A DNA stretch of 64,000 nt, taken from contig NZ_CP006842.1 of assembly GCF_000626675.1 (NCBI RefSeq), positions 682,001 through 746,000 on the forward strand, given 5' to 3'. The stretch is from Corynebacterium glyciniphilum AJ 3170. Lineage in GTDB: Bacteria; Actinomycetota; Actinomycetes; Mycobacteriales; Mycobacteriaceae. This document shows, one piece after another, positions 1-64,000 of the stretch; the stretch's first letter is position 1, and each line of letters begins with the position of its first letter. Below the pieces are notes generated by a model. That model saw only the letters and a list, made by a program, of their open reading frames with translations. It did no database searches and had not been told where the DNA came from. Both the position numbers and the translations under genes were made by a program.

Positions 1-360
1 TCGGACGTCGTCGCCGTCGACATAGGCCACGGTGAGGTCCAGGCCACGCTCGGTGATCTTTTCCCGGAGGGCGTCGGCGAGGCCGGAGGGGTTGAGTCCG
101 CCGGCATTGGTGACGACCTTCACACCGCGTTTTGCGATGGAGTCCAGGCAGGTGTCGAGATGGTCGATGAACCGTTTGGCGTAGCCGAGTGTCGGGTCCT
201 TCATCATGCCTTTGGCGAGGATGAGCATGGTGAGTTCGGCGAGGTAGTCGCCGGTGAGGTAGTCGACGTCGCCGCCGTCGAGCATCTCTCGCATTGCACT
301 GTCGCGGTCACCGTAGAAGCCGGAGAAATTGGCGATTCTCACGGGTGGGGTGTCGCTCAC
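1..360 (-). CDS. Acyclic terpene utilisation AtuA-like protein (DUF1446), N-terminal part
   Basis: The reverse-strand frame opens with GTG at 360 and stays open to the left edge, so only the first 120 codons are present. A good ribosome binding site (GGAGG) lies just upstream at about 366-370. The N-terminus reads VSDTPPVRIANFSGFYGDR, followed by a DYLTGDYLAELTM segment and a GVKVVTNAGGLNP segment, which are typical of the DUF1446/AtuA N-terminal family. Family members occur in acyclic terpene (citronellol/geraniol) and related branched acyl catabolism. The exact substrate here is unknown. The rest of the gene and any partner genes (carboxylase subunits, CoA enzymes) lie outside the window. 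Confidence 0.75.
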   Translation of the reverse strand, partial: MSDTPPVRIANFSGFYGDRDSAMREMLDGGDVDYLTGDYLAELTMLILAKGMMKDPTLGYAKRFIDHLDTCLDSIAKRGVKVVTNAGGLNPSGLADALREKITERGLDLTVAYVDGDDVR

Positions 361-506
361 GGAAGCCTCCGATGGTTGTCTGTGTGGTGGAATAGTTCTG
401 ATCGTGAACACAGTTGTAGCATCGGAAAACAAGCAGTCGTGACTGATTGGTTTAATCGGTATGCGGCCCCCGGTGAATACCCCCTTTCAGGGGGATCTGG
501 GTATGG

Positions 507-545
507 AAAAGGGCCCCGGACTCGCGTCGAGTCCGGGGCCCTTTA
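507..545 (-). terminator. Rho-independent terminator of the DUF2993 gene
   Basis: A 14-bp perfect stem (511-524 with 528-541, loop CGT) is flanked by AAAA on the left and TTTA on the right. It lies 26 bp past the stop of the reverse-strand gene ending at 567. Read on the reverse strand it gives a GC hairpin followed by TTTT. The flanking A/T runs could let it work in both directions. Confidence 0.8.
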
Positions 546-566
546 TCGGGTAGTCGCCAGCAACGG

Positions 567-1496
567 CTAGCTGTTCTGCTGTCCGCCGTCCGAGAATGTG
601 GACGTGCTCGAGGAGACGTCATCGAGACTTACGTCAGTGCCGTGGAGCTGGACACTCAGGCCGCCCTCCGTGATGTCGGCGCTCTGAATCTGCAGCCCCT
701 CCACGTCATTGACCGTCTCCTGCAGGGAATCGGTGAGGGACTTGACCATGGATTCCGGGAGGTCCATGCCGAGGATCTGGAGGTTCTCCACGCGGAAGTT
801 CAGCGCGCCCTCCTCCACGACGGGAGTCATGCTCAATGTCGCCAGGCCCCCGGTGATCTCCAGGTCCATGGTGTTGTCAGCCGTGTTCATCTGCACTCCG
901 GTGACCTCGATCAGGCCCTCGAGCAGTCCAGCGCCGTCTCCGCCGTCTCCGCCGTCTTCACCGTTTCCGTCGGTTCCCTGTGCCTGGGACTTCTGGATCT
1001 CGGCAAGGAGGAACTCCGGTGGCAACGTGGTGTCCACGGTGATCTCTCCGGCCGTGGGGTCACCGGTGTCGGTGGACATGTCCTTGGCGTTGATCGCCAT
1101 TTCCGGCTGACCGGAGACGACGGGGCGGGACTGGTCGGAGTCCTCGTAGGAGACGTCCAGGCTGGAGGGAATGGTCGCGTCGAAGGACGGGATTTTTCCC
1201 TGGACGAGCCCGAGCAGCAGGGGGGAGGTCCCGAAACTCACCGAGGGGTCCTCAGCGAGCTCCGTGCCGTTGTTCTGCGCTGATGACCGGATCTCATCGA
1301 CCACGGTGTTCTTGGCGTAAGCGCGTACGCCGAATTCGGCGACGGCGGCCAGCAGTACCAGGATCACGACCAGGGCGACGAGGATCTTCCACCACAGGCC
1401 TGACCGCTTCTTGCCGGCAGTGGTGCCGTCCTGCCGGGATTGAGCCCCCCAGCTCTGCGGGGCGGCGGGTTGTCCGGTGTTGTTTGAAGTGCTCAC
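567..1496 (-). CDS. LmeA-like DUF2993 membrane-anchored envelope protein
   Basis: A protein of about 309 residues with a Gln/Ser-rich cytoplasmic N-terminus, basic KKRSGLWW, and one hydrophobic anchor (ILVALVVILVLLAAVAEFGV), then an extracytoplasmic domain. The region beginning KNTVVDEIRSSAQ...VSFGTSPLLLGLVQGKIPSFDATIPS matches the DUF2993/LmeA family, known in mycobacteria as phospholipid-binding proteins affecting lipomannan elongation. A low-complexity Gly/Asp stretch (about residues 180-190) interrupts the domain. The start at GTG 1496 is chosen because a CACACT box lies 6 nt upstream (leaderless pattern). GTG 1517 would add seven residues. The precise role is inferred from the family only. 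Confidence 0.8.
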   Translation of the reverse strand: MSTSNNTGQPAAPQSWGAQSRQDGTTAGKKRSGLWWKILVALVVILVLLAAVAEFGVRAYAKNTVVDEIRSSAQNNGTELAEDPSVSFGTSPLLLGLVQGKIPSFDATIPSSLDVSYEDSDQSRPVVSGQPEMAINAKDMSTDTGDPTAGEITVDTTLPPEFLLAEIQKSQAQGTDGNGEDGGDGGDGAGLLEGLIEVTGVQMNTADNTMDLEITGGLATLSMTPVVEEGALNFRVENLQILGMDLPESMVKSLTDSLQETVNDVEGLQIQSADITEGGLSVQLHGTDVSLDDVSSSTSTFSDGGQQNS

Positions 1497-1592
1497 CGGA
1501 CCAGTGTGAACCATCACTGCCCGTCGGCGCCAGAGTTCCGCCGTTTACCCGGCGTATTGTGCGGAGATCCGCAGGTCCCTCCCGATCGGGAA

Positions 1593-2090
1593 TCAGAGGT
1601 TCTCTTTGATCCAGGTGTCGATCAAGGTGTTCTCGTTGTTGATGATGTCGCGGACCGCGTCGGCGACCTTCGGCTCGATGACCGGGCCGACCATCGGGAT
1701 GGTGACATCGATGTCTGCCTCGGCGGACAGGGTGGTGGAGTCGCCTTCGCCGGTCAGGGTGAGCTCGGCACCGAACTTCACGGGCGCCCCCTTGACCTCG
1801 GCCTGCATCTCACCGTTGACGACGCCGTCCTGCTCGGCACCGAAGGAGACGGTGCGCTTGAGCTTCAGGTTCTGGGACACCATGGAACGCACGGCTTCGG
1901 GCAGAGCGTCGGTGGGGAGCACCTCGAAGAGGACGACCTCGATCGGGTCGGCGGAGAAAGAGTTGACCTCACCGGGGACCTCGGAGAGGTTCTGAGCCTC
2001 GTACTCCCAGTATTCCTTGGAGCTCAGTGCCGAGAGCACCTTGTCGAGAGGGTGGTTGACGGTCGTTGAAGACTCGATGTGTGTTGTCAT
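1593..2090 (-). CDS. DUF2505 domain protein (SRPBCC-like)
   Basis: A 165-residue soluble protein matching the actinobacterial DUF2505 family. It opens with MTTHIESSTTVNHPLDKVLSALSS and continues with alternating beta strands (TVSFGAEQDGVVNGEMQAEVKG, EADIDVTIPMVGPVIEPKV) and a C-terminal helix, as in START/SRPBCC ligand-binding folds. No enzymatic role is established for the family. A TAGCCT box (2097-2102, reverse strand) sits 6 nt before the ATG and predicts a leaderless transcript. It is divergent from murB, as in mycobacteria, where the DUF2505 gene also neighbours murB. Confidence 0.85.
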   Translation of the reverse strand: MTTHIESSTTVNHPLDKVLSALSSKEYWEYEAQNLSEVPGEVNSFSADPIEVVLFEVLPTDALPEAVRSMVSQNLKLKRTVSFGAEQDGVVNGEMQAEVKGAPVKFGAELTLTGEGDSTTLSAEADIDVTIPMVGPVIEPKVADAVRDIINNENTLIDTWIKENL

Positions 2091-2182
2091 GCAGAAAGGC
2101 TAACATCATAAGTGTGCAGTGTCCTGATTTTAGATTCCATTCGCGAACAATTGCGTCCACCTCCCCAGTTGTAACCCGGCTG

Positions 2183-3313
2183 GTGGAGCGCGGTGACGTC
2201 GAGGTGTCCTCACGGAGTTTCGCCGAGCTGACGACCCTGCAGGTGGGAGGTTCGCCGGCTCTGGTGCTGTCGTGCCGGTCGGCGGAGTCGGTGGCGGATG
2301 TGGTCCGTACCCTGGACGCTGAAGGCGTGCCCCTGCTGATCGTCGGCGGCGGCTCCAATCTTGTGGTCGGTGACGATGTCTCGGACCTGGTGGCCGTGGT
2401 TCTCGAGGACGGTGGGGAACCGGAGATCGAGGAGAAGACTGGGCTGGTCCGCGCATTCGCTGGTCTGGTCTGGGACGGTGTCGTCGCCGCCACGGTCGAC
2501 GCCGGTCTCGGCGGGCTGGAATGCCTGTCGGGAATCCCCGGCTCGGTCGGAGCGACACCCGTGCAGAACGTCGGTGCCTACGGTGCCGAGGTCTCCCAGA
2601 CCCTGCACCGGGTGCAACTGTTCGACCGGGCGTCCGGGGAGACATCCTGGGTGATGCCGGAGTCGCTGGATCTGGCGTACCGGTACTCCAACCTGAAGTT
2701 CACCTCGCGCGCGGTGGTCACAGCGGTGGAGTTCCAGCTGACCACTGACGGGCAGAGTGCCCCGCTCCGCTTCGGCGAACTGGCCCGACGCCTCGGAGTC
2801 ACCGCCGGTGAAGCAGGGCAGGACGGGGATGTCCGGCGTCCCGTGGCAGAGGTCCGCGACATGGTCCTGGAGTTGCGTCGGGGGAAGGGCATGGTGCTGG
2901 ACCCGCACGACCACGACACCTGGTCAGCGGGCTCCTTCTTCACGAACCCGGTCGTCGACAGAGCGGTTGCCGACGATGTGCAGCGCATTGTCGCGTCCAC
3001 CCGGGGAGAGCAGGACGCTGCGGCGATGCCACGGTTCCCTGCGGGCCCGGCAGATGCGGTGGACTCTCTGGAGAAGCTCTCCGCAGCGTGGCTGATCGAA
3101 CGCGCCGGTTTCTCACGCGGGTGGCATGTTCCCGGTAACGACCGTGCCGGCCTGTCGAGTAAACACACGCTGGCGTTGACCAACCGCGGCTCGGCGACCT
3201 CGGCGGACATCGTCGCGTTGGCCCGGGCCGTGCGTGACGGGGTGCGGGAGGCTTTCGGGGTCGCTCTGGTCCCCGAGCCCGTGTGGATCGGAGTCACGCT
3301 CGACGACGAATGA
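2183..3313 (+). CDS. murB: UDP-N-acetylmuramate dehydrogenase MurB
   Basis: FAD-dependent reductase that converts UDP-GlcNAc-enolpyruvate to UDP-MurNAc with NADPH, an early cytoplasmic step of peptidoglycan synthesis. Evidence: the FAD-binding [14 protein letters not shown] loop, the [18 protein letters not shown] motif, the catalytic-Ser region AGSFFTNPV, and a terminal VPEPVWIG carrying the active-site Glu. The frame is open back to an ATG at 2066, but that would overlap the start of the divergent DUF2505 gene. GTG 2183 gives 376 residues, close to family length; GTG 2204 is another option. A TAGATT box at 2131-2136 could drive a short 5' leader. mshA follows 49 bp downstream. Confidence 0.93.
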
Positions 3314-3362
3314 TCCCGACAGGCGCACGGACGAGGACGGGCGGCGGGTATTCTGGGACGCT

Positions 3363-4715
3363 ATGCGCGTCGCCATGATCTCCATGCACACATCCCCGCT
3401 GGAACAACCCGGCATCGGGGATGCCGGCGGAATGAACGTCTACGTCCGGAACGTCGCCGAGCACCTGGCGTCCCACGGCGTCGAGGTGGATGTGTTCACC
3501 CGCGCCACCCGCGCATCCCAGGGGGAGGTCGTCGAGGTCGCGCCGGGACTGCGGGTGATCAACTGTGTCGCGGGGCCGTTCGAGGGGCTTCCGAAAGAAT
3601 CACTGCCGACGCAGCTTGCGGCGTTCACCGGTTCGGTGTTGTCTTTCGTGCGGCGCGAAGCGGGCACCGACGGGGACCCATCCTCCCCGGCCGCCCGCGC
3701 CGGTGCCGGACACTACGACCTGATTCACAGTCACTACTGGCTCTCGGGGCAGGTCGGGTGGCTGTTGCGTGACTTGTGGGGGGTTCCGCTGGTGCACACC
3801 GCCCACACCTGGGCGGCCGTGAAGAACCTCGGTCTTGCGGAAGGGGACACCCCCGAACCGGAGTCGCGTCGGATCTGCGAGCAGCAGATCGTCGACAACG
3901 CCGACCGCATCATCGTCAACACGCAGGACGAGGCGGATGCGCTCGTCACCGCCTATGACGCCGAAAACACGGATCTCGCCGTCGTGCCCCCGGGAGTGGA
4001 CGTGGACCGGTTCACCCCGGGATCCGACCGTGCCACCGAACGCTCGCGGCGGGAACTAGGTATTCCCCTGCGGGCGAAGGTCATCGCCTTCATCGGTCGC
4101 CTGCAGATGCTCAAGGGACCGCACATCCTGCTGCGGGCAGCCGCCGATTTGATCCGGCGCCACCCCGAACAGAACATCCGGGTGGTGATCTGCGGTGGCC
4201 CGTCGGGTACCGGGATGGAACGTCCCGATGAGCTCCACGACCTTGCCGCGGAACTGGGGGTGTCCGGTTACGTCCGGTTCCTCTCCCCGCGTCCCCCGGA
4301 GGAGCTGGTGAGTGTGTACCAGGCCGCCGACATCATCGCTGTACCCAGCTACAACGAGTCTTTCGGCCTGGTGGCACTGGAAGCGCAGGCCGCAGGGACC
4401 CCAGTTGTCGCCGCGCGGGTCGGAGGGCTGCCGTTGACAGTGACCGAAGGGGAGAGCGGACTGCTTGTCGACGGACATGACCCTGCAGACTGGGCCCACG
4501 CCCTGGAATCACTGGTGATGGACGATGACCTGCGCAACTCCATGTCGGACGTCGCTCCCTCCCACGCCGCCGAATACTCCTGGGACGTGACGGTCGAGCG
4601 GATGATCGCAGAGTACCGCCAGCTCGTCGACCGGTGGCGCGCCCACGGCTGTTCGGAACCTGATGTTGCCCTGACCTCGTTGGCGTCCCGTGATCCCAGC
4701 GGATCACGGGAGTGA
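3363..4715 (+). CDS. mshA: D-inositol-3-phosphate glycosyltransferase MshA
   Basis: GT4-family glycosyltransferase (450 residues) for the first step of mycothiol synthesis: transfer of GlcNAc from UDP-GlcNAc to 1L-inositol-1-phosphate. The N-terminal Rossmann domain contains [20 protein letters not shown]. The C-terminal domain has [15 protein letters not shown] and the nucleotide-binding [18 protein letters not shown] (E-x7-E) motif. The start is ATG 3363, set by MRVAMISMH and a TATTCT box (3349-3354) placed 8 nt upstream, suggesting a leaderless mRNA. The murB-mshA-ybjN-gpmA order matches the mycobacterial region around Rv0486. Confidence 0.95.
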
Positions 4716-4751
4716 CCACAGCGATGAGCAGGGGCGGGTAGATTCGGTCGC

Positions 4752-5312
4752 ATGGAACTACAGCAGCTGACCGACCTCCTGGACGCCGCCGAGGTCGACT
4801 ACGAGGTCTCCAACGAGGTCGCCGTGGTCGTCCTGCCTGGTGAACGTCGCCTGAAGACCAACACCCTGTTCATCCCGCAGGACGGCATGTTCCGTGTCGA
4901 GGCGTTCGTGTGCAGGGCGGTGGAGGAAGCCCATGCGGAGGTGTACCGGTTGCTGCTGCAGCACAACCGCAAGGCCTACGGAGTGCACTACACTCTCGAC
5001 AACAACAACGACATCTACCTCGCCGGCCAGTTCCCTGACACCACCACCAGCGAGGACATCCAACGTATTCTCGGCCAGGTGCTCGAGCTCGCCGACGGCG
5101 ACTTCAACCACATTCTGGAACTGGGCTTCGAGACATCGATCCGACGTGAGTGGGAATGGCGGATGGACCGTGGGGAGTCGACCCGCAACCTCGAGGCGTT
5201 CCAGCGGCTGCGGCCGGGGTACGAGCAGGACCGCGCTGCCGAACGCGCGGGGCGTGCTGACGGTGCCTCCGCCGGGGCACCCTCCGTCCCACCGACCCCG
5301 CCGAGCAGCTGA
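4752..5312 (+). CDS. YbjN domain-containing protein
   Basis: A 186-residue acidic protein of the YbjN family (Rv0487-like). Its fold resembles type III secretion chaperones, and in other bacteria it is tied to regulation or stress. Conserved stretches include KTNTLFIPQDGMFRVEAFVCR, LLQHNRKAYGVHYTLDN and the tail RREWEWRMDRGESTRNLEAF. ATG 4752 lies 7 nt after a TAGATT box (4739-4744), a leaderless arrangement. The C-terminus is low complexity (Ala/Pro/Ser). The stop codon itself lies in the first unit of an 11-bp tandem repeat (5307-5361). Molecular function is unknown. Confidence 0.85.
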   Translation: MELQQLTDLLDAAEVDYEVSNEVAVVVLPGERRLKTNTLFIPQDGMFRVEAFVCRAVEEAHAEVYRLLLQHNRKAYGVHYTLDNNNDIYLAGQFPDTTTSEDIQRILGQVLELADGDFNHILELGFETSIRREWEWRMDRGESTRNLEAFQRLRPGYEQDRAAERAGRADGASAGAPSVPPTPPSS

Positions 5313-5361
5313 TCCCCAGCTGATCCCCAGCTGATCCCCAGCTGATCCCCAGCTGATCCCC
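5307..5361 (+). repeat. Five tandem copies of an 11-bp unit across the ybjN stop codon
   Basis: The unit AGCTGATCCCC is repeated five times without mismatch at 5307, 5318, 5329, 5340 and 5351. The first unit supplies the ybjN stop codon (TGA at 5310-5312). The others fill the gap before gpmA. Array length is likely variable between strains through slippage, but units are added downstream of the stop so the protein need not change. Confidence 0.95.
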
Positions 5362-5467
5362 GTGGCCGCTGTCATCTGAGTTATGGCAGGGGCCGTGAAA
5401 CTCCTCGAGATCGACTTCTGCCCCGGCTCCCCTGTGCGGGACGCCCTGCCGTGGCACAATAAACACC

Positions 5468-6223
5468 ATGAGTGACAACAACCACGGCACACTGATCCTC
5501 CTCCGCCACGGGCAGAGCGAATGGAACGCATCCAACCAGTTCACCGGGTGGGTCGACGTCGACCTCACCGACCAGGGGCGCGAGGAAGCCGTCCGCGGCG
5601 GAACGATGATCGCCGACGCGGGTCTGAAGCCGACCGTGCTGTACACGTCCCTGCTGCGCCGGGCGATCACCACCGCGAACCTCGCTCTCGACGCTGCCGA
5701 CCGCCACTGGATCCCCGTCGTGCGCGACTGGCGACTCAACGAACGCCACTACGGCGCGCTGCAGGGGCTGAACAAGGCGGAGACCAAGGAGAAGTACGGC
5801 GAGGACCAGTTCATGGCCTGGCGCCGCAGCTACGACACTCCGCCACCGGAGCTCGAGGACGGCACCGAGTACTCCCAGTCGGACGACCCCCGCTACGCCG
5901 ACCTCGCCGAGGTCCCGCGGACCGAATGCCTGCTCGACGTCGTCAAGCGTTTCGTCCCCTACTACGAGACGTCGATCCTGCCCCGTCTGGAGGCCGGCGA
6001 GACCGTCATCGTCGCCGCCCACGGAAACTCGCTGCGCGCCCTGGTCAAGCACCTCGACAAGATCTCTGACGAGGACATCGCCGGGCTCAACATCCCGACC
6101 GGGATCCCGCTGGTCTACCGCTTTGACGAGAAGGGCACGGTGCTGAACCCGGGCGGTGAGTACCTCGACCCGGAGGCCGCGGAGGCAGGCGCCGCCGCCG
6201 TCGCCGCACAGGGCGGTAAGTAG
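5468..6223 (+). CDS. gpmA: 2,3-bisphosphoglycerate-dependent phosphoglycerate mutase
   Basis: Glycolytic/gluconeogenic enzyme interconverting 3- and 2-phosphoglycerate in the cytoplasm (251 residues, normal length). The phosphohistidine motif [10 protein letters not shown], the substrate-binding [13 protein letters not shown], the [12 protein letters not shown] loop and the second catalytic His in [15 protein letters not shown] are all present. ATG 5468 lies 7 nt after a CACAAT box (5455-5460), matching the leaderless pattern in this window. The next gene, senX3, starts 33 bp downstream, the same neighbourhood as M. tuberculosis gpm1-senX3. Confidence 0.96.
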
Positions 6224-6256
6224 AACCCCGGGGAACGGTTTACGGGACACCCGGAC

Positions 6257-7489
6257 GTGACATCGTCATCTTTCGCCCTGCTGTTCGGGGGAATCGCCGC
6301 CGGACTACTCGTCGGGATCGTCGTCACCGTTATCGTGACGGTCGTCCGGCGTCGGGTGGAACACCGTGAAGAGGAACGCATCCGGAGGGAGACCCAGCAC
6401 AACAGGGTCTCGACCATCGCGCAGGTGATGCACTTCGCCCTCGAGGCGTCGCCGCTGGGGGTCGCGGTCGTCGACCTGCGGGAGGACCTCGTGTTCACCA
6501 ACCGCAGCGTTCACGAGCTCGGCGTGGTGGACGGCCGTCACCTGGTGCCCGAGGTCTACCGCCTGGCTCAGCGGGTCTTCGACGACGGTGAGCCCCGCGA
6601 GGGTGTCCTGCACCCCGGGAGCACAGCTGTGGGGCCGGTGTTCTCCGTCGCCGTCACCGTCCGTCGCCTGGCAGCCGTTGATGACCGGTTCGTGGTGGTC
6701 TACGCCACGGACAACTCCGAGAGCGTCCGGATGGAAGCTGCCCGCCGGGACTTCGTCGCCAATGTGTCCCATGAGCTCAAAACACCGGTCGGGGCTATAT
6801 CCCTGCTGGTCGAGACGATGCTGGAGGCACGAGACGATCCCGATACCGTGGAGTACTTCGGCAACAAACTCCATACTGAAACCCGGCGTATGTCCACGAT
6901 GATCTCCGAGCTGATCGGCCTGTCGAAACTCCAGGGGGCGGAGTCCCTGCCGGATCCCCGCCCGGTGAGCGTCGACAGGGTCATCGACAAGGCAGTGGAG
7001 CGGTCGCGTATCGCCGCCGAAGTCGAGAATATCGACCTGGTGACCGACGCTCCCGGCGGCGCATGGCTCACCGGGGATGAGGAACTCCTGGTGACCGCCG
7101 TCGCCAATCTGATCGCCAACGCCATCAACTACTCGCCGGACGATACCCCGGTCAGCATCAGCAGGGCGGTCCGCGGACAATCCGTCGTGATCCGCGTGAC
7201 CGACCGCGGCATCGGTATCGCCCCCGAAGAGCAGAAACGTGTCTTCGAACGTTTCTTCCGCGTCGACAAGGCACGCTCCCGGGCAACCGGCGGGACCGGT
7301 TTGGGCCTCGCCGTCGTCAAACACACCGTGATCAACCACGGAGGAAATGTCTCCCTCTGGTCGCAACCGGGCACCGGATCAACGTTCTCCCTGGAGTTCC
7401 CCGTGCTGGAGAAGGCTGCCGTGCCACACGAGGACGTCCCTGACCAGGAGAGGTTCACCGCCGCCGACCTGCTCCCGGACCGGGACTGA
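6257..7489 (+). CDS. senX3: Sensor histidine kinase SenX3
   Basis: Membrane sensor of the SenX3-RegX3 two-component system, known in actinobacteria for the phosphate-starvation response (410 residues). One N-terminal membrane segment (about residues 6-28) is followed by a basic/acidic linker, a PAS-like domain (EASPLGVAVVDLREDLVFTN), the HisKA motif VSHELKTP with phospho-acceptor His172, and a HATPase domain with N box NLIANAINYS, DRGIGI, and GGTGLGLAVVKH. The start is GTG 6257. regX3 follows after 131 bp. In mycobacteria repeats sit in this gap; none are obvious here. Confidence 0.94.
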   Translation: MTSSSFALLFGGIAAGLLVGIVVTVIVTVVRRRVEHREEERIRRETQHNRVSTIAQVMHFALEASPLGVAVVDLREDLVFTNRSVHELGVVDGRHLVPEVYRLAQRVFDDGEPREGVLHPGSTAVGPVFSVAVTVRRLAAVDDRFVVVYATDNSESVRMEAARRDFVANVSHELKTPVGAISLLVETMLEARDDPDTVEYFGNKLHTETRRMSTMISELIGLSKLQGAESLPDPRPVSVDRVIDKAVERSRIAAEVENIDLVTDAPGGAWLTGDEELLVTAVANLIANAINYSPDDTPVSISRAVRGQSVVIRVTDRGIGIAPEEQKRVFERFFRVDKARSRATGGTGLGLAVVKHTVINHGGNVSLWSQPGTGSTFSLEFPVLEKAAVPHEDVPDQERFTAADLLPDRD

Positions 7490-7620
7490 TTATCTTCACC
7501 CGGCAGGATCGTCGCCCGGAGTTTACAATGACGTCGTCCAGAAGCAGTCTCCCCGCAATGTTCGTCATCCGCGCCGGCCGGCATACGGCCGTCATTCATA
7601 CGTGAGGACCAGATTCTCCT

Positions 7621-8328
7621 ATGTCCAGTGACCGTCCCACCGTCCTGCTCGTCGAGGACGAGGAATCACTCGCTGAACCGTTGTCGTTCCTCCTGCAGAA
7701 GGAGGGCTTCGGTGTCTACACCGCCGCCGACGGACCCACCGCTCTGAAACTGTTCGACGCTCACGGCATTGACCTGGTGCTGCTCGACGTGATGCTGCCC
7801 GGCATGTCCGGCACCGAGGTGTGCACCCAGCTGCGTGCCGTCTCCTCCGTCCCGGTGATCATGGTGACCGCCCGCGACAGTGAGATCGACAAAGTCGTCG
7901 GCCTGGAGATCGGGGCGGACGACTACGTGACCAAGCCCTACTCCGCGCGCGAACTCATCGCGCGTATCCGTGCTGTGCTGCGCCGTGGCGGCGATAACGG
8001 GGCAGATGACGGGGACGGCGATGACGGGATGGTGCTCAGGAGCCCACGGGTGGTGCTGGATGTGGAGCGACACACGGTGTCAGTGGACGGTACGTCGGTG
8101 TCTCTGCCCCTGAAGGAATTCGACCTTCTGGAATACCTCATGCGCAATGAGGGACGGGTATTGACCCGGGGCCAGTTGATTGACCGGGTGTGGGGCATCG
8201 ACTACGTCGGTGACACGAAGACGCTCGATGTCCACGTGAAGAGACTGCGTTCGAAGATCGAGGAGACGCCGTCGTCCCCGTCGATCCTGGTGACCGTCCG
8301 TGGACTGGGGTACAAGTTCGAGGGGTGA
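7621..8328 (+). CDS. regX3: Response regulator RegX3
   Basis: OmpR/PhoB-type response regulator (235 residues), partner of SenX3. The receiver domain has VEDEE acidic residues, the phospho-acceptor Asp56 in VLLDVMLPG, and the conserved Lys in DDYVTKPYSARE. A Gly/Asp-rich linker (about residues 120-140) leads to a winged-helix DNA-binding domain ending [16 protein letters not shown] 7621 is preceded by GTGAGGACC. Likely targets, from the family, include phosphate uptake genes; pitA lies in this window. Confidence 0.95.
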   Translation: MSSDRPTVLLVEDEESLAEPLSFLLQKEGFGVYTAADGPTALKLFDAHGIDLVLLDVMLPGMSGTEVCTQLRAVSSVPVIMVTARDSEIDKVVGLEIGADDYVTKPYSARELIARIRAVLRRGGDNGADDGDGDDGMVLRSPRVVLDVERHTVSVDGTSVSLPLKEFDLLEYLMRNEGRVLTRGQLIDRVWGIDYVGDTKTLDVHVKRLRSKIEETPSSPSILVTVRGLGYKFEG

Positions 8329-8552
8329 GAACCGCCGCCGGCAGGAGTGACGGCCCTGTGGCAGAGGCACCGGTCGGATACCGCCCCGAAAACGACCCCG
8401 CCTTCAGATGGTCGTGGAAACAGTTCCCCTCCGGAAGGAGCTACGCCCATGGCCCCGGCAGAAACTCTGGCTACTGGGAGGGCGAATGTCCCGTCGCTGC
8501 GGCAGCCGTCGCCGGATGGATCGACAACAACGGGAACCCGGACGGCGAGTAA
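8325..8552 (+). CDS. Possible small hypothetical protein overlapping regX3
   Basis: An open frame of 75 codons starting at a GTG that overlaps the regX3 stop by four bases (GTGA), a coupling typical of real operon genes. The product contains [19 protein letters not shown] and NNGNPDGE and resembles no family I recognise. It runs 82 bp into the 3' end of the convergent gene at 8471-9403, which weakens the case. It is the better of several overlapping frames here but remains doubtful. Confidence 0.3.
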
Positions 8553-9403
8553 CGGGCCATCTCCTCACGGTGACGGCAGTGTGCTGCAACCACGTCGTAG
8601 GACTCCGGTCCGATGAGCTCGCGCAGTTCCTCGGCATGGGTGGACCAGAGCGATTCACCACCGGTGTGACACCCGGGGTCGGACGTGCAGTACCAGTCGA
8701 AGTCTTCACCACCGCCACCCCAGCCGCGCCGGGTGTACTCGGTGACGGTGGTGCGCAGGACCTCGACGCCGTCCGGACGGGTCTCCCACTCCTCGAGCCG
8801 GCGTAAGGGCAACTGCCAGCACACCTCGGGTTTGGCTACGGTAAGGGCGACGTCGTTCTTCACCGCCCAGCCGTGCAGGGCGCATCCGGCGCCACCCGGG
8901 TGGTCAGCTCGGTTGGCGAAGACACATGCCCCGTTGTGCACTCGCGTCTTCAGGGCAGGCTCGGGCTCGCCGGAGTCGGTGTCATCTCCGTCGAGTTCGT
9001 CCCAGACGAGCCATGGCTCCACCATATCGTCGGCGCCATCGCGACCGTCGCCCATGACAAGGGGCCTGAGCTGCCAGTCGTCGTCGGTGAGGTGGGGGAC
9101 GATTTCTGCCAGGGCACCGCGGTCATCATCGTCGGTGAGGAAGGCGCCGTGGACGCAACAGCCCACGTCGGGGTGTTCGGCGTCGATGCCGTGGCATGCG
9201 TCGGTGCCGAACCTGCACCGGTAGGTGGAGAGGAGCCACGTAAGATCGACAGAGACGATGTGTTCGGAATCCGCCGGATCGGTGAACTCCAGGTACTCGC
9301 GCGGATGGTCGGCGGGGGTCTCCTGCCCTGAACGCACCGCGAGATCCGCCGGGGTGCCTGCCGGGTAGCCGCTGGTGATGTCGGAAAGAACAGAATGTGT
9401 CAC
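8471..9403 (-). CDS. Cysteine-rich conserved actinobacterial protein (Rv0495c-like)
   Basis: A soluble protein of about 310 residues placed between regX3 and ppx, as is Rv0495c in M. tuberculosis. Numerous conserved-looking cysteines lie in [48 protein letters not shown] and WYCTSDPGC. The CC-x-H and C-x-L-H arrangements suggest a metal or Fe-S site, but no function is established. The start is set at GTG 9403 because a TACGGT box (9411-9416, reverse strand) lies exactly 7 nt upstream. GTG 9412 would add three residues but overlaps that box. It is divergent from ppx with 33 bp between starts. Confidence 0.8.
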
Positions 9404-9436
9404 GGTGAACACCGTAGACCGGATAGGGTGGAAACC

Positions 9437-10405
9437 GTGCGACTAGGTGTCTTGGATGTGGGAAGCAACACGGTCCACCTCGTGGTGGTGGACATGGCTC
9501 CGGGCGGTCCGCCGACCCCGATGAGCAACTGGAAGACGCCGATGCGCCTCGTGGAGTACCTCGATGACGAGGGTGCGATCAATGCGAAGGGCGTCCGGAA
9601 GCTGATCAAGGGGGTCGGGCTTGCGGCGGAAATGTCCGAACAGTTCCACTGCGACGAGATGCTGCCGTTCGCGACGTCGGCACTGCGGTCGGCGACGAAT
9701 TCCGAGGCTGTACTGTCCCAGGTCGAGGAGGAGACAGGGGTCCGGTTACGGATTCTCTCGGGTACCGCGGAGGCTGAGCTGACGTTCCTCGCCGTACGCC
9801 GCTGGTTCGGCTGGTCCGCCGGACGGATCTGTGACCTCGACATCGGTGGCGGATCACTGGAGATGTCGGTGGGGGTCAATGAGTTGCCGGACGTCGCGCT
9901 GTCGGTGAACCTGGGTGCCGGGCGTCTGACACATGACTGGTTCAGGACGGATCCGCCGAGCCGCAAGGAGATCAAGGCGCTGGCCGCGCATATCGACGAG
10001 ACGTTGGAGGAGCCGGTCGCGCAGCTCAAGGAGGCGGGGCCGGTCGATCTGGCGGTGGGAACCTCGAAGACGTTCCGCATGTTGGCACGGCTCACCGGTG
10101 CTGCACCGTCCTCGGCGGGCCCGAGGGTACGCCGCGTATTGACCCGCCCGGGTGTACGGCAGCTGACCTCCTTTATCTCGAGGATGACTGCGGCGGACCG
10201 TGCGGAGCTCGAAGGGGTGTCCGTGGACCGGTCGGCACAGGTGGTGGCGGGAGCGTTGGTTGCGGAGTCGACGATGCGGCATCTGGGGATCGAGCAGCTG
10301 CAGTTGTGCCCGTGGGCATTGCGCGAAGGCGTGATCCTGCGTCGTGCCGATGCTGCGGACGCCGCGGATTTCGATCCGAACGTCGATTTTGACAGGGCGA
10401 CGTGA
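9437..10405 (+). CDS. ppx: Ppx/GppA family exopolyphosphatase
   Basis: Member of the ASKHA-fold Ppx/GppA phosphatases (322 residues), which release phosphate from polyphosphate or hydrolyse (p)ppGpp-type substrates. Motifs: N-terminal [17 protein letters not shown] (phosphate 1 loop), [15 protein letters not shown], the catalytic-Glu region [14 protein letters not shown], and [15 protein letters not shown] (phosphate 2 loop). GTG 9437 is preferred because a TAGGGT box (9424-9429) lies 7 nt upstream. GTG 9428 overlaps that box. At about 320 residues it is the short actinobacterial form (Rv0496-like). Confidence 0.9.
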
Positions 10406-10673
10406 GTTTCGGCGACACGTGATGGAGGTGACCGGCGGTCTACCGCCAAAAAAGTTCGGAGATGGCTCCGGGGAAAAGTCCTGGTGAATTACTGTTTATC
10501 GACAGTTGTGCGGGAGCGTTGATCCACCGATGTGGGCTGTACACGTGATAACTGTAAACTGTCACCTGATAATTGAGGCATGTGTGTAGGACGCCGGATG
10601 ATGTGGTGGCCACCGCGGTGCCTTGTGCCCGCCGCCCGGTCTGGCGGGAGATGACCGATGATGGGAACGACGG
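10406..10673. other. 268-bp AT-richer intergenic region upstream of an acidic membrane protein
   Basis: No gene is supported here. The segment around 10470-10580 is much more AT-rich than its surroundings. It contains CTGT-TTATCG-ACAG (inverted ends), a doubled AACTGT and two TGATAA copies, which may be a promoter or regulator-binding region for the gene at 10674. No certain -35/-10 pair could be fixed by eye. Confidence 0.4.
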
Positions 10674-11549
10674 ATGAGTGAGAAGCTGACTGTTGCGGAG
10701 CTTATGGCCCGCAATGCCAAGGACGGTGCTCGCAGAGCTGACCGTCCTCGGCGTCGACGTAATCTCGAGGACGGCGGGGTCTCGGTCTCCGAACTGACCG
10801 GTTCCATTCCCGTCGTCAGTGACGAGGACCTCGATCAGGACGGTGCGGACAGTGCCGCCGAGGATCTGGCCCCCGTCGACAGTCATCCACATCAGGGTGG
10901 GCATGAGCTTGACGACGGGCCGGAGGGCTTCGACGGACACGACGTCGTCGAGGGGGAGGTCGTCGACGAGGTCGAGGAGCCCGACGAGCCTGGGGAACCC
11001 GAGGAATTCGGCGGGGTCGACACAGACCCTGCCGGTGCCCACACCGGTGAGACGTCAGGTGACGCTGATGTGGCGGCAGAGACCACCGTTCTTCCGCGCG
11101 TTGATGCCCGGGAAGAATCTCCCGCCGACGCGGATACTGACGCGAAGTCCGCGTTCTCCGACGGCGCAGCACCGGCCGAGTACACCGACGAGCGGGCCGG
11201 GGAACCCGAATCCAACGAGATCGCCGAGCAGACGGTTCCGGCCGAAGAGCAGACCGAGGCAGACCCGGACAAGATCATCGAGTACGAGGACGACGCGATC
11301 TCCTGGCCGGCACTGCTGGGGCAGACCGCTCTCGCCCTGGTCATCGGCGTCGTTATCTTCTTCGGCTTCACCCTGCTGTGGGACAAGCTGGGCACCGCCC
11401 TCGTCCTGATCATGTCAGGCATCGTCACACTGGTGTGTGTCGGAGTTGTCCATGCCCTCCTGCGTCACCGCCACACGCTGGTACTCATCCTCGCGTTCGT
11501 CGTGGGCCTGGTGATCACGTTGGGGCCGCGTCTGATCATGTCGATCTGA
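10674..11549 (+). CDS. Acidic conserved membrane protein (Rv0497-like)
   Basis: 291 residues. A short N-terminal helix MSEKLTVAELMARN with an RRADRPRRRR basic patch is followed by about 170 residues rich in Asp/Glu/Val that look disordered. The C-terminal 75 residues contain three hydrophobic segments (about 215-235, 240-260, 267-288). Conserved between ppx and proC as in mycobacteria (Rv0497). The domain arrangement suggests a membrane-tethered cytoplasmic acidic arm, but no function is known. ATG 10674 is chosen; ATG 10651 is not in a clearly better context. Confidence 0.75.
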   Translation: MSEKLTVAELMARNAKDGARRADRPRRRRNLEDGGVSVSELTGSIPVVSDEDLDQDGADSAAEDLAPVDSHPHQGGHELDDGPEGFDGHDVVEGEVVDEVEEPDEPGEPEEFGGVDTDPAGAHTGETSGDADVAAETTVLPRVDAREESPADADTDAKSAFSDGAAPAEYTDERAGEPESNEIAEQTVPAEEQTEADPDKIIEYEDDAISWPALLGQTALALVIGVVIFFGFTLLWDKLGTALVLIMSGIVTLVCVGVVHALLRHRHTLVLILAFVVGLVITLGPRLIMSI

Positions 11550-11613
11550 CCCTCGCCTGTCCGACGCCGCCCGTGAGTGGCGAGCTTCACCGTCGCGTGG
11601 CACGCTGGTGCGC

Positions 11614-12444
11614 ATGACACGTATTGCATTTATCGGTGGAGGAAATATCGGAGAGGCCCTTATCTCGGGGCTCGTGAGCGGGGAAGGTTCGGGGGACAAG
11701 CCGGACGTCGTCGTGTTCGACCCGAGCGCCAAGCGTCTGGACTTCCTCCGCGAGGAGTACGGCATCACCGGAGCGGACGACGCTGCCACCGCCGCCTCGG
11801 AGGCGAATTTCGTCGTCATTGCCGTGAAGCCCCACATTGTCCCGTCCGTCCTGGAGGACATCTCCTCAACCCTCGACAACAATGACACCGAGACCGTGGT
11901 GGTCTCGGTCGCCGCAGGCGTCAGCCTGGCGACCATGGAGTCGGGCCTGGCTGCCGGTGTCCCTGCGGTCCGCGTCATGCCCAACACCCCGATGCTCGTC
12001 GGCAAGGGCATGAGCGCCGTCGCCGGTGGCCGTTTCACCTCCGAGGAGCAGGTTGAGTCCGTGAAGGACCTCTTCGCCACCGTCGGCCAGTCCGTTGCCG
12101 TCGCGGAGAAGGACATCGACGCAGTCACCGCCGTTTCAGGCTCGGGTCCGGCCTACATCTTCATGGTTGCAGAGGCGATGACTGACGCCGGTGTGCAGCT
12201 CGGCCTGACTCGTCCCGTCGCGCAGCAGCTCGCTGTCGCCACCATCGAGGGAGCGGCCACCATGATGGCCCAGGGCGACAAGAATCCCGTGGACCTCCGT
12301 GCCAACGTCACCAGCCCTGGCGGGACGACGGCCGCCGCAACCCGTGGACTGGAGGAGAACGGTCTCCGCACAGCGTTCTTCCGCGCCATGCAGGCCTGTG
12401 TCGACCGTTCGGTGGAGCTCGGCCGTCCGGCCGGAGAAAACTGA
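11614..12444 (+). CDS. proC: Pyrroline-5-carboxylate reductase
   Basis: Cytoplasmic NAD(P)H-dependent enzyme for the last step of proline synthesis (276 residues). N-terminal Rossmann motif FIGGGNIGEALISGL, central VRVMPNTPMLVGKGMSA, and the family signature region SGSGPAYIFMVAEAM with GLTRPVAQQLA and VTSPGGTTAAA. ATG 11614 is preferred over GTG 11608 by homology (MTRIAFIGGG). Same position as proC (Rv0500) in mycobacteria. Confidence 0.95.
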   Translation: MTRIAFIGGGNIGEALISGLVSGEGSGDKPDVVVFDPSAKRLDFLREEYGITGADDAATAASEANFVVIAVKPHIVPSVLEDISSTLDNNDTETVVVSVAAGVSLATMESGLAAGVPAVRVMPNTPMLVGKGMSAVAGGRFTSEEQVESVKDLFATVGQSVAVAEKDIDAVTAVSGSGPAYIFMVAEAMTDAGVQLGLTRPVAQQLAVATIEGAATMMAQGDKNPVDLRANVTSPGGTTAAATRGLEENGLRTAFFRAMQACVDRSVELGRPAGEN

Positions 12445-12685
12445 CCCTTCGGCCCCGGCACTCCCCCGTCCGGGGGTGGCGGTGAGCTGTCGGCACCTTG
12501 TGTCCCTCGAGTCACAACCGTGTCACCAGTGTCTCCCGTCTCCCGGATAGTCAGCCGTCATCTTTTGTCATTCGCGTCGCAATATTCTCAGGAATAACGA
12601 TAGGATGGGGCCAGCGCCCGACGTGTCGAAGTTCTGCAGGAGGGGAAGCCTGCAGCGCGTGCGTGCGTCGTAAGGATTGGAAATT

Positions 12686-12886
12686 ATGGCAAACAATGAC
12701 AGTGGTACGTTCCTGACGGTCGCAGAGGTCGCCGAGCTTATGCGGGTGTCCAAGATGACCGTCTACCGCCTGGTTCACTCCGGTGAGCTGCCGGCGGTGC
12801 GTGTCGGCCGTTCCTTCCGCGTGCATGAGCAGGCGGTGGAGGAGTATCTGGGCGCCTCGATCTACGAGGCCGGCCAGACAGGCTAG
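12686..12886 (+). CDS. Small MerR/excisionase-type helix-turn-helix protein (Rv0500A-like)
   Basis: 66 residues made almost entirely of one DNA-binding domain: FLTVAEVAELMRVSKMTVYRLVHSGELPAVRVGRSFRVHEQAVEEYL, the excisionase/BldC-like HTH_17 fold. ATG 12686 has AAGGA 9 nt upstream; TTG 12677 is too close to that site. The promoter is probably the TAGGAT at 12600-12605, giving a leader of about 80 nt. BldC-type single-domain proteins control development or stress genes in actinobacteria; the target here is unknown. A terminator follows at about 12937-12985. Confidence 0.85.
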   Translation: MANNDSGTFLTVAEVAELMRVSKMTVYRLVHSGELPAVRVGRSFRVHEQAVEEYLGASIYEAGQTG

Positions 12887-12936
12887 TGCGGCCGTCCCCC
12901 TCGCGGGGGGCGGTTCCGGGGTTGTTCTGACCCTGG

Positions 12937-12985
12937 TTCCCCTTCAGTCCACCGGTGATGAACCGGTGGGGTGGAGGGGCTTTTT
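12937..12985 (+). terminator. Terminator after the small HTH gene
   Basis: Stem CCACCGGT/ACCGGTGG (12949-12956 with 12962-12969, loop GATGA), extended outward by CCCCTTC/GGAGGGG-type pairing and followed by TTTTT at 12981-12985. It separates the HTH gene from bS22. Confidence 0.75.
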
Positions 12986-13165
12986 GCTGGGGTCTTTTGC
13001 TGTGGCAATGGTCCGCCGGTTAAACTGATCCCCATTCGTGTCGGATCGGTCCCGATCGGTGAGGTTCCCCTGCCGTTTGCCGTCCGCCCGCGGTGCCACG
13101 GGTACCGTGCGGGAACCGACCAGCAGCATGATCCTTAACCGAAGACCAACCACGAGGGAGGACCC

Positions 13166-13267
13166 ATGGGTTCTGTCATCAAGAAGCGTCGCAAGCGCAT
13201 GTCGAAGAAGAAGCACCGCAAGATGCTTCGCCGTACCCGTGTCCAGCGGCGGAAACTCGGCAAATAA
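13166..13267 (+). CDS. Ribosomal protein bS22 (AURKAIP1/COX24 domain), 33 residues
   Basis: A very small, very basic protein starting [17 protein letters not shown] and ending VQRRKLGK: 33 residues with about 60 percent Lys/Arg. It matches the actinobacterial AURKAIP1/COX24 peptide (Rv0500B-like), seen in mycobacterial small ribosomal subunits as bS22. ATG 13166 is preceded by GAGGGAGGA, an excellent ribosome binding site. Position directly after the small HTH gene is conserved in the order. Confidence 0.93.
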
Positions 13268-13280
13268 GCCGGTGCATCAC

Positions 13281-13325
13281 GAGGCGCGGTCCTGCCACCC
13301 CTTCCCGGGGTCGGGGCCGCGCCTC
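13281..13325 (+). terminator. GC-rich hairpin after bS22
   Basis: GAGGCGCGG (13281-13289) pairs with CCGCGCCTC (13317-13325), and an inner CCCC/GGGG stem lies in the loop. Only a short ATT follows, so it is a stable hairpin with a weak U-tract, 14 bp after the stop. Confidence 0.55.
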
Positions 13326-13405
13326 ATTGCTGTGTCCGGGGTGGACCGGAGTGCCACGGGGTGGACGGGGTCCGCGAGGAGAGGGGGAGACTAGGCTCAG
13401 TGGAC

Positions 13406-13687
13406 ATGAACAGTGCGCGGCAGCTTCCGTATCATGGCCCGACCGTGACGCTCATGGTGCGGGCCGGTTGTGGTTCGTGCAGTCGGGTCAGGGAACAGAT
13501 CGCCCCGATCTGCCGTGATCAGGAGGTTTCGCTGCAGGTCGTGGACGTGGATTCGGAGCGTGCCCTGGCCGTCGAGTTCGGCGACCGGGTGCCTGTTGTG
13601 CTTGTGGACGACGAGGAGATCGCCTGCTGGGAGATCGACGACGACGAGCTTGTTGATGCTCTGGGATCAGCCCGCGCCACCGGATGA
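13406..13687 (+). CDS. Glutaredoxin-like (DUF836-type) thiol protein
   Basis: 93 residues of thioredoxin fold: VTLMVRAGCGSCSRVREQI gives a C-x2-C redox motif (CGSC), followed by VVDVDSERALAVEFGDRVPVVLVDDEEI with the cis-Pro VPVV. Family members are small glutaredoxin-like proteins of unknown partner; mycothiol use is possible given mshA nearby. ATG 13406 lies 8 nt after TAGGCT (13392-13397), a leaderless pattern; GTG 13400 is too close to it. It precedes hemA as in mycobacteria. Confidence 0.82.
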   Translation: MNSARQLPYHGPTVTLMVRAGCGSCSRVREQIAPICRDQEVSLQVVDVDSERALAVEFGDRVPVVLVDDEEIACWEIDDDELVDALGSARATG

Positions 13688-13791
13688 TTGACGGGCCTGC
13701 GAAAGAACTTGTGGTGCCTGGCCCTTAACCGGGGGTCGGTAACAGTGCTCTCCGGTGCTTTTGTTATTGGGGGGCATAAGGGGATACCGTA

Positions 13792-13804
13792 GGTACCTGG
13801 TACC
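13792..13804. promoter_or_regulatory. Doubled GGTACC motif upstream of hemA
   Basis: Two GGTACC palindromes separated by one T (13792-13797 and 13799-13804), about 93 bp before the hemA start, next to a GATACC/TAGGTA sequence that may serve as a -10. It could be a regulator site for the heme operon. No regulator was assigned. Confidence 0.3.
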
Positions 13805-13896
13805 GCATGACGGCGTCGACCACCGGTGGCCGGTGGGCGGAAAACGCCGCAGCGGAAAAAGTAACCACTGACGATTTCGCGGGAGGCTGTGCAGCC

Positions 13897-15378
13897 ATGG
13901 CAGGACTCGGGATCACCGGACCGGCAGCCGTCCTCCTGGTCGGTTTGTCCTTCCGGTCGGCACCTGTGCCAGTTCTCGAGAAGGCCTCCGTCTCTCCGGA
14001 GGAATTGAACAGTCTGGAACGTGACCTCGTCGGTGGCGACTGCGTCACCGAGGCGCTGATCCTCTCCACGTGCAACCGTATGGAGTTCTACGTCGCCACC
14101 TCGGCGTTCCACCCGGCGCTGGATCACGTGGTCGAAACCATCGCCGCGCATGCGCAGATGGACGCGGTCGAGCTCGAGCCCTATCTGTATGTCCGCTATG
14201 CGGATGCAGCCGCGGAGCACATGCTGACCGTCGCCGCCGGACTGGATTCGATGGTCGTAGGTGAACAGCAGGTCATCGGCCAGCTGCGCAATGCGTACAC
14301 CTCCGCGTCCGACAATGGCGTGGTGGGTACGGCGCTGCATGATCTCACGCAGCGTGCTCTCCGCACCGGCAAGCGGGTCCACACGGAGACCAGCGTGGAC
14401 GAGGCAGGTTCCTCCATGGTCAGTTTTGCCTTGGACCATGCCCTGGCCGAGTTGGGTGTACAGGACATGTCGGGCCGTGATGCCGTGGTCATCGGCGCCG
14501 GTGCCATGGCCTCGTTGGCGTCGACCTATCTCGGTCGTTCCGGTGTCCGCCATGTCACGGTGGTGAACCGTACGGTGGGCCGCGCGGAGAACCTCGCCGC
14601 GCACGCCAGGGAGGCAGGCGTCGATGCCCACGCCGTGGGGCTGGATAGTCTGGTGGACGCCCTCAGAGGGGCGGACGTCGTCGTCTCTGCCACAGGTGCC
14701 GTCGGTACGGTGCTGGGCCCGGATGACCTGGCGGCGACACAGCTGGAACGGCCCCGCCGGATGGTTCTGGTTGACCTGTCGATGCCCCGTGACATCGACG
14801 ACGCCGTGGTTGACGTTGCCTCGGGAACCGGCGCGGCCAGCGGCGCTGACGTCCGGCTGCTGAACATCGAAGAGCTCACTGCCCTCGCCGGTGACGGTGC
14901 CCGGGACGAGTCCGCCGCCCGTGACATCGTGGCCACCGAACTGTCCGAATACCTGGAGCAGGTGCGTGTGCAGTCGGTGGTGCCGACGGTGAAGGCGCTG
15001 CGTCGCCGGGCCGCCGACGTCGTCGACGATGAACTCGGCCAGCTGGTCCGACGGACCCCCGGCATGGGCGACGAGGATCGCGCTGAGGTCGCCCGTACCG
15101 TACGCAGGGTGGTGGACAAGCTTCTCCACGCACCGACGGTGCAGGTCAAGAAACTGAGTTCCCAGGACGGGACGGTGAACTACGCCGAAGCGTTGGCGAC
15201 GCTGTTCAATCTGCCGTCCGGGGCAACCTCGGTGGTGTCACAGGCTATTGAGCCCGGTGACGCAGGCAAGGCGCGCATCGGAAATGTTCTGCACCAGGGC
15301 GCAGTGAACCCGCAGGAGTACGTGGAGTTCCCGGACGTGATGTCCGAGGCTCCCGACAGGACAGAGGAGGCATCGTGA
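13897..15378 (+). CDS. hemA: Glutamyl-tRNA reductase
   Basis: First committed enzyme of C5 heme synthesis: reduces glutamyl-tRNA(Glu) to glutamate-1-semialdehyde with NADPH. N-terminal [17 protein letters not shown], catalytic Cys59 in [29 protein letters not shown], the NADPH-binding [15 protein letters not shown] and a C-terminal dimerisation helix. ATG 13897 is chosen with GGGAGG 10 nt upstream, giving 493 residues. The frame is open back to 13807, but that part is not family-like. The stop overlaps the hemC start by four bases. Confidence 0.95.
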
Positions 15379-16364
15379 CCGGTGAGACTGCTGCGCCGCG
15401 GAACCTTCTCGTCGGCACCCGCGCGAGTAACCTCGCACGGACCCAGGCGGGTACGGTCCGTGACGCGCTCACGGACGTTCTACGGGGTATGTTCGCTGAT
15501 GCCGCAGGTGAGGCGGAACTGCATTTCGTGCACACCCCGGGAGATGCGTCCCAGAAGGCGCAGACGCCGGTCAACCGCATCGGGGTCGGTGTGTTCACCG
15601 AAACCCTGCGCAACGCTCTGGCGGCGGGGGAGTGCGACGTTGCAGTACATTCCTTCAAGGACCTGCCCACCGCACCGGACGACAGGTTCATCATGGTCGT
15701 CCCGGCCCGTGTCGACCCTCGGGAGGTGCTCGTGAGCATCGACGGTGCGGCGCTGCGGGATTTGCCGGACGGGGCGAAGATCGGCACCGGTGCGCCGCGA
15801 CGAGTATCCCAGATCCGCGCGTTGCGTCCGGATCTGGAAGTCTGCCCGCTGCGTGGCAACATCGACACCCGGATGGGACGGGTCGCCACGGGCGATCTTG
15901 ATGCCGTCATGCTCGCACGGGCCGGACTCGAACGGGTCGGGGAGATCGACCGGGCATCTGAGACGGTGTCTGTCGAGGACATCCTTCCCGCACCTGCCCA
16001 GGGTGCACTGTGCGTGGAGGTCCGGGCCGATGACGACGAGGCGGTTGCGGCCGTCCTCGGACTGGACGATCCGGTGTCCCATGCGACCGCCGTCGCCGAG
16101 CGTGCCGTCCTCGCCGAATTACAGGCAGGCTGCACGGCGCCTGTCGGTGCATGGTCGACCTATGAGAACGGCACGCTGACTTTACGCGGCGGGGTTTTCG
16201 CCCTCGACGGGTCAAGACAGCTGGTCCGTGAACATTCCGTCGCCCTGGAGATTCCCGAGGGGCCGTGGCTGCACACCGCCGTCGAGCTCGGCCGTGCGGT
16301 CGGTCGCGATCTCATTGACGGCGGCGCCGCCGGAATCATCACCGACATCGTCGGTGCCCGTTGA
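15375..16364 (+). CDS. hemC: Hydroxymethylbilane synthase (porphobilinogen deaminase)
   Basis: Joins four porphobilinogen molecules into hydroxymethylbilane (329 residues). N-terminal [43 protein letters not shown] and [11 protein letters not shown] motifs. The dipyrromethane cofactor Cys lies in [16 protein letters not shown] 15375 overlaps the hemA stop (GTGA), so translation is probably coupled. The cysG/hemD gene follows after 95 bp. Confidence 0.95.
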
Positions 16365-16459
16365 CCTGGTATTGACCGGTCTGTCGCACCGTTTCCCTGC
16401 GGCCCAGCCATGCCCCCAGCCCACCAGCACTGCCTGACCTACCTGAGAAAGTCACCTCG

Positions 16460-18310
16460 ATGACCACTGCCGGAATTGCCCAGACGGGTCCCACGAACAG
16501 TCCACTGACTGGCCGCGGACGCGTCCTGTTCGTCGGCGCCGGCCCCGGAAACCCGGAGCTGCTGACGGTCCGTGCCCGCGAGATCCTCGAAAACACCGCC
16601 CGTGTCTGGGTCGACCCCGCTGTCACCGAGGCCGTCCGCGCCATCATCGCCGATGCCCTGCCAGTCCCGGAGGACAAACGCATCGCCGCCGAGAAGGAGT
16701 GGGAGGCCGAGCTCGAAGCAGCGAAGGCGTCCGGTGCCCGGCGTCGGCCGCGTCGTCCTGCAGAGGTCACCGCTGCCGAGATCGTGTTCGCAGCACCGCA
16801 CACCACTGAAGCCGTCGCCGCCCACGCTGCTGCGGAGGAGGCTGCGCGCGAGGCGGAGACCGGTGGGTACGCCAGCTACCCGGACACACCGGACCCGGAC
16901 GAGATCCGGCCGGTCGAGGCCTCCGCCGTCGCGCACGCGATGGTCGACCACGTCCGACACGGACACAGCGTCGTCCGGCTTGTCGCCGGCAACCCGGTGA
17001 GCAACCCGGCCGTCCTCATGGAACTGCAGGAGGTCGCCGCGCTCGGCGTGGAGTTCGAGGTGGTGCCGGGAATGACCGGCGCCTCGGCCCTCCCCGCCTA
17101 CACCGGTATCGCCACCGGAGACGGTTACACCGCAGTCGATCTGAGGTCGGATGCGACGTCGGAGGTCGACTGGGACGGTATCGCCGCAGCACCGAAGCCG
17201 CTGATCCTCACTGCCGGTCCAGCGGATCTGCCGGTGATCACCGCGGAGCTGAAGCGGCGCGATGTCGCCGGAAGCACACCGGTCACGGTCACCTCGCACG
17301 CCACGACACGTCGACAGCGTTCCTACGACGTCACCCTCGACACGTTGAAGTCGGTTGTCGCGGCGTCGGGGCCGTTGGCCAAAGACGGGGAGATGCCCCA
17401 GGAGCTGGTCGTCACGGTCGGTACCCAGGCCAGCCGGCGCAGCAAGTACTCGTGGTGGGAGAATCGTTCGCTGTACGGGTGGACGGTGCTCGTGCCACGG
17501 GCGAAGGACCAGGCAGGTCCGATGAGTGCCCGGTTGGCCTCTCACGGCGCCATCCCGATCGAGGTTCCCACGATCTCGGTGGAACCACCGAGGAGTCCGG
17601 CGCAGATGGAACGTGCGATCAAGGGGCTTGTCGACGGTCGGTACCACTGGATCGTCTTCACCTCCGTCAATGCGGTGAAGGCAGTGTGGGAGAAACTCGC
17701 CGAGTTCGGGTTGGACGCCCGCGCGTTGGCGGGTGTCCGGGTCGCCGCCGTGGGAGCGAAGACAGCCCAGGCTGTCCGCGATCTCGGAATCACCCCGGAA
17801 CTGCTGCCGAAATCCAATGCCCGCAACGCCTCGGGGCTGGTCGACGTGTTCCCGGCGTACGACCAGGACCTTGATCCGGTCGACCGGGTTCTGCTCCCGC
17901 GTGCCGACATCGCCACGGACACCCTGGTGGACGGCCTCGTCGACCTGGGCTGGTCGGTCGAGGATGTCGTCGCCTACCGCACGGTGCGTGCCGCGCCTCC
18001 CAGCCAGGAGGTCCGCGACATGATCAAGTCCGGTGGCTTCGACGCGGTGTGTTTCACCTCGTCGTCGACGGTGAAGAACCTGGTTGGCATCGCCGGCAAG
18101 CCCCACACCCGCACCATCATCGCCTGCATCGGTCCCATGGCCGCTCAGACGGCGCGTGAGCACGGGCTGCGGGTGGATGTCATGCCTGAGGTCGCCGGTG
18201 TGCCCGAGCTGGTGGATGCCCTGGCGCACCACGTGGCCGAGCTCCGCGCGGCCGGACAGCTGCCGCCGCCGCGCAAGCGCCGGCGTCGGCGCCGTCCCGC
18301 GACGGGGTAG
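16460..18310 (+). CDS. Uroporphyrinogen-III synthase fused to a divergent uroporphyrinogen-III methyltransferase domain
   Basis: A 616-residue two-domain protein. Residues about 15-320 resemble the SUMT/CysG methylase: FVGAGPGNPELLTVRARE is a good SAM-loop, but the usual ADVVLYDRL and GGDPFVFGRGGEE motifs are replaced by ARVWVDPAV and AGNPVSNPAVLMELQ, and an Ala/Glu/Arg-rich insert lies at about 75-145. Residues about 330-600 form the HemD domain (LVPRAKDQAGPMSARLAS, WIVFTSVNAVKAVWEKL, CFTSSSTVKNLVGIAG), which cyclises hydroxymethylbilane to uroporphyrinogen III. The tail is KRRRRRRP. Such fusions are normal in this order. Whether the methylase half is active is doubtful. Confidence 0.9.
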   Translation: MTTAGIAQTGPTNSPLTGRGRVLFVGAGPGNPELLTVRAREILENTARVWVDPAVTEAVRAIIADALPVPEDKRIAAEKEWEAELEAAKASGARRRPRRPAEVTAAEIVFAAPHTTEAVAAHAAAEEAAREAETGGYASYPDTPDPDEIRPVEASAVAHAMVDHVRHGHSVVRLVAGNPVSNPAVLMELQEVAALGVEFEVVPGMTGASALPAYTGIATGDGYTAVDLRSDATSEVDWDGIAAAPKPLILTAGPADLPVITAELKRRDVAGSTPVTVTSHATTRRQRSYDVTLDTLKSVVAASGPLAKDGEMPQELVVTVGTQASRRSKYSWWENRSLYGWTVLVPRAKDQAGPMSARLASHGAIPIEVPTISVEPPRSPAQMERAIKGLVDGRYHWIVFTSVNAVKAVWEKLAEFGLDARALAGVRVAAVGAKTAQAVRDLGITPELLPKSNARNASGLVDVFPAYDQDLDPVDRVLLPRADIATDTLVDGLVDLGWSVEDVVAYRTVRAAPPSQEVRDMIKSGGFDAVCFTSSSTVKNLVGIAGKPHTRTIIACIGPMAAQTAREHGLRVDVMPEVAGVPELVDALAHHVAELRAAGQLPPPRKRRRRRRPATG

Positions 18311-18373
18311 TAGGACGGACCAGGGGTGTGCCGGGCTGATCCCGTCCGCCTGCCCCGGCGTACCATCAGCACC

Positions 18374-19378
18374 ATGACTGATGATGTGCACCTCGTCCGC
18401 CGACCCCGCCGCCTCCGCACCACCCCGGCGATGCGTAATTTCGTCGCCGAGACCCACCTGGAGCCCAACCAGCTGGTCCTGCCGATGTTCATTGCCGACG
18501 GTATCGACAGCGCGCGTGACATCTCCGCGATGCCGGGAGTCCAGCAGCATACCGAGGAGTCCCTGCTGCGTACCGCAGAGGAGGCACTCACGGCCGGAGT
18601 CGGTTCGGTCGATCTCTTCGGTGTCCCCACCCCCGAATCGAAGGACGCCACCGGCTCCCAGGCATGGGCCGTAGACGGTGTCCTCAACCGGGGGTTGTCG
18701 GCACTGCGTCGCGAATTCGGCGATGACCTGATTGTCATGGCAGACACCTGTCTCGACGAGTTCACCGACCACGGTCACTGTGGCGTCCTCACTGAAGACC
18801 GTTTCGGTACGACCGTCATCGACAATGATGCGACCCTTCCGCTCTACGCACGGATGGCGGTCGCACAGGCCGAGGCCGGGGCGCACGTGGTCAGCCCGTC
18901 CGGGATGATGGACGGCCAGATCGCCGTGATCCGCCGAGCCCTGGACGACGCCGGTTTCCAGGACGTGTCGATTCTGGCGTACTCCGCCAAATACGCCGGC
19001 GCCTTCTACGGCCCCTTCCGGGAAGCGGTCGGTTCGTCGTTGCAGGGGGACCGCAAGACCTACCAGCAGGACCCGCGCAATGCCCGTGAGTCACTCATGG
19101 AGGTCGATCTCGACATCGCCGAGGGGGCGGACATGGTGATGGTCAAACCTGCCATGCCCCACCTCGATATCCTGCGCCAGGTCGCCGACATCTCCACCGT
19201 GCCGGTCGCCGCCTATCAGGTGTCGGGCGAGTACTCCATGATCACCGCCGCGGCACAGAACGGGTGGATCGACCGTGAAGCGGCGATCATGGACTCGTTG
19301 ACCGGTATCCGGCGTGCCGGTGCGGACATCATCCTGACCTACTGGGCCACGGAAGCAGCCCACCTCCTGCGCGGCTGA
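18374..19378 (+). CDS. hemB: Delta-aminolevulinic acid dehydratase (porphobilinogen synthase)
   Basis: Condenses two 5-aminolevulinate molecules to porphobilinogen (334 residues). Motifs: [20 protein letters not shown], the metal/substrate region [16 protein letters not shown], the Schiff-base Lys in [20 protein letters not shown], and [15 protein letters not shown] with [16 protein letters not shown] 18374 has TACCAT (18361-18366) 7 nt upstream, predicting an additional leaderless promoter inside the heme cluster. Confidence 0.96.
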
Positions 19379-19406
19379 GGCCAGGTTGACTAAGCTGGTC
19401 GACGAT

Positions 19407-20078
19407 ATGACACAGCAGACTTCACCGACACCGCCGAAGGTCGGACGTCCGGACGGACTGGCTCCGTCGTCCAAGAACGCGCCCGAGAATGTCCGTGACG
19501 GCGTCCGTGCCTGGTACCTCGTCGGAGCAGTGCAGGCGCTGACGGCCGTCCTGCAGCTGGTGATGAACCTGCAGGACCCGCGCGCGCTGACGAGCCAGGT
19601 GCGCGAGCAGATGAACTCTGTCTCGTTACCTGACGGAGTTTCCGAGGACACCCTGGTGACCGGCACGGCGATCCTGAACCTCCTGTTCAATCTCGTGGCG
19701 GTGGCTCTGTGCATGTACCTGACGCGACGGGTCTCCCGGGGCGGCGTGCGGAGTCGCCTCTTCCTGTGCGTCGGGTCGGTCTACCTGGCGCTCATGGCGC
19801 TGCTGCAGGTGTTCTCCAGCCCACCGGATGCCGGTGCCACTCCATTGGTTCTGCTGGTCGGTGCGGGCACGATCATCTCCGGAGTCATCGCCGTGGTCGG
19901 TATCTGGCTGATCACCCGGCCAGACAACGCCGACTGGTTCGGTCTTCCGGACAAGGCCGAGATCGAGGCCTACGCCGAGAAGATGGCGAAGCGTAGTGAA
20001 GAACTCGACAAGGAACGCGCCGAGAAGAAGAAGCGCAAGGCCCGTGAGGCCGAGGAGAAAAAGAACAGGGGACGTTGA
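19407..20078 (+). CDS. Membrane protein of the heme cluster with charged C-terminal coil
   Basis: About 223 residues with four predicted membrane segments (roughly residues 32-52, 85-107, 115-135, 142-165). A cytoplasmic tail of about 50 residues is rich in Lys/Glu (EAYAEKMAKRSEELDKERA, ending EKKNRGR) and probably forms a coiled coil. ATG 19407 follows TAAGCT by 10 nt; a TTG at 19386 is in frame but less likely. It sits between hemB and another membrane protein with a 3-bp gap, so it is probably co-transcribed. No known family function. Confidence 0.75.
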   Translation: MTQQTSPTPPKVGRPDGLAPSSKNAPENVRDGVRAWYLVGAVQALTAVLQLVMNLQDPRALTSQVREQMNSVSLPDGVSEDTLVTGTAILNLLFNLVAVALCMYLTRRVSRGGVRSRLFLCVGSVYLALMALLQVFSSPPDAGATPLVLLVGAGTIISGVIAVVGIWLITRPDNADWFGLPDKAEIEAYAEKMAKRSEELDKERAEKKKRKAREAEEKKNRGR

Positions 20079-20081
20079 GCC

Positions 20082-20582
20082 GTGCCCACCATGTTCCCGG
20101 TCTCCCACAACTCCGATCCCGGAGACCGTAACCGTGCGATCAGGTACTGGAAGCCCGGGGACGGGACACCCGGGGTGGTGAAGACAGCGGTGGTGCTGTT
20201 CCTCATCGCGGCCATTGGTCTGTTGGCCAGTGGCGCGATGATGTGGACGGCCCACCGTCCGGTCGTTGAAGATGCTGACCACATGGCCTATATCGAGACG
20301 CTGTCCTCGAATATGAGGTGGGTGGGTTCGGTACAGGTCATCGCGGCCGTGGTGATCGCCCTGCTGATTCCCGGTCTGGTGCGCGGCAACGGCCGTCGGC
20401 GCCGTTGGCTGATGATCGCGACGGCGGTCGTGATGGGCTTCACCCTCGTCGGCTGGGTCTTCAACGTCGGGGGGCTGGAGCAGCCGCTGCTGGCACTGGC
20501 CATGGCGCTTGGTGCGCTGGCGATGTACCGCCCTGCTGTACGGACGTTCTTCGGGGAGACCCCCTCAGAGCTGGAGGGCTGA
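20082..20582 (+). CDS. Small four-helix membrane protein of the heme cluster
   Basis: 166 residues, GTG start 20082, with four hydrophobic segments (about residues 28-51, 75-95, 104-124, 132-152). Only 3 bp separate it from the preceding gene and from the P-type-ATPase-like gene after it, so the three form one translational unit. I do not recognise a family function. The constant linkage suggests it may work with the ATPase-like protein. Confidence 0.75.
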   Translation: MPTMFPVSHNSDPGDRNRAIRYWKPGDGTPGVVKTAVVLFLIAAIGLLASGAMMWTAHRPVVEDADHMAYIETLSSNMRWVGSVQVIAAVVIALLIPGLVRGNGRRRRWLMIATAVVMGFTLVGWVFNVGGLEQPLLALAMALGALAMYRPAVRTFFGETPSELEG

Positions 20583-20585
20583 CCT

Positions 20586-23360
20586 GTGGAAGCATCGGGA
20601 CGCACGGCACCGGGCCCGGGAGAACACAAAGCGGCCGTCGTACCGGAGGACCCCACGCACGGCGTCGGAGAAGAAGAACCCTCGGATGCGGTGACCCGCG
20701 CTATCGCTGATGCTCGTCGGGCCGCCCGCGCTGCGGGGCTCACTGCTGATGATGATGACTCCGACGACGGGCCCGAGCAGAGGGGGAGGGGTGGAGCCCG
20801 CCTGACATCCTTCACCTTCCACCTGGGCGACCTGGGCTCGGCGGCACATGCCGGCAAAGTTGAGGCGGCACTCAACCTCCTCCCCGGAGTGCAGGCGCGC
20901 GTGGTGTACTCCACGTCCATGGCATGGGTGACCGCGCCGGAGTCCCTCCAGCCGGATGTCCTCCGTGACGTCATGACCGATGCCGGGGTCGATTCCTGGT
21001 TGACCGTGGCCTCGTTGCGACGACGGGCCGAACGGCTCGCTCGTGCACGTCCGACCAGTGTCAACGCGCACCTGCACCGCGAGAACCGCGACCGGACTCC
21101 TCGCTCCGGTGGTTCCTTCCACCAGCTCGGCCAGCGACGTCGGCGTCAGACCGGCGGTACTGAGGTGCTGTACACCGCGCGCAACCTGATTACGGGGGCA
21201 CGCCTGCTCGTCGCGGTGCTGTTCGGCCTTCCGGTTGTTGTCCTGCAACTCTTCCCCGAGTGGCAGTTCGACTACTGGCAGTGGATCTGTCTGGCCATGT
21301 CCACACCCGTCGTGCTGTGGTGTGCCTGGCCGTTCCACCGGGCGATGCTCGGCGGACTGCGACGGGGGATGCCGGCCCTCGACGCCGCTTCTTCAGCGGC
21401 GATCCTGTTGGCCTACCTCTATTCCATGGCAGAGCTGCTCACCAGTTCGACCGGTGACCTCGGGTGGCGTTCCGGCAACATCCTCATCTCCTGGGGGTAC
21501 CAGACCGATGCGGTGTTCTTCGACGTCGCCTGCGGCTGCACCATTCTCCTGTTGTTCGGGCGACTGGCGTCCCGACGGACCCGCCTGCGATCACTCCTGG
21601 CGCTGAACATGTTGTCCGTCGAACGGGCCGGTGACGTCACTGTGGTGCGCAAGTCGCGGTACGGAAAGCCTGTAAAGCAGATGATCCCGTCGACGGAGGT
21701 CCGGGTCGGGGACGACGTGATCGTCGGCGTCGGAAGCGTGATCCCCTGTGACGGTGAGGTTGTCGGCGGCCGGTCGACCGTCGAGGCAGGGCCCTTCACC
21801 GGTGGGCGGGGAGAAACCGCTGTCGAAGTGGGCGCCAGCGTGTATGCGGGATCCCGGAACACCGGTGGACAGCTGAAGGTCCGGGTGAACAGGACGGGAT
21901 CGCGGACCAGGATCGCTGCAGTGCGACGCTGGATCGCGGCCGCCGAACGTGAGGAGAACCGACTGGAGCAACTGGCGACCCGCACCGCGTCACTGCTGGT
22001 GCCGTGGGCGGTGGCCATTGCGGCCATTGCAGCGGTGGGCTGGTTGACCATCGCGGAAAGTGTCACCGCGGCAGTCGCCACGGCTCTCACCGTCCTGGTT
22101 TCTGTCGCTCCCGTGGCCCTTGCCCTGTCCACCACGCTCGCCCTCCGCCTCGGTCTGGCTCGCGCCGCCTCGAGCGGGATGCTGTTGCGTGACACCGGTA
22201 CCGTCCACCGTCTCGCGGCGGTCGACACCATCATCTTCAACCGTGCCGGGACGTTGACGACCGGCCCGATGAACGTGGTCGGGGTCACCGCTGCCAAGGG
22301 AGAGGTCGCCGAACTGGTGCTCCGGGTGGCGGGTGCACTGAGTCTCGAGAGCCCGCACGGCGTGTCGCGGGCGATTGTCCGGGCGGACCGCGAGTCCCGC
22401 GACAGTGGTGCCGGAGGAGACAAAGTCCCGCACTGGCTGGAGGCCGGCCCGGTCGAAGTCGACCCCAGGGGCGTCTTCACCGCCACGGTCGATCTCCCTG
22501 TCACTGATCCGGGGACCGGGGAGCAGACGGTCCGGCCTGTCCAGGCAGAACTGTGGCGCCCCCGTGATCTCTCGGAACTCGGCGACCCGACCCTGGCCAA
22601 CGCTGTCCTCAGCGGTGGGGCTCCTCTCGTCGTCAGCTGGAGGGGGAAGGCACGGGGCGTCATCAATGTCGCGGACAGCATCAAACCCGATGCGGAGTCC
22701 TCCGTGCACTGGCTGGAGGACGCCGGTGTGGAAACGTACATGCTCTCGCGGGACACTTATCCCGTCGCACGTCGCATGGCGGACTCGATCGGGATCTCCA
22801 AGGTGCTCGCCGGCATCATCCCCGCGCGGAAGGCGGCGACCGTGCGTAGCGTGCATGCCCAGGGGGCCACCGTCGCGATGGTCGGCGACCAGGACGTCCT
22901 GGACTGCCTTGATGTCGCTGACGTCGGAATTCTGATGGGGTCGGCGGACAGGCTGGATAATCTGGGCGGTGACCACGGCCAGGCGAGGGGGCTCGATTCC
23001 GCCGCCAGCGATGTCGTGATCATCAGGGAAGATGTTGCTGTCGTGGCGGAATCAGTGAATCTCGCCCGCCATGTTCGCGCCACGGTCGACTGGAACCTCT
23101 GGCTTGCCTGGGGATACAACATCATTGCCCTCGTCCTCGCCGTGTCGGGGTTCCTCAATCCACTCCTGGCGACCGCTCTGATGCTGGGGTCGTCTCTGCT
23201 GATCGAATGGCGGTCCGCACGCATCAGTCACCGTGACTACAGCATCGGTGATCCCCTCGGACGTGAGGGAGCCGATGTCTCCGGGAGCCGGTCTGATACC
23301 CGGCTCGGGAGACTGCGTGCCTGGGCCGGTGAGAACCTCAGTCCCTGGCAGTCGCGGTGA
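20586..23360 (+). CDS. P-type-ATPase-like protein lacking all catalytic motifs (pseudoenzyme)
   Basis: An intact 924-residue frame with the layout of heavy-metal P1B ATPases: charged N-terminus, HMA-like domain (about 72-145), membrane helices, actuator, phosphorylation/nucleotide domain and two last helices. Key residues are gone. The HMA CxxC is replaced (LGDLGSAAH). The actuator TGE reads T405-G406-G407. The membrane CPC reads A508-P509-V510. The phosphorylation motif DKTGT reads N552-R-A-G-T, losing the essential Asp. HP reads HG (SPHGVSRAI). GDGxND reads G767-D-Q-D-V-L. The frame has normal codon use and no stop or frameshift, so it appears maintained. It cannot run a normal E1-E2 cycle; a structural, binding or regulatory role tied to heme synthesis is inference. 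Confidence 0.85.
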   Translation: MEASGRTAPGPGEHKAAVVPEDPTHGVGEEEPSDAVTRAIADARRAARAAGLTADDDDSDDGPEQRGRGGARLTSFTFHLGDLGSAAHAGKVEAALNLLPGVQARVVYSTSMAWVTAPESLQPDVLRDVMTDAGVDSWLTVASLRRRAERLARARPTSVNAHLHRENRDRTPRSGGSFHQLGQRRRRQTGGTEVLYTARNLITGARLLVAVLFGLPVVVLQLFPEWQFDYWQWICLAMSTPVVLWCAWPFHRAMLGGLRRGMPALDAASSAAILLAYLYSMAELLTSSTGDLGWRSGNILISWGYQTDAVFFDVACGCTILLLFGRLASRRTRLRSLLALNMLSVERAGDVTVVRKSRYGKPVKQMIPSTEVRVGDDVIVGVGSVIPCDGEVVGGRSTVEAGPFTGGRGETAVEVGASVYAGSRNTGGQLKVRVNRTGSRTRIAAVRRWIAAAEREENRLEQLATRTASLLVPWAVAIAAIAAVGWLTIAESVTAAVATALTVLVSVAPVALALSTTLALRLGLARAASSGMLLRDTGTVHRLAAVDTIIFNRAGTLTTGPMNVVGVTAAKGEVAELVLRVAGALSLESPHGVSRAIVRADRESRDSGAGGDKVPHWLEAGPVEVDPRGVFTATVDLPVTDPGTGEQTVRPVQAELWRPRDLSELGDPTLANAVLSGGAPLVVSWRGKARGVINVADSIKPDAESSVHWLEDAGVETYMLSRDTYPVARRMADSIGISKVLAGIIPARKAATVRSVHAQGATVAMVGDQDVLDCLDVADVGILMGSADRLDNLGGDHGQARGLDSAASDVVIIREDVAVVAESVNLARHVRATVDWNLWLAWGYNIIALVLAVSGFLNPLLATALMLGSSLLIEWRSARISHRDYSIGDPLGREGADVSGSRSDTRLGRLRAWAGENLSPWQSR

Positions 23361-23534
23361 GACCGTGAAACCGGTGCCGTCAGGAGTCAGTTGGCACTGA
23401 ATCGGGCCGGGACGAACGCTCCGGGTACGCCCCCCGACCATCACTGCTGAAGCAGCCGTTCACCCGGGCACCTGCTCCTGCAGGCCGGTCATTATGCTGG
23501 GGGCAGTTGGATAAGCGATCTGAAGGAGTGGCAG

Positions 23535-24833
23535 ATGAGTGGACGGACGAACAGCTCGGCGGCGATGGACCGGGCGAGGGGGGTCACGCCCGGCGGGGTG
23601 AACTCGCCTGTACGCGCATTCGGCTCGGTCGGGGGGACTGCACCGTTCATTGCCTCTGCGGCGGGGTCGAGGCTCACCGACATCGACGGAAACGACTATG
23701 TCGACCTGATCTGTTCCTGGGGGCCGATGCTCCACGGCAACGCCCATCCCGCAGTGGTCGAGGCAGTCTGTGAGGCGGCCGGAAAGGGACTGTCCTTCGG
23801 TGCGCCGACCCTTGCCGAGACGGAGTTGGCACAGGAGATCATCGACCGCACCAGCGTGGAACGGGTGCGGTTGGTGAACTCCGGTACAGAAGCAACGATG
23901 TCAGCGGTCCGACTCGCCCGCGGGTTCACCGGCAGGGACAAGATCCTGAAGTTCAACGGGTGTTACCACGGGCACGTGGACTCTCTGTTGGTTGCCGCGG
24001 GGTCCGGTGTCGCGACGCTGGGGCTGCCCGATTCGCCGGGGATCACCGCGTCTGCCGCTGCTGAAACGATCGTCGTGGACTACAACGACCTTGACGCTGT
24101 CCGCGCCGCGTTCGCTGACAACCCCGGTCAGATCGCCGCGGTCATCGCAGAGGCGAGTGCGGGCAACATGGGCACGGTGCACCCGCAGGACGGGTTCAAC
24201 GCCGCCGTGAAGGAGATCGCCCACGCTGACGGTGCGCTGCTGATCCTCGACGAGGTCATGACCGGTTTCCGCACCTCACGTTCCGGATGGTTCGGGGTGG
24301 ACGGTGTCGCCGGTGACCTGACGACGTTCGGCAAGGTCGTGTCCGGCGGGATGCCGGCCGCTGCCTTCGGTGGGCGGGCCGAGATCATGGATATGCTCGC
24401 GCCGGAAGGGCCGGTCTACCAGGCGGGGACACTGTCGGGAAATCCGGTCGCGACGGCGTCGGGACTGGCGTCGCTGCGTCTGGCGGACGAGTCAACCTAC
24501 ACCACGTTGCAGAGCAATGCCGACCGGCTGTCTTCGCTGATCAGTGAGGCATTGTCGCGGGAAGGCGTGGCACATCACATGCAGCGGGCCACCACGATGC
24601 TGTCGATCCGGTTCGCCGAAGGTCAGGGACACAACTTCGCTGAGATGCAGGCGGCGGATACATTCCGCTATGCACCGTTCTTCCACGCCCTGCTGGATAA
24701 CGGGGTGTTCGCACCGCCGAGCGTCTTCGAGACCTGGTTCGTGTCGACTGCCTTGACCGATGATGACTTCGGGCGCATCGAGACGGCTCTGGCTGCGGCC
24801 GCGAAGGCGGCTGCAGCGGCGACGGCAGTGTAG
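23535..24833 (+). CDS. hemL: Glutamate-1-semialdehyde 2,1-aminomutase
   Basis: PLP/PMP enzyme converting glutamate-1-semialdehyde to 5-aminolevulinate, the step between HemA and HemB (432 residues). N-terminal [51 protein letters not shown], the [12 protein letters not shown]sp, and the PLP Lys267 in [21 protein letters not shown] 23535 has GAAGGAG upstream. It is separated from the ATPase-like gene by 174 bp; hemE and hemY, often placed here in corynebacteria, are absent. Confidence 0.96.
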
Positions 24834-24857
24834 GCAGGGCAGCCAGCCTCCCAGCGC

Positions 24858-25898
24858 CTAGGAGGAGAGCGCTTCCTGGATCATCGGAACATAGCGCTCC
24901 AGAGTCCAGGGGACGGTGAGAGGGTTGATCATCGACGACGCCGTCACGAAGGACTGGTCGGTGGGGGCGACCTCGGCACCGTCGCGTATTGCGGTGACGT
25001 TGCCGTAGACCGGGTTGTCGTGCATCTCCCGACGGTTCGCGTCGTCGGAGTAGAAGGTGAAGATCAGGTCGACGTCATTGAGTCGGTCTGCGTCCTCGAG
25101 GCTGAACTGGGCGGAATCGGTGCCGACGACCTCGTCGTCTTTCATCTCCTCCACGACGGGCGCTGTCTGCAGGCCCAGGTTGGCGACCATCGCCGCACGT
25201 TGCTCGGTGGGGAGGAACACGCCCATGTTCTGGGCGGGTCCCTGATTGTAGATGAACGCGAAATCATGGTCGGCGAAGTCAGGGTGTTCATCACGGACAG
25301 CGGCGAAATCGTCCTCGATGCCGTTGATGAGATCCTCGGCGCGGTCAGGTTCGCCGAGCGCGGTGGCGATGGTGGTGATCTGGTCTTCCCAGTCGATGGT
25401 CCAGGGGTGTTCGGGGTACGCGACGGTGGGGGCGACCTCGCTGATCTGGTCATACTGGTCCTGGGTCAGGCCGGACCACGGGGCCAGGACCAGGTCGGGG
25501 TCCAGCGCCGCGATTTCCTCGGCGCTGACCTCCTCGCCTCCGGTGATGAGTTCGGGGAGCTCCCCGCCCTCCTCCTCGACTGCTTCACGGACCCAGGGGA
25601 GCTGGCCCGAATCATCGGCTCCCCACTCGTAACTCTCGGTGCCGACCGGGGTGACCCCGAGTGCGATGGCAGTTTCAGCGGATCCCTGCCCCAAGGTGAC
25701 GACGCGTTCGGGTTTCGAGGTGATCTCGGCCTCGCCGAGTGCGTGGGTGATGGTCGTCGGCGTGAAGTCGTCGTCCTGGTTGTCCTGGGCGGTGGTGTCC
25801 GAACTGGAGGAACAGGCGACGAGGAGTGTGGCGGTGAGGCAGGATGCTGCAACGGCGGCCAGTGTACGGTTCTCCGGGCGTCGGAGGATGAAAGTCAT
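24858..25898 (-). CDS. Iron-siderophore/heme-type ABC transporter substrate-binding lipoprotein
   Basis: 346 residues. Signal peptide with lipobox LLVAC and lipidated Cys29, followed by a Ser/Asp linker and a class III periplasmic-binding (FepB/FecB, TroA-like) fold: PERVVTLGQGSAETAIALGVTPVG, AALDPDLVLAPWSGLTQDQYDQI, and ADRLNDVDLIFTFYSDD. Such proteins deliver Fe3+-siderophore or heme to an ABC permease, but no permease or ATPase gene is adjacent. ATG 25898 lies 6 nt after a TAGCCT box (reverse strand, 25905-25910), and a DtxR-like palindrome overlaps that box, suggesting iron repression. It converges on hemL with a 24-bp gap. Confidence 0.88.
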   Translation of the reverse strand: MTFILRRPENRTLAAVAASCLTATLLVACSSSSDTTAQDNQDDDFTPTTITHALGEAEITSKPERVVTLGQGSAETAIALGVTPVGTESYEWGADDSGQLPWVREAVEEEGGELPELITGGEEVSAEEIAALDPDLVLAPWSGLTQDQYDQISEVAPTVAYPEHPWTIDWEDQITTIATALGEPDRAEDLINGIEDDFAAVRDEHPDFADHDFAFIYNQGPAQNMGVFLPTEQRAAMVANLGLQTAPVVEEMKDDEVVGTDSAQFSLEDADRLNDVDLIFTFYSDDANRREMHDNPVYGNVTAIRDGAEVAPTDQSFVTASSMINPLTVPWTLERYVPMIQEALSS

Positions 25899-25902
25899 GA
25901 GG

Positions 25903-25921
25903 GTAGGCTAGCATAGCTGCT
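25903..25921. promoter_or_regulatory. Candidate DtxR iron box overlapping the -10 of the binding-lipoprotein gene
   Basis: The 19-bp sequence GTAGGCTAGCATAGCTGCT keeps 11 of 19 positions of the DtxR consensus TTAGGTTAGSCTAACCTAA, including the core TAGG-TAGC-TA. It covers the TAGCCT -10 box of the reverse-strand gene. Position and target (iron-type lipoprotein) fit repression by iron-loaded DtxR; the match itself is only moderate. Confidence 0.45.
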
Positions 25922-26004
25922 AATGGTGACTGGCGTTCACCTCATCGTGGGCGGGGAGTCGTTCACTTATGAGCTGAGCACCATGCCAGGTAGTGTCAGA
26001 CACC

Positions 26005-26610
26005 ATGACAACGATCGTCCACCTCGTCCGGCACGGGGAGGTTCACAACCCCGACCGCATCCTCTACGGTCGCCTGCCCGACTGGCACCTCAGCGTCCGC
26101 GGCCGTCAGATGGCAGCCGCGATTGCCGCTGACCTGTCCGATCATGACGTCACCTACGTCGTCTCCTCACCGCTGGAGCGTGCCCGCGAAACTGTGGCAC
26201 CGCTGGCGGAGGCGCTCGGAGTCGCCCCGCAGGTGGACGATGACCTCCTTGAGGCGGGGAACGATCTGGAAGGGCTGCACATCAAGGGCGTGCGTTCAGC
26301 TCTGTGGAACCCGAAGCGGTGGCCGATGCTGACGAACCCCACCGTCCCGAGCTGGGGCGAGCCGTACACCGAGATTCTCGACCGCATGTGGCGTGCGGTC
26401 GACCGTGCCCGCCGGGGGGCTGAGGGTGGTGAAGCGGTGTGTGTGACCCATCAGCTTCCCATCGTCTGCGTTCAGCGGGACGTCCAGGGGCTGCCGCTGA
26501 GACACAACCCGGCTGCGCGTCGGTGCGAACTCGCGTCGGTGACCTCCCTGGTCTTCGAGGGCAACGACCTCGTCGACATGGTCTATTCGGAGCCTGCACA
26601 GGAGATCTGA
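26005..26610 (+). CDS. Histidine phosphatase family protein (Rv0525-like)
   Basis: 201 residues of the phosphoglycerate-mutase-like superfamily. N-terminal catalytic motif VHLVRHGEVHNPDRILYGRLPDWHLS, VVSSPLERARETVAP, a catalytic-acid region, and second His in VCVTHQLPIVCV. Substrate is unknown; it is distinct from gpmA at 5468. ATG 26005 has TAGTGT (25991-25996) 8 nt upstream, a leaderless pattern. It leads the cytochrome c maturation genes, four bp before the thioredoxin-like gene, as in mycobacteria. Confidence 0.88.
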   Translation: MTTIVHLVRHGEVHNPDRILYGRLPDWHLSVRGRQMAAAIAADLSDHDVTYVVSSPLERARETVAPLAEALGVAPQVDDDLLEAGNDLEGLHIKGVRSALWNPKRWPMLTNPTVPSWGEPYTEILDRMWRAVDRARRGAEGGEAVCVTHQLPIVCVQRDVQGLPLRHNPAARRCELASVTSLVFEGNDLVDMVYSEPAQEI

Positions 26611-26614
26611 TTCC

Positions 26615-27235
26615 GTGATGAACGTGAAACAGCAGGGACGACGGGTGACTGCCGTTGTGATCGCCGCGTCGTTGGCATTGGCCGTGTCCGCCTGTGGCGA
26701 GGACAACACGGCTGGGACAGATGCCGTGGCGAGTGGCGGTACCTTCGAATTCGTCTCCCCGGGCGGCCAGACGGAGATCACCTACGACGAAGGCGACCGC
26801 GAACCGGTGGGCGACCTCCAGGGTGAATCACTGATGGAGCCGGAGGAGATGATCACCCTCGAGGACTACAAGGACCAGGTGGTCGTCCTGAATTCCTGGG
26901 GACAGTGGTGCGGCCCGTGCCGTAGCGAAGCTGACGATCTGCAGCGGGTCCAGGAGAAGTTCGAGGACGACGGCCGTGGAACCATCCTCGGCATCAATGT
27001 GCGTGACTCCGTGGCGGACAAGGCCCGCGACTTCGTCACGGACAACGGGATCACGTACCCCTCCATCTACGACCCGCCGTTCAAGTCCGCGCTCGCGCTG
27101 GGTGGCTTGCCGGCGTCGGTCATCCCGACGACCATCGTGCTGGACAAACAGCACCGTCCTGCGAAGGTCTTCCTCCGCGAGATCAACGACGACGAGCTGT
27201 GGGCGGCCGTTGAGCCGTTGCTGAACGATGAGTGA
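26615..27235 (+). CDS. TlpA/ResA-like thioredoxin lipoprotein for cytochrome c maturation
   Basis: 206 residues with a lipoprotein signal (VSAC, Cys27) and an extracytoplasmic thioredoxin domain: VVLNSWGQWCGPCRSEADDL carries the redox pair Cys99/Cys102, and GLPASVIPTTIVLDK carries the cis-Pro. It probably keeps apocytochrome c heme-binding cysteines reduced, receiving electrons from the CcdA-like protein encoded next. AGGAG at 26600-26604 favours GTG 26615; ATG 26618 differs by one residue. The 3' end overlaps ccdA by 8 bp. Confidence 0.9.
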   Translation: MMNVKQQGRRVTAVVIAASLALAVSACGEDNTAGTDAVASGGTFEFVSPGGQTEITYDEGDREPVGDLQGESLMEPEEMITLEDYKDQVVVLNSWGQWCGPCRSEADDLQRVQEKFEDDGRGTILGINVRDSVADKARDFVTDNGITYPSIYDPPFKSALALGGLPASVIPTTIVLDKQHRPAKVFLREINDDELWAAVEPLLNDE

Positions 27236-28016
27236 TCTCGGAACCGCGTTCTCCGAGGCGGTGACCACCGGCCCGATTCTGCTGGCCCTGGCGGCCGCCG
27301 CGGTCGCGGGTCTGGTCTCTTTCGCCTCGCCCTGTGTGATTCCGCTGGTTCCGGGCTATGTCTCCTATCTCGCGGGAGTCGTCGGTGCGGATACCGAGTA
27401 CACCAGGGAAGGCACGGTGGTGACCGGTCGCCGGGGGCGGGCCGGTGGCGCGGCTCTGCTGTTCGTGGCCGGTTTCACCGTGGTCTTCGTCCTCGCCACC
27501 GCGACTGTTTTCGGTGCGATCAGTGCATTGATGATCAACCAGGAAACACTCATGCGCGTCGGTGGTGTGGTGACGATCATCATGGGCATCGTGTTCATGG
27601 GGTTCATCCGCCCGTTGCAGAACGACACCCGCATGGCGCCGAAGCGGTGGTCCACCCTCGCCGGTGCACCACTGCTCGGGGGGGTGTTCGCCCTGGGCTG
27701 GACACCCTGCCTGGGCCCGACCCTCGCCGCGATCATCTCCGTGTCCGCCGGCACGGAAGGTATGACCGCCGCGCGCGGTGTCATTCTCATCATTTCCTAC
27801 TGCCTGGGCCTGGGACTACCGTTCATACTTGTTGCCCTGGGCTCTGCCAAAGCGCTCCGGGGAGTCGGCTGGCTGCGGAAACACTCCCGCACTATCCAGC
27901 TCATCGGCGGTGCGCTGCTGATCATCGTCGGCATTCTGCTGGTCTCCGGCCAGTGGGCCCTGTTCGTCGACTGGATCCGTCAGGGTCTGGTCTCCGACAC
28001 CACGCTGCCGATCTAG
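27228..28016 (+). CDS. ccdA: CcdA-type transmembrane thiol-disulfide electron carrier
   Basis: 262 residues with six membrane segments and the two family cysteines, in SFASPCVIPLVPGYVSYL and LGWTPCLGPTLAAI. It moves reducing equivalents from cytoplasmic thioredoxin to the extracytoplasmic TlpA-like protein (Rv0527/CcsA of mycobacteria). ATG 27228 overlaps the end of the TlpA-like gene (ATGAGTGA), a translational-coupling arrangement. resB follows 33 bp later. Confidence 0.93.
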   Translation: MSDLGTAFSEAVTTGPILLALAAAAVAGLVSFASPCVIPLVPGYVSYLAGVVGADTEYTREGTVVTGRRGRAGGAALLFVAGFTVVFVLATATVFGAISALMINQETLMRVGGVVTIIMGIVFMGFIRPLQNDTRMAPKRWSTLAGAPLLGGVFALGWTPCLGPTLAAIISVSAGTEGMTAARGVILIISYCLGLGLPFILVALGSAKALRGVGWLRKHSRTIQLIGGALLIIVGILLVSGQWALFVDWIRQGLVSDTTLPI

Positions 28017-28049
28017 GCTTCAACCGAGTTCCTCTCCCGAAAGGTTTCC

Positions 28050-29789
28050 ATGATCCGCTGGTTCCTGCGTCTACCGAAACGGGCCTGGCAGTGGCTGACC
28101 CGTATGCGGACGGCACTGGTCCTGCTGTTCCTCCTCGCTCTCGGTGCTGTTCCCGGTGCACTGCTGCCGCAGCGTTCCTTGAACGCCGGCAATGTCACCG
28201 AGTTCATCGAGAACAACGGTCGGATCGGTGAGATCTACGACAAGCTCGGACTGTTCGACGTCTTCAGCTCGCCGTGGTTCGCGGCGATCTACGTTCTGCT
28301 CTTCCTGTCACTGATCGGCTGCATCCTGCCGCGCAGTTGGGATCACTACAAGGCACTGCGGACCCGTCCGCCGTCGGCGCCGAAACGTCTGACCCGGATG
28401 CCGAACTTCGTGGAAGGTACGGTCGAGGCACCGGCCGAGGAGGTCCAGAACCAGGTCACCCGGCGTTTCCGCAAGTGGCGTGGCGGGGCTACCGAAGCCG
28501 CGGACGACCGGGCGGGGAAGTGGTCGTTCGCTGCGGAGCGGGGCTACCTCCGCGAGGCGTCCAACCTGGTGTTCCACTTGTCGCTGGTCGGAATTCTGGT
28601 CGCGGTGATGGCGGGACGACTGGTGTACTACGAAGGCCAGGTCATTGTGATTGCGGGGACGGATTCCGCCAGCTCTGAGTTCTGCAACTCTGCCGTCGCC
28701 AACTTCGACTCGATGCGTCACGGCCCACTCTTCGACGGCACCACCCTGACCCCGTTCTGCGTGAATGTGAAGAACTTCGAGGCGGAGTACCTGCCGTCCG
28801 GTCAAGCGACGAGCTTCTCCTCGGATATCGACTACGCCGAGGGAGAGGATGCGATGCTGCCCACGGATGAGTGGGACAAGACTCAGCTTCGGGTCAACCA
28901 CCCGCTCAACGTGGACGGCGATCTGGTGTACCTCCAGGGGCACGGATATGCGCCGACTTTCACCGTTACCTGGCCGGACGGGGAGACCCGTACCGAGACT
29001 ATCCAGTTCCGTCCGGACGACCTGACATACTTCCTCTCGTCTGGCGCGATCAAGATGGACCCGCCGGCCGGCATGTACGAGGATCTCTATGACCGACGCC
29101 AGAATCAGCTGGCGATCCAGGGACTCTTCGCTCCCACCGCAGAGTTCTCGGGTGAGAACGATTCCCTGCTGACGTCGAGTTACCCGGCGATGAACGATCC
29201 GGCCGTCGCCATCGACATCTACCGGGGTGACACCGGACTGGATGCCGGGACCGGGCAAGACATCTTCTCCCTGGATTCCACGCAGCTGCACAGTGGTGCG
29301 CTGCAGAAACTGGACCGGGTCAACCTCATGGAAGGGGAGTCCGTCACCCTGGACGATGGTACAGAGATCAGCTTCGATGGGGCTGAAGAGTTCGTTAACC
29401 TGCAGGTCAGTCGAGACCCGACGACCTCGTTCGTCTTGGGTTTCGCTCTGCTGATGCTGATTAGCCTGGTCGGATCTCTGACCATCAAGCGCCGCCGCTT
29501 CTGGGTGCGTGTCACCGATAATGGCGACGGTACCTCCCACCTGCAGATTGCCGGGCTGGCGAGGACCGATTCCGCCGGCTGGGGCCGTGAGTTCAACCGG
29601 ATCGCCGAGGAGCTTCTCCACCTCGATGAGGAGGAGCTTGATGAAGAGTTTGAGCAGACCGACGGCGAATGGGAAGACTGGGAAGATGAGCTCGAGCGTG
29701 AGCTCCACAGGGAGGTGACTTCCGGCGAACTCGCAGATACGTCCGGTGAAGACCCGGATTCGGAACAAGACCGTCCTGAGGAATGCTAA
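28050..29789 (+). CDS. resB: Cytochrome c biogenesis protein ResB
   Basis: 579 residues. Membrane segments near residues 20-40 (RTALVLLFLLALGAVPGALLP), 75-95, 170-190, and 465-485 bracket a large extracytoplasmic domain; the C-terminus is strongly acidic. With CcsB it forms the system II heme lyase, exporting heme and attaching it to apocytochrome c. NVTEFIENNGRIGEIYDKLGLFDVFSSPWF is a ResB signature stretch. Same operon as ccdA and ccsB. Confidence 0.94.
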   Translation: MIRWFLRLPKRAWQWLTRMRTALVLLFLLALGAVPGALLPQRSLNAGNVTEFIENNGRIGEIYDKLGLFDVFSSPWFAAIYVLLFLSLIGCILPRSWDHYKALRTRPPSAPKRLTRMPNFVEGTVEAPAEEVQNQVTRRFRKWRGGATEAADDRAGKWSFAAERGYLREASNLVFHLSLVGILVAVMAGRLVYYEGQVIVIAGTDSASSEFCNSAVANFDSMRHGPLFDGTTLTPFCVNVKNFEAEYLPSGQATSFSSDIDYAEGEDAMLPTDEWDKTQLRVNHPLNVDGDLVYLQGHGYAPTFTVTWPDGETRTETIQFRPDDLTYFLSSGAIKMDPPAGMYEDLYDRRQNQLAIQGLFAPTAEFSGENDSLLTSSYPAMNDPAVAIDIYRGDTGLDAGTGQDIFSLDSTQLHSGALQKLDRVNLMEGESVTLDDGTEISFDGAEEFVNLQVSRDPTTSFVLGFALLMLISLVGSLTIKRRRFWVRVTDNGDGTSHLQIAGLARTDSAGWGREFNRIAEELLHLDEEELDEEFEQTDGEWEDWEDELERELHREVTSGELADTSGEDPDSEQDRPEEC

Positions 29790-29877
29790 AGACCAGCTCA
29801 CTTTTGGTTTCCACTCCAGGTGAGCAGTAACGTGGACCGAGTTACGGTCCAGTCATAATCGACGGAGGAACTGACGG

Positions 29878-31002
29878 ATGGATATCCACGACGTCAATGA
29901 GGGGCTGGCGGATTTTTCTGACCTGGCCTACATCACCACTGTGGCGTTGTACCTGCTGGCGCTCGCAGTCTCCCTGGTGTTCTACGGGATGTATCGGTCT
30001 GCCACGGAAACCCGTCGCGAGCGCGCCCGTATCCTCGGTGAGAACAAGGCCGGACGTGACAAGGAGAAGGTGTCCGTCGCCGCAGGATCTGGGCGAGCCG
30101 ACGGTGCTGTAGACAGTGACACGGTCGACAGAGATGCTCTTGATGGCGGTAGCCACGATGTCTCGGGTATCGCCACGGGCTCCCTGGCAGAAAAGGACCT
30201 GCCGAAGAACTTCCAGGTCGATGCACTGCGTGAGAAGTTCCGTCGGACGGACCGGTGGGGCGGCATGGCGCAGGCCGTGATCTGGCTCGGCGTGGCCATG
30301 CACATCCTGTTTGTGGTCGTCCGTGGACTTGCTGCGAACCGATTCCCGTGGGGGAACCTGTTCGAGTACGTCTCCGTGGTTTCAGGCGTGGCGATGGTTA
30401 TCGCCTGCTACGTCCTGCGCCGCAAGGCTATGCGCGTACTGTGGCCGTGGATCCTCACCCCGATCGTTCTTCTGCTGTTCTACGCGGGTACGGAACTCTA
30501 CGCCGACGTGGCTCCGGTCGTCCCGTCGCTGAATTCCTACTGGTTCGTCATCCACGTTTCGGTGGTGTCGATCGGTGGTGGCATCGGCCTTGTCTCCGGC
30601 ATGGCGTCACTGCTCTATGTGCTGCGAAGGGCTCAGCCACGTGGACAGGAAAAGGGGTTCTTCGGGGTGCTGGCCACTCCGTTGCCAGATGCCTCCAAAC
30701 TGGATGCCCTGGCCTACCGGGCAGCGATCTGGACACTCCCGATCTTCGGGCTCGGCGTGATCTTCGGCGCTATCTGGGCTCACGCCGCCTGGGGCCGCTT
30801 CTGGGGCTGGGACCCCAAGGAAACCGTCTCCCTGATCACCTGGATTCTCTACGCTGCCTACCTGCATGCCCGGGCAACACCGGGGATGCGCGGCAAGCCC
30901 GCTGCCTGGATCAATGTCCTGGCTTTCGCCACGATGGTCTTCAACCTCTTCTTCATCAATATCGTCATCTCGGGTCTGCACTCCTACGCCGGACTGAACT
31001 GA
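29878..31002 (+). CDS. ccsB: Cytochrome c biogenesis protein CcsB (heme handling)
   Basis: 374 residues with about eight membrane segments. The heme-binding WWD-type motif reads AWGRFWGWDPKETVSLITW, and a conserved His lies in the FVIHVSVVSIG segment. It works with ResB as cytochrome c synthetase for the bcc complex. An N-terminal hydrophilic region of about 60 residues (50-110) between helices 1 and 2 is longer than in the core family. GACGGAGGAACTGACGG precedes ATG 29878. The stop is 1 bp before the rmlB start. Confidence 0.95.
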   Translation: MDIHDVNEGLADFSDLAYITTVALYLLALAVSLVFYGMYRSATETRRERARILGENKAGRDKEKVSVAAGSGRADGAVDSDTVDRDALDGGSHDVSGIATGSLAEKDLPKNFQVDALREKFRRTDRWGGMAQAVIWLGVAMHILFVVVRGLAANRFPWGNLFEYVSVVSGVAMVIACYVLRRKAMRVLWPWILTPIVLLLFYAGTELYADVAPVVPSLNSYWFVIHVSVVSIGGGIGLVSGMASLLYVLRRAQPRGQEKGFFGVLATPLPDASKLDALAYRAAIWTLPIFGLGVIFGAIWAHAAWGRFWGWDPKETVSLITWILYAAYLHARATPGMRGKPAAWINVLAFATMVFNLFFINIVISGLHSYAGLN

Positions 31003-31003
31003 T

Positions 31004-32068
31004 ATGGCGCAGCACCCCGACCGCCGGATCACCCGACTGCTGGTGACCGGCGGTGCCGGTTTTATCGGCGCGAACTTCGTTCACCGCACCCTCGCGACCC
31101 GACCGGGCGTCCGGATCATTGTCCTGGACGCTATGACCTACGCGGCGAACCCCGCGAACCTCGCCGGAGTCACGGAGGACGACGGCCTCCGCGTAGTGGT
31201 CGGGGATGTCTGTGACTCCGGGCTGGTGGACGGTCTCGTCTCCGACGTGCACAGGGAGGCGATGGCGGACGGAGGCAGTGCCGCCGTGGTGCATTTCGCG
31301 GCCGAGAGCCACAATGACAATGCCCTGCGGGACCCGCTGCGGTTCGTGCGTACCAATACCGAGGGCACCGGGGTCGTCGCCGATGCATGTGTCCGACACG
31401 GTGTCCATCTGCACCACATCTCCACGGACGAGGTCTTCGGTGATCTGCCGCTCGACAGTGGCGAACGCTTTACCGTGGACACCCCGTACGCCCCCTCGTC
31501 GGTGTATTCGGCGTCGAAGGCCTCCGCTGACCACTTGGTGCGTGCGTTCGTGCGTAGTCATGGTCTCAGTGCAACGATCTCGAACTGCTCGAACAATTAC
31601 GGCCCGCGCCAGCATCCCGAGAAGTTCCTGCCACGTCAGATCACTGCTCTCATCGACGGTGAGAGCCCCCGTCTGTACGGGGCGGGAGACAACGTCCGGG
31701 ACTGGATCCACGTTGACGATCACAACGATGCGGTCTGGGCGATCCTGGACCGTGGCATCTCGGGGGAGACGTACCTCATCGGCGCCGATGGTGAGCGGTC
31801 GAACAGACAGTGCGTGGAGACGCTACTGCAGTTGTTCGACCGGGACCCGGGGGACGTCGTCCACGTGACCGACCGTCCCGGGCATGACCGTCGTTACGCG
31901 ATAGATCCGTCCTCGGTCGAGTCACTGGGGTGGAGGCCGAAGTACACCGACTTTGCGGTCGGGCTGGCGGACACGGTGCGGTGGTACCGGGATCATCGCT
32001 CGTGGTGGGAAGTTAGCCGTAAGGACGCAGAAGAAACGTACCGGGATACGGAACAGGTCATCGACTGA
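31004..32068 (+). CDS. rmlB: dTDP-glucose 4,6-dehydratase
   Basis: NAD-dependent short-chain dehydrogenase-type enzyme of dTDP-rhamnose synthesis (354 residues). N-terminal LLVTGGAGFIGANFVHRTL, HFAAESHNDNAL, active-site THR/ASP-GLU region HISTDEVFGDL, catalytic YSASKASADHLV, and NNYGPRQHPEKFLP. Rhamnose is needed for the arabinogalactan-peptidoglycan linker. It is 1 bp behind ccsB, so it may be read through from the cytochrome genes. Its pathway partners rmlC/rmlA lie 4.4 kb away. Confidence 0.94.
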   Translation: MAQHPDRRITRLLVTGGAGFIGANFVHRTLATRPGVRIIVLDAMTYAANPANLAGVTEDDGLRVVVGDVCDSGLVDGLVSDVHREAMADGGSAAVVHFAAESHNDNALRDPLRFVRTNTEGTGVVADACVRHGVHLHHISTDEVFGDLPLDSGERFTVDTPYAPSSVYSASKASADHLVRAFVRSHGLSATISNCSNNYGPRQHPEKFLPRQITALIDGESPRLYGAGDNVRDWIHVDDHNDAVWAILDRGISGETYLIGADGERSNRQCVETLLQLFDRDPGDVVHVTDRPGHDRRYAIDPSSVESLGWRPKYTDFAVGLADTVRWYRDHRSWWEVSRKDAEETYRDTEQVID

Positions 32069-32184
32069 CCTGCCTTGGGGGTGATGATCGGGGGGAGTGA
32101 AAATTGTGTGTGAGCTGGCACACACTGCTTTATGTGCGATTCCCCGGAGTTGTTGTTCCAGATCATCGCTTTCGCGAACGTAAA

Positions 32185-32203
32185 TAAGGGTAGGGTGACC
32201 GAT
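32185..32203. promoter_or_regulatory. Candidate DtxR-like iron box upstream of a secreted protein gene
   Basis: The 19-bp stretch TAAGGGTAGGGTGACCGAT agrees with the DtxR consensus TTAGGTTAGGCTAACCTAA at 13 of 19 positions by direct comparison. It lies 53 bp before the start at 32256 in a plausible promoter region. Confidence 0.35.
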
Positions 32204-32255
32204 GTAAGTCTCCACTAGCCTCACCCGGCGCCACACCGGGGAAAGGATCACCAGC

Positions 32256-32957
32256 ATGACCATGTCCCGAGTAGTCACTGTCCCGTCCGCCCGCCGCACG
32301 TGGCGCACGCTCCTCCTGACCGGTGCAGCGGTACCGCGCCTGGCCAGCGCCCAGCCTGCTGACGGTTACCAGGTCGGGGACGAGGCCGTCGTCCTGCCGA
32401 GCCCACCGGCGGACTTTTCTCTCACGCTGCCCGGTACGACCCTGGCGCACGGCCAGTCCGCGGAGGTGCTCACCCGGCTTCCGCACGGTCCGACACTGTA
32501 CTGGGAGATCTCGACCGATTGCCCACGCACCATCGCTCCGGAAGAGACCGACCTTGGAAGCGTCTTCGGTAAAGGCGTCAACCCTGCACCGGACGAGGTC
32601 GACCACTACATCCTGACTCCGTACGACATCACTTTTCTCGGTGACGGCGGTGACGGGAACCCTGTCCTCCAGTCGGCGGTGGCGGTACCGGTGCTGATTG
32701 CTGCGGATACCGTCGGTAACGCCGTGGATCCGTTGTTGTACTCCGCGGAACTGCACGGTGGGGTCGATCCGGCCGACATGGTCCCCGGCGTTCTCGACAA
32801 GCTTGTCGAAGGCAGGACATACCGTGGAGCCGTGCTGGGCTGCGTCCGTAATGATGGATCCGGTGCGGCACGTAAGCCTGTCGGGGTCCGTTTTCTTTTC
32901 CAGGCGGAGGGGGCTGACCTCGACCCGTTGCACACCGGCCGTGTGGTCTGGCGGTGA
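32256..32957 (+). CDS. Predicted secreted protein, paralogue of the following lipoprotein
   Basis: 233 residues. A weak signal-like N-terminus (RRTWRTLLLTGAAVPRLASAQPADG) is followed by a beta-rich domain. It shares with the next gene the ordered motifs LTLPGTTLAHGQSAEV, ITFLGDGG, VAVPVLIAADTVGN, GVDPADMVPGVLDKL and TYRGAVLGCV, in the same order. It lacks the lipobox Cys seen in the neighbour. GGGGAAAGGA precedes ATG 32256. I recognise no named domain; an extracellular ligand-binding role is possible. Confidence 0.7.
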   Translation: MTMSRVVTVPSARRTWRTLLLTGAAVPRLASAQPADGYQVGDEAVVLPSPPADFSLTLPGTTLAHGQSAEVLTRLPHGPTLYWEISTDCPRTIAPEETDLGSVFGKGVNPAPDEVDHYILTPYDITFLGDGGDGNPVLQSAVAVPVLIAADTVGNAVDPLLYSAELHGGVDPADMVPGVLDKLVEGRTYRGAVLGCVRNDGSGAARKPVGVRFLFQAEGADLDPLHTGRVVWR

Positions 32958-33060
32958 AAACGTGGTCCAACCACATGGTCACCGTCGATGTGTCTGAACG
33001 CGAGAATGCTACTGGAACTAATCTGTCACGGAGAATTCGGCCTGCACTATCCTCGTGGGC

Positions 33061-33858
33061 ATGACAGTTTCGCAGAAGTGGAGGCGTGCGCTGCTCGCCG
33101 GAGTAACCATCCCGGCCGTTGTCCTCGTCGGTTGCTCGGTGGGGGATGGTGCGACCGTTGGTTCTGAAAGCACCGAGGATGCTGCGACCGGGGATGGCGT
33201 CGACGGTGGTGGCGTCGACGGTGAAGGGGACGGCGGTGACGACGAGAACGAGCTGATTTCGGAACTTGACCTGGACGGGGCACCGGAGGGGTTCCGTCCC
33301 ACCGAACCGGGCACCGAACTGGATTTCGGTGACGCCGCCTATGTTGTCACTCAACGTCCCGCGGAAGAGGACGCAGCGAACCCGGAGCCACACCAGTTCT
33401 GGAAGGTCACTGCGTCGGGGTCGGAGACTCTCGATGTCGACGAGGTACCCCTGACCGAGGGCAATGACGATGTGGAGGAGTTCGTCTGCCTGACCTACAC
33501 CCTCACTTTTCTGGGAGAAGACCCGGTAGAGGCCGATCAGGATTCCGGGGCTGTCACTGCGCCGGTGCTCGTGCCGGCTGATGACGAGGGCACCGGCGCC
33601 AATGTCATCCAGCGTGCTGACCCGGAGACTTGCGGCGTGGATGAACAGGACCTTCTGCCTTCCAGGCTCGCTGATATCGACGAGGACGCGACCTACGAGT
33701 CCGCGGTACTCAGTTACGTCGACAAGGAGAAGACCCGCGGTATCAGTCCCACTGGTCTGGCCTTCACCTATGACCTGGCTGAGACCGCTGTTGCCGAGGA
33801 CGGTAGCCCGGCTGACGCGTCAGATTCGCCGGTGATCGAACCGATCCACTGGAACTGA
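33061..33858 (+). CDS. Predicted lipoprotein, paralogue of the preceding secreted protein
   Basis: 265 residues. Clear lipoprotein signal LLAGVTIPAVVLVGC with Cys25, then an acidic Gly/Asp-rich linker (about 35-70) and a domain parallel to that of the gene at 32256: TEPGTELDFGDAAYVV, TLTFLGEDP, VTAPVLVPADDEG, GVDEQDLLPSRLAD, ATYESAVLSYVD. ATG 33061 has TATCCT (33048-33053) 7 nt upstream, so it has its own leaderless promoter. Function is unknown. Convergent with the desaturase gene, 12 bp apart. Confidence 0.75.
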   Translation: MTVSQKWRRALLAGVTIPAVVLVGCSVGDGATVGSESTEDAATGDGVDGGGVDGEGDGGDDENELISELDLDGAPEGFRPTEPGTELDFGDAAYVVTQRPAEEDAANPEPHQFWKVTASGSETLDVDEVPLTEGNDDVEEFVCLTYTLTFLGEDPVEADQDSGAVTAPVLVPADDEGTGANVIQRADPETCGVDEQDLLPSRLADIDEDATYESAVLSYVDKEKTRGISPTGLAFTYDLAETAVAEDGSPADASDSPVIEPIHWN

Positions 33859-33870
33859 TCGCGGCGAGAA

Positions 33871-35151
33871 TCAGGCCAGGAAGGACGGCCGGGCCTTCTT
33901 CAGTAGGGCCAGGCCCTTCTTCAGTTGCCGGGGACCGGTCTGCTCTGCGATCTCCGGGTTGGCGGTGAATGCGGCGTCCGAACGCACTTCGGGTGCATTG
34001 GAGGCGTCGGCGCGCAGCATGGAATTCGGGAGAGAGAGCTTCAACAGTGTGCGCTGAACCTGCATCAACTGCTTGGGGAAACTGTCGGTGTTGTAGGGCA
34101 GACCGTACTCATCGGCGATGCTCTCGACCTGCTTGCTGATCTCTGCGAGATGGTTCGACGGCATGTCGGGGAAGAGGTGGTGCTCGATCTGGTAGTTCAG
34201 GTTGCCCGACAGGACCGACAGGACGGGACCCCCGCGGAAGTTCGCTGAACCGAGCATCTGGCGCAGGTACCATTCGTCCTGCGTCTCTTCGCTGAGGGTA
34301 CGTCGGGTGAAAGTCTCCACGTCATCGGGAAAATGGCCGCAGAAGATCACGGCGTAGGCCCACACGTTACGTGTGAGATTCGCCATCAGGGCGGTCTTCA
34401 GCGCAGCACCGGCTCGACGCTTCGCGCCTGCGACACGGGTGAGCTTCCTGCCGTCCTTTGTGCCCGGGAAGAGATAACCCGTGGCTGCGGCGATCGCCGG
34501 GAAGCCAATGTAGTCCTTGCCGAACTGTCGTCCGGTTTTTGCGAGGGCGTCGAGCAGACGGGGTTTGGTCTCCTCCCAGCTTTGGCTGCCTGTGAAATAC
34601 CGGCCCAGTTCGACATCGTAGAAGCCGACGGCGAGTTCGAAAAGGCTGGCCAACACCACGTTGATCAGCGGCTGCATCAGCGCCTGGGGTGTCCACTTAC
34701 GGTCCCGGGTGACCCGCAGGACTCCATATCCCACGTCATTGTCCATGCCGATGATGTTGGTGTAGGTGTGGTGGACCACATTGTGGGAGTGCTTCCAGCC
34801 CGAAGAGGGGCCGGTGTTGTCCCACTCCCAGGTGGAGGAGTGGATCTCCGGGTCGTTCATCCAGTCCCACTGCCCGTGCATCACGTTGTGGCCGATCTCG
34901 AGATTCTCGAGGATCTTCGCCAGGCCGAGCATCATGCCTGCAGGCACAGCGACGGTGGAGGACGTCGCTGTGGCAATGCGGGCAATCAGGTCGAGCGCCC
35001 GCTGGGTGCGGATGAGGGACTTGATGTAGTCGGCGTCTTTGCCGCCGAGGGATTCCCGGTGGGCTTTTTCAATCGCGGACAGACGGCGACCGATGTCGCG
35101 GACGTCGTCATCCGACAGGTGGGCGTAGGCGGTGATGTCCTGAACAGCCAT
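33871..35151 (-). CDS. Membrane fatty acid (acyl-CoA) desaturase, DesA3-like
   Basis: 426 residues of the di-iron membrane desaturase family. Histidine boxes: GHNVMHGQWD (HxxxH), HSHNVVHHTY (HxxHH) and NYQIEHHLFPDMPSNH (QxxHH). It probably introduces a cis double bond into stearoyl/palmitoyl-CoA. The downstream-facing partner, a ferredoxin-type reductase, starts upstream on the same strand, which mirrors Rv3229c/Rv3230c. Start ATG 35151 has GAAGGAG nearby. A second, weaker hydrophobic pair occurs near residues 150-180. Confidence 0.92.
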   Translation of the reverse strand: MAVQDITAYAHLSDDDVRDIGRRLSAIEKAHRESLGGKDADYIKSLIRTQRALDLIARIATATSSTVAVPAGMMLGLAKILENLEIGHNVMHGQWDWMNDPEIHSSTWEWDNTGPSSGWKHSHNVVHHTYTNIIGMDNDVGYGVLRVTRDRKWTPQALMQPLINVVLASLFELAVGFYDVELGRYFTGSQSWEETKPRLLDALAKTGRQFGKDYIGFPAIAAATGYLFPGTKDGRKLTRVAGAKRRAGAALKTALMANLTRNVWAYAVIFCGHFPDDVETFTRRTLSEETQDEWYLRQMLGSANFRGGPVLSVLSGNLNYQIEHHLFPDMPSNHLAEISKQVESIADEYGLPYNTDSFPKQLMQVQRTLLKLSLPNSMLRADASNAPEVRSDAAFTANPEIAEQTGPRQLKKGLALLKKARPSFLA

Positions 35152-35205
35152 GTGTCGTCGCTCCTTCGTTGGTAGTGGGGCTCGCTGATGGCGTTGGTGT
35201 AGCGG

Positions 35206-36327
35206 TCAGTTGCTGGCGATGTGGAGGTATCCCGACGGGACGCTGCAGCAGGTACGGATCTGCTCGCCGGGGCCGTATGTGGCACCGTCTCTCAGATCTA
35301 CGGCGGTGCCGTCGGTAATCGGGGTGACGCACGTCCGGCAGATACCCATGCGGCAGCCGTGCACCAGACTGACGCCGCAGTTCTCCGCCGCGTCGAGAAT
35401 GGTCGTTGACCCTGTGGAGGTGGTGACGATACCGGTGTCGCCGAACTCGATGTCGCCACCGAGGTCGGCCGGGTCGGGCGAGGTGCCGGCGTTGCCGGAG
35501 GCCGCGCCCTGAGCGTGGAAAGTCTCGGTGTGGATATCGGGAAACGTCTCGGTGAGTGTCTCGAGCAGCTGTCCGGGGCCACAGGCAAATGCTTCCCGGG
35601 TCTCCCAGTCCGGGACTGCGGCAGTCACGTTCTCCACCCTCAGACGTCCGTCGCGGGAAGAGTTCCAGGTGATAAGCCGATAGGACGGGGTCTGTGCATC
35701 AAGGGCGTCGAGCTCATCGGCAAAGGGTTCGGGAGGGCGCGGGCCGCGCTCGCTGTGGATGTGGACGACGTCCGGCCACGTGTCCGCGGTGTGTTCTTCG
35801 CGGATCCAGCGCACCATCGACATCACGGGAGTGATGCCCGCACCAGCAGTGACGAAGAGCAACCGCTTCGGTACAGGCGACGGTAGATGGAAATCCCCGC
35901 CGGGGGCGGTCAACCGGATGATCTGTCCGACGGTGGCGTATTCGGCAAGGTGGCCGGAGACCTCTCCTCCGGGTACGGGCTTGACGGTGACGGTGAGGGT
36001 ACGGGACCGACCGTGCCCGGCGCGGACCGGCGCATTCGTCAGGGAGTAGCAGCGCCATCGCCAACGGCCGTCAATGTCCAGGCCGAGACCGATGAACTGG
36101 CCGGCGTGGAAGGCGCCCGCCATGCCTGGTCCGGGTGAGATGGTGAGCGTGGTGTAGCCGCCGTCGCGGGAAACGGCCATGATGCGGCCCCGTACCTCCC
36201 GGCCACGGAGCGGATCGAAAAGTCCGGCATAGTCCGTGGGTGTCAGGGGGGTCGTCAGTTTCTTCAGGGCAGGCGTGAGTGGTTTCGTGGCACGGGCCAC
36301 GACCTTCCCGAGTCGCACTTTGTTCAT
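35206..36327 (-). CDS. Ferredoxin reductase with C-terminal 2Fe-2S domain, desaturase partner
   Basis: 373 residues. FAD-binding barrel (WRCYSLTNAPVRAG), NAD-binding domain (LLFVTAGAGITPVMSMVRWI), and a plant-type ferredoxin domain with ligand cysteines in CGVSLVHGCRMGICRTCVTP and RTCCSVPSG. It delivers NAD(P)H electrons to the desaturase 54 bp downstream (Rv3230c-like). ATG 36327 is preceded by a TAATGT box (reverse strand, 36335-36340) at 7 nt, and a near-palindrome at 36347-36362 covers the -35 region, suggesting repression. Confidence 0.92.
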   Translation of the reverse strand: MNKVRLGKVVARATKPLTPALKKLTTPLTPTDYAGLFDPLRGREVRGRIMAVSRDGGYTTLTISPGPGMAGAFHAGQFIGLGLDIDGRWRWRCYSLTNAPVRAGHGRSRTLTVTVKPVPGGEVSGHLAEYATVGQIIRLTAPGGDFHLPSPVPKRLLFVTAGAGITPVMSMVRWIREEHTADTWPDVVHIHSERGPRPPEPFADELDALDAQTPSYRLITWNSSRDGRLRVENVTAAVPDWETREAFACGPGQLLETLTETFPDIHTETFHAQGAASGNAGTSPDPADLGGDIEFGDTGIVTTSTGSTTILDAAENCGVSLVHGCRMGICRTCVTPITDGTAVDLRDGATYGPGEQIRTCCSVPSGYLHIASN

Positions 36328-36346
36328 CCCAACGACATTACAGACA

Positions 36347-36362
36347 GAAAGATATATGTTTC
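36347..36362. promoter_or_regulatory. 16-bp near-palindrome over the promoter of the desaturase-reductase pair
   Basis: GAAAGATATATGTTTC is symmetric except for one G-G pair (positions 5 and 12). Centred about 27 bp upstream of the predicted leaderless start of the reductase gene, it would block RNA polymerase if bound. A TetR-type lipid-responsive repressor is one possibility, but none is encoded beside it. Confidence 0.4.
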
Positions 36363-36451
36363 AAGATAAAGTTGCTGGGAATGTCCTGTCGACATCATGC
36401 CTGAGGGCTCTGCCGTATCCTCCACGACGCTGTGACGTTATGGTAGTGGGC

Positions 36452-37126
36452 ATGCATGACATCACCGACCTCGAGATTCCGGGCGCCTGGGTCGCCGAAC
36501 CCCGCGTCTTCGGCGACGATCGTGGCACCTTCCATGAATGGTTCCGTGCGGACATCGTCGCTGAGAAGCTCGGGCATCCCCTCGATGTTCCGCAGGCAAA
36601 CCTGTCGACCTCACGGGACGGCGTAATCCGTGGCGTCCACTTCGCAGACGTTCCCCCGGGCCAGGCGAAGTACGTCACCTGTGTGGCAGGACGCGTTGTT
36701 GATGTCCTCGTGGATCTGCGGCGCGGTTCACCGACCTTCATGAAGCACGTGTCCGTGGAACTCTCCGCAGCAAACCGCAGGGGCATCTACATTCCGATCG
36801 GCGTCGGCCACGCTTTCGGCGTGCCCGCCGGAGTGGGGGAGGCGACGGTGAGCTACCTGGTCTCTGAAGGGTACGATCCTGCTGCTGAGCACGCTGTCAG
36901 CCCGCTTGCCCCTGCACTTGACATCGACTGGGCCGCACACGGCGTCGCTGACAGTGCCGGGGACGTCGTGCTGTCAGACAAGGACCGGGCAGCCCCCACC
37001 GTCACAGAGATCGAGCGCGGTGGCTTGGCTCTTCCGTCGTGGAATGAGTGCCGTGGCTGGGAAAAGGAGTTGCGACTGGCGTGGGAACAGGCGCAGAGCG
37101 ACGCCGAGAACTGGGAAGGTGAGTGA
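36452..37126 (+). CDS. rmlC: dTDP-4-dehydrorhamnose 3,5-epimerase
   Basis: 224-residue cupin epimerase of dTDP-rhamnose synthesis: [16 protein letters not shown], catalytic His in [39 protein letters not shown], and [18 protein letters not shown] 36452 has TATGGT (36439-36444) 7 nt upstream, a leaderless pattern; the frame extends further upstream without family similarity. It overlaps rmlA by one base (TGATG). In several corynebacteria RmlC is fused to RmlD; here it is separate and rmlD is not seen nearby. Confidence 0.93.
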
Positions 37127-38001
37127 TGCGCGGCATCATCCTGGCCGGTGGTACCGGATCCAGGTTGCGACCCATCACTCTCGGGGTGTCCAAGCAGCTT
37201 GTCCCTGTCTATGACAAGCCGATGATCTATTACCCGCTGAGTACCTTGATGCTGGCTGGAATCCGCGAGATCCTCGTCATCACCACACCTGAGGACAATG
37301 ACCAGTTCCGGCGACTGCTCGGCGACGGTTCGCAGTTTGGCGTCAGCATCGTCTACACCGTGCAGGACGCACCCAACGGCCTCGCTGAAGCGTTCGTTCT
37401 CGGCGCCGAGTTTATCGGTGACGAGCCGGTCGCCCTGGTGCTCGGCGACAACATCTTCTACGGTGCGGGGCTCGGCTCCCAGCTGCGTCGTTTCCACGAC
37501 GTCCAGGGCGGAGCGATTTTCGCGTACTGGGTCGCTGACCCCTCGGCGTACGGTGTGGTCGATTTCGACGAGCAGGGGACGGCAACCTCACTGGAAGAGA
37601 AGCCGGACGACCCGCGGTCCAACTTCGCGGTGCCCGGTCTGTACTTCTATGCCCCGGATGTGGTTGATGTCGCCAGAGGGCTCAAGCCGTCCGCACGTGG
37701 AGAACTGGAGATTACCGACGTCAACCGGGCCTACCTCGATCGGGGAGAGCTTCAGGTAGACATCCTCCCACGGGGGACCGCCTGGTTGGACACGGGGACG
37801 GTCGACAACCTCATGGCTGCAGGCGATTTCGTACGCACTATCGAGGAACGCCAGGGACTCAAGATCGGCTGCCCTGAGGAAGTCGCCTGGCGGATGGGGT
37901 ACCTGACGGACGATGAGCTCGCTCAGCGAGCTGATGCTCACGGATCCTCAGCGTACGCCGCTTACCTCCGGACGTTGCTACGGCGAGGCAAAGAGGTCTG
38001 A
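37126..38001 (+). CDS. rmlA: Glucose-1-phosphate thymidylyltransferase
   Basis: First enzyme of dTDP-rhamnose synthesis (291 residues): joins dTTP and glucose-1-phosphate. N-terminal [20 protein letters not shown] with the nucleotide loop, [52 protein letters not shown], and [13 protein letters not shown]. Start ATG 37126 overlaps the rmlC stop, so the pair is translationally coupled. The frame also allows GTG 37123. Confidence 0.95.
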
Positions 38002-38007
38002 GACCCG

Positions 38008-38478
38008 CTATCCCTGGGCGCCGTTTTCGCCGTCCTTCTTCTCCTGGCGGCCTGAGTCTCCCTGGCTGCCGCGGGTACCTGTGCCGTCGGACTGTCCCTT
38101 TCCGGGGTTGTGGTCCGTGGATTCGGGTGATGCAGGAGGAGTGTCGTTCTCCTTCGCTTCGCCTGTGGCGCTGGTGGTTCCGGCATCTTTCTCACCGGGC
38201 TTCCAGTGCTCACCGCGCCGGGCACGTTCCACTGCCTCCTGCTCACGCCGTTCTGCTTCGCGTTGGGCCTTGAAGCGTTCCTTCTTGATGTTCCACAGGA
38301 AATCAGGGTCATCGTCCGGACCCTTGTTCTTGACGACCTGGTTCTTCTGGCGACCCAGTGAGGGGAACTGATTGTTCTGTGGCGTACGTGACGTGTTGTT
38401 CCACGTCTTCGGCCCGAATGCCTTCCACAGCACGATGACCGTGACGATCACGAGCACAACGATCACTAGACGTCCCAT
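38008..38478 (-). CDS. Hypothetical protein with one N-terminal membrane helix
   Basis: 156 residues. MGRLVIVVLVIVTVIVLWKAFG is a membrane anchor; the rest is hydrophilic, with a basic helical part (KKERFKAQREAERREQEAVERA) and a Gly/Ser/Glu low-complexity tail. AGGAGGTCGACAAC before ATG 38478 is a strong ribosome binding site, so the start is not the upstream ATG at 38553. Convergent with rmlA, 6 bp apart. No family recognised. Confidence 0.75.
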   Translation of the reverse strand: MGRLVIVVLVIVTVIVLWKAFGPKTWNNTSRTPQNNQFPSLGRQKNQVVKNKGPDDDPDFLWNIKKERFKAQREAERREQEAVERARRGEHWKPGEKDAGTTSATGEAKENDTPPASPESTDHNPGKGQSDGTGTRGSQGDSGRQEKKDGENGAQG

Positions 38479-38657
38479 TGTTGTCGACCTCCTGTCGGCG
38501 TAGGGGTGGTCGGTGTCGGACCGACGTGTCTCCTTCCATGCTAACCACCTCACGGCGTTGAGTCGATCACGGGGCGTGAATAGTGTTCATCGCCGAGAGC
38601 GAACACCGGGCGTGAGAGGTTTGGGGCTGTGTCGCGAGGGGTCGTAAGCTGGTCGTC

Positions 38658-39005
38658 GTGGACGAGAACAGCACCAGCTCAGATAATGCAGGCAGCCCCG
38701 ACCTGAAGCCGGGACGGCTTCCGGCGGGCGCGTGGCGTGACATCGCCCTCTACGGTCTTGCGCGGCTGCTGGTGTTCGTCGTGTTGACTGTCATCATTCA
38801 GTCGGTGGCCGTCCTGATGGGTATGGGGCAGTCCTTCCCCCTGCTGATGAGCGCACTTCTCGCGTTGATCGTGGCACTGCCGCTGTCGATGCTGCTGTTC
38901 AAGAAGTTGCGGTTGCGCGTCAATGAACAGATCGCGGTCAGGGACGCCGGGCGTCGGGCGCACAAGGAGCAGATGCGTGCGCAGCTCGAGGAGCGACTGG
39001 ACTGA
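38658..39005 (+). CDS. DUF4229 small membrane protein
   Basis: 115 residues with two hydrophobic segments (LYGLARLLVFVVLTVIIQSVAVLMG and LLMSALLALIVALPLSMLLFKKL) and a basic cytoplasmic tail, matching the DUF4229 family found next to menA in actinobacteria. GTG 38658 has TAAGCT (38645-38650) 7 nt upstream, a leaderless pattern. Convergent with menA; a hairpin lies between them. Confidence 0.82.
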   Translation: MDENSTSSDNAGSPDLKPGRLPAGAWRDIALYGLARLLVFVVLTVIIQSVAVLMGMGQSFPLLMSALLALIVALPLSMLLFKKLRLRVNEQIAVRDAGRRAHKEQMRAQLEERLD

Positions 39006-39066
39006 CTGCCGAATCGGCGGCTGGGGCCTTCCCTCGAATGAATCCGGTCAACAAACCTCGCGCAGT

Positions 39067-39109
39067 GAGCAACCCCGCAGGTTGGTGTGAGCGACCTGCG
39101 GGGTTGCTC
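39067..39109. terminator. Bidirectional hairpin between DUF4229 gene and menA
   Basis: A perfect 16-bp stem (39067-39082 with 39094-39109, 11-nt loop) lies between the two convergent genes. Neither side has a long T-run, so it may act as a hairpin barrier more than a classical terminator. Confidence 0.65.
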
Positions 39110-39149
39110 CGTCAGTACCGGGCGGGTTATGCCGCCGGATGTCGGCTGA

Positions 39150-40031
39150 TCACCCCAGCAGCATCGCGATAAACATCGCCAGCGCCCAGACCAGCATTCC
39201 GCGGCCGGTCAACCCGAGGACGGGAATGAGCTCCTTGCCGGTCGCCCCTCTCACCACCGGAAGCGCGGCAACGAAGAGGAGGGGTACCGCAGCCAGGGAG
39301 ATCAGTGCGGCGATGCCGGCGGCAGATACCGCCACGGTGACAATGACCGACACCAGCACCAGCGCCACATACAGGACGCGGGTCAGACGGTCACCGAGGA
39401 TCACCGCGAGGGTCGTCTTCCCCGCCTCTTTGTCCGTGGGGATGTCGCGGAGGTTGTTGACCAGATTCACCGAGGCGGACAAACTACCCACTCCCACCGC
39501 CAGCAGGAGTCCGACCCAGCTGACCGTGCCGGACTGGGTGAACTCGGTACCGAGCACGGCAACGAGTCCGAAGAACACGAAGACGGCAACCTCTCCCAGC
39601 CCCCGGTAGCCGTAGGGGTTCCTCCCGCCGGTGTAGAACCACGCACCCAGGATGCACAGTGCACCGATGAGGATCAGCCACCATGCGGACAGCAGTGACA
39701 GGACGATTCCTGCCACTCCGGCAACGGCGAAGCTCAGGAACGCCGCGTACTTCACCCGCTCCGGCGGGACAAGCCCGGAGCCCGTCAGTCGCAGGGGTCC
39801 GGAACGGTCGTCATCGGTCCCGCGGATTCCGTCGGAGTAGTCGTTGGCGTAGTTCACGCCGATGATCAGGGCCATGGCGACGACGGCCGCAAGGAGTGCC
39901 CTGGCCCAGGAGGCGTGGCCGTCGTAGACGGCGGCGGCCGTGCCGGCGAGAACCGGGGCGACGGCGTTTGCCCAGGTGTGCGGGCGTGCGCCGGTCAACC
40001 AGTCGCCGGCGGTGGCGGTGTTTTCGGACAA
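39150..40031 (-). CDS. menA: 1,4-dihydroxy-2-naphthoate polyprenyltransferase
   Basis: UbiA-family membrane prenyltransferase (293 residues) that attaches the isoprenoid tail to dihydroxynaphthoate, giving demethylmenaquinone. RPHTWANAVAPVLAGTAAA, the first Asp-rich motif in VNYANDYSDGIRGTDDDRSG, NLRDIPTDKEAGKTTLAVILG as second motif, and about eight membrane helices. AGGAGACCCCCTT precedes ATG 40031. menE lies 31 bp upstream on the same strand. Confidence 0.95.
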   Translation of the reverse strand: MSENTATAGDWLTGARPHTWANAVAPVLAGTAAAVYDGHASWARALLAAVVAMALIIGVNYANDYSDGIRGTDDDRSGPLRLTGSGLVPPERVKYAAFLSFAVAGVAGIVLSLLSAWWLILIGALCILGAWFYTGGRNPYGYRGLGEVAVFVFFGLVAVLGTEFTQSGTVSWVGLLLAVGVGSLSASVNLVNNLRDIPTDKEAGKTTLAVILGDRLTRVLYVALVLVSVIVTVAVSAAGIAALISLAAVPLLFVAALPVVRGATGKELIPVLGLTGRGMLVWALAMFIAMLLG

Positions 40032-40062
40032 GGGGGTCTCCTGACGGGGTGCCGTGGGCTTC

Positions 40063-41253
40063 TCAGGGGTCCAGCCTAGTCCGGAGCTCGTCGCTAACCG
40101 CCCGACGGTCGATTTTGCCGGGCCCGGTCGTGGGAAGGCGACGGGTGCCGAGGAGGCGCCGTGGTATCAGGTGTGCAGGCAGCCCGGCGTCCTTCATGAC
40201 GGTACGGAGTTGGGCCGTCCATTCAGCGGGTGCGTCATCGGGGAACTCGACCAGGGCGGTGACGATCTCGCCCCAGTCAGTATCGGGGAGCCCGACGGCG
40301 CAGGCAGCGTATCCGAGCGCGCCAAGTGCAGATTCGACATCCTCGGGGAGGACTTTCATGCCGCCGCTGTTGATCGCGCCGTCTGCGCGGCCCCGTACGG
40401 TGAGGACACCGTCGCTGAGACTCCCGAGATCGCTGGTGCGGAAGGTGCCGGGCGTAGGGAAGGCATCCTCCTCTGTCGGGCCGGAGACATTGCAGTACCC
40501 GTCGGCGACGGTCGGACCGGACAGGAGGACCCGGCCGGACTCATCGTCGATCGTCACCTCAGTTCCGGGGAGGGCTCGGCCGTCGTAGACCATACCGCCG
40601 GCGGTTTCCGAGGAACCGTAGGTCAGCACGATCGGGATATCGTGGCTGCGTGCGGTGTCGGCGAGACCAGTACTGGTCGCCGCTCCGCCGACCAGGATTG
40701 CTGCGTACTCACGTAGAGCAGAACGCGCGTGTTCGTCTTCGATCAGGCGCTGCAACTGGGTCGGGACCAGCGAAGTGTGGAGATCCAGGGACGGATGCGA
40801 GGCCCGTAGGTCCGAGGTGGCCTGGACGAACCCCTCCGGGGTGAAGCTGCCGCCGGGGAGGACGGTGGGGGAGTATCCGGAGTGAAGGCTACGAAGGATG
40901 ACCTGCAAACCGGCGATGTGGTGTGGTGGTAATGCCAATAGCCAGGGGCCCGTGCCAGTCCCGAAACGCTCGGCAAGGAAAGATTTCGTCGCCTCGGCGG
41001 AGGCCGTGAGATTCGGAGTCCGCAGGCGGGCTCCCTTCGGCTGACCGGTGGACCCTGACGTGCAGGCGATGAGGGTGCCGGGGGCTTCATCAGCGGTGAC
41101 CGCCATCTGGGACATCAGTTCGTGCGACTGCCCTGGTGGTGTGGGTATCACGGCACGGTGACCGTCGAGCAGATCATCCAGCACGGGGAGGGCGTCGGCA
41201 ACGCTTCGGGGAGTGAGGTCGAGGGGAAGTGCTTCAAGCTTCACCCGGACCAC
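40063..41253 (-). CDS. menE: o-Succinylbenzoate-CoA ligase
   Basis: ANL-superfamily acyl-CoA ligase (396 residues, a short form) that activates o-succinylbenzoate. ATP loop ACTSGSTGQPKGARLRTPN, PPHHIAGLQVILRSL, YGSSETAGGMVYDG, FRTSDLGSLSDGVLTVRGRADGAINSGG, and the C-terminal catalytic Lys in TTGPGKIDRRAV. GTG 41253 is used; another GTG nine bases later is possible. It probably forms one unit with menA, and perhaps with the hypothetical gene 33 bp upstream. Confidence 0.94.
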   Translation of the reverse strand: MVRVKLEALPLDLTPRSVADALPVLDDLLDGHRAVIPTPPGQSHELMSQMAVTADEAPGTLIACTSGSTGQPKGARLRTPNLTASAEATKSFLAERFGTGTGPWLLALPPHHIAGLQVILRSLHSGYSPTVLPGGSFTPEGFVQATSDLRASHPSLDLHTSLVPTQLQRLIEDEHARSALREYAAILVGGAATSTGLADTARSHDIPIVLTYGSSETAGGMVYDGRALPGTEVTIDDESGRVLLSGPTVADGYCNVSGPTEEDAFPTPGTFRTSDLGSLSDGVLTVRGRADGAINSGGMKVLPEDVESALGALGYAACAVGLPDTDWGEIVTALVEFPDDAPAEWTAQLRTVMKDAGLPAHLIPRRLLGTRRLPTTGPGKIDRRAVSDELRTRLDP

Positions 41254-41286
41254 GCTACGCCGCGGAGGGGAGCGCGGGGAGATGCG

Positions 41287-41697
41287 TCAGGCCAGGAGTC
41301 CGAAAGATGCCACGGAGGTGCAGGCCGCGGTGGCCTCTGCAGTCGACGGACGGTGGCCGTGAAGTGCTCGGAACGCGGCGCGGACCTCACGAGGTGTGGC
41401 AGGAGTGCGGCCTTCGTCGATGAGGAGTGCCAGCACGTCTGTCGTGTCGGTACCGACACCGAGCGCGGTGGGGGAGAACACCCGAGTGTTCGGCCCGGTG
41501 TGCTCAGGTTGCACGGTTCGGTGGAGGGTCGTGGTGCCCCGTGCCTGCGTTGCACCGGCCCTGTCGCGGTCCGGGCGGCAGCCGGGGAGGACACCGAGCA
41601 CAGTGCAGTCGGTGGTGGTACGGACTCCGGCTCCGGGCCTGCGGTACCAGTCGAAGAGACGGACCAGCGGCCGGGTGATGGATGTCGGGTACGGCAT
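41287..41697 (-). CDS. Hypothetical protein upstream of menE
   Basis: 136 residues starting MPYPTSITRPLVRLFDWYRR. GAAGGAAG lies 7 nt before ATG 41697, which is a good ribosome binding site. The C-terminal part (DVLALLIDEGRTPATPREVRAAFRALHG) looks like a folded alpha-helical piece; the middle is Thr/Arg-rich and less convincing. I recognise no family. Two long overlapping frames exist, but their composition is shadow-like. A promoter with an inverted repeat lies upstream at 41785-41812. Confidence 0.5.
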   Translation of the reverse strand: MPYPTSITRPLVRLFDWYRRPGAGVRTTTDCTVLGVLPGCRPDRDRAGATQARGTTTLHRTVQPEHTGPNTRVFSPTALGVGTDTTDVLALLIDEGRTPATPREVRAAFRALHGHRPSTAEATAACTSVASFGLLA

Positions 41698-41784
41698 GGG
41701 ACTTCACTTCCTTCAGGCAGGTACTCGCCGGGAACGGCGGGGGTACGGACACTACGTTGACGATCTCCCAGAGATGGTAGATAC

Positions 41785-41812
41785 AAACAATGGGAGTCGT
41801 CAAGTATTGTTT
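41785..41812. promoter_or_regulatory. Inverted repeat AAACAAT-N14-ATTGTTT in a reverse-strand promoter
   Basis: Perfect 7-bp arms (41785-41791 and 41806-41812) separated by 14 bp, in an AT-rich spot of a GC-rich region. On the reverse strand the spacer contains TTGACG, a consensus-like -35, upstream of the gene at 41697. The geometry suits a dimeric repressor. Confidence 0.5.
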
Positions 41813-41861
41813 ATGTTCCCCCTGCGTGAAGGCCAGTTTCGGCGTGTCTGTCCGGGTTCGG

Positions 41862-42158
41862 TCAGTGCCCGCCGGCCTGCCCGGCGGTGCCGAAGACATC
41901 CCAACCGAACGCGGAGTAGATCCGTCCCTGGGTGATCCACAGCAGTCCGACGAGGATCGACAGGGCGATGATCCCGAAGATGACCACGGCAGCGGTCCGG
42001 CGCCACGGAGCGACGTTCGCCGGCTGCCCGGGACCGCCGGTGGCGCCGTCCGAGCTCGGTACCCACAGGCGGATACCCACGCCGAACAGGATCGGAAGAC
42101 CGGCGCCCAGTACGAGACCTGCGATGGTGACCTGGAGCAGTGATTCGAGGATGGTCAT
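41862..42158 (-). CDS. Small membrane protein paired with pitA
   Basis: 98 residues with two hydrophobic segments (LLQVTIAGLVLGAGLPILFGVGIRLW and TAAVVIFGIIALSILVGLLWITQG) joined by a short Gly/Pro-rich loop. It starts 3 bp after the pitA stop on the same strand, so it is almost certainly co-transcribed and may be an accessory subunit of the phosphate carrier. ATG 42158 has GGAG upstream. No functional family name can be given. Confidence 0.75.
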   Translation of the reverse strand: MTILESLLQVTIAGLVLGAGLPILFGVGIRLWVPSSDGATGGPGQPANVAPWRRTAAVVIFGIIALSILVGLLWITQGRIYSAFGWDVFGTAGQAGGH

Positions 42159-42160
42159 GG

Positions 42161-43558
42161 TCAGCTCTCCTTGGAGGTGCTGGTCGGGTACCCGGCGGAG
42201 GTGTCGAGGACGGAGGCGGGGTCACCACGCCCGATGACCGGGTCGTCGAAGGTGCCGCCGTCCGGGGTCGTCCCGACTCCGGCACCGGCGAGCGCGTGGA
42301 CGAAGGTGTCGGAGTCCTGCTTTGCGGGGGTCTCGTCGGAATCCGTGTCGGCTCCGCTCACGGTGCCGACTGTGGCGCTGGCACCGGTTTCGGGGGCCAG
42401 TCCGTGCTCGTCCCAGTCCTCGTTGACGTTGTCGGCGTGCACCGGCTGCTTCCGCGCCTTGTACACGATGAGGCCGACGCCGGTCGCCAGGATCAGGAAG
42501 GAGAACAGGGAGCCTACCGCCATTGTCGTGGCTTCTGCGACGAGATTGGAGAGCGTCCACACCAGCCAGGAAACCGCCGCTGCCAGAGGCAGTGTGGTGA
42601 TCCAGGCGATGCCCATCCGTCCGGCGACCCCCCACCGGACCTTGGCGCCGGGCTTGCCGACTCCGGAGCCGAGGATCGACCCGGTGGCGACGTGGGTGGT
42701 GGACAGCGCCATGCCCATGTGCGCAGAGGTCAGGATGATGGCGGCGGAAGACGTCTCAGCAGCCATGCCCTGAGGAGAGGTGATCTCCACCAGGCCCTTG
42801 CCCAGGGTCCGGATCACACGCCAGCCGCCGGCGTAGGTTCCGGCGGCGATGGCGATCGCACAGCTCGCGGTGACCCAGAAGGGCATGTCTGCGGCGGCGT
42901 CGAGGTTTCCGCTGGCGACGAGGGCCAGGAAGATCACGCCCATGGTCTTCTGTGCATCCGAGGTGCCGTGGGCGAGGGCGACCAGGGACGCTGAGCCGAT
43001 CTGTCCGAGACGGAACAGGTTGTCGCGCTCCCCCTCGCGGGTCCGCCGGGTGAGCTTGAAGACCCCGGCGGTGCCGACGGCTGCGACCAGGCCCGCAATC
43101 ACGGGTGCGGCGAGCGCCGGGACGATGATCTTCTGCAGGACACCGTCCCACACGACACCGGATACGCCGAGGGCGGCGATGGCTGCACCGATCAGTCCGC
43201 CGAACAGGGCGTGGGAGGAGCTGGAAGGCAGCCCGAAGAGCCAGGTGAAGAGGTTCCACAGAATGCCGCCGATAAGTCCGGCGAAGACGACAAGGAGGAG
43301 TTTGTCGGCCTCAGCGACGACACTGAGGTCGAAGTCCTCGAGGTTCACGATCCCGTTGGCCACCGTCTTGGCAACCTCTACGGAGAGGAACGCTCCGACG
43401 AGGTTCAGCAGGCCGGCCAGGGCGACCGCTGTCTTTGGCTTCAGGGCTTTGGTGGCGATGGAGGTGGCCATCGCGTTGGCAGTGTCGTGGAAGCCGTTGG
43501 TGAAGTCGAAAGCCAGGGCGGTCCCGATCACGAGCAGAAGGATGAGAAGCTCAGTCAC
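42161..43558 (-). CDS. pitA: Low-affinity inorganic phosphate transporter, Pit family
   Basis: 465-residue PHO4-family carrier with about ten membrane helices in two inverted halves. The first signature FDFTNGFHDTANAMATSIATKAL and the second AHGTSDAQKTMGVIFLAL, with the repeated GVGKPGAKVRWGVAGRMGIAW region, are clear. It imports metal-phosphate with protons. The C-terminal 80 residues are hydrophilic and acidic, probably cytoplasmic. Members in this order lie near the men genes. RegX3 control is possible but no box was proven in the upstream gap. Confidence 0.94.
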   Translation of the reverse strand: MTELLILLLVIGTALAFDFTNGFHDTANAMATSIATKALKPKTAVALAGLLNLVGAFLSVEVAKTVANGIVNLEDFDLSVVAEADKLLLVVFAGLIGGILWNLFTWLFGLPSSSSHALFGGLIGAAIAALGVSGVVWDGVLQKIIVPALAAPVIAGLVAAVGTAGVFKLTRRTREGERDNLFRLGQIGSASLVALAHGTSDAQKTMGVIFLALVASGNLDAAADMPFWVTASCAIAIAAGTYAGGWRVIRTLGKGLVEITSPQGMAAETSSAAIILTSAHMGMALSTTHVATGSILGSGVGKPGAKVRWGVAGRMGIAWITTLPLAAAVSWLVWTLSNLVAEATTMAVGSLFSFLILATGVGLIVYKARKQPVHADNVNEDWDEHGLAPETGASATVGTVSGADTDSDETPAKQDSDTFVHALAGAGVGTTPDGGTFDDPVIGRGDPASVLDTSAGYPTSTSKES

Positions 43559-43869
43559 ACCTAGAAATATCCCGCCTATCGGCGGAAACGTCTACTCCCC
43601 AGAAAAATATGGGGGTGAAAAACGGGGGTATATAGTGTTCACTTAAGTGGTCGACTTTTCTGCGAATCTGCAGGTCACTGGCACTGGTGTTGTTACCGCC
43701 GACAACGGAGAGGGTAAACAGTGGGTGAATTCAAGGGAAATTCCGCAGTTGTGCTACAGGAATGACCTGCGCGGCATGTCCGGGGGCGGACTGATCATTG
43801 ACGGAACCCATGGTCAGTGATGGGCGTGCCGAAAAATCATCGCGGATTCCCTGAATTCTCAGGATTAAC
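43559..43869. other. 311-bp intergenic region between menB and pitA
   Basis: No gene is supported. It holds the reverse-strand pitA promoter: TATATA-like sequence near 43629-43634, a perfect 10-bp palindrome CACTTAAGTG at 43640-43649, and GGGGG-rich repeats (GGGGGTGAA and GGGGGTATA, about 43612-43632). The left part before 43600 could fold into a small CCCC/GGGG hairpin in the pitA leader. The half toward menB shows nothing clear. Confidence 0.4.
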
Positions 43870-44814
43870 TCAGTAATAGTAGGGGAACTCATCCCAGCGG
43901 GGAGCGCGCTTCTCCAGGAAGGAATCACGCCCTTCCACCGCCTCATCGGTCATGTAGGCCAGGCGGGTCGCCTCCCCGGCGAATACCTGCTGCCCCATCA
44001 GCCCGTCATCCGAGAGATTGAAGGCGAACTTCAACATCCGCTGGGCAGTGGGGGACTTGCCGTTGATCGCCCGTGCCCATTCGACTGCGGTCTCCTCGAG
44101 CTCAGCGTGGTCGGCAACCTCGTTGACCGCACCCATCTGCATCATGCGTTCGGCGGAGTAGGATCGGCCCAGGAAGAAGATCTCCCGGGCATACTTCTGG
44201 CCCACCTGCTTGGCCAGGTATGCCGAGCCGTAACCGGCATCGAAAGATCCGACGTCGGCATCCGTCTGCTTGAACATGCCGTGCTCGCGGGAGGCGATTG
44301 TCAGGTCGCAGACGACGTGCAGACTGTGGCCGCCACCGGCCGCCCATCCGTTGACCACCGCGATGACGACCTTCGGCATCGTCCGGATCAACCGCTGCAC
44401 TTCGAGAATGTGCAGTCGGCCGCCCTCAGCCTTGACTCGCGCGTCATCGACTTTGTCGGCGGTCGCAGCGGTGACGTCATTGTCGTGCTCAGTGGCGTAC
44501 TGGTATCCGGACCTGCCACGGATGCGCTGGTCGCCGCCCGAGCAGAACGCCCAGCCGCCGTCCTTCGGGCTGGGGCCGTTACCGGTCAGCAGGATGGTCC
44601 CGACGTCCGGGGAGCGTCGGGCGTGGTCGAGGGCACGGTACAGCTCGTCGACGGTGTGGGGGCGGAAGGCGTTACGCACCTCGGGCCGGTCGAACGCGAT
44701 GCGGACGATGCCGTTCTCGCGCCCGCCCCCCGCATGACGGTGGTAGGTGATGTCGTCGAAGCTGAAGCCGGGGACCTCGCGCCACTGAGAAGGGTCAAAG
44801 GGGTTGTCTGTCAT
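43870..44814 (-). CDS. menB: 1,4-dihydroxy-2-naphthoyl-CoA synthase
   Basis: Crotonase-fold enzyme (314 residues) that closes the second ring in menaquinone synthesis. IAFDRPEVRNAFRPHTVDELYRAL, the CSGGDQRIRGR oxyanion loop, VNGWAAGGGHSLHVVCDLTIASRE, and DAGYGSAYLAKQVGQKYAREIFF with a C-terminal EGRDSFLEKRAPRWDEFPYYY tail. ATG 44814 is preceded by a TACGAT box (reverse strand, 44821-44826) at 6 nt. That box shares two bases with the -10 box of divergent menC. Confidence 0.96.
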   Translation of the reverse strand: MTDNPFDPSQWREVPGFSFDDITYHRHAGGGRENGIVRIAFDRPEVRNAFRPHTVDELYRALDHARRSPDVGTILLTGNGPSPKDGGWAFCSGGDQRIRGRSGYQYATEHDNDVTAATADKVDDARVKAEGGRLHILEVQRLIRTMPKVVIAVVNGWAAGGGHSLHVVCDLTIASREHGMFKQTDADVGSFDAGYGSAYLAKQVGQKYAREIFFLGRSYSAERMMQMGAVNEVADHAELEETAVEWARAINGKSPTAQRMLKFAFNLSDDGLMGQQVFAGEATRLAYMTDEAVEGRDSFLEKRAPRWDEFPYYY

Positions 44815-44820
44815 GTCACC

Positions 44821-44830
44821 ATCGTAGGGT
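44821..44830. promoter_or_regulatory. Overlapping divergent -10 boxes of menB and menC
   Basis: In the 22 bp between the two start codons, the sequence ATCGTAGGGT holds TACGAT on the reverse strand (44821-44826, 6 nt before the menB ATG) and TAGGGT on the forward strand (44825-44830, 6 nt before the menC ATG). They share the TA at 44825-44826. Both fit leaderless starts. Confidence 0.6.
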
Positions 44831-44836
44831 GTTGGT

Positions 44837-45904
44837 ATGCAGTCTTCTGACCGTCCTGCCGAATACGGCCCACCGGCCTTGTCGGAACTCACTGACCGCG
44901 CCCGGGTTGTCAGCTGCCCCCTGCGAGTGCCGTTCAGGGGGGTCACGGAACGGGAGCTGATGCTCATCGAGGCGCCGTCCGGCTGGGTGGAGTGGTCGCC
45001 GTTCCTGGAGTACGACGCAGAAGAGGCATCGCGGTGGCTCCGCAACGCAGTGGAACTGGGCTGGGGGCGCCTCCCGGAGCCGTCACTGTCGTCGGTTGAG
45101 GTGAACGCGACCATTCCGGCGGTGGACGTGGTTGCTGACCCGGAGGCCGTACCCCGCCTGCTGGACCGGTACCCGGGTTGCACCACGGTGAAGGTCAAGG
45201 TTGCGGAGAAAGGACAGACGCTCCAGGATGACCTCGCGCGCGTCCGGGCGGTACGGGACGCCCGACCGGGGATCGCCGTCCGCGTGGACGCGAATGCCGG
45301 TTGGAGCGTCGATGACGCCTTCGCTGCCGCCCAGGCTCTCACCGACCCGTCCCGGGGTGGTGGGCCCCTGGACTACATGGAGCAGCCGTGTGCCACGGTC
45401 GCCGAGCTCGCCGAACTACGGCGGCGACTTGGCTCGCGCGGAATGATGGTCCGTGTCGCCGCGGACGAGCTGATCCGTAAATCCACCGACCCCTTGACCG
45501 TCGTCCAGGCTGGTGCCTGCGACGTGGCGGTGCTCAAGGCTGCGCCGTTGGGCGGTGTGTCCCGGGTCCGCGCGATCGCCGAGGAGGTCGGGCGGTTCGG
45601 AGTGGCGGTGACAGTGTCGTCTGCCCTGGAGTCCGCCGTGGGCATGTACGCCGGGATTCTCGCAGCAGCGACGCTGCCGGGCTACACCGACGACGAAGAC
45701 ATGGTTGTGGCACCGCAGGCGGCGGGCCTCGCCACAGGGTCACTGTATGCCGAGGACGTCTGCACACCCCGTGAGATCGTCGACGGGCGCCTCGCGGTGG
45801 AGCAGCTCAGCCCTGACGCGGACCGGTTGGACGGCCTGCAGGCTCCGGCGGCGCGCCGGGACTGGTGGTTCGGACGGCTCGCCGCGGCATACGCGTACCT
45901 GTAG
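44837..45904 (+). CDS. menC: o-Succinylbenzoate synthase
   Basis: Enolase-superfamily enzyme (355 residues) that dehydrates SHCHC to o-succinylbenzoate. Catalytic Lys pair in TTVKVKVAEKGQ, metal Asp in AVRVDANAGWSVDDA, Glu in DYMEQPCATVAELAEL, Asp in VAADELIRKS, and Lys in DVAVLKAAPLGGV. ATG 44837 lies 6 nt after TAGGGT (leaderless). Divergent from menB and followed by the UvrA-like gene after 100 bp. Confidence 0.95.
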   Translation: MQSSDRPAEYGPPALSELTDRARVVSCPLRVPFRGVTERELMLIEAPSGWVEWSPFLEYDAEEASRWLRNAVELGWGRLPEPSLSSVEVNATIPAVDVVADPEAVPRLLDRYPGCTTVKVKVAEKGQTLQDDLARVRAVRDARPGIAVRVDANAGWSVDDAFAAAQALTDPSRGGGPLDYMEQPCATVAELAELRRRLGSRGMMVRVAADELIRKSTDPLTVVQAGACDVAVLKAAPLGGVSRVRAIAEEVGRFGVAVTVSSALESAVGMYAGILAAATLPGYTDDEDMVVAPQAAGLATGSLYAEDVCTPREIVDGRLAVEQLSPDADRLDGLQAPAARRDWWFGRLAAAYAYL

Positions 45905-46004
45905 CGGGGACGGGTGCGCGTCGGCACAGTGAGATCGTCGAGCTGCTGGCCGCGGGGCGTGCGACGCTGCCGGTAGACCCTGCTCTTCGGCTATAAAAGA
46001 TGCA

Positions 46005-48344
46005 ATGAGCGACTCCCATGACACCAGGCACGACAGCCACGACACGATCCACGTCCGGGGAGCCCGGGCCAACAACCTGAAGAACATCGACGTCGATATC
46101 CCGAAGAGGAAACTCACCGTCGTCACCGGAGTCTCCGGGTCGGGGAAGTCCTCCCTCGTCTTCGGCACGGTCGCTGCGGAGTCACGCAGACTGATCGACG
46201 AGACCTACAGCGCCTTCATCCAGGGGTTCATGCCCAGTCTTCCGCGCCCGGATGTCGATGTGCTGGAGAACCTCTCCCCGGCGATCATCATCGACCAGGA
46301 GCGCATGGGAGCGAACTCGCGCTCCACGGTCGGTACCGCGACCGACGCCTCCTCCCTGGTGCGCATTCTGTTCAGCAGGCTGTCTGAGCCCTACGTGGGA
46401 GCGTCCGGTCATTTCTCCTTCAACCTCCCCGAGGGGTGGTGCCCCACCTGTGAAGGCACCGGCGTCGGCGCCACCATTGACCTCTCGGTGTTCCTTGACG
46501 AATCGAAGTCGCTGAACGAGGGCGCGATCGACGCGCCGGGGTTCGGTGTGGGGGACTGGTACTGGTCGTCCTACGCCAACTGTGGACGACTCGACCCGGA
46601 TGTCCCGGTCCGCGACTACACGCCCGAACAGAGGGAGTTCTTCCTCTATGCGCCGTCACAGAAGATCAAGGTCGCCAAGGAGGACAACAGCGGCTTCTCG
46701 AACCTCAGCTACGACGGCCTGGTCACCCGGATCCGCCGACTCTGGATTGACCGCGATACTCCGCCGAAGCAGAAGCAGATCGTGAACTTCGTGGAGCGGA
46801 TCAGCACGACCGGTCCATGCCCGGACTGCCACGGCACCCGTTTGAAGGAAGCCTCGCGGATGGCCACCGTCGCCGGACGCACCATCGGTGAGTGGAACTC
46901 GACACAGATCACCGAATTGCGTGGACTTGTCCAGGGGCTCGAGGCAGAGCCGTCCGTGGCGCCTGTGAGGTCCAACCTGCTCGGTATGCTCGACAACCTC
47001 GTTGACGTGGGTCTGGGCTACCTCAGTCTCGACCGTCCGGCCGGCACGTTGTCCGGAGGAGAAGCGCAACGGGTGAAGATGATCCGGCATCTCGGCTCCC
47101 CGCTGTCGGACGTGACCTACGTTTTCGACGAGCCGACGATCGGTCTGCACCCGCATGACATCGACCGGATGATCGACCTGCTGCAGCGGATCCGTGACAA
47201 GGGCAACACCGTCCTCGTCGTCGAGCACAAGCCTGAGGTCATCGAGGCCGCGGACTATGTCGTCGACATCGGACCGGGATCCGGTGAAGCCGGTGGTGAG
47301 GTCGTCTTCTCCGGAACCTACGAGGGACTGCGGGGTGCGGACACAGTCACCGCCCGCTCACTCGACCGCGGTGTGGCGCTCCGGGACACGGTGCGGACCC
47401 CTGCCGGGGTGATGTCGCTGGACCACGTCAGCGTGAACAACCTGCAGGATGTATCGGTGGAGGTCCCTCTCGGGGTGCTCACCGTGGTCACCGGGGTCGC
47501 GGGGTCAGGAAAGTCGTCTCTGATCCACGGTGGACTGACCGGGCGCGACGGGGTCACGGTGGTCGACCAGTCCGGCATCCGCGGATCCAGGCGTTCCACT
47601 CCGGCGACCTACACCGGAGTCCTGGACGACGTCCGCAAACTTTTCGCCCGGACGAACAAGGCGGCCGGGGCTACACCGGCGCACTTCAGCCCGAACTCCG
47701 AAGGCGCGTGTCCGGTATGCAACGGACTCGGCGTCGTGTACACCGACTTGGCGATCATGGCAGGCGTATCGACGCCCTGTGAGGAGTGTGGCGGGCGCCG
47801 CTTCCGGCCGGAGGTCCTGGAGTTCACCCTGGCAGAACGCACCATCAGTGATGTCCTGGATATGACGGTGAGGCAGGCCCGGGACTTCTTCACCGACGAT
47901 GTCCCGTCCAGTGCAGCGTCGCGGACGGTTTCCGGGATCCTGGACCGGCTTATGCAGGTCGGTCTCGACTACCTGCGGCTGGGACAGCCATTGAACACCC
48001 TGTCCGGCGGGGAACGTCAACGACTGAAGCTTGCGGCAAAGATCGGCGACGGTCTGGAAGCCTCGGACGGGGCTTCCGTGATCGTGCTTGATGAGCCGAC
48101 GTCGGGACTGCATCTGGCGGACACCGGCACACTGCTGACCATGATGCAGTCCCTGGTGGACGACGGGTACAGTCTCGTGGTCATCGAACACAATATGGCG
48201 GTCATGGCGGCAGCCGACCACATCATCGACGTTGGGCCGGGGGCGGGGCACGAGGGCGGCCGCGTAGTGTTCTCGGGAACACCGACGTCACTTGTGTCAT
48301 CCGGGACGTTGACGGGGGAGCATCTGGGGCGTGCCGTTGGATGA
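46005..48344 (+). CDS. UvrA-like ABC-type ATPase (UvrA paralogue, about 780 residues)
   Basis: Tandem ABC ATPase of the UvrA family, shorter (779) than true UvrA (about 950). First Walker A TGVSGSGKSSLVFGT, first signature TLSGGEAQRVKM with YVFDEPTIGLHPHDI; second Walker A TGVAGSGKSSLIHGG, second signature TLSGGERQRLKL with VIVLDEPTSGLHLAD. Zinc-type cysteine sets: CPTCEGTG, CPDCHGTR, CPVCNGLG and CEECGGRR. Such paralogues are linked to drug resistance or DNA-binding antibiotic defence; the canonical excinuclease role is unlikely. ATG 46005 has TATAAA (45992-45997) 7 nt upstream. It separates menC from menD. Confidence 0.9.
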   Translation: MSDSHDTRHDSHDTIHVRGARANNLKNIDVDIPKRKLTVVTGVSGSGKSSLVFGTVAAESRRLIDETYSAFIQGFMPSLPRPDVDVLENLSPAIIIDQERMGANSRSTVGTATDASSLVRILFSRLSEPYVGASGHFSFNLPEGWCPTCEGTGVGATIDLSVFLDESKSLNEGAIDAPGFGVGDWYWSSYANCGRLDPDVPVRDYTPEQREFFLYAPSQKIKVAKEDNSGFSNLSYDGLVTRIRRLWIDRDTPPKQKQIVNFVERISTTGPCPDCHGTRLKEASRMATVAGRTIGEWNSTQITELRGLVQGLEAEPSVAPVRSNLLGMLDNLVDVGLGYLSLDRPAGTLSGGEAQRVKMIRHLGSPLSDVTYVFDEPTIGLHPHDIDRMIDLLQRIRDKGNTVLVVEHKPEVIEAADYVVDIGPGSGEAGGEVVFSGTYEGLRGADTVTARSLDRGVALRDTVRTPAGVMSLDHVSVNNLQDVSVEVPLGVLTVVTGVAGSGKSSLIHGGLTGRDGVTVVDQSGIRGSRRSTPATYTGVLDDVRKLFARTNKAAGATPAHFSPNSEGACPVCNGLGVVYTDLAIMAGVSTPCEECGGRRFRPEVLEFTLAERTISDVLDMTVRQARDFFTDDVPSSAASRTVSGILDRLMQVGLDYLRLGQPLNTLSGGERQRLKLAAKIGDGLEASDGASVIVLDEPTSGLHLADTGTLLTMMQSLVDDGYSLVVIEHNMAVMAAADHIIDVGPGAGHEGGRVVFSGTPTSLVSSGTLTGEHLGRAVG

Positions 48345-48418
48345 GTACCCTTCCTCGTCCTGGATATTTCCGGAGCCGTTTTCAGCCGCTCCGTGACAGC
48401 CGGGTAGCGTCAGGGAGT

Positions 48419-50263
48419 GTGATTGACCCGATCGACACCCCTGACTCCACACACGCTGACCTGTGTCCCACACTGTCGCACCTCTCGCCCGCCACGCAGG
48501 TGGCGGCGATCGTCGTGGACGCTTTCATCGCCAACGGGGTACGGGAGGCGGTCGTCTGCCCGGGGTCGCGGTCGGCACCTTTGGCCCTGGCGTTCGCTGA
48601 GGCGGACCGTCTGCACCGATTGCGGCTGCACGTACGTACTGATGAACGTTCAGGTTCCTTCCTGGCGTTGGGGCTGGCCAAGCGGTCGGGGCGCGCTGTC
48701 CCGGTGGTAATGACCTCGGGGACGGCGGTGGCGAACTGCCTGCCGGCCATGGTCGAGGCCACGGCTGCCGGAGTGCCGTTGATCGTGGTGTCGGCGAATC
48801 GGCCATGGGAACTGCTGGGCTCCGGTGCGAATCAGACGATCGACCAGTTCGGGATTTTCGGCACACACGCGGTGGAGGCCATCGGTATTGATGCGGCGGT
48901 GGCGAGCGGACGCCCGGCCACCGAGCAGGACGTACGTGGGCAGGTGGCGCATGCCGTGGTGCGGGCCACCTCTCCGCTTGACGCCGGTGGTGTCCAGATC
49001 GACATTCCTTTCGCGGAGCCGTTGGTCCCCTCCTCGACGACGGAGGTGAGCCTGGCTGCGAGAGAGGTCGACGGGGGTGCCGCGGAATACTCCGTGACGC
49101 CCGAGGTGCTCCGGACGCCGATGCTGCCCTCAGCCGTGGTGAATCTCTCACGACGCACGTTGGTCGTGGCCGGCGATGTCCGTGACCGGGTGTGGGCACA
49201 ACACATCCTCGACGAACTCGCCGGAGTACCGACGATTGCGGAGCCGGGGTGTCCCGCTCCTGATCTGCCGGTGCATCCTGCCGCCGCCGGCCTGTTCGCG
49301 GCCGAGATCGGTGCAGGTGTCGGTGACGGTGAGTACCGGGCCCAGATGCGCCCGGAGCAGATCGTGCTTATCGGACGTCCGACACTGCACCGTGGTATCG
49401 CGCGGTTGCTTGCGGATCCGGCGATCCGGGTCTTCCCGGTGTCTGACCGCCCGACGGCTCCCGCGGTGGGCCGCACGGATCTGGAGACAGTGGCACCGTT
49501 GCACGGTGTCACCGTGACTGGTGAGCATCCACGGGGATGGTTGCGCACCTGTGCTGCGGCCGGTGAGGTCGCGGCGGATGCCGTCAGGGAGGAGATCGCC
49601 GGTGAGGAGTTCACCGGCCTGCATGTCGCTGCCGCCGTGACCGACAGTCTCTCCGACGGGGACGCTGTGGTGCTCGGCGCATCCTCGGCGGTGCGTGACG
49701 CGTCCTTGACCGGATTGCCATTCCCCGGCGTGCACGTGATCGCCAGCCGTGGCGCCGCTGGTATCGATGGGACGGTCTCCACGGCGGTGGGCGTGGCCCT
49801 GGCGCACGCGTCCGCCGAGCCGGACTTGATGCGGGCACCGCGGACTGTCGCGTTGATGGGCGACCTGACGTTCCTCCATGACATCAACGGATTGTCGATG
49901 GGCCCCGGCGAGCCGCGTCCGGAGAACCTGGTGATCGTGGTCTCCAATGACGACGGCGGCGCGATCTTCGAGACACTTGAGGTTGGTGCGCCAGGGCTGA
50001 GGACATTCGATGACGGAGTGTCCGCGTTCGACCGCGTCGTCGGCACACCGACGGGAGTGGACCTGGGGGCACTGTGCGACGGCTACGGGGTCGCTCACCA
50101 GAATGTGGAGACAATCCAGGAGTTGAGTCTGGCGCTCGAGAACCATGCCGAGGGCCCTGGTGGACTCCTCGTGGTTGAGGCAGCTGTGTCCCGGAGCCCG
50201 CGAGAGCGTATGCACCGGGCCCTCACAGCGAAGACGACGGTGTCCCCGACAGGGAAGGGGTAG
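48419..50263 (+). CDS. menD: 2-succinyl-5-enolpyruvyl-6-hydroxy-3-cyclohexene-1-carboxylate synthase
   Basis: ThDP-dependent enzyme (614 residues from this start) joining isochorismate and 2-oxoglutarate. Family start region IVVDAFIANGVREAVVCPGSRSAPLALA, ThDP Glu in the RTDERSGSFLALGLAK stretch, TSGTAVANCLPAMVEA, and the metal/ThDP-binding ALMGDLTFLHDINGL with VVSNDDGGAIFETL. The frame opens at ATG 48341 (ATGA overlap with the UvrA-like stop), but GTG 48419 lies 8 nt after TAGCGT (48405-48410) and is closer to the family N-terminus. Start uncertain. Confidence 0.93.
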   Translation: MIDPIDTPDSTHADLCPTLSHLSPATQVAAIVVDAFIANGVREAVVCPGSRSAPLALAFAEADRLHRLRLHVRTDERSGSFLALGLAKRSGRAVPVVMTSGTAVANCLPAMVEATAAGVPLIVVSANRPWELLGSGANQTIDQFGIFGTHAVEAIGIDAAVASGRPATEQDVRGQVAHAVVRATSPLDAGGVQIDIPFAEPLVPSSTTEVSLAAREVDGGAAEYSVTPEVLRTPMLPSAVVNLSRRTLVVAGDVRDRVWAQHILDELAGVPTIAEPGCPAPDLPVHPAAAGLFAAEIGAGVGDGEYRAQMRPEQIVLIGRPTLHRGIARLLADPAIRVFPVSDRPTAPAVGRTDLETVAPLHGVTVTGEHPRGWLRTCAAAGEVAADAVREEIAGEEFTGLHVAAAVTDSLSDGDAVVLGASSAVRDASLTGLPFPGVHVIASRGAAGIDGTVSTAVGVALAHASAEPDLMRAPRTVALMGDLTFLHDINGLSMGPGEPRPENLVIVVSNDDGGAIFETLEVGAPGLRTFDDGVSAFDRVVGTPTGVDLGALCDGYGVAHQNVETIQELSLALENHAEGPGGLLVVEAAVSRSPRERMHRALTAKTTVSPTGKG

Positions 50264-50266
50264 GCC

Positions 50267-50746
50267 GTGCTGACCGTTCCATCGTTCCTCGGCTCTTTCC
50301 GTCCGACGCGGGCACTGGTGCACCGCCGTCTGGTCCAGGCGGTGATCGCGTTGTTTCTTCTGGTCACCGCCGTGTGCGGGATGATCGTTGTCAATGCAGC
50401 CGTCAATGACGCCAAGATTTCCGGGGACCGGGGCGTCGCCGTGGCCGACGTGCTCAGTGACGGCTCCACCACACTAGTGCGCTTCCGCGATGACGCCGGG
50501 GTCTACCACCAGCCTGACCGGGGGCTGAAGTACCCGACGGGACTGTCCCAGGGGGACCGGGTCTACGTCGATTACCAGCGTTCCGATACAGAGAACGTGA
50601 AGGTACAGGGACGCGGGTGGACGTTGTCGGTGATTCCGGCCCTGTCGGTGTGGTTGGTCTCGGTGGTGGTGACGGGGCTGTTGTTCGGTGCGGTGCGGCT
50701 CTGGTGGCGTCGGGGGAAAGCAGGGGCGGACCCGGCGATCGACTAG
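50267..50746 (+). CDS. DUF3592 membrane protein of the men cluster
   Basis: 159 residues with two membrane helices ([25 protein letters not shown] and [25 protein letters not shown]) around an extracytoplasmic beta-rich DUF3592 segment ([25 protein letters not shown]). GTG 50267 starts 3 bp after menD stops. An Rv0556-like gene occupies the same place in mycobacteria. Function is unknown. Confidence 0.82.
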
Positions 50747-50757
50747 GCTTGGTCACC

Positions 50758-51504
50758 GTGTCACGAGCCAGCCTGGAGAAGAACCCGAACGACGTTGCCC
50801 GCATGTTCGACGCCGTCGGAAAGAACTACGATCTGACCAATACGGTGCTTTCCTTCGGACAGGACCGTATGTGGCGTAAACGTACCCGGCGACGCCTTGA
50901 CCTCGCCCCAGGTGACAAGGTCCTTGACCTGGCCGCAGGGACCGCGGTGTCTACCGTGGAACTCTCCGAGTCGGGTGCATGGTGTGTGGCCTGTGACTTC
51001 TCCCCGGGAATGCTCGCCGCGGGGAAGGACAGGGATGTGCCGAAGGTCTGCGGGGACGGGATGAACCTTCCGTTCCCGGACGACACCTTTGATGCGGTCA
51101 CCATCAGCTTCGGGCTGCGGAACATCGTTGATCCTGCGGTCGGGCTGCGCGAGATGGCGCGTGTCACCAAACCGGGGGGACGGCTCACGGTATGCGAATT
51201 CTCCACCCCCGTCGTTCCGGTGTTCCGCACGGTCTACATGGAGTACCTCATGCGTGCGCTGCCGGCCGTCGCGAAAGCGGTCTCCTCGAACGCCGAGGCC
51301 TACGTGTACTTGGCCGAATCGATCCGGGAATGGCCGGATCAGGAAGCCCTGGCGTCGCTGATCAACCGCTCCGGGTGGGAGGGCTGCGGGTGGCAGAACC
51401 TCACCTTCGGAATCACCGCGCTGCACAGTGCCACGAAACCGGCCACGAAACCGGCCACGAAACCGGCCACGAAACCGGCCACGAAACCGGCCACGACGGA
51501 GTAA
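50758..51504 (+). CDS. menG: Demethylmenaquinone methyltransferase
   Basis: UbiE-type SAM methyltransferase (248 residues) for the last step of menaquinone synthesis. [35 protein letters not shown] loop [36 protein letters not shown], and [21 protein letters not shown] 50758 has TAGGCT (50744-50749) 8 nt upstream. The C-terminus ends in five copies of Ala-Thr-Lys-Pro encoded by a 12-bp tandem repeat, an addition outside the enzyme fold. Confidence 0.95.
51430..51489 (+). repeat. 12-bp tandem repeat encoding (ATKP)5 at the MenG C-terminus
   Basis: GCCACGAAACCG is repeated five times without mismatch (51430, 51442, 51454, 51466, 51478), followed by a degenerate GCCACGACGGAG and the stop. The 12-bp period keeps the frame, so copy number changes only alter tail length. 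Confidence 0.96.
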
Positions 51505-51526
51505 CAGCGCACAACGGCAAGCCCAG

Positions 51527-52828
51527 TCAGCGTCCGAACAGGGGGCGCGACTCCGCGTGCCAGAACCGGTCGTGGGCGCTACTGAGGCGTCCCGCGGTCA
51601 ACCACGCCCGGGCGGTGAGGTCCCTGTCCTCCGGGGTCACCAGGTTTCCCATTAACCGTGCGGCGGAACCCATCAGGTGGTCTGCGAGGGGCCCTCGCAT
51701 TCCCAATGGCCCGAGGGCAGCCAGCAGCCCCGGCATCGTCAGAAGCGTGGCAGCGCGCCGTGCCAGGGAGAAAGCGTCTCCGTAACGTTCACTCAGGTGA
51801 GCAGGCCACATATAGCGCAGGCCGTCGGGAGAACGGTCCGCGTCGGGCAGAAGGTCGATCACATCAGAGGCGGACTCGAGCGCGTAGTCGATACCTTCTC
51901 CGTTCAACGGGTTGACCAGTGCGGCCGTATCCCCGACCGCGGCCCAGTTCACTCCAGCGACTCGGGTGACGGCCCCGCCCATCGGGAGGAGGGCGCTGGC
52001 GACGTAGTCCGGCTCACCGAGTCTCCACTCGTCACGACATTGCTCGGCGTAGGTCGCCAGCAATCTGCGGACGTTGACCTTTGCTGGCCGACGCGACGTG
52101 GACAAGGCACCACAGCCCAGGTTGACTGCGGAACCGTGCTCGCCGCCGGTACCGAGCGGGAAAATCCAGCCGTAGCCGGGCTGGGCGGTGCCCGCGGCGT
52201 CCCGGAGTTCCAGGTGTGAGTGGATCCACGGTTCGTCACCGAACGGAGTGGGGCAGTAGGAGCGGGCAGCCACGCCATGGACGAGGCCGCGCAACCATCG
52301 GGTCCCCAGGGCCCGGGCGACCCCACTGCGCACTCCTTCGGCAAGGACCAGGTAGCGGCAGTGCACTGTGGAGCCGTCGGCGAAGTGCACGGCCCGCACT
52401 CGTCGCGCCCCGTTGACGAGGTCGGTGTCGACGTCGACGGCTTTCGCCCCTGTGCGACGTCGTGCACCGGAGGCGACGGCCATATTCACAAGTGCGTTGT
52501 CGATGTCGGTCCGGGCGACGGCTGTGCCCCGGGACGGGAACTCGGGGTGCTCGGGCCACGGGGCGGTGACTGAACCACCGAAACCGTGCAGCTTCAGTCC
52601 GTGGATCTCCGGACGCCCGGCAGAGGCGGAGATGAGGTCCGATGCACCGAGGCGTTCCAGTGCGTGGACGGCGCGCGGAGTCAGGCCGTCGCCGCAGGTC
52701 TTGTCCCGGGGGAAGTCCTGCATATCGACGAGGAGAACATCGCGGCCTGCGCCGGCGGCCCGATGTGCCGCAGCCGAGCCGGCCGGTCCGGCGCCGACGA
52801 CGAGAACTTCGCACTCTGTGTCATTCAT
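51527..52828 (-). CDS. Geranylgeranyl reductase family FAD protein (MenJ-like)
   Basis: 433 residues. FAD-binding VLVVGAGPAGSAAAHRAA, the family motif DFPRDKTCGDGLTPRAVHAL, GSAVNLGCGALS, and VGDTAALVNPLNGEGIDYALES. Members reduce isoprenoid double bonds; in mycobacteria Rv0561c (MenJ) saturates the second isoprene unit of menaquinone-9. Here the location beside menG and a polyprenyl synthase supports the same role. ATG 52828 has CACAAT on the reverse strand 7 nt upstream (52836-52841). Confidence 0.92.
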   Translation of the reverse strand: MNDTECEVLVVGAGPAGSAAAHRAAGAGRDVLLVDMQDFPRDKTCGDGLTPRAVHALERLGASDLISASAGRPEIHGLKLHGFGGSVTAPWPEHPEFPSRGTAVARTDIDNALVNMAVASGARRRTGAKAVDVDTDLVNGARRVRAVHFADGSTVHCRYLVLAEGVRSGVARALGTRWLRGLVHGVAARSYCPTPFGDEPWIHSHLELRDAAGTAQPGYGWIFPLGTGGEHGSAVNLGCGALSTSRRPAKVNVRRLLATYAEQCRDEWRLGEPDYVASALLPMGGAVTRVAGVNWAAVGDTAALVNPLNGEGIDYALESASDVIDLLPDADRSPDGLRYMWPAHLSERYGDAFSLARRAATLLTMPGLLAALGPLGMRGPLADHLMGSAARLMGNLVTPEDRDLTARAWLTAGRLSSAHDRFWHAESRPLFGR

Positions 52829-52999
52829 CGCGCCTATTGTGGCACGGCATCGTACCGGGAGGGGGATCAGCGCGACGGTACACCGTCTCCGTCGATCTTT
52901 GTTACTGCTCGTCTGGGTCCGTGCCGAGGTGCTGGTCTACAGTAGCGGGGAGCAAGATTATCCAGAGAAGACGTTTGACGGACAGAGGCTACGTAATTC

Positions 53000-54019
53000 A
53001 TGGCAAGCACTAACTCGGATGTGCGGGTGGGGCTCGATCTCGGTGACGAGTACCTGAACACCGCCGTCCCGGACGGCCTGGCACGTGTGGAGGCCAGGCT
53101 CCGCGAGGTCCTGTCGTCCGGGGAGACCTTTCTCACCGACAAGATCAGTCATCTCGCGGTTTCCGGGGGAAAACGCTTCCGTCCGATGTTCGCCCTGTTG
53201 GCGGCGCAGTATGGGCAAGATGAGCAGGGGAGTGGTCGCGCCGAGGTTACTGACGCGGCCGTCGTCGTCGAGCTCACTCATCTGGCCACGCTGTACCACG
53301 ATGATGTGATGGATGAGGCGGAGCGTCGCCGGGGCGCCCCCAGTGCAAACGCCCGGTGGTCCAACTCCGTGGCCATCCTGGCCGGTGACTACATCTTCGC
53401 CGTTGCCTCCGGCCTGATGGCAGATCTCGGGACCGAGACGGTCCGTCATTTCGCCGACACCTTCGGTGAGCTGGTCACAGGGCAGATGCGTGAGACCATC
53501 GGCCCGCCTGACGGAGACGATGACATCGAGCACTACATGCAGGTGATTCAGGAGAAGACCGGTGTGCTCATCGCCTCCGCGGGCTACCTGGGGGCTCTCC
53601 ACGCCGGGGCGCCCGAGGAGCACCGTGCCGCGTTGTTCCGGTTCGGTCGTCACCTGGGACAGGTCTTCCAGATCGTCGACGACATCATCGACATCTGGTC
53701 CGATCCGGAGACGTCCGGCAAGACCCCTGGCACCGACCTGCGCGAAGGTGTTTTCACCCTCCCCGTGCTCTACGCCATGCGCGAGGAGACCGTAGGTGGA
53801 GCCCGCCTCCGGGAGTTGCTCACCGGCCCGGTGACAGACGATGCGCTCGTGGACGAGGCGCTGACGCTCATCCGTGCCTCGGACGGCCGGGAGCGTGCAT
53901 TGGCCGACATCGCGCGTTACCGGGGTCTCGGAGAGTCGGAGCTGGCTCTACTTCCGGCGATTCCCGCGACGGGGGCGCTTCGTAACCTCATGGAGTATTC
54001 ATTGGAGCGGCTGGGCTGA
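53000..54019 (+). CDS. Polyprenyl diphosphate synthase (GrcC1-like)
   Basis: Trans-isoprenyl synthase (339 residues). SGGKRFRPMFALLAA, first Asp motif LYHDDVMDEAERRRGAPSAN, QGQMRETI-type region, and second Asp motif FQIVDDIIDIWSDPETSGK, all in proper order. It probably makes the long-chain prenyl diphosphate for menaquinone. A TACAGT box (52938-52943) suggests a promoter with a leader of about 50 nt. Divergent from the reductase gene. Confidence 0.94.
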   Translation: MASTNSDVRVGLDLGDEYLNTAVPDGLARVEARLREVLSSGETFLTDKISHLAVSGGKRFRPMFALLAAQYGQDEQGSGRAEVTDAAVVVELTHLATLYHDDVMDEAERRRGAPSANARWSNSVAILAGDYIFAVASGLMADLGTETVRHFADTFGELVTGQMRETIGPPDGDDDIEHYMQVIQEKTGVLIASAGYLGALHAGAPEEHRAALFRFGRHLGQVFQIVDDIIDIWSDPETSGKTPGTDLREGVFTLPVLYAMREETVGGARLRELLTGPVTDDALVDEALTLIRASDGRERALADIARYRGLGESELALLPAIPATGALRNLMEYSLERLG

Positions 54020-54040
54020 CTGTGGTTCTGACCAGCCGGT

Positions 54041-54071
54041 TTGCAGTTAAGGTGTTGCCTCGTAGTAGGGT
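54041..54071 (+). promoter_or_regulatory. Promoter of tRNA-Tyr
   Basis: TTGCAG (54041-54046) and TAGGGT (54066-54071) are spaced 19 bp apart, ending 23 bp before the tRNA. Confidence 0.5.
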
Positions 54072-54094
54072 ATCCATCGCACCGTGAGGTGCAC

Positions 54095-54176
54095 GCCAGG
54101 TTGCCCGAGCGGCCAAAGGGAGCGGACTGTAAATCCGCCGGCATTGCCTTCAAAGGTTCGAATCCTTTACCTGGCA
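54095..54176 (+). tRNA. tRNA-Tyr (GTA)
   Basis: Class II tRNA with a long variable arm. Acceptor GCCAGGT pairs with ACCTGGC, anticodon loop CTGTAAA with GTA, and T-loop GGTTCGAATCC. CCA is not encoded. A perfect rho-independent terminator follows at 54184. Confidence 0.95.
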
Positions 54177-54183
54177 CAGCCTG

Positions 54184-54225
54184 AACCGCCCGAGGAGTGG
54201 ACAAACTCCTCGGGCGGTTTTCTTG
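54184..54225 (+). terminator. Terminator after tRNA-Tyr
   Basis: A 14-bp perfect stem (54184-54197 with 54206-54219, 8-nt loop) is followed by TTCTTGT, giving TTTTCTT at the end of the stem. Confidence 0.9.
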
Positions 54226-54550
54226 TGTCTCGGGGTGCGTTGTGGCGGAGCCGACATCTCCGGACGGCGATCGCCCAGACCTCGGCGAAGAAGCCGTGCC
54301 GTGCCAAGCGCAAAGCCGTCAATGCGCCGCAGCTCCCGTCGAGCATTGACGGTGCTGGGGTTCGGGAAGGGGCGTCAGACGTCGACGGTCGGGTGGGGGA
54401 CGGCGTAATCTGCACATTGACGGCGGCGATTTACGGGCAGTGACCTGTAGATTTGTGCAAGCGAGCCTCCTCTGGTTATTCTACTTCAGGCTTCAGGAGC
54501 TGGAGCGGGGACGACCAGGGTTGTCTTCCGGTCCTGCTGTGTGAGGTTTC
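54226..54550. other. 325-bp gap between the tRNA-Tyr terminator and tRNA-Thr
   Basis: Several small frames cross this region on both strands but lack start signals and family similarity, so no gene is called. The last 100 bp contain the tRNA-Thr promoter. The rest shows no structure that I could assign. Confidence 0.4.
54453..54482 (+). promoter_or_regulatory. Promoter of tRNA-Thr
   Basis: TTGTGC (54453-54458) and TATTCT (54477-54482), 18-bp spacer, 69 bp upstream of the tRNA. Confidence 0.55.
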
Positions 54551-54623
54551 GCCCCCTTAGCTCAGTCGGCAGAGCGTTTCCATGGTAAGGAAAAGGTCGA
54601 CAGTTCGATTCTGTCAGGGGGCT
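54551..54623 (+). tRNA. tRNA-Thr (GGT)
   Basis: 73 nt. Acceptor GCCCCCT pairs with AGGGGGC. Anticodon stem TTTCC/GGAAA carries loop ATGGTAA (anticodon GGT), and the T-loop is AGTTCGATTCT. CCA is not encoded. Confidence 0.95.
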
Positions 54624-54678
54624 CAAGTCATTTTGAGGCGATATCCGGCATGCCGGTCACAGCCGGTTGAATGGCCCT

Positions 54679-54755
54679 GGCGGTGTAGCTCAGATGGTTA
54701 GAGCGCACGACTCATAATCGTGAGGTCCCGGGTTCGATCCCCGGCATCGCTACCA
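54679..54755 (+). tRNA. tRNA-Met (CAT)
   Basis: 77 nt with encoded CCA. D-arm AGCTCAGATGGTTAGAGC, anticodon loop CTCATAA (CAT), T-loop GGTTCGATCCC. The features are those of the elongator tRNA. The acceptor contains G-U pairs. Confidence 0.93.
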
Positions 54756-54768
54756 GAGTAAGACAAGG

Positions 54769-54805
54769 AACACCCCGCAACCTGCATGTCAGGACGCGGG
54801 GTGTT
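54769..54805 (+). terminator. Terminator after tRNA-Met
   Basis: AACACCCCGC pairs with GCGGGGTGTT (54769-54778 with 54796-54805), with an inner CCTG/CAGG stem. Only a short CTGCT follows. Confidence 0.65.
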
Positions 54806-54908
54806 CTGCTGCGTGGGGGTGCGGTAGAAGGATGGGCGTGAAGGTGACGAGTGTCGTGGACGCCGGGCCCCGGTATCTTCCGGCTACGCCGAGGGAATTG
54901 CGGCTCAG

Positions 54909-54938
54909 TTGTTACGCGGGACGGGCGGCTGATAGACT
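54909..54938 (+). promoter_or_regulatory. Promoter of tRNA-Trp/secE
   Basis: TTGTTA (54909-54914) and TAGACT (54933-54938) with an 18-bp spacer, about 78 bp before tRNA-Trp. The tRNA and secE probably share this transcript. Confidence 0.55.
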
Positions 54939-55015
54939 GCTGCGGTGCCGTTAACGCGGTGCCGTCCGTGAGACCTCGAGGTCTGCCCGTCGTGGTAGGC
55001 TGAGATCCATCGCGA

Positions 55016-55088
<73 letters not shown>

Positions 55089-55169
55089 CACATGCCCCGG
55101 GATGCCGGGCCGGTGATCATCGGCCCGACATTACCGGGGTTTTCCATATTCCGAGGAGCTGTAGATCAC

Positions 55170-55505
55170 GTGAGCGACGACAAGAACAACGAAGTCGGGT
55201 CTACCGGCGGTCCGTTGCGTCCGTCCGGTAAGCGTCAGGTCAGCGGGGAGGGAAGCGCCGCCGACCAGGACAACCGTATGTCCGCGAAGGTTGCGGATGT
55301 CGACGGAGCCAAGTCCGACGGCAATCGGATCCTGGCGTTCCCACGTTCCGTGGGATCGGAAGTGAAGAAGGTTATCTGGCCTACCGGCCGCGAGATGGTC
55401 ACCTACTCCATCGTCACGCTGGTGTTCCTCATCGCCATCACCGCGATGTGCACGGTGGTCGACCTGCTCGCCGGCGAAGGTCTGGAGTTCATGTTCGGTC
55501 TCTGA
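55170..55505 (+). CDS. secE: Preprotein translocase subunit SecE
   Basis: 111 residues. A hydrophilic N-terminal extension of about 50 residues is followed by the SecE core: FPRSVGSEVKKVIWPTGREMVTYSIVTLVFLIAITAMCTVVDLL, with one membrane helix. It stabilises the SecYEG channel. GTG 55170 has GAGGAG about 11 nt upstream. nusG follows after a terminator-like hairpin. Confidence 0.94.
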   Translation: MSDDKNNEVGSTGGPLRPSGKRQVSGEGSAADQDNRMSAKVADVDGAKSDGNRILAFPRSVGSEVKKVIWPTGREMVTYSIVTLVFLIAITAMCTVVDLLAGEGLEFMFGL

Positions 55506-55537
55506 CCGTGCTATGATCGACGTCAGTATCCACCGCC

Positions 55538-55563
55538 TCCGCCTCACGGCGAGGCGGATTTTT
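55538..55563 (+). terminator. Hairpin with T-run between secE and nusG
   Basis: TCCGCCTC (55538-55545) pairs with GAGGCGGA (55551-55558), loop ACGGC, followed by TTTTT. It may reduce read-through into nusG or act as an attenuator. Confidence 0.75.
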
Positions 55564-55658
55564 CATGCGGGGCACGGTCCGTCCACCCGCACGTGGAAAA
55601 GCAGGACAACGAACGACCCCACATACAGCGTCAGTACCATCAGGGAGATGATCAACCC

Positions 55659-56507
55659 ATGAGTGACGAGAACATCCACGACAGCAGCACGGCGGAAGGC
55701 CTCGCTGCAGCAGCGCATGATGACGTGCAGCAGGCCGTCAGTGAACTCGGCGAGACAGATGCTGCGGCACAGGACAGCGTCGACGGGGCAGAAGCTGCCG
55801 TCGACGCCCCTGTAGCTGAGCAGAGCCCCGAGGACGCGGCCATGGCCGCGTACCGCACGCGACTGCGCGAATTCATGCGTGCGCTGAAGAAGCTCGACGG
55901 TGACTGGTACATCATCCAGTGCTACTCGGGTTACGAGAACAAGGTGAAGACGAACCTCGAGATGCGCGCCCAGACCCTGGGCGTGGATGAGCAGATCCAT
56001 GAGGTCGTCGTCCCGATTGAGGAGATCACCGAGCTCAAGGACGGCAAGCGTAAGCGGGTCAAGCGGAAGCTCCTGCCGGGGTACGTGCTTGTTCGCATCG
56101 AGCTGGATGACGCGTCGTGGTCGGTTATTCGCGACACCCCGGGCGTGACTTCTTTCGTGGGTAACGAAGGGAAGCCGACCCCGGTGAAAATCCGTGAGGT
56201 CGCGAAGTTCCTGCTCCCGCCGGAAACGGCTACCGCGCCAGCGTCGCAGGACGATGCTGAGGCCGGTGCGCCTGTCGATGTCAGCGACACCGGTGTCGCC
56301 ATGGCACCGACGCCGCTCGGTGACCAGGTCGAGGTGGACTTCGAGGTCGGCGAGTCCGTGACGGTGCTGTCCGGCCCGTTCGCGTCGGTGTCCGCCACGA
56401 TCTCGGAGATTGATGCCGCGAACAGCAAGCTGAAGGCACTGGTGTCGATCTTCGGTCGCGAGACCCCTGTCGACCTGGCATTTGACCAGGTAGAGAAGCT
56501 CAACTAG
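55659..56507 (+). CDS. nusG: Transcription elongation/termination factor NusG
   Basis: 282 residues. An acidic N-terminal extension of about 75 residues typical of actinobacteria precedes the NGN domain ([54 protein letters not shown]). A linker leads to the KOW domain ([25 protein letters not shown]). It binds RNA polymerase and couples to ribosome or Rho. ATG 55659 has CAGGGAG upstream; the frame's upstream extension is not family-like. Confidence 0.95.
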
Positions 56508-56660
56508 AGTTTGACCGTTGCTCATCACGAGCACATGAACATTCCACCCGGTGGCCGGTAACCAGACCGGCATCCGGACAGGTGTGTCCTGTCCCCGCCA
56601 TAGGACGGGCGAGGTCGTCTGTGTAGGCGACACATCTGGTACCACGTGAAGAGGTGAACC

Positions 56661-57104
56661 ATGGCGAAGAAGAAGAAAAAGGTCTCCGGCCTGATCAAGC
56701 TGCAGATCCAGGCGGGCGCTGCTAACCCGGCACCGCCGGTCGGCCCGGCGCTCGGTGCGCACGGCGTCAACATCATGGAGTTCTGCAAGGCCTACAACGC
56801 GGCTACCGAGTCCCAGCGCGGGAACGTCATCCCGGTCGAGATCACGGTCTACGAAGACCGTTCCTTCGACTTCAAGCTGAAGACTCCGCCGGCGGCCAAG
56901 CTGCTGCTGAAGGCTGCAGGCATCCAGAAGGGTTCCGGCGTCCCCCACGCTGAGAAGGTCGGGCAGGTCAGCTGGGCACAGTGCCGCGAGATCGCTCAGA
57001 CCAAGTTCGAGGACATCAACGCCAACGACCTGGAGAATGGTGCCCGCATCATCGCCGGTACCGCACGCTCCATGGGCATCGACGTCGTCGACCAGCCTGC
57101 CTGA
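56661..57104 (+). CDS. rplK: Large subunit ribosomal protein uL11
   Basis: 147 residues, family length. [41 protein letters not shown] and the C-terminal rRNA-binding half ending [13 protein letters not shown]. It forms the GTPase-associated centre with 23S rRNA and is a target of thiopeptides. AGAGGTGAACC precedes ATG 56661. A 153-bp leader after nusG contains a GGACAGG/CCTGTCC hairpin. Confidence 0.97.
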
Positions 57105-57187
57105 CGAGTTAAGCCAGGAATCACCCGTGGCAGGGCCACTTGCGGCCCGTCAACCACACTCCAACAACTACTGATTGGACCAGTACC

Positions 57188-57901
57188 ATGAGCAAGAACT
57201 CCAAGGCGTACCGCGCCGCTGCAGAGAAGATCGACGCCGATCGTCTCTACACTCCGATCGAGGCCGTCAAGTTGGCCAAGGAGACCTCCTCCAAGACCCA
57301 TGACGCCACCGTAGACGTCGCGATCCGTCTGGGTGTCGACCCCCGGAAGGCTGACCAGCTGGTCCGCGGCACCGTCTCCCTGCCGAATGGTACGGGTAAG
57401 AACGTTCGTGTCATCGTGTTCGCTGAGGGCCCGAACGCCACCGCTGCCGAAGAGGCCGGTGCCGAGGCCGTGGGCACCGCCGAGCTCATTGAGCGTATCC
57501 AGGGTGGTTGGACCGACTTCGACGCTGCGATCGCCACCCCTGACCAGATGGCGAAGGTCGGTCGTGTCGCCCGCGTCCTGGGCCCGCGTGGTCTCATGCC
57601 GAACCCGAAGACCGGCACCGTCACGACCGACGTCGCCAAGGCCGTCGCTGAGATCAAGGGCGGAAAGATCTCCTTCCGCGTCGACAAGGCCGCCAACCTT
57701 CACGCCATGATCGGTAAGGCGTCCTTCGACGAGAAGGCTCTCGCCGAGAACTACGGCGCCCTGGTGGAGGAACTGCTCCGCGTGAAGCCGTCCGCAGCCA
57801 AGGGCCGCTACATCAAGAAGATCACCGTCGCGACGACGAACAGCCCGGGCATCCAGGTTGACCCGTCCGTGATGAAGAACTTCACCGGCGACGAGGACTA
57901 G
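57188..57901 (+). CDS. rplA: Large subunit ribosomal protein uL1
   Basis: 237 residues of the L1 stalk protein. [51 protein letters not shown], and [15 protein letters not shown] are classical. It binds 23S rRNA and usually represses its own rplKA mRNA. ATG 57188 is chosen by homology (MSKNSKAY). A very strong terminator follows 15 bp after the stop. Confidence 0.97.
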
Positions 57902-57916
57902 TCTCCTCCGGCACGT

Positions 57917-57964
57917 AACGCCCCCGCCCACCCCGAACTGACGGGGTGGGCGGGGGCGTTTTCC
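57917..57964. terminator. Strong 19-bp hairpin terminator after rplA
   Basis: Perfect 19-bp stem (57917-57935 with 57942-57960), loop of 6, flanked by AA and TTTT. It lies between the ends of convergent rplA and the esterase gene and can serve both. Confidence 0.93.
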
Positions 57965-57971
57965 GTCGTGC

Positions 57972-58949
57972 TCAGTATCCGCGTTGCCGGAGTTGTCCCA
58001 GGACGGGGAGAACCCTGGCAATGACGTGGGGGTGCGACTTCCGGTAGGCGCCTGCGCTCCCATTGTCGCTGTCCGACAGTCGCTCGAGGATCAGGTCGAA
58101 GGTCCTCGGGGAATAGCACAGGGACAGATGGTCACTCCAGTCACGCGCATTGCCGTCGGACTGTACACAGAAATTATGGACCGTGGCTCCGTCGCCGGGG
58201 GTGAGGAACTGAGTCCGCCACGGAGTGACCACTTCGTCGTAACGCGTGCTGATCATGGTGTAGTGGACGCCGGGCACCGTGTCACCGTCACGGTTGATGT
58301 GTGTGACGACATCCGAGCCGACGATCTGGTCTTCAGCGCACTGCCCGAGCACCGCCCGCAGAATCGCGGACACGTCGAGCTTTCCACGGAGCCTGTCACG
58401 GAGCCATGCGGCGAGTGTTCCGAGGCCCATCAGAGTGGTGCCGTGACCGGATCCTGCGAGCTCGATGACATTTCTGATCCTGGACGTCCCGTCGGTGGAC
58501 GCACCTTCGTTCTTGCTGACGAGCATCCGCGCCTGTGCGCCCCCTTGCGAGTGTCCGATCACATCAACCTGCGACGCGCCGGTACGTTCCAGCACGGTGT
58601 CGATGAACTGGTCGACCTCCGCAGCAGAGTCGAGTAGCCCGCCGTTCGCGAAACAGCATGTGCGGCGACCGAGGAAGCTCTCGTCCGTCGAACCGTAGTT
58701 GAGTGCAAAGACCCGGAATCCCCGGGCCACGAGTTTCGGGGCGATCATCGACCACGTTCCGTAGGCATTCATCCACGTGCCGTGAAGGAGGACAACGGGG
58801 ACCGGGTGCTCCTCAGACAGCGGAGCGTCCCAGTCGTTGACACCCGCTGGCATCGGGTCGGAGTGTCCCCACGATTTCAGGAACGCGGTCAGGAAGAACC
58901 GGTGTTCGGGCGTGCCGGAGGCGGCATAAGTATTTGACGGTGAACTCAT
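57972..58949 (-). CDS. Alpha/beta-hydrolase lipase/esterase
   Basis: 325 residues of the secreted-lipase-like (LipA/EstA-type) alpha/beta fold. VPVVLLHGTWMNAYGTWS is the oxyanion-hole HG motif, VDVIGHSQGGAQARML holds the nucleophile Ser (GHSQGG), and the C-terminal DHLSLCYSPRTFDLIL gives the catalytic-His region. No clear signal peptide is seen, so cytoplasmic location or a non-classical route is open. ATG 58949 has CGGAGGA upstream; the frame extends far upstream without support. It interrupts the ribosomal gene group. Confidence 0.88.
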   Translation of the reverse strand: MSSPSNTYAASGTPEHRFFLTAFLKSWGHSDPMPAGVNDWDAPLSEEHPVPVVLLHGTWMNAYGTWSMIAPKLVARGFRVFALNYGSTDESFLGRRTCCFANGGLLDSAAEVDQFIDTVLERTGASQVDVIGHSQGGAQARMLVSKNEGASTDGTSRIRNVIELAGSGHGTTLMGLGTLAAWLRDRLRGKLDVSAILRAVLGQCAEDQIVGSDVVTHINRDGDTVPGVHYTMISTRYDEVVTPWRTQFLTPGDGATVHNFCVQSDGNARDWSDHLSLCYSPRTFDLILERLSDSDNGSAGAYRKSHPHVIARVLPVLGQLRQRGY

Positions 58950-59399
58950 TCCTCCGAACCTACTAGCCGGAGCCGGTGCGGGGGTGAGGTTCGTCCGTGA
59001 GAGCGCTCCTGATGCTGTTCTTCCGGGATGGCCGTCGACCGGGTTTGTTCGCGGGGACCACCCGCTGATTTGGGCCCGGCGGCGACGACGTCTATAGTGA
59101 TGCGAGAAGTTTGATCGCGGGGTGACCCGCGAACGTTCAAGTTTCACCGGAGACCGTCGGTTGACGTCTTCACCGGGCAGCACCGGGGAAGGCGGACGAA
59201 GGATCATCACCATGACACGGTGATGGCGACCTACGCAGGGAAACACGGAACACGCCGAGCGACGCCGGGCCCCAGTGGACCGCGACAGTCGCCCTCCGCG
59301 CCCCGTGCCCTGTGCACGGGGCGTCACTGTGTGTGCAGGATGGCCGTTCAGATACCGTCTGGTCGCACCACCGACAGACATCAGGAAGGAGGCGAGAGT
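58950..59399 (+). promoter_or_regulatory. 450-bp region with rplJ promoter and L10-type leader
   Basis: A promoter (TTTGGG 59069-59074, TATAGT 59093-59098, spacer 18) is followed by about 290 nt of untranslated leader. It contains ACCGGAGACCGTCGGT- and CACCGGG...CCGGGG-type foldback segments and a perfect 10-bp hairpin CGCCCCGTGC/GCACGGGGCG (59299-59308 with 59314-59323). Such a leader before rplJ-rplL is typical of L10(L12)4 autoregulation. The part upstream of 59060 shows nothing else. Confidence 0.65.
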
Positions 59400-59918
59400 A
59401 TGGCAAACGCAAAGAACACCGCATCGGTCGCGGAGCTCACCGCACGTTTCGAGAACGCCAGCGCCACGGTGCTCACCGAGTACCGTGGTCTGACCGTCGC
59501 TCAGACGACTGAGCTGCGCAAGGCCCTGGGTTCCGAGGTCACCTACTCCGTCGCCAAGAACACCATGATCAAGCTGGCTGCGAAGCAGGCCGGCGTCGAG
59601 ATCGCTGATGAACTGCTCACCGGACCGACCGCCGTCGCCTTCATTCAGGGTGAGGCAGTCGACGCTGCCAAGGCGTTCAAGAAGTTCGGCGCAGATCACA
59701 AGGCGCTCGTGATCAAGGGCGGCAACATGGACGGCAACCCGCTGTCCGCGGCCCAGGTTGAGGCGATCGCCGAGCTGGACAACCGTGAGACCACCCTGGC
59801 CAAGCTGGCCGGCGCCCTGCAGGGCTCCCTCAGCAAGGCTGCTGGTCTGTTCAACGCTCCGGCATCCCAGGTTGCACGGCTCTCTGCCGCGCTCCAGGAG
59901 AAGAAGGAAGCCGCCTGA
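59400..59918 (+). CDS. rplJ: Large subunit ribosomal protein uL10
   Basis: 172 residues. [53 protein letters not shown], and a C-terminal helix that binds L7/L12 dimers. It anchors the ribosomal stalk. ATG 59400 has a perfect AGGAAGGAGG nearby. The frame is open upstream to 59220 but that part is leader. Confidence 0.97.
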
Positions 59919-59999
59919 CCCGTCAGGCCGCTTAACCCCCATACGCTCTACACCCCGTTTCCCGCTCAGTCCTGAGTGGGACAAAGAAAGGAAGCCGAC

Positions 60000-60383
60000 A
60001 TGGCTAAGTTCACCAACGACGAACTGCTCGAGGCCTTCAAGGAGATGACCCTGATCGAGCTCTCTGAGTTCGTCAAGCTCTTCGAGGACACCTTCGACGT
60101 CACCGCTGCTGCCCCGGTCGCTGCTGCTGCCGCTCCCGGCGCTGCTGCTGCTCCCGCCGAGGAAGAGAAGGACGAGTTCGACGTCGTTCTCGAGGACGCC
60201 GGCGCCAAGAAGATCGGCGTGATCAAGGTTGTCCGCGAGCTCGTCTCCGGCCTGGGCCTGAAGGAGGCCAAGGAGCTCGTCGAGGGCGCGCCGAAGGCTC
60301 TGATCGAGGGCGCTTCCAAGGACGACGCCGAGGCTGCCAAGACCAAGCTCGAAGAGGCCGGCGCCAAGGTTTCCCTCAAGTAA
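60000..60383 (+). CDS. rplL: Large subunit ribosomal protein bL12 (L7/L12)
   Basis: 127 residues. N-terminal dimerisation domain ([30 protein letters not shown]), an Ala/Pro hinge, and the factor-binding C-terminal domain ([42 protein letters not shown]). ATG 60000 has AAAGAAAGGAAG upstream. Co-transcribed with rplJ, with an 81-bp spacer. Confidence 0.97.
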
Positions 60384-60410
60384 GAGGGCTCCGGCTTACG
60401 CCGCATTCTT

Positions 60411-60459
60411 CACCACCCCCGTCAGAGACGTTTTCACGACGTCGATGACGGGGGTGGTG
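60411..60459 (+). terminator. Long hairpin after rplL
   Basis: CACCACCCCCGTCA (60411-60424) pairs with TGACGGGGGTGGTG (60446-60459), with an inner GACGT/ACGTC helix. The downstream sequence is TCGTCTGTTCC, a weak T-run. Confidence 0.7.
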
Positions 60460-60503
60460 TCGTCTGTTCCCGTCTGTCCGGTGGGGGCATTACGATGGTC
60501 CGC

Positions 60504-61511
60504 ATGCTTCCGAGATCCCGCGTTGCCGCCGTCCTCACACTCGGGCTGGGGTGCATCCTGCTCGCCGTCGGGATCGCTCTGCCGCTCCTGGTGCCTCCGG
60601 AACGCCCCGTACCACTGGAACTCAGCGAATCGCAGTTGACGCTGCAGGATGACGAGGCCCGGATCGGGCCGTCCTACCTGACGGGGGGAGGACAGGACGG
60701 CGAGGAATCACCTCAGCCGGTCACTGCCCCGGTGACGAAGACCTATGCCGTGTCACTCGGTGAGCCGGCGGACGACGAGTCGGCGGCGGCGACTGTCGGG
60801 GTCACGTCTCTGAGGAACGACATCGAGGGCGATGACGGACTCCTCGACGCCGAAGTCTGGAGTTACCGGATCGACCGGAAGACAGGACAGTCCCTGGGGG
60901 ATGCCAAGGTGGCAGACACGCCGGCGACCCCTGCTGCACCGACCGATGTTGCGGGTCAGTGGCTGGCGTTCCCCCGGGACACCGCGCAAGAGGAGTACCC
61001 GGTCTTCGACAACCTGCTCCGCCGTGAGGTCCCTGCGCAGTTCGTGCAGACTGAGGATGTCAACGGCACTGAAGTCTACGTCTTCCGGCAGGACTTCGAC
61101 GCCGAGCCGGTACGGCAGGCGAACCCGGGGTACTACCGTTCGACGTCGACGACAGGGGAGGGGGACCCGTCCTCGTTGTACCGTAACGGGTTCAAGGAGT
61201 TCCGTGTTGAGCCGGAGAGTGGGATGATCGTGTCCGTCAGCGAGGACATCCAGGATGTCTACGTGCCTGACGGTGACGGCGCAGGGGCCGAGTCGCCGGA
61301 ACTTCTCAGTTCCTTCCACGGCGCGACTCCCGATGGTGAACGTGACGACCTGCTGGTTCAGGCCGCGGAACTCGGGCACGACCGACCGACACGCGGATGG
61401 GGTATTGTGCTGACTGTCACGGGTGCTATCGTGGCACTCGGTTCGGCGGTCGTGGCCTTACGGCCACAGCGGGTCCAGCGGTCTGGATCACCGCAGTCGC
61501 CGGAGATGTAG
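60504..61511 (+). CDS. DUF3068 membrane-anchored protein
   Basis: 335 residues. N-terminal helix (VAAVLTLGLGCILLAVGIALPLLVP) and C-terminal helix (GWGIVLTVTGAIVALGSAVVALRP) flank an extracytoplasmic domain of about 260 residues: AEVWSYRIDRKTGQSLGDAKVADTPA, WLAFPRDTAQEEYPVFDNLLRREVPAQFV. This matches the DUF3068 family of mycolata. ATG 60504 lies 7 nt after TACGAT (60491-60496), and the upstream in-frame ATG 60495 overlaps that box. Function unknown; envelope role likely. Confidence 0.85.
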   Translation: MLPRSRVAAVLTLGLGCILLAVGIALPLLVPPERPVPLELSESQLTLQDDEARIGPSYLTGGGQDGEESPQPVTAPVTKTYAVSLGEPADDESAAATVGVTSLRNDIEGDDGLLDAEVWSYRIDRKTGQSLGDAKVADTPATPAAPTDVAGQWLAFPRDTAQEEYPVFDNLLRREVPAQFVQTEDVNGTEVYVFRQDFDAEPVRQANPGYYRSTSTTGEGDPSSLYRNGFKEFRVEPESGMIVSVSEDIQDVYVPDGDGAGAESPELLSSFHGATPDGERDDLLVQAAELGHDRPTRGWGIVLTVTGAIVALGSAVVALRPQRVQRSGSPQSPEM

Positions 61512-61937
61512 ACTGCGCGACGTGCGCCGGGTCACGGGAGGGTGAACCCGGTGTGTCGTAGGGGTGGACATCCGCACGCGGGTGATATACGATCGATCGT
61601 TGCGCTGGATTGACGTCCGGCGAGGTTGCGATAACAGCAGGACACGACCTTGATGAGCGATGGTACGGAGGGGATCGACATGGTCACGGCACGGCGGAAC
61701 GCCAGAGTGCCCGACCACGCCGATTCGGCTCGGGCCGGTGACTTGACAAGGTCTATCAACTGTTTCTGCACACTGGTTCGCAACTGACCCGGCCCACGTC
61801 AACCCCCACAGAACCCCACAGATTTCCACAGACCACCGCAGACCGTACGCTCATAGCAACCGTGTCAGCCACCGCCCGGACCAATTCATTCGGTTCCGGG
61901 CTCCGGCAGGCACGTGAGGTGCTGGAAGGACCCCATC
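61512..61937. other. 426-bp rpoB upstream region
   Basis: No gene is supported. It holds a promoter-like TTGACA at 61743-61748 with -10 candidates about 18-20 bp later (TGCACA/CACACT), a 10-bp phased CCACAGA array (61807-61843), and an out-of-frame GTG (61919) just before the rpoB TTG. A small frame from GTG 61862 runs into rpoB out of frame and is not considered real. Confidence 0.5.
61807..61843 (+). repeat. Four CCACAGA repeats with exact 10-bp spacing
   Basis: CCACAGA at 61807, 61817 and 61827, and CCGCAGA at 61837: four 7-mers exactly 10 bp apart, placed between the TTGACA box and rpoB. One helical turn spacing puts all on one face of the DNA. Confidence 0.85.
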
Positions 61938-64000
61938 TTGGCAGTCTCCCGCCTGACCAGTTCCACCCCGGGAATTCCCGGAGCTTCGCAACGTCACTCG
62001 TTCGCGAAGATCGATGCCCCGATCGAGGTTCCCGGTCTTCTCGACATTCAGAGGGACTCTTTCGCCTGGCTCGTCGGCACGCCGCAGTGGCGTGCCCGCA
62101 AGCAGGCCGAGGCCGGGGAGGGCGTTCGCATCACCTCCGGTCTCGAGGACATCCTCGAAGAGCTGTCCCCCGTTGAGGACTACTCGGAGAACATGTCCCT
62201 GGTCCTGTCCGAGCCACGCTTCGACGATGTGAAGAACACCGTCGACGAGTGCAAGGACAAGGACATCAACTACTCGGCTCCGCTGTACGTCACCGCGGAG
62301 TTCACCAACGCCACGTCCGGCGAGATCAAGAGCCAGACCGTCTTCATCGGTGATTTCCCGATGATGACCGACAAGGGCACCTTCATCATCAACGGCACCG
62401 AGCGTGTCGTCGTGTCACAGCTGGTCCGCTCCCCGGGCGTGTACTTCGACGAGTCCATTGACCCGGGCACCGAGCGCCCGCTGCACTCGGTCAAGGTCAT
62501 CCCGTCACGTGGTGCGTGGCTCGAGTTCGACGTCGACAAGCGCGACACCATCGGTGTGCGTATCGACCGCAAGCGTCGTCAGCCGGTCACCGTCCTGCTG
62601 AAGGCCCTGGGGCTCAGCGCCGAGGAGATCACCGAGCGTTTCGGTTTCTCGGAGATCATGATGTCGACGCTCGAGAAGGACGGCGTCGCCAACACTGACG
62701 AGGCACTGCTGGAGATCTACCGTAAGCAGCGCCCGGGTGAATCTCCGACGCGTGATTCCGCACAGGCTCTGCTGGAGAACAGCTTCTTCAACTCTCGCCG
62801 CTACGACCTTGCGAAGGTCGGCCGCTACAAGGTCAACCGCAAGCTGGGTCTGGGCACCGGTGGAGAGGGTCCCATGACCCTCACGGAGCAGGACATCCTG
62901 ACCACCATCGAGTACCTGGTGCGTCTGCATGCTGGTGAGAAGGACATGACCTCCCCGGATTCCGTGGAGATCCCGCTCGGTACCGACGACATCGATCACT
63001 TCGGCAACCGCCGCGTCCGTACCGTCGGTGAGCTGATCCAGAACCAGATCCGTGTTGGTCTGTCCCGTATGGAGCGCGTCGTGCGCGAGCGTATGACCAC
63101 GCAGGACGCGGAGTCCATCACTCCGACCTCGCTGATCAACGTCCGTCCGGTCTCCGCCGCCATCCGCGAGTTCTTCGGTACCTCGCAGATGTCGCAGTTC
63201 ATGGACCAGAACAACTCGCTGTCGGGTCTGACCAACAAGCGTCGTCTGTCTGCTCTCGGCCCCGGTGGTCTGTCCCGTGAGCGCGCCGGCCTTGAGGTCC
63301 GTGACGTCCACCCGTCCCACTACGGACGTATGTGCCCGATCGAGACCCCGGAGGGCCCCAACATCGGTCTGATCGGTTCTCTCGCGTCCTACGCCAGGGT
63401 GAACCCGTTCGGCTTCATCGAGACGCCGTACCGTCGGGTAGAGAACGGTCAGATCACCGACACGGTCGACTACCTCACCGCAGACGAGGAAGACCGCCAC
63501 ATCATCGCTCAGGCGAACACCCCGTACAACGCGGACAAGCAATTCACCGAGGAGCAGATCGAGGTCCGCCTGCGCGGCGGCGATGTCGAGGTCGTCCCGG
63601 TGGACAAGGTCGACTACATGGACGTCTCACCGCGTCAGATGGTCTCCGTCGCGACCGCGATGATTCCGTTCCTCGAACACGATGACGCCAACCGTGCGCT
63701 GATGGGTGCGAACATGCAGCGTCAGGCTGTGCCGCTCCTGCGCGCGGAAGCACCGTTCGTGGGTACCGGCATGGAGCAGCGGGCCGCCTATGACGCCGGC
63801 GACGTGATCGTGTCCCCGAAGGCGGGTGCAGTGGAGTTCGTCTCCGCCGACTACATCACCATCATGGATGATGACGGCGTGCGCGACACCTACATGCTGC
63901 GTAAGTTCGAGCGCACCAACCAGGGCACCTGCTACAACCAGAAGCCCCTGGTCAGCCAGGGTGACCGCGTGGAAGCCGGTCAGGCTATCGCGGACGGTCC
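61938..64000 (+). CDS. rpoB: RNA polymerase beta subunit, N-terminal part
   Basis: The frame from TTG 61938 is open to the right edge (about 687 codons), so the C-terminal third is missing. [15 protein letters not shown] leads to [56 protein letters not shown], and [41 protein letters not shown] (61924-61930) sits 7 nt before the TTG. The upstream GTG at 61919, used as start in some annotations of relatives, is out of frame here. In the rifampicin region, residue 433 (E. coli 526) is Asn, 418 (511) Met and 427 (520) Ser; D423 and S438 (516, 531) are standard. Confidence 0.97.

Follow-up and report, generated by a model that had tools for sequence, protein, structure and literature searches.

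A putative P1B-type pseudo-ATPase conserved beside hemB in Corynebacterium

Introduction

What defines a P-type ATPase is a single aspartate that becomes phosphorylated. In Corynebacterium glyciniphilum AJ 3170, a gene for a protein with the layout of a P1B-type ATPase lies between hemB and hemL and carries asparagine in place of that aspartate, which raises the question of what such a protein is kept for, and why there. The gene was noted in a preliminary description of a 64,000 nucleotide stretch of the chromosome (the window), which proposed a maintained pseudoenzyme that might bind or hold a porphyrin intermediate, a metal or an enzyme of heme synthesis at the membrane, with two small membrane proteins as its likely partners. 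Pseudoenzymes as such are familiar, and the Plasmodium guanylyl cyclase beta is reported to carry a degenerate P4 domain (PMC6592433). That domain is eukaryotic, of the P4 type and fused to a cyclase, whereas the protein described here is bacterial, of the P1B type and stands alone. Among the matches listed in open-access main texts, we found no description of a stand-alone bacterial P1B pseudo-ATPase family, and no article in these texts named P-type ATPases together with pseudoenzymes, or both with Corynebacterium. A search of the same kind for NCgl0417-NCgl0420 returned no mention, and for cg0512-cg0515 only three articles on human DNA methylation. A family of this kind, kept across most of a genus, is apparently undescribed, as far as the literature was searched.

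Results

Reading frame and surroundings

Re-translation gave an uninterrupted frame from the GTG at 20586 to the stop at 23360, as first described, and the features of the locus are collected in Table 1. The gaps between mp1 and mp2 and between mp2 and the pseudo-ATPase gene are both 3 bp. Promoter-like sites were not found between 18000 and 26000 (0 against 0.6 expected), terminator-like sites in the same interval numbered 3, against 2.8 expected by chance, and Rfam gave no match in 13000-32000. Further downstream in the window, profile matches identified a gene resembling trx/resA and a ccsB gene, and we read two further downstream genes as ccdA-like and resB-like.

Table 1. Features of the pseudo-ATPase locus, in positions of the window
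Feature	Positions	Strand	Basis
hemB (ALAD)	18326..19378	+	Pfam ALAD 8.9e-136, synteny
mp1, small membrane protein, four hydrophobic segments, without family match	19386..20078	+	
mp2, small membrane protein, four hydrophobic segments, without family match	20082..20582	+	
P1B-type pseudo-ATPase, 924 aa	20586..23360	+	ORF, Pfam and profile matches
HMA-like N-terminal region without CxxC, residues 73-140	20802..21005	+	alignment with active relatives
D313-V-A-C316: acid at the exit site (LpCopA E189), followed by the new invariant Cys	21522..21533	+	
TGG at TGE site, residues 405-407	21798..21806	+	
APV at CPC site, residues 508-510	22107..22115	+	
NRAGT at DKTGT site, residues 552-556	22239..22253	+	
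HG at HP site, residues 591-592	22356..22361	+	
SRD at TGD site, residues 721-723; Arg722 new, invariant	22746..22754	+	
GDQDVL at GDGxND site, residues 767-772	22884..22901	+	
Y844-N845, kept Cu-site membrane residues (LpCopA Y688, N689)	23115..23120	+	
hemL, next gene downstream of pseudo-ATPase	23535..24833	+	TIGR00713 2.9e-167

Two other features of the region were recorded. The hemD frame (16460-18310, forward strand) looks fused, one part resembling a uroporphyrinogen-III methyltransferase and the other being a uroporphyrinogen-III synthase. On the reverse strand, at 24858-25898, a gene resembling an iron-siderophore ABC-type substrate-binding protein (PRK10957, 2.7e-22, below the cut-off) runs against the operon, with hemL on one side and a phosphoglycerate-mutase-like gene on the other, and was matched at this place in the loci of some relatives only.

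Fold and domain organization

The P1B-ATPase layout was borne out by Pfam (E1-E2_ATPase 7.2e-34, Hydrolase 4.4e-9) and by profile matches to solved copper pumps, residues ~206-878 matching LpCopA (3rfu, 4.5e-84) and AfCopA (3j09) also being matched. The E1-E2_ATPase and HAD hydrolase domains were found, in order, in all 39 family members tested, so that by descent and fold the protein belongs to the P-type ATPases. HMA was absent from the Pfam matches of these 39 (E up to 1; first 25 of 26 families listed). The HMA-like region gave a weak collinear match to 3j09, and alignment with active relatives confirmed that its CxxC is missing: both cysteines are present in 94 of 100 active relatives and are replaced by Ser, Asp, Asn or others in the pseudo-ATPase. 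The protein scores 127.1 bits against TIGR01494 ('HAD-IC family P-type ATPase'), above the cut-off of 62.3, and falls below the cut-off of TIGR01525. It is therefore an annotation trap, exceeding the TIGR01494 cut-off despite the Asn at its catalytic site.

Ahead of the HMA-like region, residues 1-72 (20586-20801) include a helix-like stretch in which Ala 43, 46 and 47 are each kept by at least 97% of the family. This stretch is a possible docking element.

The remodelled catalytic site

Orthologues were aligned from 107 genomes, that of the window included; one row stops short of the catalytic site, leaving 106 there. The motif readings of the preliminary description (NRAGT, TGG, APV, HG and GDQDVL) were reproduced on re-translation, and Asn552 was found in 106/106 orthologues, none having a restored DKTGT. 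Arg553, Arg722 and Asp723 were likewise each present in 106/106, Arg722 standing where active pumps have the Gly of TGD. Asn552, Arg553, Arg722 and Cys316 occurred without exception in the 74 sequences with less than 80% identity. In an overlapping set of ORFs, Asn was found at the catalytic position in 129/129 (112 genomes, 17 of them represented twice); the two sets together cover the catalytic site in 119 of the 157 genomes with an orthologue-grade match.

The claim that every motif is changed needs qualification. The signature sites are indeed altered, but several residues of the pump persist: Asp723, Lys749 (105/106), Gly767 (105/105), Asp768 (95/105) and Thr556 (94/106). Similarly, the change of HP to HG is real in this protein but local, with the family keeping His in 101 and Pro in 79 of 107 rows. 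Elsewhere the departure is general. Glu is found in column 407, that of the Glu of TGE, in only 6/107 rows, and the second Asp of GDGxND is replaced in the family. The nucleotide-site columns 586 (Glu in 100/100 active relatives), 628 and 630 (G-x-G), presumably equivalent to E1064, G1099 and G1101 of ATP7B, are lost in the pseudo-ATPase. The 100 active relatives were selected for DKTGT together with CPC or CPH, and counts in those columns are conditional on that choice.

Of the 767 well-filled columns of the family alignment 53 are invariant, those of the altered site included, which places it with the best-conserved parts of the protein, and the invariance of the replaced residues implies that the site is in use in its altered form. 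The change of Asp, Lys and Gly to Asn, Arg and Arg beside Lys749 leaves a more basic site, which could hold an anion. With no phosphorylatable Asp, and with TGE and GDGxND changed, the protein does not have the sequence of a working P-type ATPase.

The copper path and Cys316

The pseudo-ATPase shares with the P1B-1 Cu(I) ATPases (LpCopA, AfCopA and ATP7B, 7xuk) the fold, the A, P and N domains, the YN in M5 and the MxxSS in M6. It differs from them in the exchange of Asp for Asn and Lys for Arg, and in the loss of TGE and GDGxND, of the cysteines of CPC and HMA, and of the copper-entry residues. On LpCopA numbering, the copper-entry residues M148, E205 and D337 and the CPC cysteines C382 and C384 are all replaced. 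The M148 site is Leu in 107/107, the E205 site mostly Ser or Thr and the D337 site mostly Thr, and the first Cys of CPC is Ala (92) or Gly (14) in 106/106.

Residue 313, at the position of the exit-site acid E189, is acidic throughout (Asp in 100 and Glu in 7 of 107), and the nearby Cys316 is present in 107/107 orthologues and in 0/100 active relatives. Tyr844 (105/105), Asn845 (104/105), Met866 (LpCopA M717; Met in 102/107 rows) and Ser870 (LpCopA S721; Ser in 93/107 rows) are mostly kept.

Because the Asp-Lys pair, TGE, the second Asp of GDGxND, the ATP contacts and the copper path have been lost together, ATP-driven copper transport is very unlikely, and the protein presumably no longer pumps.

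Distribution, selection and history

An orthologue-grade match was found in 157/201 Corynebacterium genomes, that of the window included, leaving 44 without. These figures start from 47 genomes whose matches were all weaker than 1e-150, a tally made by eye. When the 47 and three borderline genomes were searched with a profile, the family was recovered in 3/47 and in all three borderline genomes. The three recovered were G047, G077, where the gene is split over frames, and G114, where it is broken by a contig end. At least two of the 44 genomes without the gene (G091 and G130) are incomplete assemblies. The split orthologue of G077, a 77%-complete genome, lies at and around 3501-5027 of its locus (L161) and reflects either recent decay or an assembly error.

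The median dN/dS of the gene was 0.081 (range 0.025-0.240) over 18 hand-picked close pairs, compared with 0.051 for hemB (18 pairs), 0.042 for hemL (12), 0.126 for mp1 (10) and 0.185 for mp2 (7). The gene is under strong purifying selection. Relaxed decay was not seen, dN/dS being low and the replaced residues invariant, and a sequencing error was ruled out, as genomes at 96, 89 and 97% identity carry identical residues.

In a tree built without the catalytic columns, a branch with an SH-aLRT of 100 separated 27 family members from 56 active relatives; the program gave a warning that long branches met in it. All 84 relatives from outside Corynebacterium that were inspected among the matches listed (59 from the best 80 of one search and 25 from a single-protein search of 101 genomes) keep DKTGT, one of them additionally carrying a chance motif on the opposite strand. 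NRxGT was found in 21/21 Corynebacterium loci among the best 80 matches, a group that overlaps the genus set. On a HemB and HemD tree of 125 rows (105 with the gene and 20 without, sampling 20 of the 44 genomes that lack it), the pattern of presence and absence required five changes, four of them forced by starred branches. The tree by itself is blind to direction; losses are likelier than gains given the single clade and the single locus. Judged from its sequence, the pseudo-ATPase is a maintained, non-catalytic protein descended from a Cu(I)-type P1B-ATPase; it had a single origin and has stayed next to hemB in Corynebacterium.

The hemB neighbourhood

In 99/100 relatives' loci hemB precedes the pseudo-ATPase gene in the same orientation, the exception (L046) showing none in the fetched 4 kb, and the linkage spans sequences down to ~40% identity. 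With the gap measured to the nearest possible start, an upstream ORF ended near a possible start in 96/107 loci, and within 10 bp or overlapping in 59/107.

All 50 genomes searched for hemB, namely the 44 without the pseudo-ATPase gene and six with it, have hemB. In 20 loci without the gene hemB was present, and the family profile gave a single match, of 12.7 bits, to an ORF at the position of mp1. In 10 of these 20 loci, a homologue of mp1, mp2 or both lies behind hemB, and the idea of a dedicated pairing of these two proteins with the pseudo-ATPase is weakened by this. ORFs read by eye as hemE and hemY were seen in seven of nine of these loci whose ORFs were inspected; of the other two, L148 was obscured and L156 has hemL directly behind the mp1 region. 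In several relatives without the pseudo-ATPase, the hemE-like and hemY-like ORFs lie between mp2 and hemL. In the genome of the window, hemE is at 1722899-1723975 of the contig, ~1 Mb from the hem operon, so the heme cluster is not fixed.

Co-occurrence was examined in 48 hand-picked genomes, with kinship between genomes ignored. Presence of the gene had no clear link to CydA (5/20 genomes lacking the gene, 13/28 holding it) or to HtaA (9/20 and 11/28).

Discussion

The observation made on the single protein holds, and is stronger than first stated. That it is a maintained pseudoenzyme is strongly supported by the invariant Asn, the low dN/dS, the single clade and the conserved adjacency to hemB, and it is an old, selected pseudoenzyme that is dispensable for heme synthesis. 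The interpretation first offered is, as a whole, partly supported, its suggestion of mp1 and mp2 as partners being the part that has lost ground.

It is the position of the gene that suggests a role in heme metabolism. The linkage to hemB points to tetrapyrrole synthesis, and the presence of hemB in the 44 genomes without the gene points to regulation rather than to an essential step. We tentatively favour a non-pumping membrane scaffold or regulator of tetrapyrrole synthesis. The pump cycle and the copper path would have been abandoned and the whole fold kept as a membrane-embedded body, whose cytoplasmic head may engage a partner, for example HemB or HemA. The basic pocket of Arg553, Arg722 and Lys749 might bind an anion, whether phosphate, nucleotide or the carboxylates of a porphyrin, and the effect on tetrapyrrole synthesis would be regulatory and not essential. 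HemX of Bacillus and Staphylococcus, whose fold we take to be different, offers a likeness of role and not of ancestry, being a non-enzyme membrane protein encoded in a heme operon; the pseudo-ATPase, too, is a membrane protein encoded with heme genes. HemX of S. aureus lowers the amount of HemA (GtrR) protein with its transcript unaltered, and heme regulation in Corynebacterium is described through HrrSA, ChrSA and DtxR, in the portion of the source available to us (PMC10991733). Against a heme regulator, the adjacency to hemB may have been inherited without a heme function, homologues of mp1 and mp2 exist where the gene is missing, hemE lies apart from the cluster in this genome, and presence of the gene has no clear link to HtaA or CydA. 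A more specific possibility, for which we have less confidence, is that a copper pump was converted a single time into a non-catalytic membrane receptor, in which the Asn-Arg-Arg pocket and the Cys316 membrane site might read a tetrapyrrole, a metal or a nucleotide and so set heme synthesis across Corynebacterium.

The main rival places the function in the outer half of the membrane, where Asp313, Cys316, Tyr844, Asn845, Met866 and Ser870 would let the protein receive or chaperone a metal ion or heme without pumping it. Asp313 and Cys316 are one helix turn apart, and such a site could sense copper or heme, or hand either on for cytochrome assembly. The new, invariant Cys316, the constant acid at 313 and the retained copper-site residues all fit, as do the downstream genes resembling trx/resA, ccdA and resB, together with ccsB. 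In C. glutamicum copper induces the genes from hemL to ccsB, which agrees loosely with this reading, but the copper table, in the part of that source available, spans cg0518 to cg0524 and includes no gene of the hemB-hemY stretch (PMC3140484). The cysteines of CPC and HMA and the three copper-entry residues are also gone, and retention of the Tyr, Asn, Met and Ser is perhaps only structural. We consider this reading unlikely, though it is the alternative to be taken most seriously.

Ranking just behind it, and likewise doubtful, is a role unrelated to heme. The protein would then be a subunit, structural or regulatory, of some other membrane complex, such as that of an active P1B-ATPase or of the envelope, and would lie in the hemB transcription unit by chance. 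Position is the only feature that the gene and heme synthesis have in common: the heme synthesis genes persist where the pseudo-ATPase is missing, and in this genome the pseudo-ATPase stayed when hemE left the cluster. Active P1B-ATPases that could be partners coexist in the genome, which has six E1-E2 domains in all. The persistence of the hemB linkage in almost every locus and across such divergent sequences argues against this.

A passive, ATP-independent carrier or channel for a tetrapyrrole or an ion is improbable; the membrane part is conserved and a number of its polar and aromatic residues never vary, but the residues of the entry path are replaced. An ATPase active by unusual chemistry, with another phosphoacceptor, is more improbable again, for while Asp723, Lys749, Asp768 and His591 are largely kept, the acceptor is Asn, and TGE, the second Asp of GDGxND and the nucleotide-site Glu and G-x-G columns are lost. 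A decaying pseudogene is scarcely credible given the selection on the gene and its invariant replacements, even with the split copy in G077 and 18 listed matches in the genus that span one or two stops (part of them examined singly), and the six of 107 translations with one stop each have it at the C-terminal end (four) or before the likely start (two).

If the reading as a receptor of heme synthesis is true, this would be the first family of stand-alone P-type ATPase pseudoenzymes to be described in bacteria. Retention of the whole fold, with Asn fixed across most of the genus, indicates that such a fold is able to persist for a task other than pumping, and the adjacency to hemB suggests an extra layer of heme control in Corynebacterium.
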